A DNA stretch of 64,000 nt from Chrysophaeum taylorii (lineage: Eukaryota > Sar > Pelagophyceae > Pelagomonadales > Pelagomonadaceae). The position numbers and the translations under genes are program-made. The stretch lies in NCBI GenBank assembly GCA_029834535.1, contig JAQMWT010000358.1:83470-147469 (forward strand), written 5' to 3'. Within the stretch, counting starts at the first letter, position 1, and each line of letters starts with the position of its first letter. Of this stretch, positions 1 through 64,000 are shown in pieces. The notes under the pieces are model-generated. The model was not told the DNA's origin. It ran no database searches and worked only from the letters and a program-made list of their open reading frames with translations.

Positions 1-1361
1 TCGACGCGAAGATCTCCGAATGGCGCGACGACAACGCCGAGCTGCGGCGCGCGGTGTCGAAGATGACCAAGCAGGCGGCGAGCCTCGACGAGAAGATCCG
101 CGTCCTCAAGACGTCGGCGCGGGCCTACGCCGAGGACGCGCCGGGCGTCCGTCGCGCTGCGGCTCTCGCCGCCAAGTTCGAGAAAGTCGAGACCAGAATC
201 GAGGCCTTGGACGTCAAGTGCCAACGTATCCGCGATGTTGAGGACCGCTGCGGCCGCGACCGCGCGCGCATCGAGCGACTCGAGCGCTGGAAGGAGGCCG
301 ACGTCGCGCCCCGCCTCCTCGCCGCTGCCTCGTCCGGCGACGACGACGACGGCCGGGGTGGGTCCACATGTGCCTCCGGAGGGGGTATCGTCGTCGCCAC
401 CGGGGGGGTGCAACTCCGAGACGTCTCCCAGAGGCTCGGCCGCGTCGAGGAGTGGCGCGACGGCCTCCGCGATTCGCTGGCAAAGCTAACGCCGGCGCGT
501 TTCGACCATCTCGAAGAGACGGTCGAAGCACTCGCCACGGCTTCGGCAGAGGCGCGCACGACTGCGCGCGAGTCGCTACGCGACGCCGACCTCGCGCTCG
601 CCGACCTTCGGGACACGCTCGACGCCCAGCTCCAAGCGCTAGCGCGCGCGGTGGATGACTGTGCCGAGACGGCAAGACGCGCGGCCGACGACGCCGCGCG
701 AGCCACCGTAACCAAGCGCACCGACCAGCCACCCTCCGACATGGTCCTCGCAGGCCACGACGCGCTCGAGCGGCCTCAACGCATCTCTGCGTTGGCCTTT
801 GTAAACGACGACGACGATGTCCCGCTCGTCGAGAGAGCCAACGCCGACGCGCGCGACCGCCTCGACGCCCTCGAGCGCCGCGTCCGGGACCTGTCGGCTG
901 AACCCCGAGTCACGCGCTTCGCCGAAAATCTCGCGGCCCTCGCGCTGCGCGTCGACGACGTCTCTGCCGCGCTCAACGCCCGGCGCCAATCGTCACCGCC
1001 GCGTGTTGACGCCGACGCTCGCCGCATTTTGGAGAACGTCTTTGACAATGCCGTTCGAAGCAAGGACCCAGCTCCTACGACCTCCGGCTCAATGTACGCT
1101 GTCGACGAAGACGACGACGGCGACGACGACGATGACGACGACGACGTGGTGGAGCGGGACCCCGCCCGAGAGTCTCCACCCAGCGCCGAATCCGCGCCTC
1201 CGGAGACGTCCCCGGAAAACGTCGTAGAAAAGATGGAACCTGTCATCGTGCTCGAACAGCCGAGCATCGTCGAGCTTCACGCGGGCGACGACGACGATGA
1301 CGACGCGGAAGACGACTCGGAGGAGGAGGAGGAGGACTCGGAGGAGGACCTGGAGGAATAC

Positions 1362-1393
<32 letters not shown>

Positions 1394-1546
1394 TCCGGCG
1401 GCGCCGCGAAGAAAGACTTCGGTGCGTCCCGTGTGCCCGTTGCTTTGCCAACTGCGTGCTGTTCACCGCAGACAGAGAACTACCTGTCCCGGTTCCGCAC
1501 GAGGCTCGCTCAGCCAGATGCCGCGTTGTCCGAAGAGAGCGACTAG
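1..1546 (+). CDS. Coiled-coil protein with acidic C-terminus (5' partial)
   Basis: The reading frame is already open at base 3, so the N-terminus lies outside the window. The visible protein is rich in Ala, Arg, Glu and Asp in heptad-like spacing, which predicts long coiled coils. It then becomes low-complexity Asp/Glu, with runs encoded by GAC and GAA/GAG repeats. A textbook donor (GAAGAA/GTAAGT at 1389) and an acceptor (CACCGCAG ending at 1471) define an 83-bp intron. Splicing it shifts the frame and gives a short C-terminus ending in SEESD with a stop at 1544-1546. Reading through instead gives an Arg/Cys-rich tail to 1559 that looks non-coding. I recognise no enzyme domain; a structural role is an inference. 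The next gene starts about 50 bases downstream on the same strand. Confidence 0.7.
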
Positions 1547-1595
1547 AAGAAGTCGTTGAAGTTTTGACGTGGTTGCGTCGGATTGGTGGCATTCA

Positions 1596-2822
1596 ATGGC
1601 AATGTGGCTGCTTCTCGTTGCGGGCGCGGCCTTTGGGTTGGTGGTGCCGCCGTTGACGTTGGAAGAGGCTCGGAGGTGCCACAGGCCGTCGAATCGGCGC
1701 AGCGCGCGGGATTGCTTGGCATACGTGAAGGAATCTCCGCGCGACGAGCTGGCCAGGTCGTATCCGAATATTGACGCGGCGTGTTTCAACGTGACGTGGC
1801 AGTCGAGCGTCGCTGCGAGCGGAAACGCGACGGTGTTGGGAACGTCCGGAAAGTGGGGGTCGTGCGTCGCGACGTCGACCGACGGCGAGTACCGGTACTT
1901 TGTGTCGAACAGTGTACCGAACCACTACTTTGGCCCGTACTGCCCTTTGGGTCTCGGGCTGGGTTATTGCGTCGGCGAGGAGGCGTGCGTATTCGAGGGC
2001 CTGGCCTGCGGCGGCGATTCAGTGTCGTCGTCGCGCGGTTACACGCCGCTCGGGGACGTGTGGGTGCCGTCGTTGGCATACGCGAAGATGCCCGTCGCGG
2101 GCGACCCGACGCGCGCGGACCGGCCGGGCTCGATGTACGCGACCGTCGAGGACGGCGCGAAGAACGTGGGGGCCGCCACGGCAATGACGATCGAGGACGG
2201 CATAACGATACAGGGCCCGAACGACGCGGGAGACTACGATATCGACGAGGCGGGCTTCGTATTGCCGTGCGGCGGGCACGTTACTCCTCCTCAGGACTTC
2301 TCGCCGGGTGGCCTCGCGCCCTACTTCCACTACCACAAGGCGCCGACGTGCAAGACGGCCTTTGTCGATGCCGACAGACCCGCCGCGCACGGCGGAGACG
2401 CCGCGACGGCCCACGGCACCCTCTTCGCCTACGCGTTGGACGGCTTCGGAATTTATACGTTTTCGGATATTGGTGGCGCCGCCCCCGTCCTCGACGAGTG
2501 TGGCGGCCACTTCGGCCCGACCGATGACGATGACGATGATTCTGTCGTCTACCACTACCACAGTACGCCGTACACGCCCTATCATCTCGCGTGCCAGGGC
2601 CCCGCGCTCTCCAACTGCGACGCGACGCAGACCGGCACCTCCTTTTGCGGATCCGGCTGCGGCGCGGACCTCTGTATCCAACCGGGCACCTCCGGGCCTT
2701 CCCTCCGCGTCTACGCAGCTTCTTTCGGCAACACGTCGTGGTTCGACGCCTACACCAACAACATCGACGCCGCTCGCGTTCCTCTTGCACCCAATAAGAA
2801 TAAGCGGCCACTGTCGGAGTAG
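1596..2822 (+). CDS. Secreted YHYH-domain protein
   Basis: About 408 aa from the ATG at 1596, chosen because it gives a compact signal peptide (MAMWLLLVAGAAFGL). An in-frame codon further upstream would add hydrophilic residues before it. Two YHYH motifs near residues 243 and 318 (FHYHKAPTC and YHYHSTPY) are the signature of the YHYH family, common in stramenopiles and marine bacteria and of unknown biochemical function. Cysteines are numerous and often paired (for example CGSGCGADLC near the C-terminus), which fits an extracytoplasmic disulfide-bonded protein. The His clusters suggest metal binding, but that is inference. No intron is needed. The gene ends just before an AT-rich stretch with several TATTATTA-like strings, probably the 3' UTR. 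Confidence 0.82.
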   Translation: MAMWLLLVAGAAFGLVVPPLTLEEARRCHRPSNRRSARDCLAYVKESPRDELARSYPNIDAACFNVTWQSSVAASGNATVLGTSGKWGSCVATSTDGEYRYFVSNSVPNHYFGPYCPLGLGLGYCVGEEACVFEGLACGGDSVSSSRGYTPLGDVWVPSLAYAKMPVAGDPTRADRPGSMYATVEDGAKNVGAATAMTIEDGITIQGPNDAGDYDIDEAGFVLPCGGHVTPPQDFSPGGLAPYFHYHKAPTCKTAFVDADRPAAHGGDAATAHGTLFAYALDGFGIYTFSDIGGAAPVLDECGGHFGPTDDDDDDSVVYHYHSTPYTPYHLACQGPALSNCDATQTGTSFCGSGCGADLCIQPGTSGPSLRVYAASFGNTSWFDAYTNNIDAARVPLAPNKNKRPLSE

Positions 2823-2996
2823 GAGGAGTGTACGTTATTATTATCATTTATATATGTGAAACACGCGAAGAGGAGATGCACGAGACGACGACGACGACGA
2901 AAAAAATTAATGTCCTCTAAATAAAAAGAGGGAGAAAAGTAATGTGATCAGTCACGCGAAGAAGAAGAAGAAGAAGAAGTCACTGAGACATCGTCA

Positions 2997-3653
2997 TCAG
3001 ATGTCGTCGTCGAGGTCGTCGTCGTCGACGGCGTTGTCGGGGGAGGAGCTGGAGACGCCCTGGTACTGGTAGCCGCGGCGTATTCGCTCGGCGAAGCGCT
3101 GGGCTCGGAGTTTGGCGGCGTCGTTGTCGCAGAAGAACTCGAGGCAAAAGGAGAGCTGGACGGCGTTGACGAGCGCGACAAAGCAATAGCAGCCAGAGAG
3201 GCTGCTAAGGGTCTGGAATGCGCTGAGAAACTCCTTGTTCCGCCTGACGACGACGGTCTCCGAGACAACGATGGGATCCATCTCGCGCTCGCCCTTTGCG
3301 ATTGATCCCCAGTGCGCGGACGTCATCATCGCCTGGAGAGCGAGGACGACGGTCGCTCCGATGACTCCGCCGCCGACTGTGTCGGTGCACTTGACCTTGA
3401 AAAACCAGAGCCCGTAGACGGGCTGGAGGATGAACAGAAAGCCCGTCAGGAGGATGGCGAAGGAGGCCCCCGAGTTGACGCGAAGTAAAGTCTCCATCTC
3501 GGCGACGCAGGGCGTTGTAAGGCACCGCCCGACCACGTTGAAGGTGGTGACCGAGAACGCGATCCCGAAGACGAGGTTGATAAGGAGCGTCAGGATAGTC
3601 AGACTGCGCCGGACCTCGAACAGCCGCTCGAGCGCGGCGCCAACCACCGTCAT
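2997..3653 (-). CDS. Four-transmembrane protein of unknown function
   Basis: 218 aa from an ATG at 3653. Four hydrophobic helices are visible at about residues 19-40, 65-86, 93-111 and 150-172. A Cys pair in the loop after helix 1 (GRCLTTPC) recalls tetraspan membrane proteins. The cytosolic tail is basic and then ends in an Asp-rich stretch (VDDDDLDDDI). I do not recognise a family, and the CCG motif of true tetraspanins is absent. It converges with the YHYH gene: the two stop codons are about 175 bases apart. The start is about 100 bases from the divergent RRM gene, so the two may share a promoter region. Confidence 0.65.
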   Translation of the reverse strand: MTVVGAALERLFEVRRSLTILTLLINLVFGIAFSVTTFNVVGRCLTTPCVAEMETLLRVNSGASFAILLTGFLFILQPVYGLWFFKVKCTDTVGGGVIGATVVLALQAMMTSAHWGSIAKGEREMDPIVVSETVVVRRNKEFLSAFQTLSSLSGCYCFVALVNAVQLSFCLEFFCDNDAAKLRAQRFAERIRRGYQYQGVSSSSPDNAVDDDDLDDDI

Positions 3654-3760
3654 GGTGCTGTACTGCTTCGTCAGGGACTCGTCGTCCTGCCTCTCTTCTA
3701 GAAACCCTCGTGTGTGCGTGTTAATAATTAAAAGCCCTCGTTTGTAGGGTTAGTTGTAAG

Positions 3761-4872
3761 ATGGACGAGGTCGAGCGGCTCCGGAACGAGGTCGCCGAGG
3801 CCGAGGCCGCCGTGAGCGAGGCGGTGAAGCGCCGCGACCTGGCGTCGGCGGCCCTCGCCGCCGCGATCGAGGCGTCCCGCGACATCGAGGTAACCTCCGA
3901 GGTGACCTCGGTGTCGAAAACAACCCCCCTCCCAGAGGTGTCGAATACTACGGCTCCCTCGGAGGTGTCGAAGACAACCCCCCCCCCAGAGGTGTCGAAT
4001 ACTACGGCTCCCTCGGAGGTGTCGAAGACAACGCCCGCGACGCCGCCCGAATGGGCCTACTACGAGGTGGTGGCGTCGGCGTCGCAGAAACGGCGTCGCG
4101 TCGTGGTCGCGGGCGAGGAGCGCGATGCGACGAGGGTCGCGCTCGACGCGCTCTCGGCTTCCGAACAACTCTTCTGCTGCGGCGACGACGCCGACAAGCT
4201 CGCGACGGCGTGGCCGCTGCTACGGCGACTCCGGGACGACGAAGGCCTCGTCCGCCGCGCCGAAAAGAACTGGCCTATGCGCGTGCCTCCCTTCAAGGGA
4301 GGCGGCATGTCGTTGGCCGCGGCGACGGCCCAGGGCGCGACGCCCCTCAAGCTCGGCGACATCCTCGTCGCCGCGCGCACCGCCGACGCGAGGGCCGTCT
4401 TCGCCCGCCGCGACGCCCAGGCCACCATGCTGCGCTTCTGCCCCGCCGACGACGCGACGGCCTGCGCGCACCTCGACGCGCTCGCGCGCAGAAAACCGCC
4501 CGGCAACGTCGCGACCATGCTTCTCCAGAAAATCGAGGAACACCCCCCCAACGTCCTGCTTCCGCTCCCCCCGCGCGTCCTGACCCCCCTCGACCCCCGG
4601 CGGCCGAGCCTTATCCCGAACACCGTCTTCGTCGGCAACCTCGCCGTTCGCTCCGCGCGCTCGCCCGCGGAAATCGATCTCGCCCTCCGCCAGTGCTTTG
4701 GCCGCTGCGGCCCGATCCTCGACGTCCGCCTCGCCGAGGAGGGCCGCGGCTACGCGCACATCGACTTTGGCGACCCCGCCGCCGCCGCGCGCGCCCTCGA
4801 CCTCAACTCGACCCTACTCCACGGCAGGCGACTCAAGGTCGACCTCGCCGAGAAACGCCCCCAGTCCGCTCC

Positions 4873-4908
<36 letters not shown>

Positions 4909-5221
4909 CAAGGGACACTACCCCTCCGCCGCCTCCTTCAGACCCGCCGCGCCCCGCCCTCGCCCCTCCTATCATCACCAACGGCACCAGCCGCAGAGTC
5001 ACCCGAGTCACCCTCGCCACAAATACTACCCGGGAGGGAGAGGGGGGAATCACTACCGCCCCCCGCAGCAGCAGCAGCAGCAGCAGCAACCGCCGCTCCA
5101 ACTCTCGCCTTCGCCGCGCGCTCTCTACCGCCCCCGCGCCGGCCCACCCCCTCCCGGTCTTGGTTCCCCCGTGCCCCGCCTCGCCCAGCTTCGCGACGAC
5201 GAGCTCGACGCATTCCTCTGA
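3761..5221 (+). CDS. RNA-binding protein with one RRM and poly-Gln tracts
   Basis: 486 aa. An RRM lies at about residues 286-365, with RNP2 (VFVGNL) and RNP1 (RGYAHIDF) in the right spacing. The domain predicts single-stranded RNA binding, so a nuclear or cytoplasmic mRNA role is likely. Residues 1-40 look like a short coiled coil. Residues 55-95 hold two near-perfect 18-residue repeats (TTPxPEVSNTTAPSEVSK), encoded by a 54-bp tandem duplication. The C-terminus is low complexity, with Gln runs (CAG repeats near 4879 and 5069) and Pro/His/Arg/Tyr-rich segments typical of RNP-granule proteins. The central region (about 130-280) is helical with no recognised domain. No intron is needed. Confidence 0.85.
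3921..4032 (+). repeat. 54-bp in-frame tandem duplication in the RRM gene
   Basis: Two consecutive 54-bp units differ by only a few bases in the C-run (cccccctccc versus cccccccccc). They encode the 18-residue Thr/Pro/Ser/Glu repeat in the linker of the RRM protein. Being a multiple of three, the expansion keeps the frame. Confidence 0.85.
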
Positions 5222-5532
5222 TCCCCTTCGGCGCTCAACGTAGTTCCCCCCGGTGCAGTCAGTGGGTGAGCGCGCTGGCTGCTTTTTGGGCTCAGGCTGG
5301 TGGCTCCTCCTCCAAACCCGTAGCGAGCTCACTCACCCACCCACTTACTCACACCCTCGGTTCTCAGCTGGTAGGCAATGATCACGACAAGAAAAAGAAG
5401 AAGAAGAACAAGAAGAAAAAGGAGAATCGCGTGGCTCGAGCCACGCACACCACACCCCCCACCAAAAAAAAAAGTCGAACGGAGGAGTGTGCATGCATCC
5501 GGCCGGCAGCGCCACAATGCATTGCATTCCGT
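5222..5532. other. Intergenic, convergent 3' ends
   Basis: This is the spacer between the RRM stop and the stop of the minus-strand hydrolase gene. It contains AAG/AAAGAA repeats and an A-tract near 5465. I see no gene; it probably holds both 3' UTRs. Confidence 0.5.
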
Positions 5533-7425
5533 TCAGTCGCCGTAAACGCTGTGACGATCCGCACCGTGGTAGGCCCCCAGTGATGATGATAAAGATGAGG
5601 AGGAGAAGGCCTCGGCCTCGTCGACGATGAAACGCGAGCGACCCAGGAGGCGCGAGTGGCGGCCGTAGGTCGGATCGCGGCGGAGCACGGGGGGCTGCGA
5701 GGTGGTCTGGCCGGCGACGTATGGCCCGCTCTCGAGCTTGACCTCGAAAGAGGTTTCGTCGAGGACGAAGACGCTGAAGAGCTGCGGAAGCGTGTCGTCT
5801 TCGTGGTCGGGTACCGGGTGCGCGCGGACGACGACGTGGCCCTGGCGCGCGTCGTCGAGAAAGTGGGGAGCATCGCGGCGGCGGCTGGTGAGACCGTGGA
5901 GCGTCGCCTGGCGCTCTGGGGCGAGCCAGGTCGCGAAGAACTGGGGCGCGGCGAGGCCATCGCGCGCGATGTTGTCGGTGGAGATCAGATAGAGCGCGTC
6001 CTCGGACGGCTGGTCGCTGCGCCACGCTTGGTTGACGACGACTTTGGGGGCGAGGTACTCGAAGAAGGCGCGGTTGACGCCGAGGCCGTGGTTGTTCATG
6101 GTCGCCGCGTCCACTTCGCCCGCTGCCCGCGCGACGGCCGTCGTCGTGTCGATCTCGGTTGTCGGCTCCCTCTTGAGATGTGAAAAGCGGTCGACGTCGT
6201 TGTCGCCGCCGGTAAAGTAACGAAAATTGCCGTACTCCAGGACCATCGCGAGACTTCTTCGGTTTTCGTCCCACCGCGCGTCCAAGGGACCGATCGCCGA
6301 CACGTTGCCATCGCGGTCGGCCACCATGGCGTCGGCCTTGAGGTTGCGGAACCGGAACGCGCGCCTCAGGCGCGAGCAGCGACGCGCTTCGTCCGTCTTC
6401 TTATAGCGCGCCATCTTCTTGCATTTGAGGAGCTTGACCTGGTCGGAGCGGCCGGGGGCAAACCGCTCGGCCTTTGAGCCCCGGTGCTTGATGGCATCGC
6501 GCACAAACCGCACGTAATTGTCGACGATCGGATCCCGGGGGGCTTGGTAGTCGGGGTACGCGCGGTCGAGGAATTTGCCGATATCGAGTTTCGAGCCGAT
6601 TTCGGCGATCCCACTAAGAGCGTAGCTCGTCGAGTTGGGGTACGCTACGCCCACGTGATCCGGATGGAAGTGCGTGATGATCGCGTAGTCGAGCCGTTCG
6701 ATTGGCGCGAATCGTTTGACGTACTCGGCGACGGCCTCGCCCGAAGTCTCCAGGCCTTCGGGCAGCCGGAGCACCTTGACGTGGGGTGCCTGCGCCTCGA
6801 ACTTGTCGGGGTCCTGGTCCCCGGCATCGACCAGCGCCGTCGTACCGTCGGGCAGCACCACAAACGTCGACTGAGACATCCCCGCCTTGACGTGGTGGAC
6901 GTCGAGCATCCCGAATCGCCACGCCGGGAGCTGCCGAGACATCGCGCGTCGGATCGCGCGCTTCGCCTCGCGCTCTTTCGTTGCGCGCTTCCGATGACGC
7001 TCGACGGCGTAGTTGATCGGCTGCATCACCGCGATAACCACCAGCCCGGCGGCGATCGCGCCGCGCCACGTCTGCTGCCAGCTCGGCCATCGCGGGCGAT
7101 CGTCGTCGTCGTCGTCGTCGTTCTTCGGCTTCCTCCCCCTGCACGCCGAGGCCGCCCCGCGCGCCGAGGTGGTGGTGGTGGCCTGGCACGCGGCGACGAG
7201 CCTTGCCGTGCGCAGTTGGCACCGGACGGCAAAGCTCGATGTGACCGTCTGAACCCTGCGCACCCACGCCCGAGCCTCGACCGCCAACGCTCGAGCCTTG
7301 CGGGACATCGCTTCGCCGTACTCCCGAAACATGCCTGCCGCATCTTGAGACGACGACGACGACGACGACGACTCCTCGGTGCTTTCCTGATGATGACGCT
7401 GCTCCACGTCCACATCTGGATCCAT
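5533..7425 (-). CDS. Membrane-anchored metallo-beta-lactamase-fold hydrolase (ComEC/Rec2-like MBL domain)
   Basis: 630 aa. The N-terminus is low-complexity Ser followed by a helical region. One transmembrane helix sits at about residues 122-138 (GAIAAGLVVIAVMQPINYA), preceded by an Asp run. The MBL domain starts near residue 172 with a Gln/Ser/Thr segment and LVDAGD. The metal-binding HxHxDH motif is HFHPDH at 252-257. Further ligands are plausible at TGGDND and in the NNHGLGVN segment, an arrangement like the stand-alone MBL domains related to ComEC. The family hydrolyses phosphodiester, ester or amide bonds; the substrate cannot be named. Topology (one TM with the catalytic domain after it) suggests a lumenal or extracellular enzyme, by inference. 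No intron is needed. Confidence 0.75.
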   Translation of the reverse strand: MDPDVDVEQRHHQESTEESSSSSSSSQDAAGMFREYGEAMSRKARALAVEARAWVRRVQTVTSSFAVRCQLRTARLVAACQATTTTSARGAASACRGRKPKNDDDDDDDRPRWPSWQQTWRGAIAAGLVVIAVMQPINYAVERHRKRATKEREAKRAIRRAMSRQLPAWRFGMLDVHHVKAGMSQSTFVVLPDGTTALVDAGDQDPDKFEAQAPHVKVLRLPEGLETSGEAVAEYVKRFAPIERLDYAIITHFHPDHVGVAYPNSTSYALSGIAEIGSKLDIGKFLDRAYPDYQAPRDPIVDNYVRFVRDAIKHRGSKAERFAPGRSDQVKLLKCKKMARYKKTDEARRCSRLRRAFRFRNLKADAMVADRDGNVSAIGPLDARWDENRRSLAMVLEYGNFRYFTGGDNDVDRFSHLKREPTTEIDTTTAVARAAGEVDAATMNNHGLGVNRAFFEYLAPKVVVNQAWRSDQPSEDALYLISTDNIARDGLAAPQFFATWLAPERQATLHGLTSRRRDAPHFLDDARQGHVVVRAHPVPDHEDDTLPQLFSVFVLDETSFEVKLESGPYVAGQTTSQPPVLRRDPTYGRHSRLLGRSRFIVDEAEAFSSSSLSSSLGAYHGADRHSVYGD

Positions 7426-7497
7426 GGCGTGGGTGGTCCGGAACTGCCACCACCACCACCCACTTATTATTTTTTCTGGTTTCCGTGCGTTGGAAAA

Positions 7498-8598
7498 CTA
7501 TCGTCGGTGGTTGGGGGAGCTGTGGTGACGACGATGTGCGTGGTGTGATACGGTCGTCGGCGGCGCGGCGGCCGCCAGGCGCGTCGACGACATCGTGCGG
7601 CCGACGTAGGTGACGCGGACATTGGTGTTGAGGGCATGGGCTACGCACCGGCGGACGCAGTCATCGAGGATGAGGGTGGAGGTGTTGTGCTTCGCGCCAG
7701 AGGCGACCTTCCGGCTCTTGCCGAGGCTCATGGCGAGGTCGAGGTAGTCGGCGAACTTGGCGACGAGCGCGCGGGCGTCGACGCCGGCGTCGTCGAGCGC
7801 CTTGAGGTGGGCGTCGAGTTTGAGCGAGGCGAGGGCGTGGACCTTGCGCTCGAGGTCGATCTCCTTCGTAGCCTGGCGCTCGCACGCGGTGCGAATCCTT
7901 CCGCGGAGCGGCGAGACGGCGTGGTCGTGCGTCGGTTTGTGGTACTTTGCGAGCGGGGGAAGGACATCGCCGAGACCGAGTCTGTGGTGCACCGCGAAGG
8001 CGACGAGGCTCTCGTTGTATCGTTCGGTGATCCATATCGACTCGAACTTGTCGAGGATGGCCTGCGGCGACCCGCCGCCCCAGAATTTGAGCGCGACGCC
8101 CATGCCCTTGTCGCACGCGCACCGCGACGACGAATCCGCGCAGTCGATCTCTCCGCGCTGCGCGCGCTTCTCGGTGTGCGACGTCAACCTCGCGAGCGGC
8201 TCGCGCACCGTCGTGATGAGGACGGGCGCCGCGAAATGCGACGAGATCCAGTCCCCGAATGGATAATGCCCCAGGCTCCATTTGGGGCTCGCCTTAGAAG
8301 GTCGCGCGACGACGCTCTCGAACTCGTCGCGCAACCCCGAGTGCCACGACGGCACGCCCGCCCGCTCGGCCAACGCGCTCAGCAGGTTTGCCGCGGTGCT
8401 GCTCCCCGTCTCGGGCACCTTGATGAGGACCAGCTGGGACGGCAGCTCGCGCGTCGCAATCGACGTTGGAATCACAAACTCCCGCGGCGCGGCGAGCCGC
8501 TCTGGCACCACCACCTTGCTGCACGCGCACGGCGCCTTCGCCGACGCCCCAAGCCCCAGCGCCACGACCCACGCCACCGTCGAGGCGCTGCGGCGCAT
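7498..8598 (-). CDS. Sulfotransferase (carbohydrate sulfotransferase-like)
   Basis: 366 aa with a hydrophobic N-terminus (about residues 8-20) serving as signal peptide or Golgi anchor. LIKVPETGSST at 58-68 matches the 5'-phosphosulfate-binding loop of PAPS-dependent sulfotransferases of the galactose-3-O-sulfotransferase type. TTVREPLARLTS at 129-140 matches the 3'-phosphate-binding motif RxPxxRxxS. Family knowledge: these Golgi enzymes transfer sulfate from PAPS to glycans or glycolipids. The acceptor is unknown; algal sulfated polysaccharides are a reasonable guess. The C-terminus becomes His/Arg-rich. The gene lies head-to-head with the GlcG/HbpS-like gene, with about 65 bases between start codons. 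Confidence 0.75.
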   Translation of the reverse strand: MRRSASTVAWVVALGLGASAKAPCACSKVVVPERLAAPREFVIPTSIATRELPSQLVLIKVPETGSSTAANLLSALAERAGVPSWHSGLRDEFESVVARPSKASPKWSLGHYPFGDWISSHFAAPVLITTVREPLARLTSHTEKRAQRGEIDCADSSSRCACDKGMGVALKFWGGGSPQAILDKFESIWITERYNESLVAFAVHHRLGLGDVLPPLAKYHKPTHDHAVSPLRGRIRTACERQATKEIDLERKVHALASLKLDAHLKALDDAGVDARALVAKFADYLDLAMSLGKSRKVASGAKHNTSTLILDDCVRRCVAHALNTNVRVTYVGRTMSSTRLAAAAPPTTVSHHAHRRHHSSPNHRR

Positions 8599-8663
8599 GG
8601 ATTGAGGTCCGTTAGTACACAGGCAGAAACTTACCGGACTTGATCCACGTCAACCATCAAAAC

Positions 8664-9152
8664 ATGGCTGGAGCTGCGACGACAAGGATGATCCCGACAC
8701 TCACACTCGCGGGGGCCGAGATGCTCTGCAACGCGGCGCTCGCCGAGGCCCAACGACTCGGACTCGCACCCCTGAGTGTCGCTATCGTGGCAGCATCGGG
8801 AAAGCTCCTGCTCCACAAGGCCCAGGACGGCACGGCCGGCTTGGTCCCGGACATTGCGCTCGCCAAGGCGCAGACCTGTCTCGCGCTCAACACCTCGTCC
8901 AGAAGGCTTCGCGAGAAGTACGCGAAAGACAAACCGACGCAACTCGCCGCGATGGGCGCGATCGCAGGCGGCCAATTCGCACCCTTTCCCGGCGGAGTCC
9001 TCTGTCGCGACAGCGACGGTCTCGTCCTCGGAGCGATCGGCATCTCAGGGGCGTCCGCCGAAGAGGACGAACATTGCGGTATTACGGCAGCAAACCACGT
9101 GGGCTTCGCTCCCGAGCCGACTCACAGCTCTTTGGAGTCGAAGTCGACGTGA
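8664..9152 (+). CDS. GlcG/HbpS family protein
   Basis: 162 aa from the ATG at 8664; the longer frame would need a non-ATG start. The whole protein matches the GlcG/HbpS (DUF336) fold. It has an N-terminal helix with AEAQRLGLAPLSVAIVAASGKLLL, a central KAQTCLALNTSSRRL helix, a GGQFAPFPGGVLCRD segment and a C-terminal GAIGISGASAEEDEHC segment. Bacterial members bind heme or cobalamin, or accompany glycolate and diol metabolism. The fold is common in bacteria and scattered in algae, so bacterial origin is possible but not shown here. It lacks a targeting peptide, so a cytosolic location is likely. Confidence 0.8.
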   Translation: MAGAATTRMIPTLTLAGAEMLCNAALAEAQRLGLAPLSVAIVAASGKLLLHKAQDGTAGLVPDIALAKAQTCLALNTSSRRLREKYAKDKPTQLAAMGAIAGGQFAPFPGGVLCRDSDGLVLGAIGISGASAEEDEHCGITAANHVGFAPEPTHSSLESKST

Positions 9153-9299
9153 TCTATCGTCCTGCGACGCAAGATCCTGCTCGCTGCGTGCCTGCCTCCC
9201 TGCCACTGTAGTTGATGCGATCCCACGCCCTGTCGCTCTCAGCATAATTGCTTACAGTGTGTGCGGGGAGCGTCGACCGCGGGCGTAAGTAATGGGCGC

Positions 9300-10000
9300 G
9301 GTCACCGGGCTCCTTTAGAGCATATGATCGTGGTGTGCGCCCCCGGTGTGTTCAAGAGAAAGCCGGGCTCGGCGACGGCGCCTATCGCACGCGCGACAGG
9401 AGACCCGACAGGAGTAAGGAGGCAGGTAGCGAGGGCGGGGCTTGCGTTGTTGTGATCGGCCGTTGTGTTGAGGAGTGCGAAGAATCGAGGTTGTCGTCGA
9501 GGACAGGGCGGCGGCGCGCTGGATCGACTCGCAAAAGACGACAGTGCCACCAAGCTTGATGACGCGCTCTATCTTGGCGGCTTCGTTGGCGCGTGCTCGT
9601 ACGGGCAACTCGCGAAAGGGGCACACATGTATCATAGCATATCATAGCGTGTGTTGTCGGCGAAAAGCCATCGCTCACCATTTGCTTGCACCGAAGCGCG
9701 CACGAGCGAGCAATGGGACGCTTGGCAAACGGCTCGCGCCAAAAAGCATCGTTCGCGCGCGCTGCTTCGAGGTAAAACCGAGGGAGGTCTGTGATCGTCT
9801 TCTTTGCGTCTGGAAAGTAGTCACGCGTGAACGTCGCAAAGCGGCCCGTACCAGCGGCAACAGCGACGATTGATTCGGGCGCTAGTGACCGATGATTTTT
9901 TGCGCCGCGGTAACAGTGTGCGGCGCTGCGTTGTGTCTTGACGGCCGAAGAACAACTTGAGTGTTTTACACGCTTGAATGAGATTTTGACCAATAACTCT
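9300..10000 (-). pseudogene. Broken SAM-dependent methyltransferase (type 11-like)
   Basis: Two minus-strand frames together hold pieces of one class I methyltransferase. One frame carries motif I and the following helix (VAVAAGTGRFATF, then FPDAKKTITDLPRFYLEAARAND), encoded around 9700-9880. A second frame carries the post-motif region (FRELPVRAR and KLGGTVVFCESIQRA), encoded around 9520-9620. The first frame resumes with RRPVLDDNLDS. In intact algal and plant chloroplast-type methyltransferases these elements are collinear in one frame. The segment with the substrate-facing motif is not readable. No GT...AG pair that I can find reconnects them, so I call frameshift decay. The region is AT-richer than its neighbours. 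Confidence 0.6.
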
Positions 10001-10008
10001 TCACGCAA

Positions 10009-10970
10009 TGTTTCCGTCGCCGAATCGTTGACATCCGCCGATCTCCTTGCGAACCAGCCATCTAAATGGCGGGCTCAATGCGGTGGCGAGTTATGAGCTC
10101 AATGTTTAGTGGAGTAACTGGTTGAATTATTTTGATGTTACTTTTTTTACTATGGTTTGCAACTCAACTCCTAGGTTCAAAGAGCTAGAGCGGATGAGCG
10201 CGGAGGGGAACAAAGAAGAAGCAAGATGAATGATTGTGGCAAGCAACTCCCAAGCTCAACGTGCCAGAATGGAGGATTATTACGCTGGGTAAACCCGTTG
10301 AAGAGGCAAGTACTTGTCGGAACGCCGCCGTCGCAACACGTAGAATCGTGCCGTTCGCCTCGCGAACAAAGCGGCCAGATTGCGCACAGCGTTAAAGACA
10401 ATGTCTGGCGGTGGCCGAACTCCATGCCCCGCGGAATCTGCAGTTTCCGAGCAGCGATGGAGGGGTAGTCTTGCTGAGTGCAGCCTCCCGCACGATGAAA
10501 CTAAGGGTATTAGCGCATCTAACGCTGCCATCTTGCGGGGCTCCTTTAGTCGACTCGCCAGTCCTCCAAATTCTCTTGTGGCGCATATGCGCCCATGTGA
10601 AGCGCTTGCGAAAAAGCACGCGCGTGGCTATAAATAACTACATCGCCTGCTAATTCTCCACAAATTCATAACAGATCTTTTCACGCGTACAGAAAATGCT
10701 GCTACTCCTCAGACCCCCTCTGGAGAGGGGGGCAGTGTCGTCGTGACGTCTCCGCGCAAGCACCTCGGGCTGTGTCTCGCACGGCTTGTACTGGTGAAGA
10801 GAAGGCCGATCTTGGCAACTCCGATTATCATATTCCACTTAAAATAGGCTAACGCGAACGCGAACTCAACCCCCTTGAGATAGCGGGCCGCTAGGCCCGT
10901 GCTATTCAATTTGTGTCTGGTGCAGCGAAACCCAGGTACACCAATCTGCAGGTTTCGTGCAATCAAACGC
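10009..10970. other. Intergenic, no gene seen
   Basis: About 0.96 kb between the methyltransferase remnant and the 3' end of the FAAL gene. Base composition is more AT-rich than in the genes. Only short open frames without recognisable protein features occur, and I see no RNA gene. Confidence 0.5.
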
Positions 10971-13900
10971 TCACGTCGGGAAATGATCATGTGGGGTGCT
11001 TCGCGTAGAGCCGCAATAGAGCTTGGTGTAGTCTTGGGCTGGGCAGCCCTGGAGATATGTGCCTGGTGTCAGGAAGCTCGAGATTTTGCTGTCATCGTCG
11101 GCATCTACACTCGGCAGCTGGGCCATGGGTCCCAGAATGACGCCGTCAGGAACGACGTCGCCAGCCCAAGTGATAGAACCTGGGTGTAAAATTGCGGCGT
11201 TACCGATCTTTTTCTTGCGGAACACAAGATGCCCGTGAGCGAGCACGTGAGCAACGTTGTATGCGCCATCATCAATGACGGCGTCGCGACCAACTGTTAG
11301 CAGGGGCGGTTCGAAGATCTTCGTGTTGTTGACAAAGGCGTTCAGCGCAACGTGTGCCCCGAAGAAGCGCATATAGACCTACAATCGACGAGGTTTTCAA
11401 TATACGTGCATACGCGCCCGATCACCAAATGAGAAAGTCGGGACGCGGACAGTCACGTTGGCCAAGCGAGAGCCGCGAAGCAACGCCAGGATGTGTCTGT
11501 TGAGTGCTGTGCACGTGTGCTGATAGTTCATGTACACGATGCCAAAGCAAAGCGGCGTGTCAGTGCCGATCTTCCAGTCACGCAACACGATCCGCTGCCA
11601 GATGCGAAATGCAATTGCCAACGACGCATAGGCCACAAGCGCAATCGCACCTACAAGTAGAAGTGCGGATGTGCGCTCGACTGGTGGGCGCCAGACTTGG
11701 ATCTGGCCTCCGCGGATTCGAAAACCATCCTCGTAATAGTCCGATTTCAAGTAGTGGGTCGTGCCATAAAAGAGTAAAACGCCGAGCTCATAAGCTGGAA
11801 TAAGCGCGACAAAGCCAAGGAAGAACATGGCGGCTGCTCGTAAAACTGACTGACTGAAGTAAGCTACCCATGACGTGATCACCCTATGTGTCGTCTCTTT
11901 GTTCTCGAGCGACTTGATGGCCGACGAAAATAAATTCGATGCGAAGAAGGTCGAGCCCGTACGAACAATGTAGTCCGCGGGAACAATACTCTGGTGGCCT
12001 ACTACGGCGCCCTCTTGGACGATCACGCCGGCATTGAGTCGTGAGCGTAACCCGACTTGAGCGTACGCCCCAATCTTCACTGCCTTGAACGCGCCATTCG
12101 GTCCTTCGCAGGAGATCGTGCACGCAGAAAGCTGTGCGCCATCGCCAACCTCGATGAGATCAGCCTCTACTGGCGAGAAAAAGTACGAGGTTGCCATGCT
12201 CGCCGTTACCCTGCGTTCGCATGTCATCGCATTGTGCGCCACGATGTGTATCACAGATCACACCGAAGTTGTTTTATTTCGACACTGTAATATTAACCAG
12301 ACGCGCATTCCTAGTACTTTCATCAAGGCTGTGCTGACGAGACCATTCTCTTCCCAAAGCAGCGAACCAAATCCGAAGACGATACGGTACCAAATCCACT
12401 CCACGAACCACGTGCGTAGGCGCCACGTCCAGTCATCACGCACGCGCGATCCGGGGCGCAATCGTCCAATAAAGGCCCATTTGAGGAGAATTACGATAAC
12501 ACCAGCAACCTATGATGCATGGGCATTCATTCAAACACGAACATTCATGATGAAGACTCCGCTCGAGACAAACATCGCAGCATAGTAGGCCAAAACAAAG
12601 TAGGCGAGCTCGCGATACCGGAACTGCCAAGCATACCAGTCGACCTGCCTCACGTAAATTAAGTTGCGCAGGCCTCACACTTGGGTGAGAAAATCCTTAC
12701 CTGCCGGGATGTAAACTCAAGGAGGACGTTCGACGCGAAAAATGATCCGTAAAGGAAGCCAGGTAACGTCATGAGTTTTGCCAGCTCGAATACGAGCCAC
12801 GAAGCGGTGCTCGGAGACGACGTTCTCGCGTTTGCCACGCCCGCAAGCTGTGCCGGATTCGAATGATACACGCATGCTCTAGTCAATTGCATACCGGCCA
12901 TGGTGGCAGAGCCATGGTCAAGTACGGTGCCGTGATCGACAGTGCATTCCGGCATGACGACGGACAGCGATTTCGTTTCAGCGTGCGGCTTGACGACGAC
13001 GCACGCGAACCGCAGGCCGCTGTCCGGTTCGAACATGCGGCCGAAAATTGCACCGCTCACGGTTGCGTGTGCGCCGATGGAAAAAAGGTCAAATTCCCGC
13101 AAGAGAACTTTAATTCTTGCGCGAGGCGATACTTGCGCGCCCATCAACACATAAAAGCAGTTGATGAAGAGAGTGTCATGTATGAACAGCCCAACCCACA
13201 AGTCGAACTGGTCGATGAGCCGATCGATGAACCACCACCGCAGAAAGTACAGCGTTCCACGTCGCGTGGTCCCTACACGATAACGACCGATGACGACCCA
13301 TTTTGCAATGATGGCAATCGTGGTGAGCGAGACCATGAATAGCGGGATGATCAACGGTAGTAAAAGACCATATGTGTTTACGTTGCTGGTAACCTTGATG
13401 TGCGACCATGGCGAGTTCTCGCGCCGCACCTCGATGCGCTTCGAAGGAGCGATGGATTTTGTGCGCCACTGTACCCAGTACCCCCAAGTATACGACGGAA
13501 TAAGCGCGACAGAGACCAATGTGACAACGAGGACCAAAGACAACACTTGAACCACGTCGACGACCTCCTGTGGCAGCGTAGTATCGCCTAGATCAACACC
13601 GTCGAAGAGCGGCACCACCTTTGCGACCGGCGATGCGTCTTGCCCGTAAGCCGTCTTCAAAATCTCTTCAGACAAACCGACGATCGAGAGATCAGGGTCC
13701 ATAAGTACATTGAATCGCACATCCACGGCCAACGCCTGCCGCAGCTGCTGTTGCACGCTCAGCGCGTCCTGCGACGAAAGTCCAAGGTGTGCGACGGATG
13801 TTTCGTGCGGGTCGATGTCGAATTCAACCACTGATGCCAATGTCTTCAGGAGAGTGGATTGCACATACACGTGCTGCGCTTGACGCACGGCAGTCTCAAG

Positions 13901-16900
13901 TGCATCTGTCGGCCTTGACGCGGGTGCAACATGATGATAGGTTGACGATAGCGCTGCTGATGCCGCTGACAGGTCCTCGACGTTCACAACTTCCTCGAGC
14001 ACGCGGCTGATAACGGTGGAAATGTCACATCCAATGTTACCCTTGAGTTCCTCTTCTCTCTGTTTGACCGAGGTTGCGACTTCCATCACACGCGCGCGGA
14101 TTGTATCGAGCCATCCTTCGCCGAGTGCGCCAGTGCTCTCTCCTCTACGAAGATTCTGGTACATCTCGAGGACTCTGTCTCGCACGTTCGCAAAAATGGA
14201 CCCAAGCGAGTTCCTCTCGCTCCTGTCCTTTTCGGTCAGACAGGTCGTAATTTCTGTCGATAGCTGGTACGCAAGCTTCTCACTCAACTCGCCCAGTAAG
14301 TTGCTCATCTCTGTCGAGTACCAGTCGTAAGTGTCTGGACTTACTGTTTTGAGATCAGGGCGATGCTCGAGCATCTTCAAGTATACGTACAAGAGTACGG
14401 TTCGCATCCAAAGAAACGAAGCAGGGTTCTCGTTCGTTAACGCCAGCAGGCACGGCGCCAGCAGCGTCGCAGTGTGAGTTAGGAATGGGCGCGGTTGCCT
14501 TAAGCCGAACGAAACATTCCACACGATATAAACTTGAACCCACTCCGACATCATCACTGGGCACACATCATATTGTACGAACTCAGCCACTCGCGAAAAG
14601 ATTTCGCTTGAACCAATGTGCACACGCGCACTATTTTGCTGCAAATTGCAGCTCCAGTACGCGAGTTCGAAGCCAGCGCCTGGACAGGAAAGTGAGTTTC
14701 ATAGACACGAATGTTCACCGGTTGTGGACAACAAGAACATGAAAAAGAAAGTACTAACTACCCACAACGCTAACTCTGGTTCAATGCGTGCGTTACGGTC
14801 AAATTTGTTCGAAACGTCCTTGATTGCCGCCATGACGATGTTGTCAGTGAGCGTGGTGCTTTCCTCAAACGCATGTGCATGTTCGCTTCGGGTGTGTCTC
14901 ATGTTGGCTAAATGGTGCACAGCTGTAGAAATAGCGTCCTGTTTCATGATCTCAAAGGGTGATGTCTTGATGTTTTTCGCCGAGCGATGCACGGCAGCCT
15001 CTCGCGCTTTCAAGAACTCGAGCATAAAGTCCGAGTTGTCGCGCATCACAGGGAGCTGTATCATCGAGACACCAATTATGTGCAGAGCATAGCAGTAAAT
15101 CACGGCAATCCTTAGATCTGCGGCAGCATGCTTGTCAGAAAGAGGCAGGCCGCGACCAGGATGTCGGGTCTCCAGCTCCTGCGCAACCTGCAACAGCACG
15201 GGCATGTTGACGATATTCGACTTGACAGCCTCGACGAAAGATGCGACGTCAGCGACAGACTCGTCGTGCTCGAGACGTCGCTCCAGCTCGACAGGAATGT
15301 TGAGCTGCCGAAACATTGTGGGAATACTGGGGTGGTTTTTGAGCGAGGTTTCTGGTGGGAATAGGCTGGTGATTTGCTTCGCTGCACGCTCAACGAACGC
15401 CAAGCCACCTGCAAACGAATTTTTATCGTCCCCGAATGGCTTTGCAAGGAGGAAATCGACATTGGGTTTTGCGATTGCAGCTGTAGCCCGCGCAGCGATG
15501 GCTCGTTTACCGTCTCGATCGTCATCTTTGTCGTCAAGTGCGATGATCGTGTCGCGAAGCACACCTGGTGGAGTCGTCCCGTCGACGCCGGCGTGTGACG
15601 CGAGGCCGATTGCCAGCAACTCGCGTGGTTCGTCGAATCCGTTTGGAAAGTCACGCGTGACATTAACAGCTGACCAGAAATAGCGATTGTCTGTCGCCCA
15701 ACGATTAATGCGGACGAGTCTGCGGTCTTGGCCGTCGCCGACAATGATGCCGAAACGAAAGCAGCCGAATTTGTCTGCGTGTTTTAAGTTCATCTTTGAG
15801 TCAAGGCTGTCGTAGCTCTCGATCTCTGCGAGTGGGAGCCGTGAGCTCGCGGTGTGCGGGACAAATTTCACGACGCCGTTCGTGTGAATTACGAGGACGT
15901 AGAGCTCGTTGGGCAGTTGTGCCAGGATATCTTCTCGAACGCCGGTCCGCACGTCGACGTCATTTTTTGTTACGAGCACCTTGGCGATAACGCGTGCTTC
16001 ATGCGCAAAATGGCCGCAGCCTAGGTGATGCTGGCGGTACATGTTCCGGCGATCGTCGATCACGTTGTTGGTCTTGACGTGGAAGCGTCGAATTGCGTAA
16101 TGGTCATCGAGAACTTCCCAGACGCCAAAAAAATCTGAAGCTTCGTACCGATATCCCCGAGCCTGGGCTTCTGCGAGCAAGCATTCGGACCACTTCCACG
16201 TCGGATTGGCTACAGCTGCAGAGGTGCTCGGCCGACCTAGCGGCGCCCAACCCGCGACTTTCTCCTGGGTTTCGGTGTCGCCAAGAAAGGAGCTCATAGA
16301 CGAGATCATTCGCGAGAGCCACTTCGTAAAGCCCGCTTCATTCTTAGCATCGTCAGCTGCGGCGAATGACGACCTGCGTCGCTCCCTGAGTGATGGATTT
16401 GAGTCGAAGACGATGCGCAGCTTGCCAGTAAACAGCGCGTCTCGAATGGCTCGGCGCCGTAGCTTCCCACTACTTGTTTTCAATATAGTCCGCTGCTTGA
16501 TGAACACCACTCGTTGTGGTCTAAGGCCAACATCCTTGGCGACGCTAGTTGTGAGCGCTGCGACAAGAGTTGTGCATTCAGACGCATCTCCGCGTTCGTC
16601 TCGAATCTCGAGCACGATGCACAGGCACTCGTCTTCCTCTTCGCCATCGTCGGTAAAAGAGAAGGCGGCCACGCAGCCGGGCCTAATGGCGTCGCCAATG
16701 GCCTCGGTCGCGGCAAACTCAACATCGTCGCTGTAATAGTTTTTGCCCCCAATAATAATCAAATCTTTGATTCGACCGCAGATGAACAGATGTCCGTCCT
16801 CGATGAACGCCTCGTCACCGGTCCTCAGGTATGTCTGGCCATTGTCCGGATCGAGCTGTGCACGAAAGGTCTCGCGACTAAGCTCTGGCTTGCCCCAGTA

Positions 16901-18616
16901 GCCTTTGGCGATCGACGAGGAACTCAACCACAGCTCGCCTGGCATGCCGCTGGGCAAGATGCGTCTCGTCGCGGAATCGACGATGCAGAGGTTGATTATA
17001 AAGTCAGAACCGCATGAAGTGAGGTCGGGTCGTCGACGCGACGCAACAAGGCCGTCGTTCTCACCACAAGTTGCAACAACGTGTTCAGCCAGGCCATAAT
17101 TGGGCACAAAGATTCCGCGATCGCCGTCGTCAGGGAGACGTGCGTGGAAGGCCCAATAGGCGGCGAACTCCCGCAGTAACGAAGGCACGCACCTGATGGG
17201 CTCGCAAGCTTTCAGGCAATTTGCGAAGGAGGAATGGCACGCACCGCTGCCCAACACCGGCGACACAGTAGACCAGGCAGCTGAGGTCGATGTCGCTGAT
17301 GTCGGCGTTGGCGGCGCGCTTCGTGCACAGCCGGTAACCAAAGTCCGGGGAGGCCGTCCATATGGCGCGATATTTTGAGATGGCGCGCATCCACATCAGG
17401 GGATTGGCGAGAAATGAGAGCGGCGAAAAGTTGACCATGTGATAGCCTGCGCGTTAGTCATTCAGCCAATGCAATCTCGATTTCGATATCATCGGTAATG
17501 CACAGGTCGGCGCTGGTGATAGCCAGCAAGAAATGGCCCGAGCAGCATGAGAATCAGGCCACTATCATGGAACTGCGGCAACCACGACACCCCGACGACG
17601 CGCGTCGACGGCTCAGCAAGGTCGTGCAAGCGCACTATGGTGTCCTTGCCCATTCGGCATCCTAGAAAGTGGTGCTGGCCAGGCAAGTAGCACTCATTGA
17701 CATTGTGCCAGATGTTGTTGTGAGATACCATGACACCTTTGGGATCCCTGCGCATTGTGCAAAACGTGATGCCGGTTTTGATGATCAAGGCCGCTTACCC
17801 TGTCGATCCAGAAGTGAATTGAAGGAAGGCCACCGAGTCGTTCGGGGTTCGATCAAGACGACGACGACCGCTATGTTCTTTGCCGCCGAGCACGCGAGAT
17901 CGACGTTCGACGTTGCGCTTGTCGTCTAAGTCACGCTGACATTCCTGTTCATGAATGCTGGCGCGTAGCGATGCGCGAGCAAACGCTAATTCATCGTCGT
18001 CGTTGTCCTGCGAGTGCGGGTCTTCCTCAGCCAAAGCCGAGGAAAAGTCCGAGGTTCGAAGGTGTTTTATGATCTCATCGGCGAGGGTGTCCTCAGAAAG
18101 CGTGAATCGACTCTCTGTTGACAGGCGCTCGTCACCCTTGATGTCGTCGGTGTTGTACCATTCGATCCGTGGCCATGAGTGCCACATGCGCGTCGCCAGT
18201 TGCAGAGCGTACACGACGTTATCCGCAAGCCCGACCTTGGCGGTGCATGTGGTGCACACGAGGTCTAGCTTCTCGAGGTCGCGTGACAGCTTGGCCGGGT
18301 CTGGTGGGTAATTTGGCACTGCCAATATACCAGCGCGCAGGCAAGCGACGAAGGCAACGAAGAACTCGGGCCCCGGTGCGTAGACGAGCATTGCGCGTTC
18401 GCCCGTATTGAGGCCGACGTCGAAGAGCCAACTGGCCATGACCGCCGAGCGGTTCCAGACCTCGCCAAACGTGAGGTTGGCAGCTTCGGCGCCACCGCCA
18501 TCGAGCCAGGTTAGGAACGTCTCCTTATCGAGCGCGGATGCCGTTTTACGAGCCTGCGCCCTCCAACTCGCTTCGCCGCTCCAGGGTCGCCACCAGTGCG
18601 GCTTTCTAGACGTCAT
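10971..18616 (-). CDS. Fatty acyl-AMP ligase - acyl carrier - triple membrane/hexapeptide protein (Pls/PosA-type NRPS terminal region)
   Basis: Nine exons by my reading: 18616-17799, 17747-17524, 17446-17258, 17208-14719, 14679-12701, 12644-12543, 12509-12298, 12210-11457 and 11378-10971. They total 7176 bp, giving about 2391 aa in frame throughout. Order of parts: a fatty acyl-AMP ligase with TSGSTGDPKG, YGLAEH, YLRTGDEAF, RIKDLIIIGGKNYY and a C-terminal SSGKLRR lysine; a central region of about 700 aa that I do not recognise; a hydrophobic helix; a carrier domain with HLGLSSQDAL near residue 1540 (the Ser for phosphopantetheine is present, the usual preceding Asp is Ser); then membrane helices alternating with three left-handed beta-helix (hexapeptide) segments, as in the terminal region of Pls/PosA synthetases. 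It should activate a fatty acid as acyl-AMP, load it on the carrier and hand it to a membrane-bound domain. The exon 6 donor is uncertain (12542 or 12536). Confidence 0.8.
17447..17523 (-). other. Probable GC-AG intron flanked by a 9-bp direct repeat
   Basis: Homology requires joining LAG-YH to HMVNFSPLSF across 77 bases that contain stops. No GT donor gives the right phase; GC at the 5' end and AG at the 3' end do. The sequence GGCTATCAC occurs at both junctions. TGACTAAC, a good branch point, lies just before the acceptor. Confidence 0.6.
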
Positions 18617-19111
18617 TTACGGAACAAAGCGCGAACCGGAGCCTCGAAAAGTAGATTCTGAGATGCAATGTGCGCTGACGACAGCATTACTATAATCGAG
18701 GATTTGATTCAACTTGGCACTTTTGTCTGACTCAGTAAATTTGCTTTTCTATAAAGGGTACATAAATGGTCGGCTGTCGTCCTTGTTGTCCTACCAGTCG
18801 TCCTACTAATGCCACCGGCGGAGACGCGAGGTGTTTTTAAAGGTCGACTCCTAAGAAGGGGAGGTGCTTGAAGGTTTTGGTGTGGCCCTCCTGCACGTGT
18901 AATGCGGTAAACTATGTTTGCAGAACTATACAATTATCGTATGTTCCAATCCAAAACTTGCTTTCTTTTAACCCCGCTCGAGGCTCTTCCGACATCGAGT
19001 AGATTAGTCTCTCGTCACGATTTACTTCAGTCGAACCGAGAGAGCTCCTCTTAGACGAGAGAAGAGAGTCTATATATTCCCACGTATACCGTACTAGTAG
19101 TGTTGAAAAGT
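18617..19111. other. Intergenic between FAAL gene start and the next minus-strand gene
   Basis: 495 bases, AT-richer than the coding regions. No recognisable gene. It should contain the promoter of the FAAL gene and the 3' UTR of the fusion gene upstream of it. Confidence 0.45.
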
Positions 19112-20356
19112 TCACGACTGCGCCAACTTGGCGGTGGTAATATTAGCTTTCGTGGCTGCAGCAAGGACGGTCGCAGCGCGGGCGAAAAGTGTCGAAGCAC
19201 AGCGGAGCGGCCCGTCAAAATTAAGACCGAGGACCAGAGTAGCTTGGAGCGTCGCGCTTGTTGTGCACGGAGGCGAGATGATGAGGAGTAAAAGGGTGGT
19301 AGCGAGGAGAAATGGGCTCCTGGGCGTCGGGATGCGAATAGTGGTGGTAGTGAGGAGATTGATGCCGGCAGCGATGGCAAGACTGGCGACAAGGGCGTGG
19401 CTCCTTGTGAAAAAAAGCAGTGTAAGGACAACCTCGGGGAGGAACGGAAAATGCGGCGTCGACTTGAGGTCGAAGGTTAGCGGCACGTGTTCGAGCACGG
19501 CGAGTACAAACGCCGGAAGCGGAGCAAGGCCGAGCGCGAGCCAAATCATCGTCGCGTGTGGCGAGCACAACCCAACAAAGTAACGAGCGCCGCCGCTCTG
19601 TCGCGTCCCTTTGAGCGTCTCGCCGAAAGTAAATCGCGCGAGTCTCACGACGCCCGCGGTCGCAAAGGTCGCCGCTGCCAGGGGCATTCGTCTCCAGGCG
19701 AGCACAGCAGGCGCAATGGCCCAGGCTACGACGTCGGCGGCCGAGTCGTAGCGCGCGCCGAATTCGGTACACGCGTCCAGCGCTCGTGCCGTCGCCCCAT
19801 CCAAAGCATCGCACCAGAGGCCCACCACGAGCCAGTATTCGCTGGCACCCAGGACCACCGCAAGCCCACTCGCCAGGTTGCACGTCGTCAACGCAGTCGG
19901 CACCAACAGCTTAGACCAACAGCTGAGTGCGTCTTTGATGACGGCAAAACGGCGCTGCGTGGTCGAGATGTCCACCGTTCGCGGCAAGTACACCGTTTCG
20001 ATCCCACACCAATCGAACTCGCCAACGTGGTCGTCGCCCATCACCAAGATCTGAGCATCGTAGCGCTCGCAGTACTCTCTCTTCGCGTCGAGGCTGTGCT
20101 CGTCGAAGACTACATCGACACACCGCAGGGAGCGCACAATCTCTTTCCGCTCCGTTTCCGGCACCGTTGGTACGCGTTTTTTCTTCTTATAAGTCAACGC
20201 ATCCGTGCTCACGCCTACCACCAAGCGAACTCGAGGCCCAAGCTTGCTTCGCGCGACGTCGAGTGCGCGCTCCAACAGGCGGAGATGGCCCTTGTGGAAC
20301 AGATCGAACGTACCGAAGGTGATAACCGTCGCTCTCTCGAAGGAGTCTGATCGCAT
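19112..20356 (-). CDS. Cytidylyltransferase fused to CDP-alcohol phosphatidyltransferase (PS-synthase-like)
   Basis: 414 aa in one frame. Residues 10-145 are a nucleotidyltransferase of the CTP:phosphocholine/phosphoethanolamine/glycerol-3-phosphate class, with HKGH at 21-24 and a C-terminal RTVDISTTQ corresponding to RTxGISTT. Residues 150-395 are a polytopic CDP-alcohol phosphatidyltransferase. Its full signature D-x2-DG-x2-AR-x8-G-x3-D-x3-D is met at D183, D186, G187, A190, R191, G200, D204 and D208. The preceding TTCNLASGLAVV and the later YFVGLCSPHA resemble type II phosphatidylserine synthases. The fusion could make a CDP-activated headgroup or lipid precursor and use it in the next step within one membrane protein; the substrate is not determinable. 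About 6-7 hydrophobic helices follow to the C-terminus. Confidence 0.85.
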   Translation of the reverse strand: MRSDSFERATVITFGTFDLFHKGHLRLLERALDVARSKLGPRVRLVVGVSTDALTYKKKKRVPTVPETERKEIVRSLRCVDVVFDEHSLDAKREYCERYDAQILVMGDDHVGEFDWCGIETVYLPRTVDISTTQRRFAVIKDALSCWSKLLVPTALTTCNLASGLAVVLGASEYWLVVGLWCDALDGATARALDACTEFGARYDSAADVVAWAIAPAVLAWRRMPLAAATFATAGVVRLARFTFGETLKGTRQSGGARYFVGLCSPHATMIWLALGLAPLPAFVLAVLEHVPLTFDLKSTPHFPFLPEVVLTLLFFTRSHALVASLAIAAGINLLTTTTIRIPTPRSPFLLATTLLLLIISPPCTTSATLQATLVLGLNFDGPLRCASTLFARAATVLAAATKANITTAKLAQS

Positions 20357-20958
20357 CTTACAAGGTGCAAGCTGTCATGACCCGGGACACCTTCTCCTTG
20401 AACTCTAATGTTGAATTCAACACAACGCTCGTATTTCGCCGAATGTGCCAGCCGAAGCCTTGTTGCCCGGCGCTTTCGTGGAGAGCAGAACATTGGTGGT
20501 GTGTTGCGCTTTCTCGATGCGCTGGTGGTAGAAAAGAGGGCAGCCGTGCCGGTTGTGGTGGTGACGCGCCACTGTTTTTTCTACGGTGTCTTGCTAGCTG
20601 ACGAGTTCGACTACTATACGGCCTGGTCGTCGATAGGTAGGTAGGTAGTACGGTCGATTCGTCGTAGTCGTCGAGCGCAGGAACCTCCATTGATTGACGC
20701 GCGTTCCTCCCACTCGTGGATACCGCATGATACCTCGCGGTCATATGCCTCCACATCCATCTTCGCATTTTAGCTGTGTCGTTGCCGACGTCGACATCAG
20801 CAACCGCGGCGCCCGGCGGCCTTTCTCAACTACCTTATGTATCGCGATCGCCGTGCCCTGTCGCACCCTAAACTTTTCACACCACTTTTTTTTTGTCGCC
20901 TAGACTCCACCCCCCAGTTTATTAGAGGGTGGAAATCTAGAGGCCAAGGTGGATATGC
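20357..20958. other. Intergenic, divergent promoters
   Basis: 602 bases between divergent starts (20356 minus, 20959 plus). Short open frames occur, but none has features I can support. A T-run and an AT-rich patch precede the START gene. Confidence 0.45.
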
Positions 20959-22119
20959 ATGTATCATCGTGACGTGGAGGACGCGGTGGAGGCGCAGTTG
21001 CGCGAGGCTATCGCCAAGTTCGAGAACGACGAGTATACGGAGGCCGTGCTAAGGCTTCGGGAGGTGGTGGGTTCGCGGGTCGGGCCTCGCGAAGTGGAGT
21101 CGGTCGTGGGGGGTCTGGTGGGGAAATCGTCGCAAGAGGTCGCGTTGAAGTGCCGAGCAATCGCCGAATGCGACGCCGAGCTGGTGTCGCTCCTGAGCGA
21201 CATGCTGGACTCGTCGCGATGGCATCCGTACTACGAGTCGCGCGGCATCAAGGTGTCCCTCGAGGAGAGCAGCGATCGTCTGATCCGAGTGAAATGCGAG
21301 GGTTCGTGCGACGTCGACGCTTTCGCCATTTGCGCGAGCCTGCTCGAGGTCGACCTCTTTCCCGAGTGGATGCCGGGCGTCGACGAGGCCGCCATCTTCA
21401 AAAAGGTTTCGCGGTTTCGTAAACTCGTCCGAGTCTCGGGCAAAAAGCCTTGGCCGATGAAGCGCGACGAGGCTGCCGTCGTCGCCTACGGCGACGTCGT
21501 CGACTGCGCGCGATTCGTTGGAGGGGAGAGCCGGGGCGCCGTCGCGGTGTACATGAAACCCGCCTCCTCCGACGTCGTCCCGCGGACCAAGGGCAGACAT
21601 CAGATATCCATTACGGGGGGATGGCTCATCGAGCCGATATGCGACAAAAGTTCGCGGGTCACGCTCGTCGCCAAGGTCGATCCCCGCCTCCGTTTCCTGC
21701 CTTCGTGGGTTATCAACTTTGTCGTCAAGAACCTCGCCTACCTCTTCATCCCGATGATCGCCAAGCACGCCACGAGCTTTGCTCGCCCACACGGTCGACA
21801 CACGGATAGAATCGACGTCCAGCCCGATATTTACTGCGAAATCGAAAGACGCCTCGCCACGTTGCGCTCGACAAAAACCCACGAAACTACAGATGCTGGT
21901 GGACAACAACCCGAAGCGCCGCCGCCGGTTGATGACGTGCCCTGGCCGACCGACGACGCTAGCGCACGCCGTCCTCTCGAGGCTGCCGCTATTTTCGAAA
22001 AAAAAAAGCCTGTCGCCTCGGCCGCGCCACCTCGGGTGGTCGCGACGGTGTGGCTACGTGGCTATTTTCTACCTCTCTTCGCCTTGGTCCTCGCCTTATT
22101 CGTCTCGCGTATCTCGTGA
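20959..22119 (+). CDS. START-domain lipid-binding protein with C-terminal membrane anchor
   Basis: 386 aa. About residues 80-300 form a START-like lipid-transfer domain: SRWHPYYESRGIKVSLEE, a mid segment VSGKKPWPMKRDE with Trp-Pro, SITGGWLIEPI, then LRFLPSWVINFVVKNLAYLF, the amphipathic C-terminal helix typical of START proteins. Residues 300-365 are Pro/Ala-rich linker. A hydrophobic helix of about 16 residues (YFLPLFALVLALFV) ends the protein, so it is probably tail-anchored. Family knowledge: START domains bind sterols, phospholipids or ceramides and move them between membranes. The neighbours make or handle phospholipids, which fits but proves nothing. No intron is needed. Confidence 0.78.
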   Translation: MYHRDVEDAVEAQLREAIAKFENDEYTEAVLRLREVVGSRVGPREVESVVGGLVGKSSQEVALKCRAIAECDAELVSLLSDMLDSSRWHPYYESRGIKVSLEESSDRLIRVKCEGSCDVDAFAICASLLEVDLFPEWMPGVDEAAIFKKVSRFRKLVRVSGKKPWPMKRDEAAVVAYGDVVDCARFVGGESRGAVAVYMKPASSDVVPRTKGRHQISITGGWLIEPICDKSSRVTLVAKVDPRLRFLPSWVINFVVKNLAYLFIPMIAKHATSFARPHGRHTDRIDVQPDIYCEIERRLATLRSTKTHETTDAGGQQPEAPPPVDDVPWPTDDASARRPLEAAAIFEKKKPVASAAPPRVVATVWLRGYFLPLFALVLALFVSRIS

Positions 22120-22426
22120 CGGCCGCTATTTACTTTACGACGACGACGACGACTTTTCTCCGACGTCGGTCGATTACCCGCTCTGGCGGAGTGCTTCCGC
22201 CCTGCACACATCACCTTACCCCCGCCCTTCTCGCGCGTATACACCATAATTGCGAGAATCCTGCTATAATATTAGATGGTGGTTTGTGACTCGACTCGTC
22301 CACCTCGGGTGGGTGGTGAAAAGTCGAAAGTTGGGTGTTGTTGGTCGTTGGCATCTAGTTTTTTCCTTATATCCCTGGAAAGTTGTCGTAATAGTAGCTG
22401 GTTGGATTGTCTTAGCGATTTATTTT
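22120..22426. other. Intergenic, convergent 3' ends
   Basis: 307 bases between the START gene stop and the isomerase stop, AT-rich in places. No gene seen. Confidence 0.45.
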
Positions 22427-24613
22427 TCAAACGGCGGCCGTCGTGTTGATCGCAGGATTACTGTCAAGCGAGGATGATCCCGCGGTCGCGGCGGACTCGG
22501 GGGTGCCTCGGAGCTCGGAGGAAGGCGTCAAGGCGGAGACGAAGGGTCGGTAGAGCCACTGGAACGGGCCCGGGTCGAGGAAATTGTAGATGGGTGCTTT
22601 CTTGGCGGTGGACTCGAGCATGTCGACGTGGTTTTCGAGGGTGGTGAGGGTGTTAGCGGCGATGACGCCCGAGGCGGCGGCCGAGGGCGTCCCAATACCG
22701 GGAAACGTGGAATCGCCGCAGCGGAGGAGACCGTCGATCGGCGTCTTCAAGTTAGGAAAGGGGAAGGGAAGGACGGCGCCGAGGAGACCGGCGTAGGGCG
22801 CGGCCGAGCCCGCAGCCCAGGCCATGCCGTAGGTACCCTTGTCGCGGCGGAGAAAGGCCTCGTGGGCGAGGGGCGAGCCGATGATGTGGAAGACGGCGCG
22901 CTCCTTCGCGTCGGGGATACATTTTTCGAGCGCGCGCCAGAGGACCTCGGCGCGTTCGGCCTTGTAGGCCTCGTACTCTGGGGTGCCGGGCTTGAGCGCG
23001 ATCCACGGCTCGTAGGGCTCGCCCCCGCTGCTGTAGACGTGTATCGTGTGTTTACCCGGCGGGCAGACGGAGGGGTCCTTGACCGAGGGGATGAAGAAGG
23101 AACAGAGATTTTGGGAGTCTTGCATCGAGCGGCCCCAGTCCTGGATGACGAGGTGTGCGGGGCTGCCGCCCCTCGCGAGCGCGGCCTGCCAGGTCGGGTG
23201 GTCTTCGAGGCGTTTGCCGTCGACGACTTTTTCGGCGTCGACGGCTACGAACAGGTGCAAGATGGCGCCGTGGCGCGGCAACTGGCCGAGGGTTGCACGC
23301 CAATCGGCGATTTTGGGTGTTTGGGCGTTCTTGAGGAGCTTGATGGTGTCGAAGGGCGTCGCGTTGGAGACGACGGCGCGCTTCGCCTTGATCACCGCGC
23401 CGTTCTTGAGCCTGACGCCGACCGCGCGGTCGCTCTCGTCGTCGACCAAAATCTCATCGACGTGCGCGTTGAGCTGGAGCTTCATGCCGTGCTTTGACCC
23501 TCCGCGATACAAGGCCCGCGCGATGTTCTCGGTGCCGCCGACGGGAACCGAGTAGGCGCACGACGGCTCGAAGAAGCGTTCGATAATGTAGAGAAGGTGA
23601 GCCGTCATCGCGCCCTTGGCCGGAAAGCCGCAGAAGATGCACATGGTGTCGATGAAGTTTCGCAAAAACGGCTCCGTGACGAGCTGGTCGACCGTCTTGT
23701 GGAGCGAGTCGAAGGTCAGCGGGAGGTCGAGGAAGACGTCGGGGTGCGTCGTCACGAAAGGCAACGAGCCCGCCGTCGTCGCCAGGAAGCCCGCGTCCTG
23801 CCGGAGGTTGAGAAGCGAGACAGCCGTCGTCGATCCGCCCAGAGTCTTGAGACGCCGACACAGTGCCTTCCACTCTTTGATCGCGAGCTCGCCGTCCTCG
23901 GCGTGCTCTCGCAGCGCCTCGAAAAACCCGCCCGGAGCCTCGGGATCTCCGAGCTGGAACCGCCAGTACCGCGTCGGGCCCGTGCCGTCCGTGTTCGAGG
24001 TTGGGACCCAGTACCCCAGCCCGTCGTACGTCTCCACCTCGAGGGTCTCGTCGAGGGCGTCGATCAATATCCGCAACGGGTTGAGCGACGGCTTGTCGAG
24101 CCCCTCGAAGATCGACGGCCCTACCTCGAACGAGTACTTTTCGCCGTTCACGGTTCTCGAAAACGTGTGCGCCGATCCCCCCATCTTTATGTGTGACTCC
24201 AGCACGATCGCCTTCGACCCGTACTTGGCGATCAGGGCACCGCACGCGAGCCCGCCCATGCCCGACCCGATGACCACCACGTCGTACTCGCCGCTCTCGC
24301 CCGACATCCCGTCGCCCGTGCCCTTGTACACTGGCTTATCGTACACCTTTTCCCGCTCCGTGTCGTAGCTAAACGTCATCACCTTGTCGCGGCTCGTCTC
24401 CAGGGTCTGCTCCACGTTCTCGTTCACCATCATGCTTGCCGCGCATCGTCGTCGTCTTCCTCCCCCTAATTGCTGCCCAGACCAAGATGACGTCGAAACT
24501 CTCGCCGCAAAGGAGGGCGACAGAAACCTCTGGGTGGCGCTGCTGCTCGAGAGCTGGAAAGTCTGAGACCTCGCCCACAGCCAGCACACCACCAAAGCGC
24601 GAATCCACACCAT
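22427..24613 (-). CDS. Plastid carotenoid isomerase-like / phytoene-desaturase family FAD oxidoreductase
   Basis: 728 aa from the ATG at 24613 (the longer frame begins at a TTG). The N-terminus reads as a bipartite plastid presequence: hydrophobic MVWIRALVVCWLWARSQT, then FQLSSSS and a Ser/Arg-rich stretch, with Phe at the expected cleavage position of red-type complex plastids. The dinucleotide-binding motif is VVVIGSGMGGLACG at 112-125. A C-terminal DGLLRCGDSTFPGIGTPSAAASG matches the CRTISO/CrtI FAD-closing motif. Internal segments (SVPVGGTENIARALYRGG, VVSNATPFDTIKLL) are typical of CRTISO-like proteins. Family knowledge: such enzymes isomerise poly-cis lycopene or related polyenes; CRTISO-like paralogues can have other substrates. 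No intron is needed. Confidence 0.87.
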   Translation of the reverse strand: MVWIRALVVCWLWARSQTFQLSSSSATQRFLSPSFAARVSTSSWSGQQLGGGRRRRCAASMMVNENVEQTLETSRDKVMTFSYDTEREKVYDKPVYKGTGDGMSGESGEYDVVVIGSGMGGLACGALIAKYGSKAIVLESHIKMGGSAHTFSRTVNGEKYSFEVGPSIFEGLDKPSLNPLRILIDALDETLEVETYDGLGYWVPTSNTDGTGPTRYWRFQLGDPEAPGGFFEALREHAEDGELAIKEWKALCRRLKTLGGSTTAVSLLNLRQDAGFLATTAGSLPFVTTHPDVFLDLPLTFDSLHKTVDQLVTEPFLRNFIDTMCIFCGFPAKGAMTAHLLYIIERFFEPSCAYSVPVGGTENIARALYRGGSKHGMKLQLNAHVDEILVDDESDRAVGVRLKNGAVIKAKRAVVSNATPFDTIKLLKNAQTPKIADWRATLGQLPRHGAILHLFVAVDAEKVVDGKRLEDHPTWQAALARGGSPAHLVIQDWGRSMQDSQNLCSFFIPSVKDPSVCPPGKHTIHVYSSGGEPYEPWIALKPGTPEYEAYKAERAEVLWRALEKCIPDAKERAVFHIIGSPLAHEAFLRRDKGTYGMAWAAGSAAPYAGLLGAVLPFPFPNLKTPIDGLLRCGDSTFPGIGTPSAAASGVIAANTLTTLENHVDMLESTAKKAPIYNFLDPGPFQWLYRPFVSALTPSSELRGTPESAATAGSSSLDSNPAINTTAAV

Positions 24614-24782
24614 CGCGCGGATCGCAACCAGATCGATCAACCTTCTGACTCAGCTCCGTTCTCAAACGGATCCACCAACCTCAACCCACTGAACCCAAGT
24701 GTTAATAATAACCCTTATTAATTCATTCATTACCCCTCTTATTTTTGTTGCGTCGCAAAACCCTCGTCTGGAAAAGAAAGCC

Positions 24783-25730
24783 ATGTCCCTGACCGTCGGG
24801 AACGGAGAGTCACGGCTCCGCATGCGGGCGGGGGTCTCGTACGGGCGGCTCCTGGGCGCGTTTGCCAGGCACGTTGGACGCGACGCGGCCGATCTATCGC
24901 TCGAGCGGGGCCGATCTGTGGTGGCACTCGACGAGATTGCTGCGGCGGACGAGACGCTCTTCGTGCGGGAACGCTTGCCCGCGTATGTGATCGTGTTGCG
25001 GCGCGACGCGAGGCGCGTCGAGCACGTTCAGCGACGCATTTTGCCCTTGGTCTCGTCCGCGAAGACCATCGACGCTGTCGATGGCGCCGACGCTCCAGCG
25101 CTCGTCTCCGCGCTCCGGCGCAACGACGTCCGGCTCTCGCCCGACTACGCGCGGACGGCGACCGTTGGCCAGCTCGGGTGTGCTTGCTCCCACATCGACG
25201 TCTGGCGCCGCGTCGCCGACGCGCTAGGACCGACAGTCGTCCTCGAGGATGACGCGTCGCCCGTCGATGACTTCGCGACTAAGCTCGAAAATCTCCTGCT
25301 CGAGGCCCGCGACCTCGAGTGGGACTGGATTTATCTATTTTACCACCCCGACTGTCACCGACACCTTCCCATCCCTGATAAGAGCCAAGTCCAACGCGCC
25401 TTCCAGACCTGGGGCACGGTCGCCTACGTTCTCGCGCCGCGCGGCGCGACGGTGCTCCTCCGAGAAGCCCGCGACGCCGCGCACGACGGGCCTATCGACC
25501 ACCTCGTCATGCGACTTGCGAGGGACGGCGCGCTCCGCACGCTCTGCGCGACGCATATTCTCGCCGCTACGAGTGGCCAACTTAACCCGCTGCACCCCCC
25601 CCATCTCACCCCCCTCGGCTCAAACGTCTGGGGCACGCCCACCCTCCTCGACCAACAACAACAAAAACGCCCAAAGATGTCCAGCCATCTTCATGGTGCC
25701 CAGCCCGCCGCGGCAGATGCGAGGGCTTAA
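24783..25730 (+). CDS. Glycosyltransferase family 25-like protein
   Basis: 315 aa from the ATG at 24783; the frame upstream has no ATG. Residues from about 70 match GT25 (LPS-type and collagen galactosyltransferase-type): LPAYVIVLRRDARRVEHV, a conserved TVGQLGCACSHIDVWRRV, the acidic VVLEDDASP (DxD-like nucleotide-sugar site), GTVAYVLAPRGA and DGPIDHLVM. The first 60 residues (ESRLRMRAGVSYGRLLGAF, then DLSLERGRSVVALDEIAAAD) look faintly like a ubiquitin/SUMO-type beta-grasp; this is a weak impression. There is no signal peptide with this start, which is odd for a secretory-pathway enzyme. The tail is Gln-rich. Divergent from the isomerase gene by about 170 bases. Confidence 0.75.
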   Translation: MSLTVGNGESRLRMRAGVSYGRLLGAFARHVGRDAADLSLERGRSVVALDEIAAADETLFVRERLPAYVIVLRRDARRVEHVQRRILPLVSSAKTIDAVDGADAPALVSALRRNDVRLSPDYARTATVGQLGCACSHIDVWRRVADALGPTVVLEDDASPVDDFATKLENLLLEARDLEWDWIYLFYHPDCHRHLPIPDKSQVQRAFQTWGTVAYVLAPRGATVLLREARDAAHDGPIDHLVMRLARDGALRTLCATHILAATSGQLNPLHPPHLTPLGSNVWGTPTLLDQQQQKRPKMSSHLHGAQPAAADARA

Positions 25731-26303
25731 TTATTAGAGTGTGCGCATAGGTGCACGGGGTCGTTGCGCTCCGCGTCTTTCCACCGCCGCCGCCGTATTC
25801 TAACGTGCGACGAGAAGGGGTGGGGTATCTATACCCGCCGGCGGGTTCACGCAGGGCTCTTCGGGCGCTCCTTCTTCTCACCAGCCTCGGTTTCATTGGT
25901 GGCAGCGCGATGGAAGAGCGAGCGAGCTCGGGCCGGTTCGGCACTCGGAAGACGGTGGTCTCGCGGGGCCATGTGCGAGGCGAGCACCGTCGTGGCAAAA
26001 GGCAGCCCGTTGTCGTCGCGCTCGCCGAATTTCTGGCGAATTGGGGCTACAATGCCGCGAAATTAACTGTCCGCGCAGCCTCGGTGCATGGAGCGAATTC
26101 TTTGTAAGCCTGCAGTGAGGCCTAGCGCGACGCCAACACACCGAGAGAAACGCCACGCGGACCTACCAGAAGCTTGGCGGGCCTCGCGAGCCGCTTCACT
26201 CCATCATCTGACTGGCACAACACGCGCCACGGCGCTGGGACTATACCCTACTCCCCGTGCATTGGGCTGATCTCTAGTTGTTTACAACACAAAGAGGCAC
26301 CAC

Positions 26304-26362
26304 TACTCGTCGGGGCCCATCCTCGCTTCGCCTGCCCCGCGGCTCGGCAATGACCCCGACGA
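26304..26362 (+). repeat. Fragment related to the retroelement-like repeat at 36.2 kb
   Basis: Read on the plus strand, this segment (containing CTTCGCCTGCCCC and AATGACCCCGAC) matches the reverse complement of 36183-36235 with only scattered mismatches. It encodes the same peptide type (SPAPRLGNDPD versus SPAPRLGDDPD). Here the frame runs on past DPD instead of stopping. Confidence 0.6.
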
Positions 26363-27585
26363 GGCCTCGGTATTCCTCCGCCTTCCAGGCATCACTCACG
26401 TTCCCGCGAAACCCCCAGAAACCCTAAACGCCCTGCGTTCTCCCGTTAGCACCCCATCCCCTCTTAGCGGTCGTCCTTTCAACACCCCTCAAGCAAGATT
26501 CGATTCGATCAACATCGTCCAGAACCGTCTCAAGTCGAGCGAATCAACCCGAATCTGGGAGTTCGACTCAGTTCGTTGTACCCCTGTTCGAGTGGTTCGG
26601 AAATTATGTTGAATTTCGGAAACTCTGGCGAAACGGGAGAAAAACTCAACATTCGTGTCACAGGAAACGATGCGTTGCGAGTTGGAGGCGTCTTGAAAAC
26701 AGTGCTAACAAGGACTTGTCGGTGGCGTTCGAATCGATCATAGCATCAATACTTTGTCGCGTTGATAGTCGCGCCTCTTCGAACGCCTTTGCGGTACAGA
26801 AGTCGCGACGCCGGTGCAACAACGCGACTGAGAGCGCCACCTTTGTGTGCGTCGCGTTCTGGGGGGACTTCCAGCATCGGCGCACATGCTGGAAGAGACC
26901 GTTGCCGTGAGCCGATCTAGTGACTCCTACATTGTTTCGAGACTGTCACCAAGTGCGGACTTCGTGCACGAGGTCGCTTGAGCAAGATTGGTTCTCGGTT
27001 GATCGTATTACTGGGGAGCTGCGGATGCTGTGGGGCATGGAGCTTGGTCACAACCGAATGACGCGGCCTTACGCCGCGCAGTAATCTGATCGATTCGTCC
27101 ACGTGATGATCGGAACGATCTGACACCACGACGGTACGTGACGCGTCCCGGACTACCACGCGTAATACGCGAGAGCATTAATTTGCTCGGAAGTATCTGA
27201 AAAAAGCAAATCCGCCATCGATCTCAAGCACTTCTACAGATACTCACGAGAGGGCGATGGAAACGTTGCTCGCCCCGAGTTTGATCCGTGCTCGATCAAG
27301 CGCGCAGGAAACGAACGACTTGTTTCCTTTGGGAACGAGACGCGATGCAGCACCGCACGTTGCCGTCGCTCAGGCGTCCGCCCGATATCCTGCGTCAAAG
27401 TTATTGTTTTAAGCACGGGCCACTTCAAATGCGACGTGTTTTAGCGCGTCCCGATGGACACCTCGATGTTTATGACCAGATCCAGCTTGGCGACGCGCCT
27501 ATAAATGCTCGACTACATGAGACTGAGCCAAAGGGTTATGCGGAGAGTGTGGAGAGCGATCTCGCTCGCGAGTTGAGAACTAATC

Positions 27586-27717
27586 ACAAGAAGAAGAAGA
27601 AGAAGAAGAAGAAGAAGAAGAAGAAGAAGAAGCCAAATGCCGGCCTTATCTGCCCCAAGAACCCCGTGGACTGTGTCCTCTCCTCTCCTCTCCTCTCCTC
27701 CCCTCACCTCTCCTCCA
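27586..27717. repeat. GAA microsatellite and TCCTC tract
   Basis: About 16 AAG/GAA triplets (27586-27632), followed shortly by a run of TCCTC units (27669-27717). Simple repeats only. Confidence 0.9.
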
Positions 27718-27907
27718 CACATCGAAGCCTTCCTTCAACGGGGTGCGGCGACGCTTCAGCAAAGCCTCCAAGCCAGAAATGTGCGCGAGAAGCGCCGAAG
27801 CGCGATGGTTCCAAGAGTGGTCATCATTGGGTACGAGCGAGCGCTCGCAAGGAAACGAACATCGAAGAAGAAAGGCTGTCGCGAGTGTCAAAAAGTAGGA
27901 AGTAGGA

Positions 27908-29183
27908 CTAGGCTATCATCGACGGAGCCGCCACGGGGGAGCCCGATGATGGTGGTGGTGGTCGTGGTACGGGCGCCTCGGGGCTCGTTGTTGGAAGGTC
28001 GTCGGGCAGATCCGCGGGGGAAGGCCCGTCAAAGGAATCAGAGGAGGAGGCGGCGGTATCAGTCGCCCCACCGAAGTCGATTGGCGGAAGGGGCTCGGGA
28101 GTCCTCTCGTCGGAGAAGGCGGGCGTATCGGGCTTGGCGTCGAGAGCGTCGGCAAGCCTGAAGAGAGGAAGGTGGAATAGAAGGGTGGAGACATACTCAC
28201 TCGGAAAAGCGCTTGGCATCGAGGTCCCTGTCGGGAAGCGCGGAGAGGGCGGCCGCCGCGAGTCTCCAGCACCTCGAGTAGCTCGGGAGGCGGGCGGCGG
28301 CGTCGAGGGCGTCGCGGAGGGCGCGGCGGGTCTCGATCTCGTGCATGTTGAACTCGAAGTCGACGGCGGCGAGCTCGTTGCTGTCGGCCTGGCAGTCGGC
28401 CATGACTCTGAGGGCGACGCCGACGGCCGGAGTCGCGTGGTCGACGACGTGCGCGCCCTTTGCGGGGCGGAGAAAGCCGAAGAAGGATCGTCGGCGGCTC
28501 GGGGGGTAGGAGAGCTTGACGCGCGAGGCGAGGGGCGCGGAGACGACGAGGAGCGAGAGGAGTCTCGCTCTCAAAAGTTCGGGCGAGAGCTTGACGCGCC
28601 TCCCCGCCGCCGAGAGGAAGTTGGAGACCTTTGCGAGCGCGGCCTCGCGGTGGCGCCTCGCGAGTTCGAGTCGCGCGGCGGCTCTTCCGACGAGGACGAC
28701 GGCCGCCTGGTCGTCGTAGCCCGTCTCGAGGGAGGCGCCGTAGAGCAAAACACCCAGCTCGGGGTTTTTCGCCTCGTCAAACGCCTTGTTGGCCTGGTAG
28801 TTGAGTTCGAGGCACCGCGCGGCCTGGCGGTCGACCGCGACGCCGAGATGCTCGGCGATGTGGCACACCTTTTCGACCGTGTTGACGTTGTGGAACTCGA
28901 GGACGGCGCCCGTCGAGGTGAGCGCGGCGACGTTGGGACCCACCGCGCACCTCCCGAAGCACTTGTGCGGCTTGACGTCGACGTTTTCCCCCGCGGTGAG
29001 GGCGATGCTTGCCCCGAGGGCCATCGCGGCCCCGCGCTCGCGGCACCATCGGTTCGAGCACACGAACAGGCACTGCTGTTCGTCTTGTTGTTCCGCCGAA
29101 GACAATCTTCTGACGAGCGAGGGCGACGAGGCGCGCGGCGCCGCAAAGCCCGCGGCGCGCAGAACGAGAAGAACCAGCCACAT
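27908..29183 (-). CDS. Plastid-targeted thioredoxin-like [2Fe-2S] ferredoxin-domain protein
   Basis: Two exons, 29183-28201 and 28157-27908, joined over a 43-bp intron (GTGAGT...TTCAG), giving about 410 aa in frame. The N-terminus is a signal-peptide-like MWLVLLVLRAAGFAAPRASS: the AAGFAAP segment resembles the ASAFAP motif of complex-plastid presequences. A thioredoxin-like 2Fe-2S domain follows, with C38, C42 and C47 (CLFVCSNRWC) and C75 and C79 (CFGRCAVGPN). This is the NuoE/(2Fe-2S) ferredoxin pattern. The remainder is a helical region with Ala/Arg-rich repeats and a Pro/Ser/Asp-rich tail encoded by exon 2. It is likely a plastid electron-transfer or Fe-S scaffold protein; the partner is unknown. 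Divergent from the DM10 gene with only 60 bases between starts. Confidence 0.8.
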
Positions 29184-29243
29184 GTCACCACCAATCCCAA
29201 CGGAACTTGAACCTGAAACCGGCGGTTTCTTTCTTCAGAGTTT

Positions 29244-31301
29244 ATGTTCGTCGTCGGCACCGACGACGACGACGACGACAAGGTGCTCGGGTTCGAGGTG
29301 GTCAAGGAGGATGATGCTGCGAGGGGGCGATTTTTGCTGTATTTTGTGATCGACGGCACGGGGGTCGTGGTGCCCCCGGACCATGATGCGCAAGCGCGGC
29401 GCGCTCCTGTCAGATCCCGCGGTGGGCTCCTTCTGCGGCCCAAGGATTTGGGAATCGGGGTCGAGGTAAAGGTCAACGACGAGGACACCTGGCGAATTTT
29501 GGACGCCGAGCCGGCGACGAGGCGCTACTACAAGCAGTTTGGCCTGCCGCTCGGTTCGAGAATCGCGGACGAAAAACCGCTTCGCTTCTTCGGCTTCCGT
29601 CGCGAGGGCGAGCGGTTTGTGATCGACTACTACGACGACGCAACGGTTGCGATCTTTCGCCAGTTCCACGACGGATCGCTCGAGCCGTGGTGCGCGCAAC
29701 GCGCGCTCGTCGTCGACGGCAGGCACGCGTCGGCGGCGTCGCTGTACCGCGCGATGGCATCGGGGAACCCCGCGTACCTCGGCGAGCTCCAAGTCACGCT
29801 CGACGACTGCTGCGACGAGGAGTACACCGATGCGCCGCTCCGGTTCGAGGCCGAGTTTTCGGGAATCGTCCGCGGCTATTCCGTCGAGGACGCCGCCGAG
29901 AAGCTCGCGGTAAACGCGTTTCGGGACCGGACCGTTTCCGTCGAATTTTTGAACGACGGCCGTCCCGTGCTGCGGCGCATGCATTACTTCTGTCGTCCGT
30001 CCGTTTTCGGCGACCCGCGCCCGATCTGGCTCCCGCAGCTCGTGGTCCCTTCGGTTCTGCTATTGGAACTCCCGAGATCGGGGTCGTCGCTCCACGAACT
30101 CCGCGTGCTCGGACCCGCCGACCGTCGCACGCACCGCTTCCTCCGACGCGCGGAGCAGGGGATCTACGATTTTGCTCCTTCTCTCAAGGTCCGAGGACTC
30201 GACGACGTCCAAGCGGCAGTCGCCGTTGCCGTCGCCGTCGTCGACGTCGGCGGCGGAAACGACGCCTGCGCCCTCGCGCTCGCGCGCCTCGCGGCTCGAC
30301 TATATCTTTCTCGCCTCAACGTGCGACGGCTGTCCAGGACAATGGATAAAGCAACCAATTTGTCCGTCGAGCGGCTCGTGCGGTTGCTCGAGGCCAAGGC
30401 AACCGACCGATCGGTCGCGGCGCTCCGAAACGAGGAAATCGAGGCGGTCGCCGCTAGTTTAAGAACTACTACTGGGGAGCCGCGAATCGACGATTTCGTC
30501 GACGCGGTCGCGCTCGCGATCGTCGCAGCGACGCCCTCCGACGACAACCCCGTTGGCAGGTGGCTCGCGCGAAAGGTCGCCTCCTTCGTCGTCTCGCCGC
30601 GCACGCTCCGCTCAGCGTTCCGGGCTCGAGACGCCGGCAAGACCGGCACCGCCGACGCCGCCACGGCGCGCCTTGTTTTTCGCGACCGCGGCTGCCTGTT
30701 GTCGCCGCCGCACGCCCCCTTCGACTACGAAGCCTACTGCGACGAAGTTTATTGCGCTGATTTCTCCAACGCTGCTCCTCCGAAGCCGACGACGACGACG
30801 ACGACCGCGAGAAAACCCGACGAGTCCCTCGAACATCGACTCAATCGCACCACCACCACCACCACCAAGGACGTCACGCTCCGCCCGGTCGACCGGGCCT
30901 CGCCCGAGGTCGTCCGCGCGCATCGCAACTTCGCGACGGCGTTCGGACGAGCCCACCGCCACCGCGCGCTCCGGGCTCGCCTCGCCACCCAGATCCCCCG
31001 CGGCCAGCCAGACCACGAGGTCACCAGGAATCAGTTTGCCGAGGGCGTCAACCGCATCCTCGCCGAGGGCCAGATCGATATCCGACGCGCCGACCTCGAC
31101 CTCCTCGCGGACTTTGCCTTTGCTACCTCGCCGACCGAACCCGATGCCAACCTCCTCCGCCACCCGTGCGACGCGATCCTCGCTGCCATGCTCGCCTCAG
31201 GTGACCAGACCGGTCTCCTGGCACTTCGCACGAGCGCCCTAAAGCGCCGCATTCACGCAGGCACCCTACCTTACGTATCATCATCATCTTCTTATTCTTA
31301 G
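29244..31301 (+). CDS. DM10-domain protein (EFHC/RIB72-like, flagellar)
   Basis: 685 aa. At least one DM10-type unit is readable: the linker that follows a first DM10 fold (VEVKVNDEDTWRILDAEPATRRYYKQFG, the equivalent of the conserved fTReFy segment; quoted here in part), then LRFFGFR and VIDYYDDATVAIFRQF. A second, more diverged unit is around residues 175-300 (LRFEAEFSG, TVSVEFLNDGRPVLRR). The C-terminal 150 residues are helical (NQFAEGVNRILAEGQIDIRR) in the place where EFHC proteins carry EF-hand-like helices; no canonical Ca loop is visible. DM10 proteins sit inside doublet microtubules of cilia and flagella, so this implies a flagellated stage. Low-complexity Thr/Pro runs at 530-560. No intron is needed. 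Confidence 0.65.
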   Translation: MFVVGTDDDDDDKVLGFEVVKEDDAARGRFLLYFVIDGTGVVVPPDHDAQARRAPVRSRGGLLLRPKDLGIGVEVKVNDEDTWRILDAEPATRRYYKQFGLPLGSRIADEKPLRFFGFRREGERFVIDYYDDATVAIFRQFHDGSLEPWCAQRALVVDGRHASAASLYRAMASGNPAYLGELQVTLDDCCDEEYTDAPLRFEAEFSGIVRGYSVEDAAEKLAVNAFRDRTVSVEFLNDGRPVLRRMHYFCRPSVFGDPRPIWLPQLVVPSVLLLELPRSGSSLHELRVLGPADRRTHRFLRRAEQGIYDFAPSLKVRGLDDVQAAVAVAVAVVDVGGGNDACALALARLAARLYLSRLNVRRLSRTMDKATNLSVERLVRLLEAKATDRSVAALRNEEIEAVAASLRTTTGEPRIDDFVDAVALAIVAATPSDDNPVGRWLARKVASFVVSPRTLRSAFRARDAGKTGTADAATARLVFRDRGCLLSPPHAPFDYEAYCDEVYCADFSNAAPPKPTTTTTTARKPDESLEHRLNRTTTTTTKDVTLRPVDRASPEVVRAHRNFATAFGRAHRHRALRARLATQIPRGQPDHEVTRNQFAEGVNRILAEGQIDIRRADLDLLADFAFATSPTEPDANLLRHPCDAILAAMLASGDQTGLLALRTSALKRRIHAGTLPYVSSSSSYS

Positions 31302-31434
31302 TCGTCGTAGTAGGAGTAGGAGTAGGCTGCGTTGCGTTGCGTCGATCGATCGGTCCCCTCGTGCTGCGAGACGACAAAAATATGGACGACCGTCATCATT
31401 AGTGGCATCGGCCACCACCACGCGCATGTAGTAG

Positions 31435-33183
31435 TCACCGTCGTTGGCCTTCGCGTTGGAAGCGCGCAATCGCGTCACGGAGCTCGTCCATATCCAGGTT
31501 GCCGGACTTGTCGGCGTCGGCCGTCTTGAACTTGTGAGCACGATCGCGGAAGAGCCATCTGGCGAAGGGGGCGTATGGCGTCGTAGCGAGGCCTTGCTGA
31601 AGTTTGGTGACCGTGAGGACACCATTTCGGACGTGATGGTCGCATATGTCCATGATGGCGGCGGCGTAGTCGAGGGGGTTCCCGGCCCAGTCGATGGGAT
31701 TGTGGGATTTTGATTCTTTGGACTGGTCGTAGGTCGAGACGTGCGAGCAGTTGTTTGCAGCGTCGTCGAGGCGTTGGCGCAGGGCGACGAGGTCGTCGAG
31801 GGTCGGGGTTTGAGCGAGGAGGAGATTCCCAAGGATAGCGCGTCCGGCGTGCTGGATAAAGCGGGCTCGGTCGTGAGCAGCGAGGCCGTCGCGCGTGTCT
31901 GCGACGATGCCGCGGTCGGTCGAGAGCATGAGTTTGGCTTCCTCCGCGGAGGCGCCGTCGGAGAGGACGAGGAGGAGCGCCATGGCGGCCTCCTGGACTT
32001 CGGCGTCGAGGCGACAGCGACGCATCGCGGTGCGCGAAACGAGGACGAGGTCGCCGAAGTCGACGGGCTCGTCGTCGTCGCGCCAGGTCCTGACGTGGCG
32101 CACCAGGTTCTCGAGGGCCTGGATGCCGTGGGCGAGCGAGGGCGTCGGTCCCGCTCGGACGACGGTAGTCACGACGCGCAGGCACGCGCGAAGGGCTCCG
32201 GCGTTGGCGAGCCGCGCGGCCGCCCTCTGGTCGCGCGCAAAATATCGGGTCGCCGCGAGCGCGTTGAGCCGGAAAGTATCGTCCTGGATATTTTCGAACG
32301 CGTCGACCGACGAGCCGGCGTCGTTCGCGGCGAGGAGGAGGCACCAACTCAGGCATCGAGCGGCGTCGTCTGCGAGCGCGGCCGACAGCAGGCCGCCGGT
32401 CATCGCGAGAGCGTGGGCGAACCGGCCGAGCGCGCGGCCGATGACTTTTTTCTTGGGGGCGTTGATGCTCGACGAGTCGCGCCTCGCGGCGCAGAGATCT
32501 CGCGCGCGCGCGTCCACATCGAGCCGACCCGCGTAGTCGTCGTCTTCGTCGTCCGCGACGGGAAGGTGGGTATCACTCCTCAGCGTAGGCCAGCCGTCGT
32601 TTGGATCGCCGATAACCGGCCACTTGGCAGGCCAGCCTTCGGGCGGGTCTCTTCTTCTTCTCGACGCGGAGACGCCAGAATCCTTCTCGTCCTCGTTTCC
32701 CGAGGACTCCGAGGTGATGGTGCCGCCGTCACGGTCGTCGAGATAGTCCTCGAGCCGCGGCTGCGCCGACACTTGGACGTCCGAGTCGTCGTCGTCGTCG
32801 TCGTCGGACGCGGGTTCCGGCACGACGAGTCGCGGCATCGGAGCGTACGCGCGCTCGGGCATCGGCACGAACTCCTCCGCCCGCGGCAGCTCGAGGTCGG
32901 CTCCCGTCGTCACCAAGTATGTCGGAGGCGCCGTTCTGTTCTTCTTCTTCTTTTTGGCGCGCAACGCCTTTTTCTTGGGATCCTGAAGCGCCGCCGGCAC
33001 GATTGCCGGCATCACGCCGTTGGCTGCTGCCGTGGCGAGTACTCGTCGCAGGAACGGCGGCGCGCGCTGCCGGACAGCGAGCGCCAACGGCACGCGCTCT
33101 GCTTTCTGAAGATTCTTATTTACCGGAGTGTCGGTCGGTTCGGGAAAGTCAAAAAAGGTTACACCACCAGCGCCGACCACCAT
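31435..33183 (-). CDS. Helical-repeat (ARM-like) protein with C-terminal EF-hand
   Basis: 582 aa. The N-terminal 220 residues are disordered and charged, with a Lys run and an Asp run. About residues 250-480 are helical with Ala/Leu periodicity like armadillo repeats (for example DTFRLNALAATRYFAR, LAHGIQALENLVRHV, VQEAAMALLLVLSDG). A canonical 12-residue EF-hand loop DADKSGNLDMDE lies at about 556-567, near the C-terminus, so Ca2+ binding is likely there. Upstream helices (DYAAAIMDICDHHVRNGVL) may form a second, degenerate EF-hand. No known family is assigned. It is convergent with the DM10 gene (133 bases between stops), and its Ca-binding end would suit a flagellar or signalling protein, by inference only. 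Confidence 0.6.
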   Translation of the reverse strand: MVVGAGGVTFFDFPEPTDTPVNKNLQKAERVPLALAVRQRAPPFLRRVLATAAANGVMPAIVPAALQDPKKKALRAKKKKKNRTAPPTYLVTTGADLELPRAEEFVPMPERAYAPMPRLVVPEPASDDDDDDDSDVQVSAQPRLEDYLDDRDGGTITSESSGNEDEKDSGVSASRRRRDPPEGWPAKWPVIGDPNDGWPTLRSDTHLPVADDEDDDYAGRLDVDARARDLCAARRDSSSINAPKKKVIGRALGRFAHALAMTGGLLSAALADDAARCLSWCLLLAANDAGSSVDAFENIQDDTFRLNALAATRYFARDQRAAARLANAGALRACLRVVTTVVRAGPTPSLAHGIQALENLVRHVRTWRDDDEPVDFGDLVLVSRTAMRRCRLDAEVQEAAMALLLVLSDGASAEEAKLMLSTDRGIVADTRDGLAAHDRARFIQHAGRAILGNLLLAQTPTLDDLVALRQRLDDAANNCSHVSTYDQSKESKSHNPIDWAGNPLDYAAAIMDICDHHVRNGVLTVTKLQQGLATTPYAPFARWLFRDRAHKFKTADADKSGNLDMDELRDAIARFQREGQRR

Positions 33184-33225
33184 CTCAACTTTCTGACGCA
33201 GAGATATCCTACCTCCTACTAAACA

Positions 33226-34138
33226 TTAGAGGGGTTCGAGGACGAGAAGTCGCGCCGCCGGGTCGTAGGCGAGGCGAAAGTCGGCGTCGTCGCCAGCGTC
33301 CTCCGCGAGGGAGGTTCGGAGAAAGTCAAGAGTGCGCTCGAGAAAACCGAGGGCGGTTTGCGGAGACCAGGCCGTGGTAAAGGATGGGAGGTCGGTGGTT
33401 CGGAAGGTCTGAAGCTTCTGGACTCCACCGGACTCGTCTTTGAACCCAAAGACGATGGTGGGAACGCCGGCGAGATAGGACTGGATCCAGCACTTGAGCA
33501 GCTTGAACCGCTCGAAGGACTTGGCGTGGTGTCTGGCCTCGAGGAGCCTGTGGGTCTTGAGCTCGACGTAGTTGTGGTGGTCGTCGATGCAGTCGACTTC
33601 GGCGGCGACGAAAAGCATGTGGCGGCCAACTTTGAGCCTGATGCACACGACAAACTCGTCGTTGGCATCGATTCCCGCGAGCGGATCGCCACAGCACGCG
33701 GCCTCGAACGCGTACCCGTAATACGTCTGCGCGTCGACCTGTTGTTGTGCCTGCGAGGAGCGGACCGAGAGGTCGAGGCGGCCGTCGCGGCAGCGCCGAA
33801 CGCCGATTTCCCACGGTTCGTTGTTGTTGTAGGGCGTCCCGCAGATCTTGTTGAGGTTGTTCCGGTACGTGACGACGTCGTACGCGCTGCCGCCAAATCT
33901 CTCGAAAGCCTGCTCGGGTAGTAGGTTGGTCACGCCTCGCCGTTTCGGGACGAACGACGCGAAACCCTCGTTGAGGTCCAGGGGGGGGCACGGCTCGCGG
34001 TACCGCCGCAACTGCCCCCTCGCCGCCTCGCCCCAAGTCACCTCGTCCCCGCGCCGCGCGAAGCACCCTACCTCAACGGGCTTGGCGATTCGACCCGCGC
34101 CAGTGCCCGGAGAAGACTCGACCTACGTGCGATATCAT
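33226..34138 (-). CDS. DXO/RAI1 family decapping exoribonuclease
   Basis: Proposed exons are 34138-34127 (only ATG ATA TCG CAC, Met-Ile-Ser-His) and 34080-33226, joined over a 46-bp intron (GTAGGT...GCCAAG), giving about 288 aa. Without the mini-exon the frame would start at a GTG and lose the conserved PVEVGCFARRGDE start of the fold. Active-site motifs of the DXO/Rai1 family are visible: EAACCGDP, the metal-binding AAEVDCIDD, YVELKTH, and KCWIQSYLAGVPTIVFGFKDESG, which carries the Gln and the GFrDD/E-G motif. Family knowledge: these nuclear enzymes remove incomplete, NAD or unmethylated caps and degrade the RNA 5'-3'. Length is near the family lower range. Confidence 0.85.
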
Positions 34139-34276
34139 TCTTAATAATAATAATAATTAGGAACGGGAAGACGCTCGCCTCCATCGTCCACCGTGGGGGG
34201 CATCGCCGCCTTTTCATCTGAGTATTGTATCTTATGACGTCATAAATGCAACATGGCGATGGCCTCCTGATGAGAG

Positions 34277-35590
34277 ATGCCGCGAGGCAAGGTCGTCCGC
34301 CAGCAGTTTTTGTCTCCGGAGGACGAGGAGGCGTGGCGCAAGGGTCAGGCGGAGCGGCTCAAACGGGTGCTGACGCGGGAGCCGCGCCAGGCAGCCGTTT
34401 CTTCGGCCCAGGCGCGAGACCCGTTGACCGTGGCCGTCGACGAAGCCGTCGGGAAGATCGTCTCCATCTTCGATGATCGGTTGTCGGTCGCGGCGCCCAA
34501 AACCACCAGCGTGCCCGTGGGAAGCGTGCGGACGCAGCGGGAGCGCGCGGCCGCGGCCCTTCGCGACCGCGAAGACGCCGCCGCGGAGCTGCTCGTCGCG
34601 CCCGGCTTTGGGTTTTCCGAGGTCGAGGCTGTGCAGGAGGACTTCGTGAGCCACCTCCGGTTTCACAAGTTGTCCTCGCCGCGCGCGCGGTTGCGGGAGC
34701 GACTCACGAGCGAGACGATGCTCCGCCTCGTCGGCCTTTCCGTCCACCTTTTGTATTGGACCGTCCTCGGGCCGCACCCCGTGGGGAATGACGTGGGGCC
34801 GTCGGAAGCCGAGCGCTCGCAGCTCGTCTCCGAAACCCTCGGGTGCTACGCGGATTTTCAGGATGAAGCAAAGCGCGACCTGGCCGTCGTCGCCGTCGGC
34901 CACCTCTCGCTACACTGCGCCGTCGAACGCCTCTTTTGCAGCGCGTATCGATGGTTCCGCGCGAAAGAGGATCCGCAGGTCGAGGCGACCCTCTTGGCCT
35001 TCCATCGGTACCTCGCGAGCCTCTTCGACCCGCATGGCTACCACGCGCAGTATTTGGCGCTCCACCACCGGGGCGATGATTTGGCGTCCAATCAAAGACG
35101 CCCGCAACGAGTGCGCCTTCAGGACCGCTTCTACGCCACCTCGCCCACCTTGAGAGTCCTCTTTCCGGCGCCCACGGCACCTCGGGCACGCGCGCTCGCC
35201 GCCAAGGCGACGACGACGCTCCCCGTTGATGTTCGTAATAATGCTGGTCTTGGGGACGACGACGACGGACGACGACACGGCGGCGCCGAAGAGGCGACAA
35301 TGGTCTTGCCCGTCATCAATTCCAGCTCTTCTTCTTCTTCTTCTTCTTCTTCGACCCTCCTCCGTTCTGTGCCTCGACGGGGAACCGCGGACCTCGCGAC
35401 AATCTCTGACAACGAGCGCCCCTCGCTCCTCCACCGACTGCACACCCAAATCACGGCCGGGAGAGCACACCTGCGAGATGAAGAATCCCCATCGCCCGCC
35501 AAGCGCCTCTCCGCCATCAAGCGGGCCAAAGCAGCCCAACTCAAAATAGCCTATATCGAGGCGCTCGACAAGCGCGCCCCCTGGTCCTAG
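34277..35590 (+). CDS. Unrecognised helical protein with poly-Ser tract
   Basis: 437 aa, ATG at 34277. Residues 1-130 are charged and helical. Residues 140-300 form a compact helical core with conserved-looking aromatics (SVHLLYWTVLGPHPVG, HLSLHCAVERLFCSAYRWF, FDPHGYHAQYLAL). A Ser run of about twelve residues is encoded by TCT/TTC repeats at 35329-35355, followed by a basic helical tail (SPAKRLSAIKRAKAAQLKIAYIEAL). There is no signal peptide or TM helix. I cannot name a family. It is divergent from the DXO gene (138 bases) and is the last gene before the repeat block. Confidence 0.6.
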   Translation: MPRGKVVRQQFLSPEDEEAWRKGQAERLKRVLTREPRQAAVSSAQARDPLTVAVDEAVGKIVSIFDDRLSVAAPKTTSVPVGSVRTQRERAAAALRDREDAAAELLVAPGFGFSEVEAVQEDFVSHLRFHKLSSPRARLRERLTSETMLRLVGLSVHLLYWTVLGPHPVGNDVGPSEAERSQLVSETLGCYADFQDEAKRDLAVVAVGHLSLHCAVERLFCSAYRWFRAKEDPQVEATLLAFHRYLASLFDPHGYHAQYLALHHRGDDLASNQRRPQRVRLQDRFYATSPTLRVLFPAPTAPRARALAAKATTTLPVDVRNNAGLGDDDDGRRHGGAEEATMVLPVINSSSSSSSSSSSTLLRSVPRRGTADLATISDNERPSLLHRLHTQITAGRAHLRDEESPSPAKRLSAIKRAKAAQLKIAYIEALDKRAPWS

Positions 35591-35748
35591 GATTATTTTC
35601 TATCCGTCGACTGCTGGTGGTGGTGAGACAGCGCTCGATCTTATTATAAGGAAATTTTAAGGTCGACTGAAAGCGAATGCGTGGGGTGCGAACGTGGGCA
35701 CCGTCGTGCGGGGCGTGTTTTTTCCAAGTTGTGGAAATCTTGTCCTTA
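35591..35748. other. Gene/repeat boundary
   Basis: Short AT-rich spacer between the last gene and the first simple-repeat tract. No gene is visible. Confidence 0.4.
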
Positions 35749-36330
35749 CTACTAATCGACAGATGTTTGTCTGTCTGTCTTTAAATGTCGAATGCTTGTC
35801 TGTCTGTCTTTAAATGTCGACTGCTAAGAGGGGGGGGTGTGTGTGGGGAGCATGAAGGATGTGGGTGGGTTTGTGGGGTATGAGGGATGTGCCTGACGGG
35901 CGGAGATAAGTACGCGGGACCTAGTCGGGGTCATCGCCGAGGCGTGGGGCAGGCGAAGAGAGGACGGGCCCCGCCCGTAGGTCGTACGCATGCTGCCGCC
36001 GGACGTATGTGCGACGAAGGGTGACGTCCTGCTGGGATCGGGCGTTTGTCTGTCTGTCTGTTTGTTTGTCTTTAAATGTCAACTGCTAAGAGGGGGGTGT
36101 ATGTGGGGAGCATGAAGGATGTGGGTGGGTTTGTGGGGTATGAGGGATGTGCCTGACGGGCGGAGATAAATACGCGGGACCTAGTCGGGGTCATCGCCGA
36201 GGCGTGGGGCAGGCGAAGAGAGGACGGGCCCCGTCCGTAGGTCGTACGCATGCTGCCGCCGGACGTATGTGCGACGAAGGGTGACGTCCTGCTGGGATCG
36301 GGCGGCCTGGGTGGGGTTTCCCGAGGCGGC
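35749..36330. repeat. Two tandem copies of a ~250-bp dispersed repeat with TGTC/TTTG tails
   Basis: The segment 35820-36045 (GTGTGGGGAGCATGAAGG, GTGGGTGGGTTTGTGGGG, CCTGACGGGCGGAGATAA, CGTCCTGCTGGGATCGGG) is repeated almost exactly at 36083-36305. Each copy is preceded by GTCTGTCTGTCTTTAAATGTCGACTGC. Parts recur at 43005-43080, at 50067-50172 (reverse) and at 61180-61245 (reverse), so it is a dispersed family. In the minus direction it reads as the 3' UTR and simple-repeat tail that follow the retroelement-like open frame. Confidence 0.85.
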
Positions 36331-36591
36331 GACATGGGTGAGGGCGGTGAGGGCACGGCGAGCCCGGCCTAATGCGTTGGCGATCCCCCACTCACGGTAG
36401 ATGCGGCGAGTTTGGGCCGCCTTTGCCTCTGTGAAGTTGCCGCAGCCGCTTGCCACCCAGGTTCGCGCAGCGATGCGCTCTGCGCATGTTTGGGCGAGAG
36501 CGTGGCACGCCGCGCTGGCCTCACCGAAGGCACCAAAGACGAGGCCGGCGACGGTGCCGTAGCTACGTGGCCGCTGTTCGACAGGGCCCAA
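36181..36591 (-). mobile_element. Retroelement-like C-terminal ORF fragment
   Basis: 136-codon minus-strand frame. GTVAGLVFGAFGEASAACHA followed by Ala/Arg-rich helices and GIANALGRARRALTAL resembles the segment downstream of the reverse transcriptase in some algal and oomycete retroelement polyproteins (inference from memory of the pattern). It ends SPAPRLGDDPD, then runs into the dispersed 3' repeat and a short-period tail of AAAC/AGAC units, as expected for a non-LTR element 3' end. No RT catalytic motif is present, so it is a 5'-truncated fragment at best. The same peptide end is seen at 26.3 kb. Confidence 0.45.
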
Positions 36592-36712
36592 GAAGCCAGG
36601 CGGTGGTGCTGTACCCGGCTGGGGGATGATGGCGTCGATGCCGCGGGCGTGAGCGAGGTATTCGGAGTGGACTTGCGCTGCGCGCCGATCGACAGGCGAC
36701 GTTTGTTTGTCT

Positions 36713-37743
36713 TATCCTAACTACTAATCGACAGATGTTTGTCTGTCTGTTTGTTTGTTTGTCTGTTTGTCTGTTTGTCCCTCGATTTAGGGTAAGGACC
36801 AGGTAGGCCCGCGAGCCAGACATTGATCCTCCAAGCCGTTTACGGCGACCTCGCAGACTGTTTCCACGACCCGCGGCGGCTCTTTCAGCGCGCCATTCTC
36901 ACGCCCCGTCGAAACGATGTTGTCGATGCTGACAACGCGCGCATGACCGCCGCCTTATTTTCCCGGAGACGAGGCGTCGGAGTTCTTTCGGCCGACTAGG
37001 TTGGGTCGGAAGACGACGCCTCGCTCTCAAGAGTCGAGTTTTGAACTCCCCGACAACCAACGGCATGCTGACTTTGATCGCGAGCTTAAAGTCTTCGCAA
37101 CCTCGACCCGTCGCACGGCCACTGCAACGGTACCAGATACATGATCGATCGTGTCGTTGTCACCGAGGCTCCTCCAACCTGTATCCCTTAAGGCCCGCCG
37201 ACGCCAAACGATCACCAAGAGCCAGGGCCAGACGCCCCGCGAGGTCGGCGTCCTCCTGGCGAAGCCCGTCTTCTGCCACGTCCAGCTCTACGTGGCTTCT
37301 GTCGATCGGCAACCCCGGCATATCCTCTTCTGTCGACGACTCCACCTACTCACGCTGCGCAATACCGATAAGCCCCCTCCCGGCGTCTACACGCGCACTG
37401 CGGTGAACTTTACTGGGACCCGGTGTCTCATTGAACCGGGAACTGCACGGGGTTGAGATGGGAGTAGGTGAACTAAGTGACCAGGTGAACTTACTGAGAC
37501 CAAGTGCAAGTTACTGGGGCTTTTAGACAAACCCGCGCTTAGCGGCGTGTAAGACCTTTCGCCATTGGCGGGGGCAGGCGACGAGCCCGGGCGATGGCGG
37601 GGTGAGGTGTGAGTTTACGCTGAACTATAGAGATTGTGTTTACGCCGAATTTACTGGGGTTAGAGATTGGGACCAGTGAACTTAATGGGGTGAAATGCTG
37701 GGGTTAGAGATTGGGACTAGGTGAACTTACTGCCTGCACTTGT
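36713..37743 (+). mobile_element. Helitron-type PIF1 helicase fragment, copy A plus spacer
   Basis: Plus-oriented unit. It opens with CTAACTACTAATCGACAG and a TGTC/TTTG tract. The helicase-derived part is 36779-37420: frames with many shifts still show AVYGDLADCFHDPRRLFQRA, AILTPRRNDVVDADNARM, NLDPSHGHCNGTRYMIDR, KSQGQTPREVGV and FCHVQLYVA. These are the C-terminal motifs of PIF1-like helicases encoded by Helitrons. Frameshifts and stops make it non-coding. The spacer 37421-37743 holds degenerate GGTGAACTTACTGG repeats and ends CCTGCACTTGT. It lies in inverted orientation to copies B-F. Confidence 0.8.
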
Positions 37744-38414
37744 TTGTCTTTAAATGTCGACTGCTGAGATGCGGTGTGTGTGGGGAGCACTTACGGGTGG
37801 GTTTGTGGGTGGTTTATGATGCCTGACGGGCGGCGGCGGGCACGGGACCTGGTTGGCTCACCGCCAGGCAAAGCAGCGATGGCCCCGTCCGCGCGTCGGG
37901 CTTACGCTGCCGCCGACGTTTGTCTTTAAACGTCTGACGCCATGTCCTGTAACTGTTTAATCGACAAGATGCTTGTCTGTCTGTCTGTTTTTAAATGTCG
38001 ACGTTTGCGGGTGTGGGGGATACAGTCTGTCTGTCTGTTTGTTTGTTTGTCTTTAAAATGTCGATGCGCGCTGAAAAGTCTCACCTAGTCCCAAATCACT
38101 AACCCCAGTTCGCCTGTTCACTGGTCCTGCTGTGGTCAAATAGTCCCTATCCTAATCTCACTATGTAAATCATCCAAACCCTGTTGCGAACCCACACCAC
38201 CATCTCGCTCTCTTATGCCTGTCGCCTTCACCCCGCCCACCCAGCTGCTTTGATCCGCAAACCGCTGCCGAGGCTTATTTCTGCGCCCCTGCAAGTTCGC
38301 TACTGCCCTGTTCACCTGGTCCACAGTCCACCTAGTCCCAAACCAATCCTGCAGTTCACCTGGTTCTGCAGTTCCACCTGGTCCCAAGTTCACCTGGTCC
38401 CAGTAAGTTCACCT
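37744..38414. repeat. Degenerate spacer repeats
   Basis: Mixture of TGTC/TTTG tracts with TTTAAATGTCGA (37744-38060) and then poorly preserved CCAGTTCACCTGGTCC-type repeats in the orientation of copy B (38060-38414). The orientation of the short repeats flips near 38060. No gene is present. Confidence 0.7.
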
Positions 38415-39073
38415 ATAGTGCGCGTGTAGACGCCGGAGGGGCTTATCGGTATTGCGCAGCAGGTGTGGGGTAGGGTGGTGTCGTCGACCCAGAAGAGGGT
38501 ATCCTCGGGGTTGCCGATCGACAGAGAGCCACGTAGAGCTGGACGTGGCAGAATACGGGCTTGTGGGCAAGAGGACGCCGACCTCGCAGGGCGTCTGGCC
38601 CTGGCTCTTGTTGATCGTTTGGCGTCGGCGGGCCTTAAGGGATACAGGTTGGAGGAGCCTCAGTGACAACGACACGATCGATCATGTATCTGGTACCGTT
38701 GCAGTGGCCGTGCGACGGGTCGAGGTTTCAAAGACCTTAAGCTCGCGCTCAAAGTCAGCATCCCGTTGGTTGTCAGGGAGTTGAAAACTCTACTGTAAAG
38801 AGCGAGGCGTCGTCTTCCGACCCAGCCTAGTCAGCCGAAAAGAACTCCGACGCCTCGTCTCCGGGAAAAAAAGGCCGCGGTCATGCGCGCGTTGTCAGCA
38901 TCGACAACATCGTTTCGACGGGGCGTGAGAATGGCGCGCTGAAAGAGCCGCCGCGGGTCGTGGAAATAGTCTGCGAGGTCGCCGTAGACGGCTTGGAGGA
39001 TCACTGTCTGGCTCTCGCGCCTACCTGATCCTTACTCTCGCGCCTACCTGATCCTTAACCTAAATCGAGGGAC
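38415..39073 (-). mobile_element. PIF1 helicase fragment, copy B
   Basis: Minus-strand copy of the same helicase C-terminal segment, with frameshifts. It has INKSQGQTPCEVGVLLP and NGTRYMIDR coding strings, and the coding strand ends at GTGCGCGTG near 38415. It is followed (plus coordinates) by AAACAGAC simple repeats and a spacer. First of five head-to-tail units. Confidence 0.8.
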
Positions 39074-39311
39074 AAACAGACAAACAGACAGACAAACATC
39101 TGTCGATTAGTAGTTACAAGTGCAGGCCAGTAAGTTCACCTAGCTCACACCAACTCCTTTGAGCTCGTCGCTCTCGCCTCCGCCAATCTAAGGCGCTTCG
39201 ATCCGCACACGCCGATAACCTTTGAGTTTGCTCTAAAAACCCTTTACTCTAAAAACCCAAGATCAACCTGCTCCAACCCCAGTAAGTTCACCTGGTCCCA
39301 GTAGTTTCACC

Positions 39312-39807
39312 TACATGCGCGTGGAGGGGGCTTATCGGTATTGCGCAGCACGTGTGGGGTAGGGTGGAGTCGTCGACTCAGAAGAGGATATCCTCGGGGT
39401 TGCCGATCGACAGAGAGCCACGTAGAGCTGGACGTGGCAGAAGACGGGCTTCGCCAAGAGGACGCCGACCTCGCGGGGCGTCTGGCCCTGGCTCTTGGTG
39501 ATCGTTTGGCGTCGGCGGGCCTTACGGGATACAGGTTGGAGGAGCCTCGGTGACAACGACACGATCGATCATGTATCTGGTACCGTTGCAGTGGCCGTGC
39601 GACGGGTCGAGGTTGCGAAGACTTTAAGCTCGCGATCAAAGTCAGCATGCCGTTGGTTGTCAGGGAGTTGAAAACTCGACTGTAAAGAGCGAGGCGTCGG
39701 CTTCCGACCCAACCTAGTGTAGACGGCTTGGAGGATCACTGTCTGGCTCTCGTGCCTACCTGATCCTTACTCTCGCGCCTACCTGATCCTTACCCTAAAT
39801 CGAGGGA
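39312..39807 (-). mobile_element. PIF1 helicase fragment, copy C (internally deleted)
   Basis: Same segment as copy B, but about 160 bp are missing near 39716-39719: the sequence jumps from the CCGACCCAACCTAG region straight to TGTAGACGGCTTGGAGG. The part encoding AILTPRRNDVVDADNARM is lost. The spacer on its left (39074-39311) carries the GTAAGTTCACC repeats and a GAGCTCGTCGCTCTCGCCTC block. Confidence 0.8.
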
Positions 39808-40177
39808 CAAACAAACAGACAGACAAACAGACAGACAGACAAACATCTGTCGATTAGTAGTTAGGACAAGTGCAGGCCAGTAAGTTCACCAATCTCTAAC
39901 CCCAGTAAGTTCACCTGGTCCCAGTAAGTTTCATATAAGTTCACCTGGTCAGTAAGTTCACCAGCTCACACCAACTCCTTTGAGCTCGTCGCTCTCGCCT
40001 CCGCCAATCTAAGCTGCTTTGATCCGCACGCGCCGCCAACCTTTGAGTTTACTCTAAAAACCCTTTACTCTAAAAGCCCCAGTATGTTCACCTGGTCCCA
40101 GTTTCACCTGGTCACTCAGCTCACCTAGTCCCAATCTCCAACCCCAGTAAGTTCACCTGGTCCCAGTAAGTTCACCT

Positions 40178-40835
40178 ACAGTGCGCGTGTAGACGCCGGG
40201 AGGGGGCTTATCGGTATTGCGCAGCACGTGTGGGGTAGGGTGGAGTCGTCGACTCAGAAGAGCATATCCTCGGGGTTGCCGATCGACAGAGAGCCACGTA
40301 GAGCTGGACGTGGCAGAAGACGGGCTTGGGCAAGAGGACGCCGACCTCGCGGGGCGTCTGGCCCTGGCTCTTGTTGATCGTTTGGCGTCGGCGGGCCTTA
40401 AGGGATACAGGTTGGAGGAGCCTCGGTGACAACGACACGATCGATCATGTATCTGGTACCGTTGCAGTGGCCGTGCGACGGGTCGAGGTTGCGAAGACTT
40501 TAAGCTCGCGATCAAAGTCAGCATGCCGTTGGTTGTCAGGGAGTTGAAAACTCTACTGTAAAGAGCGAGGCGTCGTCTTCCGACCCAGCCTAGTCAGCCG
40601 AAAAGAACTCCGACGCCTCGTCTCCGGGAAAAAAAGGCCGCGGTCATGCGCGCGTTGTCAGCATCGACAACATCGTTTCGACGGGGCGTGAGAATGGCGC
40701 GCTGAAAGAGCCGCCGCGGGTCGTGGAAATAGTCTGCGAGGTCGCCGTAGACGGCTTGGAGGATCACTGTCTGGCTCTCGCGCCTACCTGATCCTTACTC
40801 TCGCGCCTACCTGATCCTTACCCTAAATCGAGGGA
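40178..40835 (-). mobile_element. PIF1 helicase fragment, copy D
   Basis: Full-length example of the degenerate minus-strand unit. Spacer 39808-40177 precedes it in plus coordinates, with CCAGTAAGTTCACC repeats. The coding strings INKSQGQTPREVGVLLPKPV and FCHVQLYVAL are intact in one frame; the remaining motifs are in others. Confidence 0.8.
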
Positions 40836-41189
40836 CAAACAAACAAACAAACAGACAAACATCTGTCGATTAGTAGTTAGGACAAGTGCAGGCCAGTAAG
40901 TTCACCTAGTCCCAATCTCTAACCCCAGTAAGTTCACCTGGTCCCAGTAAGTTCACCTAGTCCAAATCTCTAACCCCAGTAAGTTCGGCGTAAACCCACT
41001 CGTGCTCACACAACTCCTTTGAGCTCGTCGCTCTCGCCTCCGCCAATCTAAGCTGCTTTGATCCGCACGCGCCGCTAACCTTTGAGTTTACTCTAAAACC
41101 CCAGTAAGTTCACTGGTCTCAGTAAGTTCACCTGGTCGTCACCTAGTCCAATCTAACCCCAGTAAGTTCACGGTTCACAGTGGTCACCT

Positions 41190-41870
41190 ATAGTGCGCGT
41201 GTAGACGCCGGGAGGGGGCTTATCGGTATTGCGCAGCACGTGTGGGGTAGGGTGGAGTCGTCGACCCAGAAGAGGATATCCTCGGGGTTGCCGATCGACA
41301 GAGAGCCACGTAGAGCTGGACGTGGCAGAAGACGGGCTTGGGCAAGAGGACGCCGACCTCGCGGGGCGTCTGGCCCTGGCTCTTGTTGATCGTTTGGCGT
41401 AGGCGGGCCTTAAGGGATACAGGTTGGAGGAGCCTCGGTGACAACGACACGATCGATCATGTATCTGGTACCGTTGCAGTGGCCGTGCGACGGGTCGAGG
41501 TTGCGAAGACCTTAAGCTCGCGCTCAAAGTCAGCATCCCGTTGGTTGTCAGGGAGTTGAAAACTCTACTGTAAAGAGCGAGGCGTCGTCTTCCGACCCAA
41601 CCTAGTCGGCCGAAAAGAACTCCGACGCCTCGTCTCCGGGAAAAAAAAGGCCGCGGTCATGCGCGCGTTGTCAGCATCGACAACATCGTTTCGACGGGGC
41701 GTGAGAATGGCGCGCTGAAAGAGCCGCCGCGGGTCGTGGAAATAGTCTGCGAGGTCGCCGTAGACGGCTTGGAGGATCACTGTCTGGCTCTCGCGCCTAC
41801 CTGATCCTTACTCTCGCGCCTACCTGATCCTTACTCTCGCGCCTACCTGATCCTTACCCTAAATCGAGGG
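41190..41870 (-). mobile_element. PIF1 helicase fragment, copy E
   Basis: Nearly identical to copy D. Three copies of the CTCTCGCGCCTACCTGATCC motif occur at its right end (two in D). Spacer 40836-41189 separates D and E. Confidence 0.8.
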
Positions 41871-42269
41871 ACAAACAAACAAACAAACAGACAAACATCT
41901 GTCGATTAGTAGTTAGGACAAGTGCAGGCCAGTAAGCTCGCCAGTAAGTTCACCTGGTCCCAATCTCTAACCCCAGTAAGTTCACCTGGTCCCAGTAAGT
42001 TCACCTAGTCCCAATCTCTAACCCCAGTAAGTTCGGTTCGGCGTAAGCCCACTCGTGCTCACATCCACTCACCCCACTCTCCTTCGAGCTCGTCGCTCTC
42101 ACCTCCGCCAATCTAAGCTGCTTTGATCCGTACACGCCGCTAGCCCTTGCGTTCACTCTAAAAACCCCAGTAAGTTCACTTGGTCCCAGTAAGTTCACCT
42201 GGTCACTTAGTTCACCTAGTCCCAATCTCAAACCCCAGTAAGTTCACCTGGTCCCAGTAAGTTCAACTA

Positions 42270-42934
42270 CAGTGCGCGTGTAGACGCCGGGAGGGGGCTT
42301 ATCGGTATTGCGCAGCACGTGTGGGGTAGGGTGGAGTCGTCGACCCAGATGAGTATATCTCCTCGGGGTTGCCGATCGACAGAGAGCCACGTAGAGCTGG
42401 ACGTGGCAGAAGACGGGCTTGGGAAAGAGGACGCCGACCTCGCGGGGCGTCTGGCCCTGGCTCTTGGTGATCGTTTGGCGTCGGCGGGCCTTACGGGATA
42501 CAGGTTGGAGGAGCCTCGGTGACAACGACACGATCGATCATGTATCTGGTACCGTTGCAGTGGCCGTGCGACGGGTCGAGGTTGCGAAGACATTAAGCTC
42601 GCGATCAAAGTCAGCATGCCGTTGGTTGTCAGGGAGTTGAAAACTCTACTGTAAAGAGCGAGGCGTCGTCTTCCGACCCAACCTAGTCGGCCGAAAAGAA
42701 CTCCGACGCCTCGTCTCCGGGAAAAAAAGGCCGCGGTCATGCGCGCGTTGTCAGCATCGACAGCATCGTTTCGACGGGGCGTGAGAATGGCGCGCCGAAA
42801 GAGCCGCCGCGGGTCGTGGAAATAGTCTGCGAGGTCGCCGTAGACGGTTTGGAGGATCACTGTCTGGCTCTCGCGCCTACCTGATACCTGATCCTGACTC
42901 TCGCGCCTACCTGATCCTTACCCTAAATCGAGGG
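42270..42934 (-). mobile_element. PIF1 helicase fragment, copy F
   Basis: Fifth minus-strand unit. It has the longest uninterrupted frame (42267-42860), which still mixes helicase motifs with out-of-frame sequence, so it is not functional. Spacer 41871-42269 contains the clearest run of CCAGTAAGTTCACCTGGTCC and CTCTAACCCCAGTAAGTTC monomers. Confidence 0.8.
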
Positions 42935-43081
42935 ACAAACAGACAGACAGACAAACAAACAAACAGACAGACAAACATCTGTCGATTAGTAGTTAGGAAG
43001 ACTCCTAAGATGGGGGTGTGTATGGGGAGCATGAAGGATGTGGGTGGGTTTGTGGGGTATGAGGGATGTGCCTGACGGGTT

Positions 43082-44054
43082 GTCCCCCGATTTAGGGTAA
43101 GGATCATGTAGGCCCGCGAGCCAGGCATTGATCCTCCAAGCCGTCTACGGCGACCTCGCAGACTATTTCCACGACCCGCGGCGGCTCTTTCAGCGCGCCA
43201 TTCTCACGCCCCGTCGAAACGATGTTGTCGATGCTGACAACGCGCGCATGACCGCGGCCTTTTTTTCCCGGAGACGAGGCGTCGGAGTTCTTTTCGGCAG
43301 ACTAGGTTGGGTCGGAAGACGACGCCTCGCTCTTTACAGTCGAGTTTTCGACTCCCTGACAACCAACGGCATGCTGACTTTGATCGCGAGCTTAAAGTCT
43401 TCGCAACCTCGACCCGTCGCACGGCCACTGCAACGGTACCAGATACATGATCGATCGTGTCGTGTCACCGAGGCTCCTCCAACCTGTATCCCTTAAGGCC
43501 CGCCGACGCCAAACGATCAACAAGAGCCAGGGCCAGACGCCCCGCGAGGTCCGCGTCCTCTTGCCCACAAGCCCGTCTTCTGTCACGTCCAGCTCTACGT
43601 GGCTCTCAGTCGATCGGCAACCCCGAGAATATGCTCTTCTGAGTCGACGACTCCACCCTACCCCACACGTGCTGCGCAATACCGATAAGCCCCCTCCCGG
43701 CGTCTACACGCGCACTGTAGGTGAACTTACTGGGACCAGGTGAACTTACTGGGGTTTGAGATTGGGACTAGGTGAATATAGTGACCAGGTGAACTTACTG
43801 GGACAGGTGAGCTTACGGAGGGTTAAAGAGTAAACTCAAAGGTTAGCGGCGTGTGCGGATCGAAGCAGCTTAGATTGGCGGAGGCGACAGCGACGAGCTC
43901 GAAGGAGTGGTGTAAGCACGAGTGGGTTTAAACCGAACTTACTGGGGTTAGAGATTTGCTAGGTGAACTCACTGACCAGGTGAACTTACTGGGACCAGGT
44001 GAACTTACTGGGGTTAGAGATTGGGACTAGGTGAACTTACTGGCCTGCACTTGT
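43082..44054 (+). mobile_element. PIF1 helicase fragment, copy G plus spacer (inverted)
   Basis: Plus-oriented unit closing the array. Helicase part 43082-43720 reads AVYGDLADYFHDPRRLFQRA and AILTPRRNDVVDADNARM before frameshifts. Spacer 43721-44054 carries GGTGAACTTACTGGGACC repeats, the reverse complement of those in copies B-F, and ends CTGGCCTGCACTTGT. The join to copy F (42935-43081) contains a fragment of the dispersed 36-kb repeat. Confidence 0.8.
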
Positions 44055-44267
44055 AATAATAAAACAGGGGTTTGGGTTCAGGTTAGGAATCGTTTTTTTT
44101 GGTCGTTGTACAAGTCCGTTGAATAATTCTGAAAGAACCTGCCGAGAACACGAACTTTCGCCTGGTAGGAAGGAATTTCGGCAGCCGACAACCTCTCTAT
44201 TGTCGGCAGTATTGATCTTCAACACAAGGTTGCGAACAAAGGAACGCGAACGCCACAAGACAGCCAA

Positions 44268-45746
44268 ATGGATGCACCGATGGATGACTTCGTGGAGGTC
44301 GACGCGCAGATGGTCGCGACGCAGGAAGCACGAGTGGAAGCCGCGTTGTCGCTGAGCGCGGAGGCCGAGCGCGCGTTGGTGGCGAAGAGCGCCCGGAAGG
44401 TAACAGTCGGCGCCACGATCACGGCGCGCGCGTGCGGCGAGGAGGTCGAGCGGCGTCCCGACGTGGACATCGCCGTGGTCCTGGACCGGTCGGGCAGCAT
44501 GGCCGGGAACAAGCTGAAGCTATGCAAGGAGACGCTCAACCTGCTAATCAACGAGTTGCGCGCGAGCGACAGCTTTGGCCTCGTCACCTTCGACCACAAC
44601 GTTCAGGTCAACTCCAAGCTGGCGGTCGTGGGGAATTCCAAGGAGGGGGCCACGACCGCGGTCGAGCGGCTCAGGTCGGGAGGGACGACGAATTTGTCTG
44701 GAGGGTTGCTCGCCGGACTCGAACTTTTTGGGAATTCGGCGGCGGCGGCGACGACCGGAGGAGGGGACCGCGTGCGCGCGGTACTGCTACTGACGGACGG
44801 CCACGCGAATGCGGGAATCACCGACGTGGACCGGCTTCAGGCGGTGACCAGGGCCGCGCTGCCCGACGGCGTCCAGTTGTATACGTTCGGCTACGGCTCG
44901 GACCACAACGCCGACCTCCTGCGAAAGCTCGCGTCGTGCGCAGGCGACGGGCGCGGGGGGTACTACTTCGTCGATAGCACAGATCGCGTCGTGGGAGCCT
45001 TCGCCGACTGCCTCGGCGGCTTGCTGTCTGTCGTGGCACAAAATGTTCGCCTCGTGGTACGCTCGACTAATTGCGTCATCACCAGGGTTCGCCGGGATGG
45101 TGCCGAGCGCCTCGCCCCCGATCGCTGGACTTTGTCGCTCGGGGATGTGTTTGCCGAGGAGCGCCGCGATGTGTTGGTCGACATCGAGCCCCTCAGCGAA
45201 GCAGACCCCGAGATCTTCTTCGAGATGACCTTTGTCGACGCGCTAGCCGCCACCATGGCTACCGCTTCGTCGACCGTCAACATTAAGCGCCTCGACGACA
45301 AAGACCCCGCGCTCGAGTCCGTGATGCCCTCGGCCAACATCGCGACCAACATCGCCCGTCTCGACGTCGCCGACGCGATGGTCGCCGCGCAGACGGACGC
45401 CGACAAGGGCAACCTCGGGGCTGCTCGGGGCGCCCTGGAGGAGGCAAAAAAAGGTGTCCGAAGCGCCATGACGATCGCCGGTGACGACCTTTTGCTTCGC
45501 CGACTCGAATACGACCTCGATGAGTGCGTCGCCAACACTTCCTCTGCGCAAACCTATCAGGCCCTCGGCCGCCAGCAGATGGCCTCCAAGGGCATGGGCC
45601 ACCGTATGCAGCGATGCATGTCTGACTCCGACTCGGATGGCGAGGAAGACATCAAAGAGGAAGCTCCCCGCGCTCGCAATGCCTACCGCGGTGCGTCGAA
45701 GAAGGCTGTCAAGTCCAAGTGGACTTTTGGGGCGACCAAGAAGTAG
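44268..45746 (+). CDS. VWA-domain protein
   Basis: 492 aa. A von Willebrand factor type A domain begins at VDIAVVLDRSGSMAG, with the MIDAS DxSxS at D73-S77. The MIDAS Thr is in SGGTTNLSGGL and the Asp in LLLTDGHANAGI. Mg2+-dependent protein binding is the usual role. After the VWA fold there is a beta-rich segment like the Vwaint/hinge region of stand-alone VWA proteins (SLGDVFAEERRDVLVDIEPL), then a helical segment (ADKGNLGAARGALEEAKKGV). The tail is acidic, then basic (SDSDSDGEEDIKEE). There is no signal peptide, so it is likely cytosolic. It starts about 210 bases after the end of the repeat array, so its promoter lies against repeat DNA. Confidence 0.85.
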   Translation: MDAPMDDFVEVDAQMVATQEARVEAALSLSAEAERALVAKSARKVTVGATITARACGEEVERRPDVDIAVVLDRSGSMAGNKLKLCKETLNLLINELRASDSFGLVTFDHNVQVNSKLAVVGNSKEGATTAVERLRSGGTTNLSGGLLAGLELFGNSAAAATTGGGDRVRAVLLLTDGHANAGITDVDRLQAVTRAALPDGVQLYTFGYGSDHNADLLRKLASCAGDGRGGYYFVDSTDRVVGAFADCLGGLLSVVAQNVRLVVRSTNCVITRVRRDGAERLAPDRWTLSLGDVFAEERRDVLVDIEPLSEADPEIFFEMTFVDALAATMATASSTVNIKRLDDKDPALESVMPSANIATNIARLDVADAMVAAQTDADKGNLGAARGALEEAKKGVRSAMTIAGDDLLLRRLEYDLDECVANTSSAQTYQALGRQQMASKGMGHRMQRCMSDSDSDGEEDIKEEAPRARNAYRGASKKAVKSKWTFGATKK

Positions 45747-45940
45747 AACACGACCTTGCTTCACAAAAGGCGACCCTTTTCTTCTTCTTCTTCTTCTTCC
45801 GTGCATCTTTTTTCTTCCTGGTCACAGCACTCCACCGCCGTGTGGGACGGTTCTTGTTTTCTTTTTAGACACCACCCCCTACTTTATCACCGTCACCGTC
45901 TTGTTGTTGTTGTTGTTGTTAAGATCAACAAAATGAAAGT

Positions 45941-48900
45941 TCAAACCGAAACCGATGTCTCGAGCACGCGGGGATTGAAATTGGTCACTCTTCTCTCGCC
46001 GCGAAAAGCGCGGTCCTCGTTCCGTTCGTCGATATTGTTGGCGAGATCGTCGAGGTCGACCTGAAATTGGCGGACGACGTCCAGGACGGCCTGAGATTTG
46101 TCAGCCGGCCAGCCTGTATCCTGGAAAAGGTGGGTCCAGTCGTTACAAAGACCGGGCTGTCGGGTGCCAGTGAGCGCGATGACGATGAGCGCTTGGGCCT
46201 GGGATTGGATGTCCGGCACGAGTCGGCCCTCGGCGAGCTTGCCGCAGAAGCCGTCGGGCGCGTTGATGTACTCGACGATGGCGCCGTGGAGCTCGTGGCC
46301 CGCAGTGACGTGCCAGATGAGGTCGGCGAGGAAGACGCGGAGGGTATTCAAAGACAAGGCGGGGAGATTCCACGGGGTGTCGAACTGAGTCTCGAAGTGG
46401 CTCCAAAAAGCACAGATCTCGGGATCGGCGTCGACGCGCTTTCCGTCGTCGTCGTCGTCGTCGTCGTAGAAGACGCTGAGGTATGCCCCCACGTACCGTT
46501 CGAACGTGTGCCAGAGGCGCAACCCATCCTGGGCAAGCGGCCACCGATCGAGAAGATCTTGGGGTAGACCGGCGCGTTGTATCTTTTCTGGGAGCGGGAT
46601 CCAGACCCAGGCCTCGAAGACGTCGGTGAAGTAAGAGACCCAGGCTGACCACGTGAGTCCGAAGGTTCGGTGTCCCAGGGAGCGTTCTGGAAGAAGCATA
46701 TCTTTGGCGGCGTCGTTGACGCTCGCCGTCAGGAACGTGAACTGCTTGAGGAGCCTGCGAAGCGGATGCGTCGCCGTGAAGGCGGCGCGCGTCGCGCGCG
46801 CGAGCCCGTTGGCGACGATCCAATGCGTGACTGCGAGGTGGTCCCGAAGCGTGAGCGAGGTCCCGAGGCTCATGCGGAAGTCGGCCTTGGCCTCATCCCA
46901 CGCGTCGTCTCTGGGCGCGGCGAGGTGCGATCTGTGACACGACCAGATCCCGACGGGCTGGAGGTCGCGATCGAGGTAGAGCGTGGCACCGTACGTCTTC
47001 CACGGCGGGCGCGTCTCGTACTTGCCAATGTATTCGACGTTCGCCTCAAAAAAAGCGCCGTCCGGGACCGCGTGGTCCGTCTCCTCCTCCTCCTCCTCCT
47101 TGCGAGCCCGCAGGTACCAGGCGCCCACGCCGGCGACAACGAGATCGACGAGGCCTCGGTCGGTCGCGAGGTGCGGCCACGAGACGTAGCCGTCGGGGAG
47201 GTAGGGGCCGAACGTTTCTTCGGCGCACGCGGCGGCCTCGGAATTCGAGGCAAAGTATGCCAGGTTGTTTTCGGAAAAGTCGAGGGCCATCGAAGAGGTG
47301 CGGAAGAAGGCGATCCTCGCTAGGCGCGCGAACGGTCCCGTCGGTCGGTCCTCGTCGACTTTCAGTAGCTTTAGCCCCGCGAACGGCGCGCGCCACGCGT
47401 CGTCTTCGACGCTATCGTCGAAGATTGCGGGGACGTCGAGGGACTTGGGCCTGTCGCTGGGGTCGACCGTCGATTGCACGACGCCAATGAAGAGCTTGGT
47501 GTGCGCGTCGACGTCGAGGTTGAACCGGTTCGCGCGGTGGCGGTGTCGGGGAATCATCGACGACGAAGGGTCGACGACGGGCTCGGCGAGCGGCGGGTCC
47601 ACGACATCCATGTCCTTGAGGAGAACCAAGGGCGGCGTGATTCCAAACGACGTCGGGACAATGTCCCGCGGCTCGAGGGGTTTGGATTCTCCACTTCTCG
47701 ACGATGACGCCGAAAACGGACGCCAGAGCCGCTCGTGGCCGACGTGCGCTGCCGAGGATGCGAACTCCTTGAGGAAGGCGGAAATCATGTGGAAAGTCAG
47801 CGCTTTGGCGGGGCAGGACCGGCTCTGGGGAGAAGCGAGACTTGGCGCGACGGCGAACTCGGCGAACCCGATCATGTGCTGGTCGTAGTCTTTTTCGGGG
47901 CGGAGGTAGAAGGTGACGTCGCCCCAAACGCGCGGGTCGCGTTGCGCCTGCCGCAAGTTGCAAAAGATCGGGCGGCGGCGGCTCTTCTCAAAGTAGCAAA
48001 AGCCCGCGACCGGCGGGAATCTCCGGATCGTTTCCCAGACGTACGAGCCGTGCAGGGTCATGTCGTCGAGCGAAAAACTTGGGGGAAGGTTGGCCTCTCC
48101 CCACGCCGAATACGGAACGCAGATCGCAAACCCGAGGACCGTTGGCACGCTCTGGCCGCCGGCGAACACGAGCGCATCAAGAACGCACGAGAGAAAGTAC
48201 TCGATTTCGTGCTCGTCGCGCGCCCGGAGTGCCGGAACGGTCATCAATACCGCCGCGCGGTGCCTGCCGAGCCACTGGCGCTTGAACGCGAGGATCTCGT
48301 CGAGGCCGATCGCAGCCTCGACCGCGCGCGAAACGAGTGCACCCTCGGGGACCATCGCCGCCGCCAGCGCCCTCTGCTGAAATTCGATAAACTCAAGAGC
48401 CTCCGCGTCCGTGAGGCGTACCCCGAGCGAAATCTCGTGGAGCACTTTGGTCGTCCACGCTCTGAGGTCGGCCGGGACGTCTACGCGGCCGCGGCCGCGG
48501 AAGAAGTCTCGGGCCCGTTCCGCGACGAGGCACGGTCGCCAGCGGCCCGACGGACCAAAGATCTCGCACAAGAGTGGGCGAATCCAGGCATGGATCTCGG
48601 GTGGCGCGCCGAGGCCCATGCAATGCCAGGGTACCTCGGGCCACAATCTCGAATTGAGCATCGCAAAACCCAAAAAATTTTGTCGCTCGACGTCGCCTTC
48701 GACGATTCGATTCCCGAGCTCCGCGAGCAAGCGCTTGCATTTGGCGTGCGCCGAGTACGAGACGCTATTTCGGAGATGTGGAAAGCTCGAGTCGCCGCCA
48801 GACGAGCTTTGCGCGTCGAAAAACGAAGACGACGGATCGGTCTCGTGACCGCACGGCAGCGCGAACGAGGCGCCGAGCGCAGCCATCGATGCGCGGTAGG

Positions 48901-49348
48901 AGAGCGACTCGTCGCCAAACAGCGAGGCGAGCCGACGCGCGCCTTCCCACCAGGACGTCGCAGTCTCGACCACGTGGCGCTCGACGCATTCACCGCCGAG
49001 CATCGTCACGCGACTGCCGTCCCGCGAGGAGAGCTCGTACTCGCGCTCCTCGCCGAGCTCCGACGTTCGCACGATCACCTCGCCGAGCACCTCGTCGGAC
49101 GTCGCATCGTAGACGCGCACCTGGATTTCGGCGTCTGCGGGTGCTTTGAACTCGAACTCCCACACCGGCACGCGAGATTCGACCACCTGCGCGCTCCTGT
49201 GCTCGAGTCGTTTCGTGTCCCACGTAGACCCGATACTGCCGACGCGGCACACGACGTACGTCCGATCGGTATCGCCGACGATGCGGCCCTCCCGCACCAT
49301 GACGGAGCGTCTCGCTTTATTTTTTGCGAAGGAGAATCCTCCACCCAT
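45941..49348 (-). CDS. C2 - P450 (CYP74-like) - lipoxygenase fusion
   Basis: 1135 aa in one uninterrupted frame. Residues 15-112 look like a C2/PLAT-type beta-sandwich (membrane or Ca2+ binding). Residues about 190-540 look like a P450 related to CYP74: the ExxR helix is ETIR at 439-442 (ETIRRFPPV), an I-helix-like FAGGQSVPT is upstream, and the heme Cys is C512 in SRSCPAKAL, comparable with NKQCxGK of allene oxide synthases. Residues about 600-1135 resemble a lipoxygenase: HLAVTH (H837, H842, HX4H iron ligands), then HPLRRLLKQFTF, then WHVTAGHELHG with H1018. It ends ...ETSVSV, placing a Val carboxylate where most LOX have Ile. The usual Asn ligand four residues after H1018 is Gly1022. Predicted role: make a fatty-acid hydroperoxide and convert it in the same polypeptide. 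Confidence 0.8.
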   Translation of the reverse strand: MGGGFSFAKNKARRSVMVREGRIVGDTDRTYVVCRVGSIGSTWDTKRLEHRSAQVVESRVPVWEFEFKAPADAEIQVRVYDATSDEVLGEVIVRTSELGEEREYELSSRDGSRVTMLGGECVERHVVETATSWWEGARRLASLFGDESLSYRASMAALGASFALPCGHETDPSSSFFDAQSSSGGDSSFPHLRNSVSYSAHAKCKRLLAELGNRIVEGDVERQNFLGFAMLNSRLWPEVPWHCMGLGAPPEIHAWIRPLLCEIFGPSGRWRPCLVAERARDFFRGRGRVDVPADLRAWTTKVLHEISLGVRLTDAEALEFIEFQQRALAAAMVPEGALVSRAVEAAIGLDEILAFKRQWLGRHRAAVLMTVPALRARDEHEIEYFLSCVLDALVFAGGQSVPTVLGFAICVPYSAWGEANLPPSFSLDDMTLHGSYVWETIRRFPPVAGFCYFEKSRRRPIFCNLRQAQRDPRVWGDVTFYLRPEKDYDQHMIGFAEFAVAPSLASPQSRSCPAKALTFHMISAFLKEFASSAAHVGHERLWRPFSASSSRSGESKPLEPRDIVPTSFGITPPLVLLKDMDVVDPPLAEPVVDPSSSMIPRHRHRANRFNLDVDAHTKLFIGVVQSTVDPSDRPKSLDVPAIFDDSVEDDAWRAPFAGLKLLKVDEDRPTGPFARLARIAFFRTSSMALDFSENNLAYFASNSEAAACAEETFGPYLPDGYVSWPHLATDRGLVDLVVAGVGAWYLRARKEEEEEETDHAVPDGAFFEANVEYIGKYETRPPWKTYGATLYLDRDLQPVGIWSCHRSHLAAPRDDAWDEAKADFRMSLGTSLTLRDHLAVTHWIVANGLARATRAAFTATHPLRRLLKQFTFLTASVNDAAKDMLLPERSLGHRTFGLTWSAWVSYFTDVFEAWVWIPLPEKIQRAGLPQDLLDRWPLAQDGLRLWHTFERYVGAYLSVFYDDDDDDDGKRVDADPEICAFWSHFETQFDTPWNLPALSLNTLRVFLADLIWHVTAGHELHGAIVEYINAPDGFCGKLAEGRLVPDIQSQAQALIVIALTGTRQPGLCNDWTHLFQDTGWPADKSQAVLDVVRQFQVDLDDLANNIDERNEDRAFRGERRVTNFNPRVLETSVSV

Positions 49349-49567
49349 AACTCACTCACTCACTCACTCGCGGCGTTAATGTTGATGATCCTAAAAAAAA
49401 CCCGTTCCAATCTGGAAGCGCTCTCAAAAGATCAGAAAGATCTGAAAGTTTCTTTCTTGCGACCTTTGGACCGCGCGTGACCTAGTGCGCTCGCGAGAAT
49501 ATAATGAATATTATTACACGTATCGCGACGTGCCAAGGCGCCGCCTTTGTTTGATGCTGCTGCCATT
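49349..49567. repeat. CACT microsatellite and spacer
   Basis: TCACTCACTCACTCACTCAC run at 49351-49371, then AT-rich spacer to the ACBP stop. No gene. Confidence 0.6.
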
Positions 49568-49924
49568 TTAGTCGCCGTACTTGGCGTACTGCGCGTCGAT
49601 CTCTTTAATGTATGCCGTCATCGCGCCTTCTTTTGAGAGGCCCTCGCGGGACTTCCAGGAGTCCCATTTGGACCTCTCCACGAAGTTTAGCATCCCAGGC
49701 CTGGCCGTGTTGACGTCGCCGACCGTCGCTTGCTGCGTCGAAAGGTTCGTTGTATGCGTCGACGTCGTACCTTGAAGAGGCCGTAACACGTCAGTTTCTC
49801 CTCGTTAGTCGTCTTCTTCCCACCCGTCGACCTGCGCGCGCTACATATCGCGCAAACCCAGCCCGCACCAGGTCTTGACGAACGCCAGCTTTTCTTGAAA
49901 CTTTGCTTCCACGTCGACGGACAT
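49568..49924 (-). CDS. Acyl-CoA-binding protein
   Basis: Three exons: 49924-49869, 49831-49771 and 49732-49568, with introns of 37 bp (GTGCGG...GCGCAG) and 38 bp (GTACGA...CGACGCAG). Spliced length 282 bp gives 93 aa, the normal size for a single-domain ACBP. The protein starts MSVDVEAKFQEKLAFVK. It contains YGLFKQATVGDVNTARPG and KWDSWKSREGLSKEGAM, with the conserved Tyr, Lys and Trp of the acyl-CoA pocket, and ends IDAQYAKYGD. It binds and buffers medium to long acyl-CoA esters in the cytosol. The splice sites are certain because each restores the conserved domain. The region just upstream (about 50067-50172) is a copy of a dispersed repeat. Confidence 0.92.
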
Positions 49925-50066
49925 TGGTTGGTGCGGAGCTGACCGTTATCACTGACGTCAACACACTATGACGCAAAAAATGTATCGGCTCCGCTGACGT
50001 CACGATTGAGACGACATCCCAGCAGGGTAAATAATACAGCCCAGCATTTTCGACGCTGCTGCAAGA

Positions 50067-50172
50067 CACACATACACGACCCCGACTAGGTCCCGCGTAC
50101 TTATCTCCGCCCGTCAAGCACATCCTTCATACCCCACAAACCCACCCACATCCTTCATGCTCCCCACACATA
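50067..50172 (-). repeat. Dispersed repeat copy upstream of the ACBP gene
   Basis: Contains CCCGACTAGGTCCCGCG, CATCCTTCATACCCCACAAA and CCCACCCACATCCTTCATGC, the reverse complement of the 35.8-36.3 kb repeat. It lies between the ACBP start (about 140 bases away) and the transpeptidase stop. Confidence 0.85.
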
Positions 50173-50284
50173 CACGCAGTTTCATTCAGTATGTGTTCGT
50201 TCCCTTGGGCGGCCCCGCGGGGGTCATTGAAGCGACCGACTCTTATAAATTGTCTTCCGGTTCTGGGCCGGCACAGGCCAACCG

Positions 50285-51201
50285 TCAGCGCGTCTCGATG
50301 TCGATGACGGAGATGAGGCCCTGCGGGGTGTAGGGGTAATTTGCGGACGTGTACGGGTTTGGGCGAACTTGGGCGCCAATGCTGACGAGGGCTTGCCAGA
50401 TGCGATCGGCGTCCTCCGGGACTACGTGGATGCAGCCGTCTGAGTTGGGCATCTGGGTGCCGTGGCCCGGCGGCCACAGGCCACTGTGGAGCAGAATGCC
50501 CGAGCGTCCCCCTGCGCCCAGCACGAGGAAGGAGTTTCCCTCGAGGCCCGTCACGACCCTGTTGACCGGGTAGGGGCCATAAAGCGAGGCGTTTGGCTCG
50601 GGGGTGTTGAGATCGAGGGTCGCGAGGCCGGTCGGCGTGTTGCCGTCTGCAGTGAACTCGTTGAGGCCGTCGTCGTTGCTGTAGTCAGGCCATGGTCTCT
50701 CGAGCGCGTCGTCGCGGAGGCCGTGGGTGCGCGCGCGGAACGATAGGAGCTCACCGTCGGGGCCGAAGAGCGTCGCGTTGAGCTCGACGGACCTGTTATG
50801 GACTACGGGCACGACGATCGTGTACAAGGTCGTGCGGTTTGAGGGGCTCGTTCCTCCGGCGTAACGGTCGTCGGAGCAGCAAGCGAGGAGCGCGTTAGCG
50901 GTGGGAGCATCGAACGTCCCGTTCCCGTCGCCGCGAAAGGCTGCGACGGCGACGGCGCTCGCGGGGCCGAACACGCTGTCCACGACCACTGACCTGTTCT
51001 CGAATGTCAGAATGGCTCGGTTTCTTCTTCTTCTTCTTCTGCTGACTCGTTCAAAGCGCGCCCGAGGAGGGCCTGGGCGATCGCGACGTCCGACCCGCTC
51101 TCGAGGGCGTCGGGAAAGTATTTGAGCACCCGCGTCCACGGCAGCGGCATCGCGCCCGCAGCTCTCACCAACAACAACAACAACACGCTGTGGTAGAACA
51201 T
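50285..51201 (-). CDS. Secreted L,D-transpeptidase-like protein with peptidoglycan-binding domain
   Basis: Two exons, 51201-51047 and 50993-50285, with a 53-bp intron (GTCAGC...AACAG, branch-like CTGAC), giving 287 aa in frame. The start gives a signal peptide (MFYHSVLLLLLVRAAGA). Residues 25-85 match a PG_binding_1 fold that is only complete after splicing: FPDALESGSDVAIAQALLG then VVVDSVFGPASAVAVAAFRG and TANALL. The C-terminal YkuD-type catalytic domain has H221 and C239 in LLHSG...NSDGCIHV, the Hx(n)SxGC(R/H) catalytic signature. Family knowledge: bacterial enzymes of this type make 3-3 crosslinks in peptidoglycan or attach proteins to it. In an alga it is either a bacterial acquisition or acts on another substrate. 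The intron argues against contamination. Confidence 0.82.
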
Positions 51202-51265
51202 CTTCTTTGTGGCACCGGGCGGGTAGGGTAAGGAGGAGAATCGCGGCGGCGTTATTACAAGTTGG
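51202..51265. promoter_or_regulatory. 64-bp divergent promoter region
   Basis: Only 64 bases separate the transpeptidase ATG (51201, minus) from the FKBP ATG (51266, plus). Transcription control for both genes must lie here or within the genes. I see no clear TATA box. Confidence 0.5.
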
Positions 51266-51721
51266 ATGAAGAGAGACGAGGACGAAGTTCCGTGGTGGGA
51301 ACGGGCGATTGCTCCGGTAACGGACGCCATTGGGAGCCATTCGCTTGATATCGAGATCATCGTCGCTGGCGATGGCTTCTCATATCCGAAGGCAGGACAG
51401 AACGTGAGCATCCAGTACGTTGGATATTTGCCAAGCGGCAAGGTCTTCGACACGACCTACCGACGAGGTAAGAAGCGTGCTTGAGGTTTTTTTCCATAGT
51501 GATGTTTTGTAGGTCGACCCTTTAAATTCACGCTTGGACAAAGCCAGGTGATCGAAGGTCTCGATACGGCCATCTCGCAACTCAGCACTGGAGAGCGCGC
51601 CAAGATTCGCATTGGCTATGAACGCGCCTACGGAAAAAGAGGATTTCCTTTTTTGGTTCCACCCTCGACAGGCCTCATCTTTGACCTCTGCCTCCTCGCA
51701 CACGGCGCTCGTGCAACATAG
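51266..51721 (+). CDS. FKBP-type peptidyl-prolyl isomerase
   Basis: Exons 51266-51467 and 51513-51721, intron 45 bp (GTAAGA...TTGTAG); spliced length 411 bp gives 136 aa. The domain shows KAGQNVSIQYVGYLPSGKVFDTTY, then GRPFKFTLGQSQVIEGLD, GLDTAISQLSTGERAKIRI and the C-terminal PFLVPPSTGLIFDLCLL, the FKBP core with the FK506-pocket residues Tyr, Asp (FD), Phe and Val-Ile. It catalyses cis-trans isomerisation of X-Pro bonds. The N-terminal 25 residues are acidic, with no signal peptide, so it is probably cytosolic. It is convergent with the cyclin gene, 53 bases apart. Confidence 0.92.
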
Positions 51722-51774
51722 AATCCCTCCCTGTTTACGTATATCTCCCCCCGCAACTGTATTCTTGTGTGTCT

Positions 51775-52924
51775 TCAGCCACAGGGAGACGACGACGACG
51801 TCGTCGTCGTCGTCGCCTTGACCTTTTTGTGCGGTCGAAGCGCGTCGGAAGAAGAAGGTGCGTCCGATGCCGCCGCTTTGGAGGCCGCTTTGGAGGCCGC
51901 TTTGGAGGCCGCTTTGGCGCGATTCGCGACCTGGGGGGTGACGTGACCCATCTGGTGGAGGTCCGCAACAAGCTGGTAGCGGGTCTTCATCTCGACGTAA
52001 AGCTCGGCCATTTGGTCGCAGATGCCGTTGAGGCTCCGTTCGGAAATCGAGAGGATATCGAAGATGCGGCGGAGCCTGTCCGTCTCGGTCGGGAGCTTGC
52101 GGAGCATGACGAATGCGAGAAAGACGCAGGCCGACGCGATCTTCTTGGGCGGGAACTGCAAGCCGAGGTTGGTTCGGTGCGAGTCGTGAATGAAGTTCCA
52201 GCACTGCTGTCGAAATGGCTGGTCGTCGCGGACCCCTGCACGCAGACTGTCGTGAGCGAAGAAAAAAAAAACCCGGTCGTACCCGAATCCTTGAGCTTGC
52301 GAAGCAAGCTCTCAAAGTGGGTGATCGGGAGGAGATTGAGGATGTCGAAGTCGTAGTTGATCGAATACAACAAGACCCTTTCCGCCTCGAGGACAGCGTT
52401 CTTGGCCGCGACGTAGTCGGGGTTGTTCTTGGTGGGTCCCGGGTCGAGGGGTCGTTTTCGCGACTCGTACCGAACGAGGTGGCATTCGACAACGATCCGC
52501 TCCCTGGGATACGGTCGGGACCGAAAGCACGCGCACCCTACAACTTGATCGGCTTTTCCTCGACCTTGGCCGCGAGGAAGAGGCAAGCTTGCGCGGTCAC
52601 CTAGCGCGGCGTCACGACGGTAACAAACCACTTACGAATCGGTCGTACGCCTTGAACGAATTCAACCCGTAGAACCGATTCAAGTACGTCTCGGCAACCA
52701 CCACTGGCAGCTTGGGCCTACGACGAATGTCAAGGCAAAACCGACAAGTCGCACAGTTTGAGCTTTTTCCCGCATTCCTCGATGAAGCTCACCGTCTGCC
52801 GCCGCTTCTTCTTCTCATCCTCGGCCTTGATACCGTCGCGCCGCGAAGGAGAGTTGGCGAGCTCCTCGGTCGACAATATCCACCGCGTGTCAGACCGCTC
52901 CAAGTCTGCCCGAGGCGCACTCAT
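51775..52924 (-). CDS. Cyclin (K/L/T transcriptional type)
   Basis: Five exons: 52924-52755, 52717-52636, 52600-52542, 52503-52283 and 52235-51775, with introns of 37, 35, 38 and 47 bp. Spliced 993 bp gives 330 aa. The cyclin box reads WILSTEELANSPSRRDGI, then ECGKKLKLPKLPVVVAETYL, NRFYGLNSFKAYDRFVTAQA, CLFLAAKVEEKPIKL, and the second repeat CWNFIHDSHRTNLGLQFPPK with KIASACVFLAFVML. This is the pattern of cyclins K, L and T, partners of CDK9/12/11 in transcription and splicing. The C-terminus has AASK repeats, then a basic KKVKA and Thr/Ser tract. Four introns in a small gene contrast with its single-exon neighbours. Confidence 0.85.
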
Positions 52925-53669
52925 CGTGCGACTAGGGTATTGCTCGACTGAAATAATAACAATAGGGAGTCAGGGGGGTGTACAACTAGGCTAGTACAAC
53001 GTTGTAGCCCCCGCGACGACGCGCGACGAAAGTAATTCGGAGGCTCTGGCGTCGGCGAGTCAGTGAACATAGTGACTGAGCCTCATAGGCTTCTTGAGAG
53101 CCAACGTTCTTGGTGAGTTGAGGCAATTAATTAATTGGTGCGATAAGTGGCTGATCTGGCGGCCTGGAATGAATTGGTGCGTCTCTCGGACGCTTGCGCG
53201 CCCTTGTCGCCGACAAACGGTTTTCGGAGCATCGACGCGGAAGCGGCGGGCTGCCCCCGGCGAACACGGTGCTCGGAGTATTGGAGTTATTGGTATGTCA
53301 ACAAAGGTCCTCGCAGTACCCAGGAGGCCGACTTTCTATAGGCTGGTGTTGGAAAAGCACAACGCCCGCGTGCCGACAACGTGCTCCGCAGTGTTTTGGT
53401 TATCGTCGCGCGGCTCGACCACGTATTGACGTGTCCTGGGCTTCGACTGCGAGGCGTTCGACGGTTTGACGACCGCGTCGAGTCTTTCGGCTGTTTCAAC
53501 ATAAAAACCGCAGACGGACTCCCGTCGAGGAGACATTTTTTTTGGCTTGCTCGTACCGCAGCTCGTCGCAAACCCCCCCCCCCGCCCAGGAAAATAGGGA
53601 CTTTGCTGAAGTTTGAAACGGCGTTTTTGAAGGTGCTGCGCTATACGATGGTACGCGCGCGGTGAGCAT
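52925..53669. other. Intergenic, no gene seen
   Basis: 745 bases between divergent genes. It contains a C-run (53572-53584) and AATTAATTAATTGG near 53126. Several short frames, none with supportable protein features. Confidence 0.45.
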
Positions 53670-54288
53670 ATGCCGGGTTTCCAGCCGCTCACAAGTTTGT
53701 TCGGGGAGAAGCCGACCATCTCGGGCGGTTCGGGATTGTCGCCGGAGACTGCGGATGAGGCCTTAGACTTTGATGCCATCCTCGACCCCGTGACGAGCGA
53801 TGCGCCAAAGGCGGATCCCGATGAGAAGAAGAAAAAGAAGCGCCGAAGCAAGGATTCGACCTCGCGACCGAAACGGTCATCGCGAACGCCCAAGGAAGGG
53901 AAGTCGTCCAAGTCCCGCCTGGAGAGCCACCAAAGGACGGCATTGGATGAGCTCAGCGATGACGCAGGGGTTGGGTCGCCAGAGATAACGACGATGACAA
54001 CCAGCAAGGGACCTCCGACGACGACGCTGTCAGCAGATCTTGGTGACTCGTTCAACGACCTGTTGGATATGCTGCCCAAAAAGAGTCTCCGCCAACAAGA
54101 ACGTCGAGTCCCGTCCCCGCCGTCGCCGCCTGCCGCGCCAGCCGACCATCACCGGCCGCACCACCGGGGGCCTACCGACGTGGCGAGCGAGGGAGACCAA
54201 CCTGTGTCACGTGGCGAAAAGTTGTCGTCGCGCCTCCACGAATCGTCGACGAACCCTAATTCGGAAGATTTCAACGATACCCAGCTCT

Positions 54289-54321
<33 letters not shown>

Positions 54322-57095
54322 TCGACGCGTTGCTCCCCGACGACAGCGGCAAGCCCCCCAAGCAGGGTCACACGCAGAGCGTCACGTCAGTGGGATCGGA
54401 GATCGAAACCGTCAAAACCATGAGCGAGTTCGCCGCGTCGCCCGCGGCTCCGACACTCTCGGCATCTTCTCGCCGACATACGATGGATGGCACGGCTCCT
54501 TTACCCGCGACTTCTACGATGCCATCGGCCGCTGCCAAGACTCACTTCCCCATCGACAAGAAGCTTTACGCCGACAACCCTCCCAACGACACACCTCCCG
54601 CCGACGCCCCTGCCATTAACAAACCCTCCGCCGACAAACCTGCTGCTGACGAACTTCCGTCTTTCCTGAACGAAGGCGGCTCGTTGCGTGCCCGGCCGCG
54701 TCGCCAGCTCGGAGGCTCACGACGCCGGCCCAAGCAAACGTTGGACCTAGATGATGACATGTTCACGTCACCTACACGCATGGTTGCCGACCCCTTTGCC
54801 TCCGTGGGCTCCAACGCGGGCCCCAGACCGGGATTGCAGCGCGCGCAGACCGACTCCGAGATCTTTCGCCAGAGGGATTCTCTGCGCCTGGACGATGGCA
54901 ACCCACCAAAGACAGTCCCAGCTCCTCTCTCGGCCGTGAGAGATGAGCCCAAAGCAACTACAACACCAACATCACTACCAATGACAGTCAATGCGGGAGC
55001 CGACGTGTCAACACCGTTAAATCCGTCGCTCCAATCGTCGTTCCTAGAGAGGCCGCTTGTCTCTCTGACGCGCGATGAGCAGCCCATTGTGGTAGCGACG
55101 TCACCGAGAGCGGACCATGTCGCTGCGAACACGCAAGAGACTCCAAGCTTGCCTCCGGCGCCTCCTGTTAGTGCTTCCGCCCTTGACGCTCCAGCCCCGG
55201 CAAGGAAGCTCCCAATCTGGATGAGCTCAGGGGAGAGTGCGGCGCCATCGAATGTTCCAGTATCACAGAAGGACAAATCAGCCGAGTCAACTTTTGTCAA
55301 GCAGCAAGAATCCACCGCCGCCATCGTGAAAAACCCGCCAGTCGCAGGCGCCACCGTTGCCGCCAATCCGGCCGCGAAGAGTACGCCGGCGGAAGAGCGC
55401 GTCGATCCGGCATTGGTCGAAAGTCTCAAGGCGACAATCGAAGAGCTAACGCGGCAGACGACACAGGCCGTCGAGGCGCAGGCACAGGCGGTGCGCGAAT
55501 TGCGAGAGGTGAGGGAGGTCGCTGCCAAGGCAACAGAGGCACGCGAGGAGCAGCACCGAGGGAGCCTCGATGCCCTGCGATCGGTACACCACGAGGAACT
55601 GGAATCGATGCGACGGCGGTTCGCCGACGCCGATCGCCTAGCAAACGCCGAGGCAAAACTTGAGTATGCCGTCTCGAGCTTCGCCAATTTGCAGGCGCAA
55701 ATCTCGGATCGCGCGAAAGGCCTCGACGTTGCACAGGACGCGCAGCTCGACGCGCGAAAGCGGCTCGTCGACGACATGGAGCTTTCTGCAAGGGAAGCGA
55801 GGCGTCAGTCCGAGGCGGAGACTGTTAAACTCCAAGGGCTGCTGACAGGTATGGATTCGGTGATGCGCGGTGTTCGCAGTCTGTCGGCTCATGAGCACGA
55901 GCGGCTCCATCACGAACAAGCGCGGCTCTCGTCGCTCCAGGAAGCCCTTCAAGCCCAGGCTTCTGCCTCGCGCGAGGCCATAGCCGTCGAGTCGGCAAAT
56001 CTTCGGGCGCGGGTCGCTTCGCACGAAGCCGCCATGGCTAAGCTCCAGGACGACGTCGCCGCCGACCGCGCCGCACTTCAAATCGAACGCGAGGAGCTCG
56101 CAGCGGCCAAAGCCGACTTCGAGCGGCACCAGCACCGCTTCGAACAAGAACGCGAGCTCAAAACCCGCGCGCTCGAGAAGAAGGAGACCGCACTGCGCCA
56201 GCTCCAACAGCACGTCGAGGATCAGTCGGCCGACTTGGACCGGCGCGTCGAAGCGGCGCGCGAACTAATGATCGACGCTGACGCGCGCGACACCGACCTC
56301 AACCGCCGCGAGAAGAAGCTCCAAACCGAAATGCGCCGGCTGCTCGACATGCACGTTGATCTCGAGCACGCAGCAAAAATTGTCGCCGACCGCCATACGC
56401 AGCTCGACGCCGCTCTCCAGGAGACCGCACGCGTCAAAGCCACAAGCGAGCGCGCGCAGACCGAGATCGCCGTTCGCCAGGCTGACCTCGCCGACGCCCA
56501 GGCTGCAATGGCCGAAGAGGCCCAGCGTCGTCGCGTGGAAAATGTCAAGCTCGTTCGCGAACGCACCGAGCTTATGAAAGCCAAGGCCGGCGTCCACAAG
56601 ATGCGCCGCCAGTGGGCGACCTTCACCCAGACCGTTCATCCTGCTGATTCGCCGCCTGCGTTCTACGACATTCATCGTTCGACGCACGACACAACCAAGC
56701 AGCCAACCTACGAAGCCAATAGGGGACACGATACAACAGCAGCTTCGCCCAATTCTGGTCTTAGGAAGCATCCCAATTTTCATGAGAGAGCCAGGGATGT
56801 CAACAAGTCTTCGTCGGCAAGGCAGGCGACAAGATCTTCTCCCGCGGCGGCATCCACCAAGGCGTACCACGGTGCTGGCCTCGACGATAGCAAAGTGCCC
56901 TTAGCTTCGGATAGTGGTCTCGCCGTGCAACATCGGCAAGCCTCAGTCTCGTCCGTATGTTCGACACCGAAGCACAAAATGCTGGCAAGCACGTCGTGGA
57001 AGGGCGAAATGGAGCGCCTCCGTGTGGCTGCGACTCGGTCCCTGGCCGTCGCCCAAGAGCAGGACGGCTTTCTCAGTCAAGTTGGTTGCGCATGA
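53670..57095 (+). CDS. Large coiled-coil protein, FBF1-like (centriole/transition-fibre type)
   Basis: 1141 aa. Residues 1-560 are disordered, with an Asp run near 208-217 and short conserved-looking islands: LGDSFNDLLDMLPKK, RRPKQTLDLDDDMFTSPT with DPFASVG, and LPIWMSSG. From about 575 to 1000 the sequence is continuous coiled coil (AREARRQSEAETVKLQ, HEHERLHHEQARLSSLQEAL, REKKLQTEMRRLLDMHVDLE). The order of an acidic disordered N-terminus, a DDPFASV-type island and a long coiled coil resembles FBF1, a transition-fibre protein of cilia; this is a family-pattern judgement of moderate strength. The last 130 residues are Ser-rich and disordered. No intron is needed. Confidence 0.6.
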
Positions 57096-57461
57096 TGTCG
57101 AGCGTCATATGGCCATGGGGGGCTGTAATAATAATAATAAGATCACACTTGTTAGCTACCTCCCTCCCTCCCTCCCTCCCTCGCGCGTGTACCATCTGAC
57201 CACATTGCAGCGCGTGCACGCTGCGCGCCAGCCACCAATAACTGACACCACCTTCGGGCCAGTGCACGAGAGTATATTTTTCTAATAGGGCCAAAAATAA
57301 ATATGCTGGGAAGTCGCTCGCTCGCTCGCTCGTTCGCTCGCTCACACAAAGACGCCCTTCTGGGTCTCAAAAAAGTCCGTCAGTCAGTCCACATTGGAGA
57401 ATCAACACATTAGTTCAGCAGCGCTCAAAAGAGTGGAGACTCCTCGTCGTCCTTCCTTCTT
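57096..57461. repeat. Intergenic with CCCT and CGCT microsatellites
   Basis: 366 bases between convergent genes. CCTCCCTCCCTCCCTC at 57161-57181 and GCTCGCTCGCTCGTTCGCTC at 57309-57342. No gene. Confidence 0.7.
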
Positions 57462-58370
57462 CTAAGATGACCATCTGAAACTGGACTGCACGGCCTTGTG
57501 CGTTTCGAGGAGCGCGTATTCGTCGGTGAACCAGGGCTCGCTCTCGTTGGTGTAGATCCGTCTCTGGAGGTCCTCCGTCATGCACAAACTGACAGATATC
57601 TTTCTCGCCGTGACCTCCTCGTCGTGGTTCTTATCGCGCACGCCAAAAGCCAGCTCGAGACCCGGCGCGAACGCGTCGCCCGAACCCGAAGCCTGAGCCC
57701 CGTCCCAAAAGCCCGCGCCGTAGTCCACCGAGACTTCGCCGTAGAGCTCGTCGTCGACCTCGCCCGAGTCTTCCTCGAGGAGCGTGGTCATCTTGCGGCT
57801 CGGCAGGTGTAACAGCACCGCCCGGACTCTAAAGCACTCGAGCTGCTGACGCAGAGCCGTCGACGGAACTCTGACCGCACCGAAAGTGTCGGACCGCGCG
57901 CGCATCGAGACGCTCGCGCTCAAAAACCCGTACCAAGGATAGTAGGTTTTGTCGAAGTGCGCGACCGCGCCGAAAACGACGCGGCCGTCTCGCGCGATCT
58001 CGATGAGCACGCGAAGCGTCTCGTTCCAATCCTTGTGGACGGCATCCGTCAGCGCCGAACCGCGCTGCGAAGCAGCGACGCTTCTCTCGAACCGCTCTTC
58101 GTACACCAACGCGAGCCGTGTCCCGAGTTCGGGCACCAAGCACAGCGCGGGGTGCCGCACGCGGAGGGCGGCGTACCGCAACTCCAAGTTCCTGCAAGTC
58201 GCGTCGCGCCAAGCGGCGTTGACGACCTCGGCCCGCGCGAGCTCGGACACTCTCAGGTACGACAGCCCATCCGCCAACAGAAACGCCGCGCGAGCACCGA
58301 TGCTCTCCGACGCCGAGAACGACACTCCGACCGACGCCGCCATCTTGGCACCGCTCCTCGTCTCCAGCAT
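57462..58370 (-). CDS. F-box-like protein of unknown function
   Basis: 302 aa. Residues 28-70 (FLLADGLSYLRVSELARAEV followed by VNAAWRDATCRNLELRYAAL) fit a loose F-box: a short helix, L-x-L-x-E-L, V-N-x-x-W and a closing aromatic. If so it would recruit a target to an SCF ubiquitin ligase. The rest (about 85-300) is a beta-rich domain with many aromatic residues (AHFDKTYYPWYGFLSASV, VDYGAGFWDGA) that I do not recognise. There is no signal peptide. Two possible ATGs are 27 bases apart; the first is used. It converges on the FBF1-like gene. Confidence 0.5.
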   Translation of the reverse strand: MLETRSGAKMAASVGVSFSASESIGARAAFLLADGLSYLRVSELARAEVVNAAWRDATCRNLELRYAALRVRHPALCLVPELGTRLALVYEERFERSVAASQRGSALTDAVHKDWNETLRVLIEIARDGRVVFGAVAHFDKTYYPWYGFLSASVSMRARSDTFGAVRVPSTALRQQLECFRVRAVLLHLPSRKMTTLLEEDSGEVDDELYGEVSVDYGAGFWDGAQASGSGDAFAPGLELAFGVRDKNHDEEVTARKISVSLCMTEDLQRRIYTNESEPWFTDEYALLETHKAVQSSFRWSS

Positions 58371-58744
58371 GGAGACCCTCTCGTGACGTCACTGTGTCTT
58401 CCGTGGAAAGGCGGGGCACCACCAAAAGGTGTGCCACTGTGCCCAACCCCGCACCGATCATTAAAAAATGCCAGGTTCGACGACTATCCTGAGTGTCGCA
58501 TGGCGAATGCCGCGCGTATGTGCGAACGATAGGGCTCCGGCCCGCCGCCTTCGACCACCACAACGCAGGAAGCGTGCTGTGAGCTGCGCTATGATGATGA
58601 TGATATACCTGGTTAGTTAGTTAGGGGAATACATAAGGCGCATAATAACCTTGTTAACATCGAACTGGGATGCATATAATGATTGCGGGGTGGGAACAGG
58701 CAAAGAAGAGCCGCTTGTTTGGTCCGGTTATGATGGTAGGAGGC
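58371..58744. other. Intergenic, no gene seen
   Basis: 374 bases between an upstream start and the stop of the ankyrin gene, AT-rich in the second half (GATGATGATGATAT at 58592). Nothing identifiable. Confidence 0.45.
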
Positions 58745-59962
58745 TCAGCAACAAGTTGAGGGTGGTACGCAAGGTCGCAAGTAGAGGATCTCCGAGACGT
58801 TTTCGTCGTTATATTGGGCGCGGTGTCTGGTGGTGCGTCGTTTCTTGCTTTTCTTAGATTTCGTGGACCGCGTTGTAGAACCAGGTCGTCGGGCTCTTTT
58901 GCTCGCGGCATTCGGCAGAGGCGCATCAGGCTCCTTAACCTCCGTTTCGTGACTGCAATCGGGAAATCCGGAATCTGCGGCTAGCGTGATGTCCGAGGAT
59001 GTCCTCTTCCCTATCATCATCTTGTGGATGAAGAACGACGTCGACCTTGCCATGCAAGAGACAGCGCTCGCCCCGCGACCAAAGATCGACGTTCGGCGCT
59101 TGGACGCTACACGCCTCCCATCCTGCGCGATGACGTATTGGAGCTCTTGGCACAGCGTGGCGTGGAGGGCCAATTCTTGTGCGATGTTTCGGATCTTGGC
59201 GTAGGGTTCGAGGATGTACGCAACGTCCGGAAAACCATTGGCCAAGGCCACCTCGTAGGCCGTCCTGCCGTCCTTGGCTGTCTCGGACGCTAGCGCGCCA
59301 AAACCGTTGTCGATGAGGTGATGGCACACGATTAGGTCACCAGCCCTAGCCGCATAGTACATCAGATTTCCTCCCGACCAGGAGTCTGTTCTCCCCGCGA
59401 CACACAGTGAAACGCGCTGGAGCAGCACCTCCAGGTCGTCGACCTTGCATATTGGCATAAGCGCCGCGATGCATCCCCACTCTGTCGACACGGTGGGAGC
59501 CTGGAAGGCGGACGCAGAGTCGTCGGTTGAACTTGACCGCAGCAGGCGGTTTGAACCTGACCGGCCACTAAGACTCCAGGATTTGCGAAGCAGGAAAGCT
59601 TCAGCGGATTGTCCCTTGACGACGCGAGATCGCGCTCGTTGGTACGCCTCCGAATGCCACAGGTCCTCGCGATACAAGCAAACCGGACCGGAAGAGTCCC
59701 ATTTCCAACAGTGGCGCTCTGGTTTTATGTGCTCCCAATCATTTGGTTCGAACGCTTTCGGTTGTTGTCTCTTGGATTCTCGCATCCCGCAGCAAAGTGT
59801 CCTTCTACGCGTCACTGGCGACGAAGGTTCGATGGCTTCGATGGCGCCCTCCAAGGTCGTGGTTTCCAAGTCGGGGACGCAAAGCCTGCGCATACCGTCA
59901 ACATCTAGCCGATACCACGGAGGCGCGCGCTGTGGAGCGCATTGTTTTTCTCGAGAGCCCAT
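58745..59962 (-). CDS. Ankyrin-repeat protein
   Basis: 405 aa. One to two ankyrin units are clear at about residues 195-255: GGNLMYYAARAGDLIVCHHL followed by GRTAYEVALANGFPDVAYIL. A preceding WGCIAALMPICKVDDLEVLL may be a degenerate repeat. The N-terminal 150 residues are charged and lack a known domain. The C-terminus is basic (SKRARRPGSTTRSTKSKKSK), a likely nuclear localisation signal. Ankyrins mediate protein-protein contact; the partner is unknown. Its 5' end is only about 40 bases from the start of a repeat block at 60002, so its promoter lies within or against repeat DNA. Confidence 0.7.
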   Translation of the reverse strand: MGSREKQCAPQRAPPWYRLDVDGMRRLCVPDLETTTLEGAIEAIEPSSPVTRRRTLCCGMRESKRQQPKAFEPNDWEHIKPERHCWKWDSSGPVCLYREDLWHSEAYQRARSRVVKGQSAEAFLLRKSWSLSGRSGSNRLLRSSSTDDSASAFQAPTVSTEWGCIAALMPICKVDDLEVLLQRVSLCVAGRTDSWSGGNLMYYAARAGDLIVCHHLIDNGFGALASETAKDGRTAYEVALANGFPDVAYILEPYAKIRNIAQELALHATLCQELQYVIAQDGRRVASKRRTSIFGRGASAVSCMARSTSFFIHKMMIGKRTSSDITLAADSGFPDCSHETEVKEPDAPLPNAASKRARRPGSTTRSTKSKKSKKRRTTRHRAQYNDENVSEILYLRPCVPPSTCC

Positions 59963-60001
59963 CGCCTTCTATCCGCCACGCGCCGTTTTGTACTGGATCG
60001 A

Positions 60002-60350
60002 AAACAAGTCTCCTAGTAAGTTCATCTAGTCCCAATCTCTAACCCCAGTTAGTTCACCTAATCCCAGTAAGTTTCATATAAGTTCACCTGGTCAGTAAGT
60101 TCACCTAGTCCAAATCTCTAACCCCAGTAAGTTCGGTGTAAACCCACTCGTGCTCACACCCACTCCTTCGAGCTCGTCGCTCTCTTTTCCGCCAATCTAA
60201 GCAGCTTTGATCCGCACACGCCGCTAACCTTTGAGTTTACTCTAAAACCCCTGTAGGTTCACTTGGTCCCAATAAGTTCGCCTGGTCACTAAATTCACCT
60301 AGTCCCATTCTCAAACCCCAGTAAGTTCACCTGGTCCCAGTATGTCCACC
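60002..60350. repeat. GTAAGTTCACC spacer repeats
   Basis: Same monomers as in the 38-43 kb array (CTCTAACCCCAGTAAGTTC, CCAGTAAGTTCACCTGG, TTTGATCCGCACACGCCGC), in the orientation of copies B-F. No gene. Confidence 0.8.
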
Positions 60351-60985
60351 TACGGTGCGCGTGTAGACGCCGGGAGGGGGCTTATCGGTATTGCGCAGCA
60401 CGTGTGGGGTAGGGTGGTGTCGTCGACTCAGAAGAGCATATTCTCGGGGTTGCCGATCGACAGAGAGCCACGTAGAGCTGGAGGTGGCAGAAGAAGGGCC
60501 TTGGGCAAGAGGACGCCGACCTTGCGGGGTGCCTGCCCCTGGCTCTTGTTGATCGTTTGGCGTCGGCGGGCCTTAAGGGATACAGGTTGGAGGAGCCTCG
60601 GTGACACGACACGATAAATCATGTATATCTGGTACCGTTGCAGCGGCCGTGCGACGGGTCGAGGTTGCGAAGACTTTAGCTCGCGATCAAAGTCAGCATG
60701 CCGTTGGTTGTCAGGGAGTTGAAAACTCGACTGTAAAGAGCGAGGCGTCATCTTCTGACACAACCTAGTCGGCTGAAAAGAACTCCGACACCTCGTCTCC
60801 GGGAAAAAAGGCCGCGGTCATGCGCGCATTGTCAGCATCGACAACATCGTTTCGACGGGGCGTGAGAATGGCGCGCTGAAACAGCCGCCGCGGGTCGTGG
60901 AAATAGTCTGCGAGGTCGCCGTAGACGGCTTCGAGGATCACTGTCTGGCTCGCGCGCCTACCTGATCCTTACCCTGATTCGGGGG
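60351..60985 (-). mobile_element. PIF1 helicase fragment, copy H
   Basis: Isolated eighth copy, with more substitutions than B-F (for example GGAGGTGGCAGAAGAAGG). Same start (GTGCGCGTGTAGACGCC) and same end as the array units. It retains the spacer on its left, so one whole unit was moved together. Confidence 0.78.
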
Positions 60986-60999
60986 GCAGCACGCGTACG

Positions 61000-61165
61000 A
61001 CCTCCGGTGCTGGAAAAGAAGGAGAAGGAAAAAGGGGTAAGTGAGGTCCTCACACAGGTGTTGCAAAAGAAAGAAAAGGAAGAAGGGGTAAGTGAGGTCC
61101 TCGCACAGGTGCTGGAAAAGAAAGAAAGAAAAGGAGAAAGGGGTAAGTGAGACGCTCACAGAGGA
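61000..61165. repeat. ~57-bp minisatellite, three units
   Basis: Three imperfect units, each with a GGAAAAGAAAGAAAAGGA-type purine run, then GGGGTAAGTGAGGTCCTCAC and ACAGGTG. They lie between helicase copy H and the copia remnant. The minus frame over it encodes only a low-complexity Phe/Ser/Leu peptide. Confidence 0.8.
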
Positions 61166-61179
61166 GAAGCTTGAAGGAA

Positions 61180-61245
61180 GACGGCACATCCCTCATACCC
61201 CACAAACCCACCCACATCCTTCATGCTCCCCACACACCCCCTCTT
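61180..61245 (-). repeat. Dispersed repeat fragment
   Basis: CATCCCTCATACCCCACAAA and CCCACCCACATCCTTCATGC match the 36-kb dispersed repeat in reverse orientation. Confidence 0.85.
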
Positions 61246-61249
61246 AGTT

Positions 61250-62510
61250 AAAGACGTCAGGAAAGGCATTGTGGCAGAAAGAGACAGGAGATGTCGGGCG
61301 AAGTCACGAGGTGAGGTAACGAGCACGAAGCCGGAGGAAGGGAGGAGCTTCCGTACTACGGGTGAAGATATCGCTAAGGTTGTCAAGGCGGGGATTATGT
61401 TGGAGATCAATGATGTGGTTGCGATGATATTCGGCGGTGCTGTAAAAGCGAATATCAATATGGCGGGTGCGCCGCGTGAGACATTGGAAACGGACTTGGG
61501 TGACGGTGGTTCTGTTATCGACATACATTTGTACCGTGTGACGAGGAGATCAAAGTCATCAAAAAGTTTGAGAAGCCAAGAGAGCTTAGCAGTAGCGGCG
61601 TAAAGAGCGAGCAACTCAGCTTCAAAAGAGGAGCGGGCGAGGAGGTACTGCGAGCGTGAGCTGTAGGAGATCATAGAGCCACCAAGCTGAAAACAATAGC
61701 CAGTTGTAGAGTGACAGTCATCAGGGTCGTCGGCCCAGCTGGAGTCGGAATAACCAGAGAGACGAAGGGTAGAATCGCGACCAAGAACAAGGGCAAGATC
61801 TTGAGTACCATTGAGATAACGGAGGGTATGAGATAGAGCTTGCCAGTGGGGTTTACATTTCACGGATAGCATGGGATTGGTCGATAGCGAGCGTGCGACG
61901 TGCGCGATCACGCGTAATGCGGAGACCAACGTAAGTGTGAAGATCGAGCTCGTTGACATCAGTGAAGGCTTTGAAACGGAGGAAGAAGGCTTGGTAATGG
62001 CCAAGGCAATGACGAGGGTGCGCCACAAGAAGATCATCAACGACAAGAACAAGATTAGAACGACAGTATAATTAAGCAAGAGCTTGTAACTGCAAGTGTC
62101 ACCAGATCCGCGGACGAAGCCACAATCATTGACAAGGAAGCGTTCTAAGTAAAGCCACCAGTAGGGACATGCTTGCGGGTAACCGTACCAAGAGCGACAG
62201 AGTTTGGAAATGAGTGTGGAGGTATCTTTGGGTTGGCTGCGAGCATAGCCTTCGGGTGGCCAGACATAGATGTCGTCGTCAATGGGAGCTTGGATAAAAG
62301 CGGAGCTGACATCCAACGTATGCAAATCCCAGTCGTGAACAGCAACGCCAGACAGGGGCTTGTATGAAAGCGGAGATGACATCTACAGGACGGTACGTGT
62401 CGTGGTAAGCAATGCCGTGAACCTGGGTGTAACCGCGGACAACGAGATGAGCATTGTGCGATTTGAAGCGGCCAGATTCATACTTCGTACGGTGGACCCT
62501 CTTCAAAGGG
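61250..62510 (-). mobile_element. Degenerate Ty1/copia retrotransposon (RT and RNase H region)
   Basis: Minus-strand pieces in several frames: the RT start (YESGRFKSHNAHLVVRGYTQ, then HDTYRPV), LDVSSAFIQAPIDDDIYVW with PPEGYA, and ISKLCRSWYGYPQACPYWW. Then comes the RNase H region (LRYLNGTQDLALVLGRD, GYSDSSWADDPDDCHSTTGY, SSFEAELLALYAATAKLSWL), and a third frame with RRTRHIDIRFYS and NLSDIFTRST. This order is that of Ty1/copia pol. The YVDD box is not in frame, and there are several shifts plus a local duplication of SAFIQAP. No LTRs are visible. It is a dead copy. Confidence 0.85.
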
Positions 62511-64000
62511 CAGATGGTGCCAGAAAAAGTAGAAGGAACGCGAACAACATCCGAGCAACCGAGCTGACCGAGGGAATGATATTCTGTGGCAAGGGCTTGT
62601 AACCGACGTGCAGGATTTGGATGGGCTGGGCGAGACAGAGGGGAAGGAAGACATAATGAACTAACAAACGAAAGCTAGAATAATTAACGTACAGGGAAGG
62701 ACAAGAGGACACAGAATCGAAGGGAATGACAAGATGCCACAGAATCGACAGTGCGTGGTGAAACGCCAGTATTATGGGTTTGAGTTGGCTCTCCATTTGT
62801 TTCTGAATAATGTGCGCTTTTTGTCGACTTTGCGCGGTCGGCTCCGTTTGGCTCGACTTTGTTTTGCATGCTTTTTGTTTTGCATGCTTTTTGTTTTGTC
62901 GGCTCTGGTTGGCTCGACTTTGTTGTGCACTTTTTGTTGTTTTCTCTCTTTGGTTCGTCGGAGTTTATGAGCTCGTAGAATGGTCGGTTCACGTGATGGG
63001 GTGATCAGTCCCAGTGAAACCGGCGCATTCTCATCAAACACAGGGGACAAGGGGGCAACAGCGGAAGAACAGGTGATAATCGGGCAACAGCAGGAACAGG
63101 TGACAATGGGGCAACAGTAGACGAGAGCTGAAAGGCGGAACAACGTTGAAGTTCCTTCGGTGGTTGACATTGCAAGAAACCTGATAAGCGAAACTGTCAG
63201 CAAAATCGAGGTCTGAAGAACAAGAGCGACAATAGTGCCTGGGGAGACTTGCGTTAAGCGATTGTTGCCACTGAGGATCGCAGCGGGGTAAAGATAGCGG
63301 GAACACAGGCTGGTATATATGATGGCAGTGTACCAGACGTCTGATGAGAACGTGGCCTTTGGGCAGATATGCTGCATGGTGCATGGTGACCAGGTTATGA
63401 CGATGGTCGGAGTCGACAGAAGCAAAAACAGGCGTAAGCAGGTTTGATGCGAACGTGGGTGTTTGGTTGTTGTGGTGCGAGCAAGTTGCCATGGGCACGA
63501 CCGCGTCCTGTACGCAAAAATGGAAGACTTCGGACGCGCCAGCGGTGTAAGGAACGAACACGGGTAGACCAGACAGCTGTATGTCAGCCTGCTGTGGCAG
63601 ATAAGGAAGTGGCCCGTTTTCGCATTCGCAAGAGCGAAGTTGCCATATGGGCCAACGTTGGAGGAGCAAGCGGCGAGCTTCGCTTGTCATACTCGAATAG
63701 ACTGCGGTAGAAGTTGGCGATAGTGGCAAAACAGTTGTGGCACGTAAGAACGTTGCAGATAGCGTCGCAGTGACACGTAAGAACATTGCAGATAGCGTCG
63801 CGGGTGCTGAGCACCAATTCACTGCGAGAGCAAAACCGGATTGTAAAGGTCAGAAAAGCGGCGAAAAGGCGATAGTGCGCGAAGGAGAACCACAAATCAC
63901 ACAGCAAAGAAGCGTCTGTCCAGGATCCCGAAGATGAGCGATCCAACCACATAGGAAGCACGAAAGCTGCGCACGCGAAAAATGGACAGGCACAGCTTAG
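62511..64000. other. Decayed repeat DNA at the window end
   Basis: Probably the upstream part of the same copia-type element, but I cannot identify gag, protease or integrase motifs. There are internal short duplications, such as GTAAGAACGTTGCAGATAGC near 63747 and its near-copy at 63778, and TTTGCATGCTTTTTGTTTTG near 62863-62900. No gene is supported. Confidence 0.45.

Follow-up and report, generated by a model that had tools for sequence, protein, structure and literature searches.

What does a eukaryotic protein do that begins as a fatty acyl-AMP ligase (FAAL) and ends like a bacterial polylysine maker? This question is raised by one gene on the reverse strand of a stretch of 64,000 nucleotides from Chrysophaeum taylorii, which is referred to as the window. 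The sequence-only reading had proposed that in this gene a FAAL replaces the amino-acid adenylation domain of Pls-type enzymes, whose single carrier and triple terminal modules follow, and this assignment is supported by profile matches. It had further suggested that the protein polymerises or transfers acyl groups, and it is this pair of options that is weighed here.

Gene model and domain order

A splice model of nine exons with zero in-frame stops was obtained for the gene (Table 1), whereby a GC-AG splice is required at intron 2 and introns 6 and 8 span just 33 and 27 nt. The frame and exon order of the earlier model were thereby reproduced, its 2391 codons differing from the 2399 residues found here, with splice junctions having been chosen independently in the two models. 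In the encoded protein the FAAL is followed by a middle region of ~750 aa, one carrier and three modules of predicted TM helices plus beta-helix. The succession of FAAL, carrier and three modules, as originally described, agrees with profile and PDB matches, but the region between FAAL and carrier had gone unmentioned. Exons 5-9 carry the modules as had been assumed, yet the third module is not confined to exon 9, as its TM helices locate to exon 8 and its beta-helix to exon 9. The anticipated similarity of exons 5-9 to the Pls/PosA terminal region was recovered with the profile TIGR02353 (E 2.8e-30, 105.3 bits, below the cut-off of 423).

Table 1. Features of the window gene (positions within the window; aa, residues of the splice model)
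Feature	Position	Strand	Basis or remark
Whole gene	10971..18616	(-)	nine exons, in-frame splice model, 2399 aa + stop
Exons 1-5	18616-17799, 17747-17524, 17446-17245, 17192-14755, 14679-12701	(-)	
Exons 6-9	12644-12543, 12509-12286, 12210-11406, 11378-10971	(-)	
Fatty acyl-AMP ligase domain, ~aa 28-690, exons 1-4	16367..18535	(-)	PRK05850, PDB FAALs, motifs
Middle region, ~aa 735-1480	13922..16234	(-)	function unassigned; paralogue alignments
Carrier (PP-binding) domain, ~aa 1500-1570	13652..13864	(-)	PF00550
Codon of carrier Ser1530 (GLSSQ), predicted phosphopantetheine site	13772..13774	(-)	paralogue alignment
Terminal module C1, aa 1600-1860, two TM helices + left-handed beta-helix	12782..13564	(-)	TIGR02353, AlphaFold2, Foldseek
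Terminal module C2, aa 1861-2095, exons 5-8	11913..12781	(-)	TIGR02353 model 49-452; Hexapep
Terminal module C3, aa 2096-2378, exons 8-9	11037..11912	(-)	TIGR02353 model 592-675
Codon of His2308, which aligns to the invariant His of QTH in bacterial Pls/PosA C3	11247..11249	(-)	alignment

Activating domain, middle region and carrier

The activating domain matched the NCBIfam profile PRK05850 (fatty-acid--AMP ligase) with 265 bits and PRK09192 with 221 bits, below the respective cut-offs of 775 and 600, and PRK07768, which is named a CoA ligase, ranks third with 237 bits. The two top PDB matches are 7r7g (4.6e-81) and 3kxw (3.3e-65), which we take to be FAALs, their PDB names not saying so; structures named as FAALs (FadD23, FadD32, 3pbk) scored 138-167 bits in full-length entries against the window protein. 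The nearest sequence relatives of the activating domain thus appear to be FAALs. The motifs A3, A5, A7, A8 and A10 are all present, the ATP-binding motif A3 reading FTSGSTGDPKGV and the catalytic lysine motif A10 reading KTSSGKLRR, and A7, A8 and A10 are conserved among paralogues. The FAAL-specific insertion is mostly missing, with a YGxxE-GE spacing of 58 as compared to 80 in 7r7g, the sole FAAL measured; of 130 bacterial Pls frames, 74 contain the pattern, and each of these has a spacing of 52. Furthermore, the methionine of the HDMG motif, which is seen in 7r7g and in the relative C488 (see below), is replaced by S, T, L or A in the window gene and in 17/17 paralogues; this is presumably the methionine discussed in PMC8460268. 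Given the short insertion and the replaced methionine, a preference of the window FAAL for a carrier over CoA is not assured. An N-terminal FAAL that would load a carrier is also found in the FAAL loading modules of bacterial PKS/NRPS (7r7g, 3kxw, FadD32, FadD23), from which the window gene differs in both of these features and in its Pls-type membrane ending. Membership in DIP2 was considered and rejected, as the PF23024 match stays below cut-off in the window (it is stronger in C488) and one FAAL is present, not two.

For the middle region no Pfam match was obtained up to E 1 with two long pieces, one from the window and one from a relative, and a single-sequence AlphaFold2 model was unusable (pLDDT 35). 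The region aligned in 15/17 paralogues and is absent from the two C45 paralogues. The carrier was found with PF00550 (E 0.002; 18.8 bits, below the 20.8-bit cut-off) and is helical in the AlphaFold2 model, the confidence being low to middling, while Ser1530 is conserved in 14/14 paralogues aligned at this position. Judged by these matches, a single carrier adjoins the terminal domain, as it does in Pls/PosA. The genome has four matches to PF01648 (phosphopantetheinyl transferase) that exceed the cut-off.

The terminal membrane domain

In a hydropathy scan of the terminal region, five TM peaks exceeded the threshold and a sixth was recognised by eye only, as compared to six in Pls. Exon 9 alone matches TIGR02353 (E 6.9e-07), and the Hexapep match in module C2 (E 0.025) lies below cut-off. 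The exon-5 piece, comprising carrier and module 1, was modelled by AlphaFold2 with a mean pLDDT of 76; of the ten blocks of its beta-helix stretch 261-360, eight had means of 93-96 and the other two 78 and 86. The PDB matches that Foldseek returned for this piece were for the most part acetyltransferases with a beta-helix and chains resembling gamma-carbonic anhydrase, and their TM-scores to the whole query were low (0.14-0.29); the beta-helix fold was modelled for module 1, while modules 2 and 3 were called by profile. When the terminal region was searched against PDB sequences, the best match was GlmU (E 0.92). The fold modelled for module 1 is like that of the hexapeptide acyltransferases maltose and galactoside O-acetyltransferase and serine acetyltransferase. 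These enzymes are soluble and CoA-dependent, whereas the window terminal domain is proposed to be membrane-bound and carrier-fed.

With the Pls/PosA family (epsilon-poly-L-lysine synthetase, the delta-poly-L-ornithine synthetase PosA and fungal Epls; TIGR02353) the gene has in common an activating domain, a carrier, what are predicted to be TM helices with three left-handed beta-helices, and the third-module histidine. Identity of the window carrier and C1 to their bacterial counterparts amounts to 20-25%, which together with the score of 105 of 423 bits renders residue alignments in the terminal region uncertain. Within such alignments, 114 columns are conserved in at least 93% of 115 bacterial terminals, and seven of these are retained in all five aligned algal sequences, namely six Gly/Ala positions and the third-module histidine. 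The latter is found in 115/115 full-length bacterial copies, in 5/5 algal sequences aligned and, as His2308, in 15/16 paralogues aligned there, L040 having Gln instead. From the QTHxxEDR motif, as found here in bacterial C3, the window gene retains the His but has lost Gln, Glu, Asp and Arg; the charged residues around this histidine which it lacks (Glu, Asp/Glu, Arg and Lys) are invariant or nearly so in the 115 bacterial copies. As Pls/PosA have an amino-acid A domain where the window gene has a FAAL and a large middle region, and as the charged residues and most of the profile score are missing, the gene is by its sequence not a member of that family.

A bacterial source of the FAAL-Pls combination was sought and rejected for the genomes sampled: among 138 bacterial TIGR02353 loci an amino-acid A domain lies upstream in 134 and a FAAL in 0, four having no readable upstream region. 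These loci stem from four phylum samples, which include the centre genome already known to match TIGR02353, and from one pattern scan dominated by Sphingomonas, the title of 41 of the 138. The partial locus L136 (E 9e-22) was excluded before the count, L163 was assigned to its class by a score of 15 bits, and five same-genome pairs (L129/L091, L130/L109, L131/L115, L132/L123, L133/L126) are probably the same genes. As cyanobacteria, actinobacteria and others were not sampling centres, a bacterial source may lie outside the sample. Viral copies were likewise rejected, two viral-contig scans having given no relatives, and a plasmid search gave two distant Pls/PosA records.

A family within one genome

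In the 70.8-Mb Chrysophaeum taylorii genome a terminal domain was found downstream on the same strand at 37 of 47 FAAL places, as compared to ~0.2 pairings expected by chance (arithmetic), the count using the strongest 62 of 73 TIGR02353 rows (E <= 2.6e-6) together with the strongest 59 of 85 FAAL rows (E <= 8.6e-25). Weak TIGR02353 matches are unspecific, occurring in 13/14 control genomes at E <= 0.001 and in 1/14 at 1e-20, a level which 10 of the 73 rows reach. By these counts the FAAL with a Pls-type ending is a recurrent genome-wide family and not a lone gene, a context that the sequence-only reading had not seen. Haplotype duplication may account for some of the family places (C10/C297, C488/C451).

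Paralogue analysis covered 17 of the 37 genes, whereby 12 paralogues on seven other contigs were found to be colinear over at least 90% of the protein. Further relatives extend the layout: C52, C315 and C529 carry one or two C-A-PP modules before the Pls-type ending, C488 carries four FAALs and two acyl-CoA dehydrogenase domains before it, FAALs and terminal domain residing within a single 4042-aa open frame, and in C24 and C10 a PKS ends with a Pls-type terminal. Against L037, L038 and L044, three of the 11 pairs computed, dN/dS was 0.13-0.29 in all six window segments, with the terminal modules (0.16-0.27) resembling the FAAL (0.19-0.22), and against C45a it was 0.10-0.37. As judged from these ratios, each segment of the window gene is under purifying selection. 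High values were obtained between recent duplicates with few changes (L035/L036, middle region 0.95; C45a/C45b, C2 1.16 and carrier 0.83). Stops occur in 5/17 paralogue alignments (nine in L041, one each in L025 and L026, two each in C45a and C45b), where they can also arise from reading across introns.

Proposed reaction and alternatives

Domain order, the FAAL and carrier motifs, the conserved histidine, selection on every segment and the genome-wide recurrence are the observations behind the reading we prefer, at a probability of roughly 0.55, namely that the window gene encodes a membrane-bound, one-module synthase which would load and transfer an acyl group. Initially, the FAAL would adenylate a carboxylic acid, probably a fatty acid, using ATP. 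Next, the acyl group is suggested to pass onto the phosphopantetheine of the carrier within the same protein, bound at Ser1530. The carrier would then hand it over at the membrane to the terminal domain, whose three beta-helix modules may together form one acyltransferase site. Here His2308 could serve as general base, so that a hydroxyl or amino group of the acceptor would take over the acyl group and the carrier would be freed. Of the two activities originally offered, transfer is thus kept, whereas polymerisation finds less favour: the charged residues beside His2308 are lost and the same ending follows NRPS and PKS modules, which renders transfer or release likelier. In addition, the Pls-type ending occupies the position of an off-loading domain in the relatives (C52, C315, C529, C488, C24, C10), which suits a one-time transfer.

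An iterative polymeriser in the manner of epsilon-polylysine synthetase, whose single carrier is recharged repeatedly while hydroxy- or amino-acyl units are linked by the terminal domain to give a polyester or polyamide, is considered unlikely. The window gene has the layout of Pls/PosA, with one activating domain, one carrier and the triple module (excerpts of PMC10522769), and both the TIGR02353 similarity and the retained histidine speak for it; the lost charged neighbours of this histidine argue against it, as does the occurrence of the ending behind multi-module NRPS or PKS parts, where iteration is unexpected. Also unlikely is a membrane-anchored loading station, in which the terminal modules are scaffold or anchor only and the carrier donates its acyl group in trans to PKS/NRPS proteins. 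FAALs commonly supply such lines, stand-alone or fused (excerpts of PMC11837247 and PMC8460268), NRPS and PKS genes occur in this genome, and the terminal domain has diverged from the bacterial enzyme. However, the terminal modules are constrained like the FAAL, and an inert anchor need not retain a histidine as widely as His2308 is retained among paralogues. That two or more neighbouring genes, or a decaying copy, were misjoined is very unlikely: the GC-AG intron, the two very short introns and the stops in paralogue alignments would fit, but the window model is free of in-frame stops, its order is kept in the 12 colinear paralogues, C488 unites FAALs and terminal domain in one open frame, and purifying selection extends over every segment.

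Relation to known systems and significance

The occurrence of FAALs in stramenopiles and algae has been described before (PMC11837247); the excerpts of that work and of PMC8460268 do not name a Pls-type membrane ending for FAALs. For Chrysophaeum taylorii, 13 PKS and nine NRPS genes were counted in a genome that is probably the same as that of the window, whereby the left-handed beta-helix (LbH) domains of PKS genes were described as atypical for PKS and a domain resembling adenylation domains was reported at the N-terminus (excerpts of PMC10366177). The main text of that work contains neither 'fatty acyl' nor 'lysine', and single genes of the FAAL-terminal family may be among those counted. 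Within the open-licence literature, weak evidence of absence, no paper on a FAAL with a Pls-type ending or mentioning 'TIGR02353' was found. According to excerpts of PMC10522769, the Pls terminal domain is known to act only on amino-acid homopolymers, and its structure is known only as a prediction.

Tentatively, and with somewhat less than an even chance of being right, the Pls-type triple beta-helix membrane domain may be a general histidine-based off-loading domain of assembly lines, which in the alga ends FAAL, NRPS and PKS proteins and hands what they make to a membrane acceptor. In that case the window gene would be its shortest useful form, combining loading and off-loading without a C-A module and with an unassigned middle module, and the bacterial polylysine makers would be a special case in which the next monomer is the acceptor. 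The series within one genome, from FAAL-carrier-terminal via forms with one and two additional peptide modules to the four-FAAL and PKS forms, permits asking what the terminal domain does when the monomer is no diamino acid. Should its general role be off-loading at the membrane, this would add a way of ending NRPS and PKS lines and would point to lipid or lipopeptide products in this algal group, the pelagophytes, which form mucilage and blooms and whose chemistry is little studied (excerpts of PMC10366177). The recurrent combination of a FAAL with a polylysine-type ending points to an unexplored family of lipid-making or lipid-attaching machines.

Gene model and domain architecture

PMC10366177 gives 71 Mb and 702 contigs for the genome of Chrysophaeum taylorii NIES-1699; the assembly searched here comprises 70.8 Mb in 697 contigs. 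The nine exons proposed by the sequence-only reading were reproduced as an in-frame minus-strand model, the splice choices made here giving a length (see table) slightly different from the 2391 codons of that reading. Its introns are 27-77 nt long, with a GC-AG splice at intron 2. Introner-made introns carry direct repeats across their boundaries, and the boundary repeats of introns 2, 3 and 5 resemble such target-site duplications; in a control, repeats of 8 or more nt occurred in 19 of 20,000 random boundary pairs.

Features of the window and architectures of related genes (C, contig; L, locus)
Feature	Position	Strand	Description
Window gene	18616 to 10971	minus	nine exons, in frame, 2399 aa, zero internal stops (splice model); FAAL-middle-PP-terminal
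Intron 2	17447-17523		9-nt direct repeat across boundaries
Intron 3	17193-17244		10-nt direct repeat across boundaries
Intron 5	12645-12700		7-nt direct repeat across boundaries
Neighbour	19112-20374	minus	next long upstream same-strand frame; cytidylyltransferase joined to CDP-alcohol phosphatidyltransferase, phospholipid-synthesis neighbour
Neighbour	45941-49351	minus	open frame, 1136 aa, lipoxygenase domain
Neighbour	61156-62382	minus	reverse transcriptase fragment (PF07727), presumably copia-type
C45, two genes			middle region absent
C52 (L029, L030)			FAAL-middle-carrier, one C-A-PP, terminal
C315 (L031, L032)			FAAL-middle-carrier, one C-A-PP, terminal; A-domain end and its carrier, identified by eye, in an additional exon
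C529 (L033, L034)			FAAL-middle-carrier, two C-A-PP, terminal
C488 (L045, L046)	13555-25680		one 4042-aa open frame: four tandem FAAL-type AMP-binding domains, two acyl-CoA-dehydrogenase domains, carrier, terminal
C24 (L001)	70739-72688		PKS KR end, three carriers, then terminal
C10/C297 (L007, L008)			PKS KR end, at least one carrier (C10), then terminal; seen in L007

The Pls-type terminal region expected by the same reading in exons 5-9 was recovered, as aa 1600-2378 match TIGR02353 with E 2.8e-30 and 105 bits (model positions 49-452 plus a second stretch) and exon 9 by itself matches positions 592-675. AlphaFold2, supplied with an alignment of 33 bacterial sequences (20-25% identical), predicted exon 5 to form a TM pair and a beta-helix with a mean pLDDT of 76, whereby the beta-helix blocks reached 78-96 and the carrier part was of lower confidence. 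Among solved structures, the closest folds belonged for the most part to hexapeptide acetyltransferases and gamma-carbonic-anhydrase-like chains, TM-scores over the whole piece being low. In 2013, Kito reportedly studied mutations affecting the three tandem Pls domains. For PosA, six TM helices bearing three beta-helices are predicted in the text of PMC10522769.

Residues 28-690 are FAAL-like by sequence, though below curated cut-offs: 265 bits were obtained with the fatty-acid--AMP ligase model PRK05850 (below cut-off), 266 with an NRPS model, which we take to be one with an N-terminal FAAL (likewise below its cut-off), and 237 with PRK07768, named as a CoA ligase. PDB matches were led by 7r7g (276 bits) and 3kxw (224), both presumably FAALs, and further included FadD23 (167), FadD32 (at most 146) and 3pbk (145); NRPS and A-domain entries among the listed matches reached at most 106 bits. 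The FAAL-specific insertion is mostly absent, the YGxxE-GE spacing being 58, as compared with 57 (four times) in C488, 80 in 7r7g and 52 in all bacterial Pls frames showing the pattern (74/130). As, in addition, the HDMG methionine is replaced, preference for carrier over CoA is not assured.

About 750 aa separate the FAAL from the carrier, and two scanned pieces of this middle region gave no Pfam match to E 1. The region was detected on 21 contigs of the genome, a FAAL match adjoining it except on C415 and C524. The carrier following it matches PF00550 with E 0.002, below cut-off; its serine sits in GLSSQ and is kept in all 14 related genes aligned there. Four PF01648 matches above cut-off were found in the genome.

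Selection and distribution within the genome

Judged from its coding sequence, the window gene is one gene under selection: dN/dS against L037, L038 and L044 was 0.13-0.29 in all six segments (FAAL, middle region, carrier, three modules). Recent duplicates yielded higher and noisier values, which in single segments rose as far as 0.95 and 1.16. Of 17 aligned related genes, 12 cover at least 90% of the protein and 12 are stop-free, with stops found in L041 (nine), L025 and L026 (one each) and C45a and C45b (two each). Motifs A7, A8 and A10 are nearly unchanged. At the first splice junction, the A3 residues are altered or fall outside the alignment in L035, L036, L041, C45a, C45b and C529, possibly because of the junction itself. 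L037 and L038 (C351) are near-identical in middle region and carrier (dS at most 0.017) and far apart in C2-C3 (dS 0.39-0.65), a contrast which suggests gene conversion between these copies.

A genome census, restricted to stronger matches clustered into places, identified 47 FAAL and 44 terminal-domain places. Of the 47 FAAL places, 37 have a same-strand terminal match no more than 12 kb downstream (about 0.2 expected), leaving ten FAAL places and seven terminal places unpaired. With 512 bits over two stretches, the A domains of C529 exceed the cut-off of 317 for amino-acid adenylation, and the C52, C315 and C529 genes are likely to be lipopeptide synthetases in an alga. The C488 carrier match is weak (E 0.047). 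Another FAAL-terminal place, containing two FAALs, follows just downstream of this frame, and a similar place is present on C451. LbH domains in C. taylorii PKS genes (PMC10366177) and FAALs in stramenopiles (PMC11837247) are already described in the texts of these papers. No report of the fusion of FAAL and terminal domain, of how widely it occurs or of the modular series was found in the text of open-licence papers.

Relation to Pls/PosA and proposed mode of action

TIGR02353 was matched at E <= 1e-30 in 27/398, 12/297, 5/296 and 5/288 genomes of four bacterial phylum samples, centre genomes included. Upstream of the terminal domain in 138 bacterial loci (all sources), an amino-acid A domain was identified in 134 and four were unreadable, with a FAAL found in none of the 138. 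Across 115 full-length bacterial terminals, the third-module motif QTHxxEDR shows little or no variation; in five of five aligned algal sequences (window, C488, C529, C24, C10) its histidine is kept while Q and R are lost, E being retained in C488 only. Among related genes aligned there, 15 of 16 keep the histidine, L040 possessing Gln. The window protein, although probably alike in mode of action, is by its sequence features not a member of Pls/PosA, as it has neither an amino-acid A domain nor a TIGR02353 score above the curated cut-off nor the full C3 motif.

Polymerisation by the window protein is conceivable though less likely, since it has lost the residues next to the histidine which the bacterial copies have in common. 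The window protein instead probably works by acyl transfer, whereby the FAAL would form an acyl-AMP and the acyl group would be loaded onto the carrier of the same polypeptide chain, steps for which the protein families speak. In a last step, His2308, the window-gene counterpart of the QTH histidine, would act as base while the acyl group passes from the carrier to an acceptor at the membrane; this step is suggested by the conserved histidine, the beta-helix acyltransferase fold and the position of the terminal domain after FAAL, NRPS and PKS parts.
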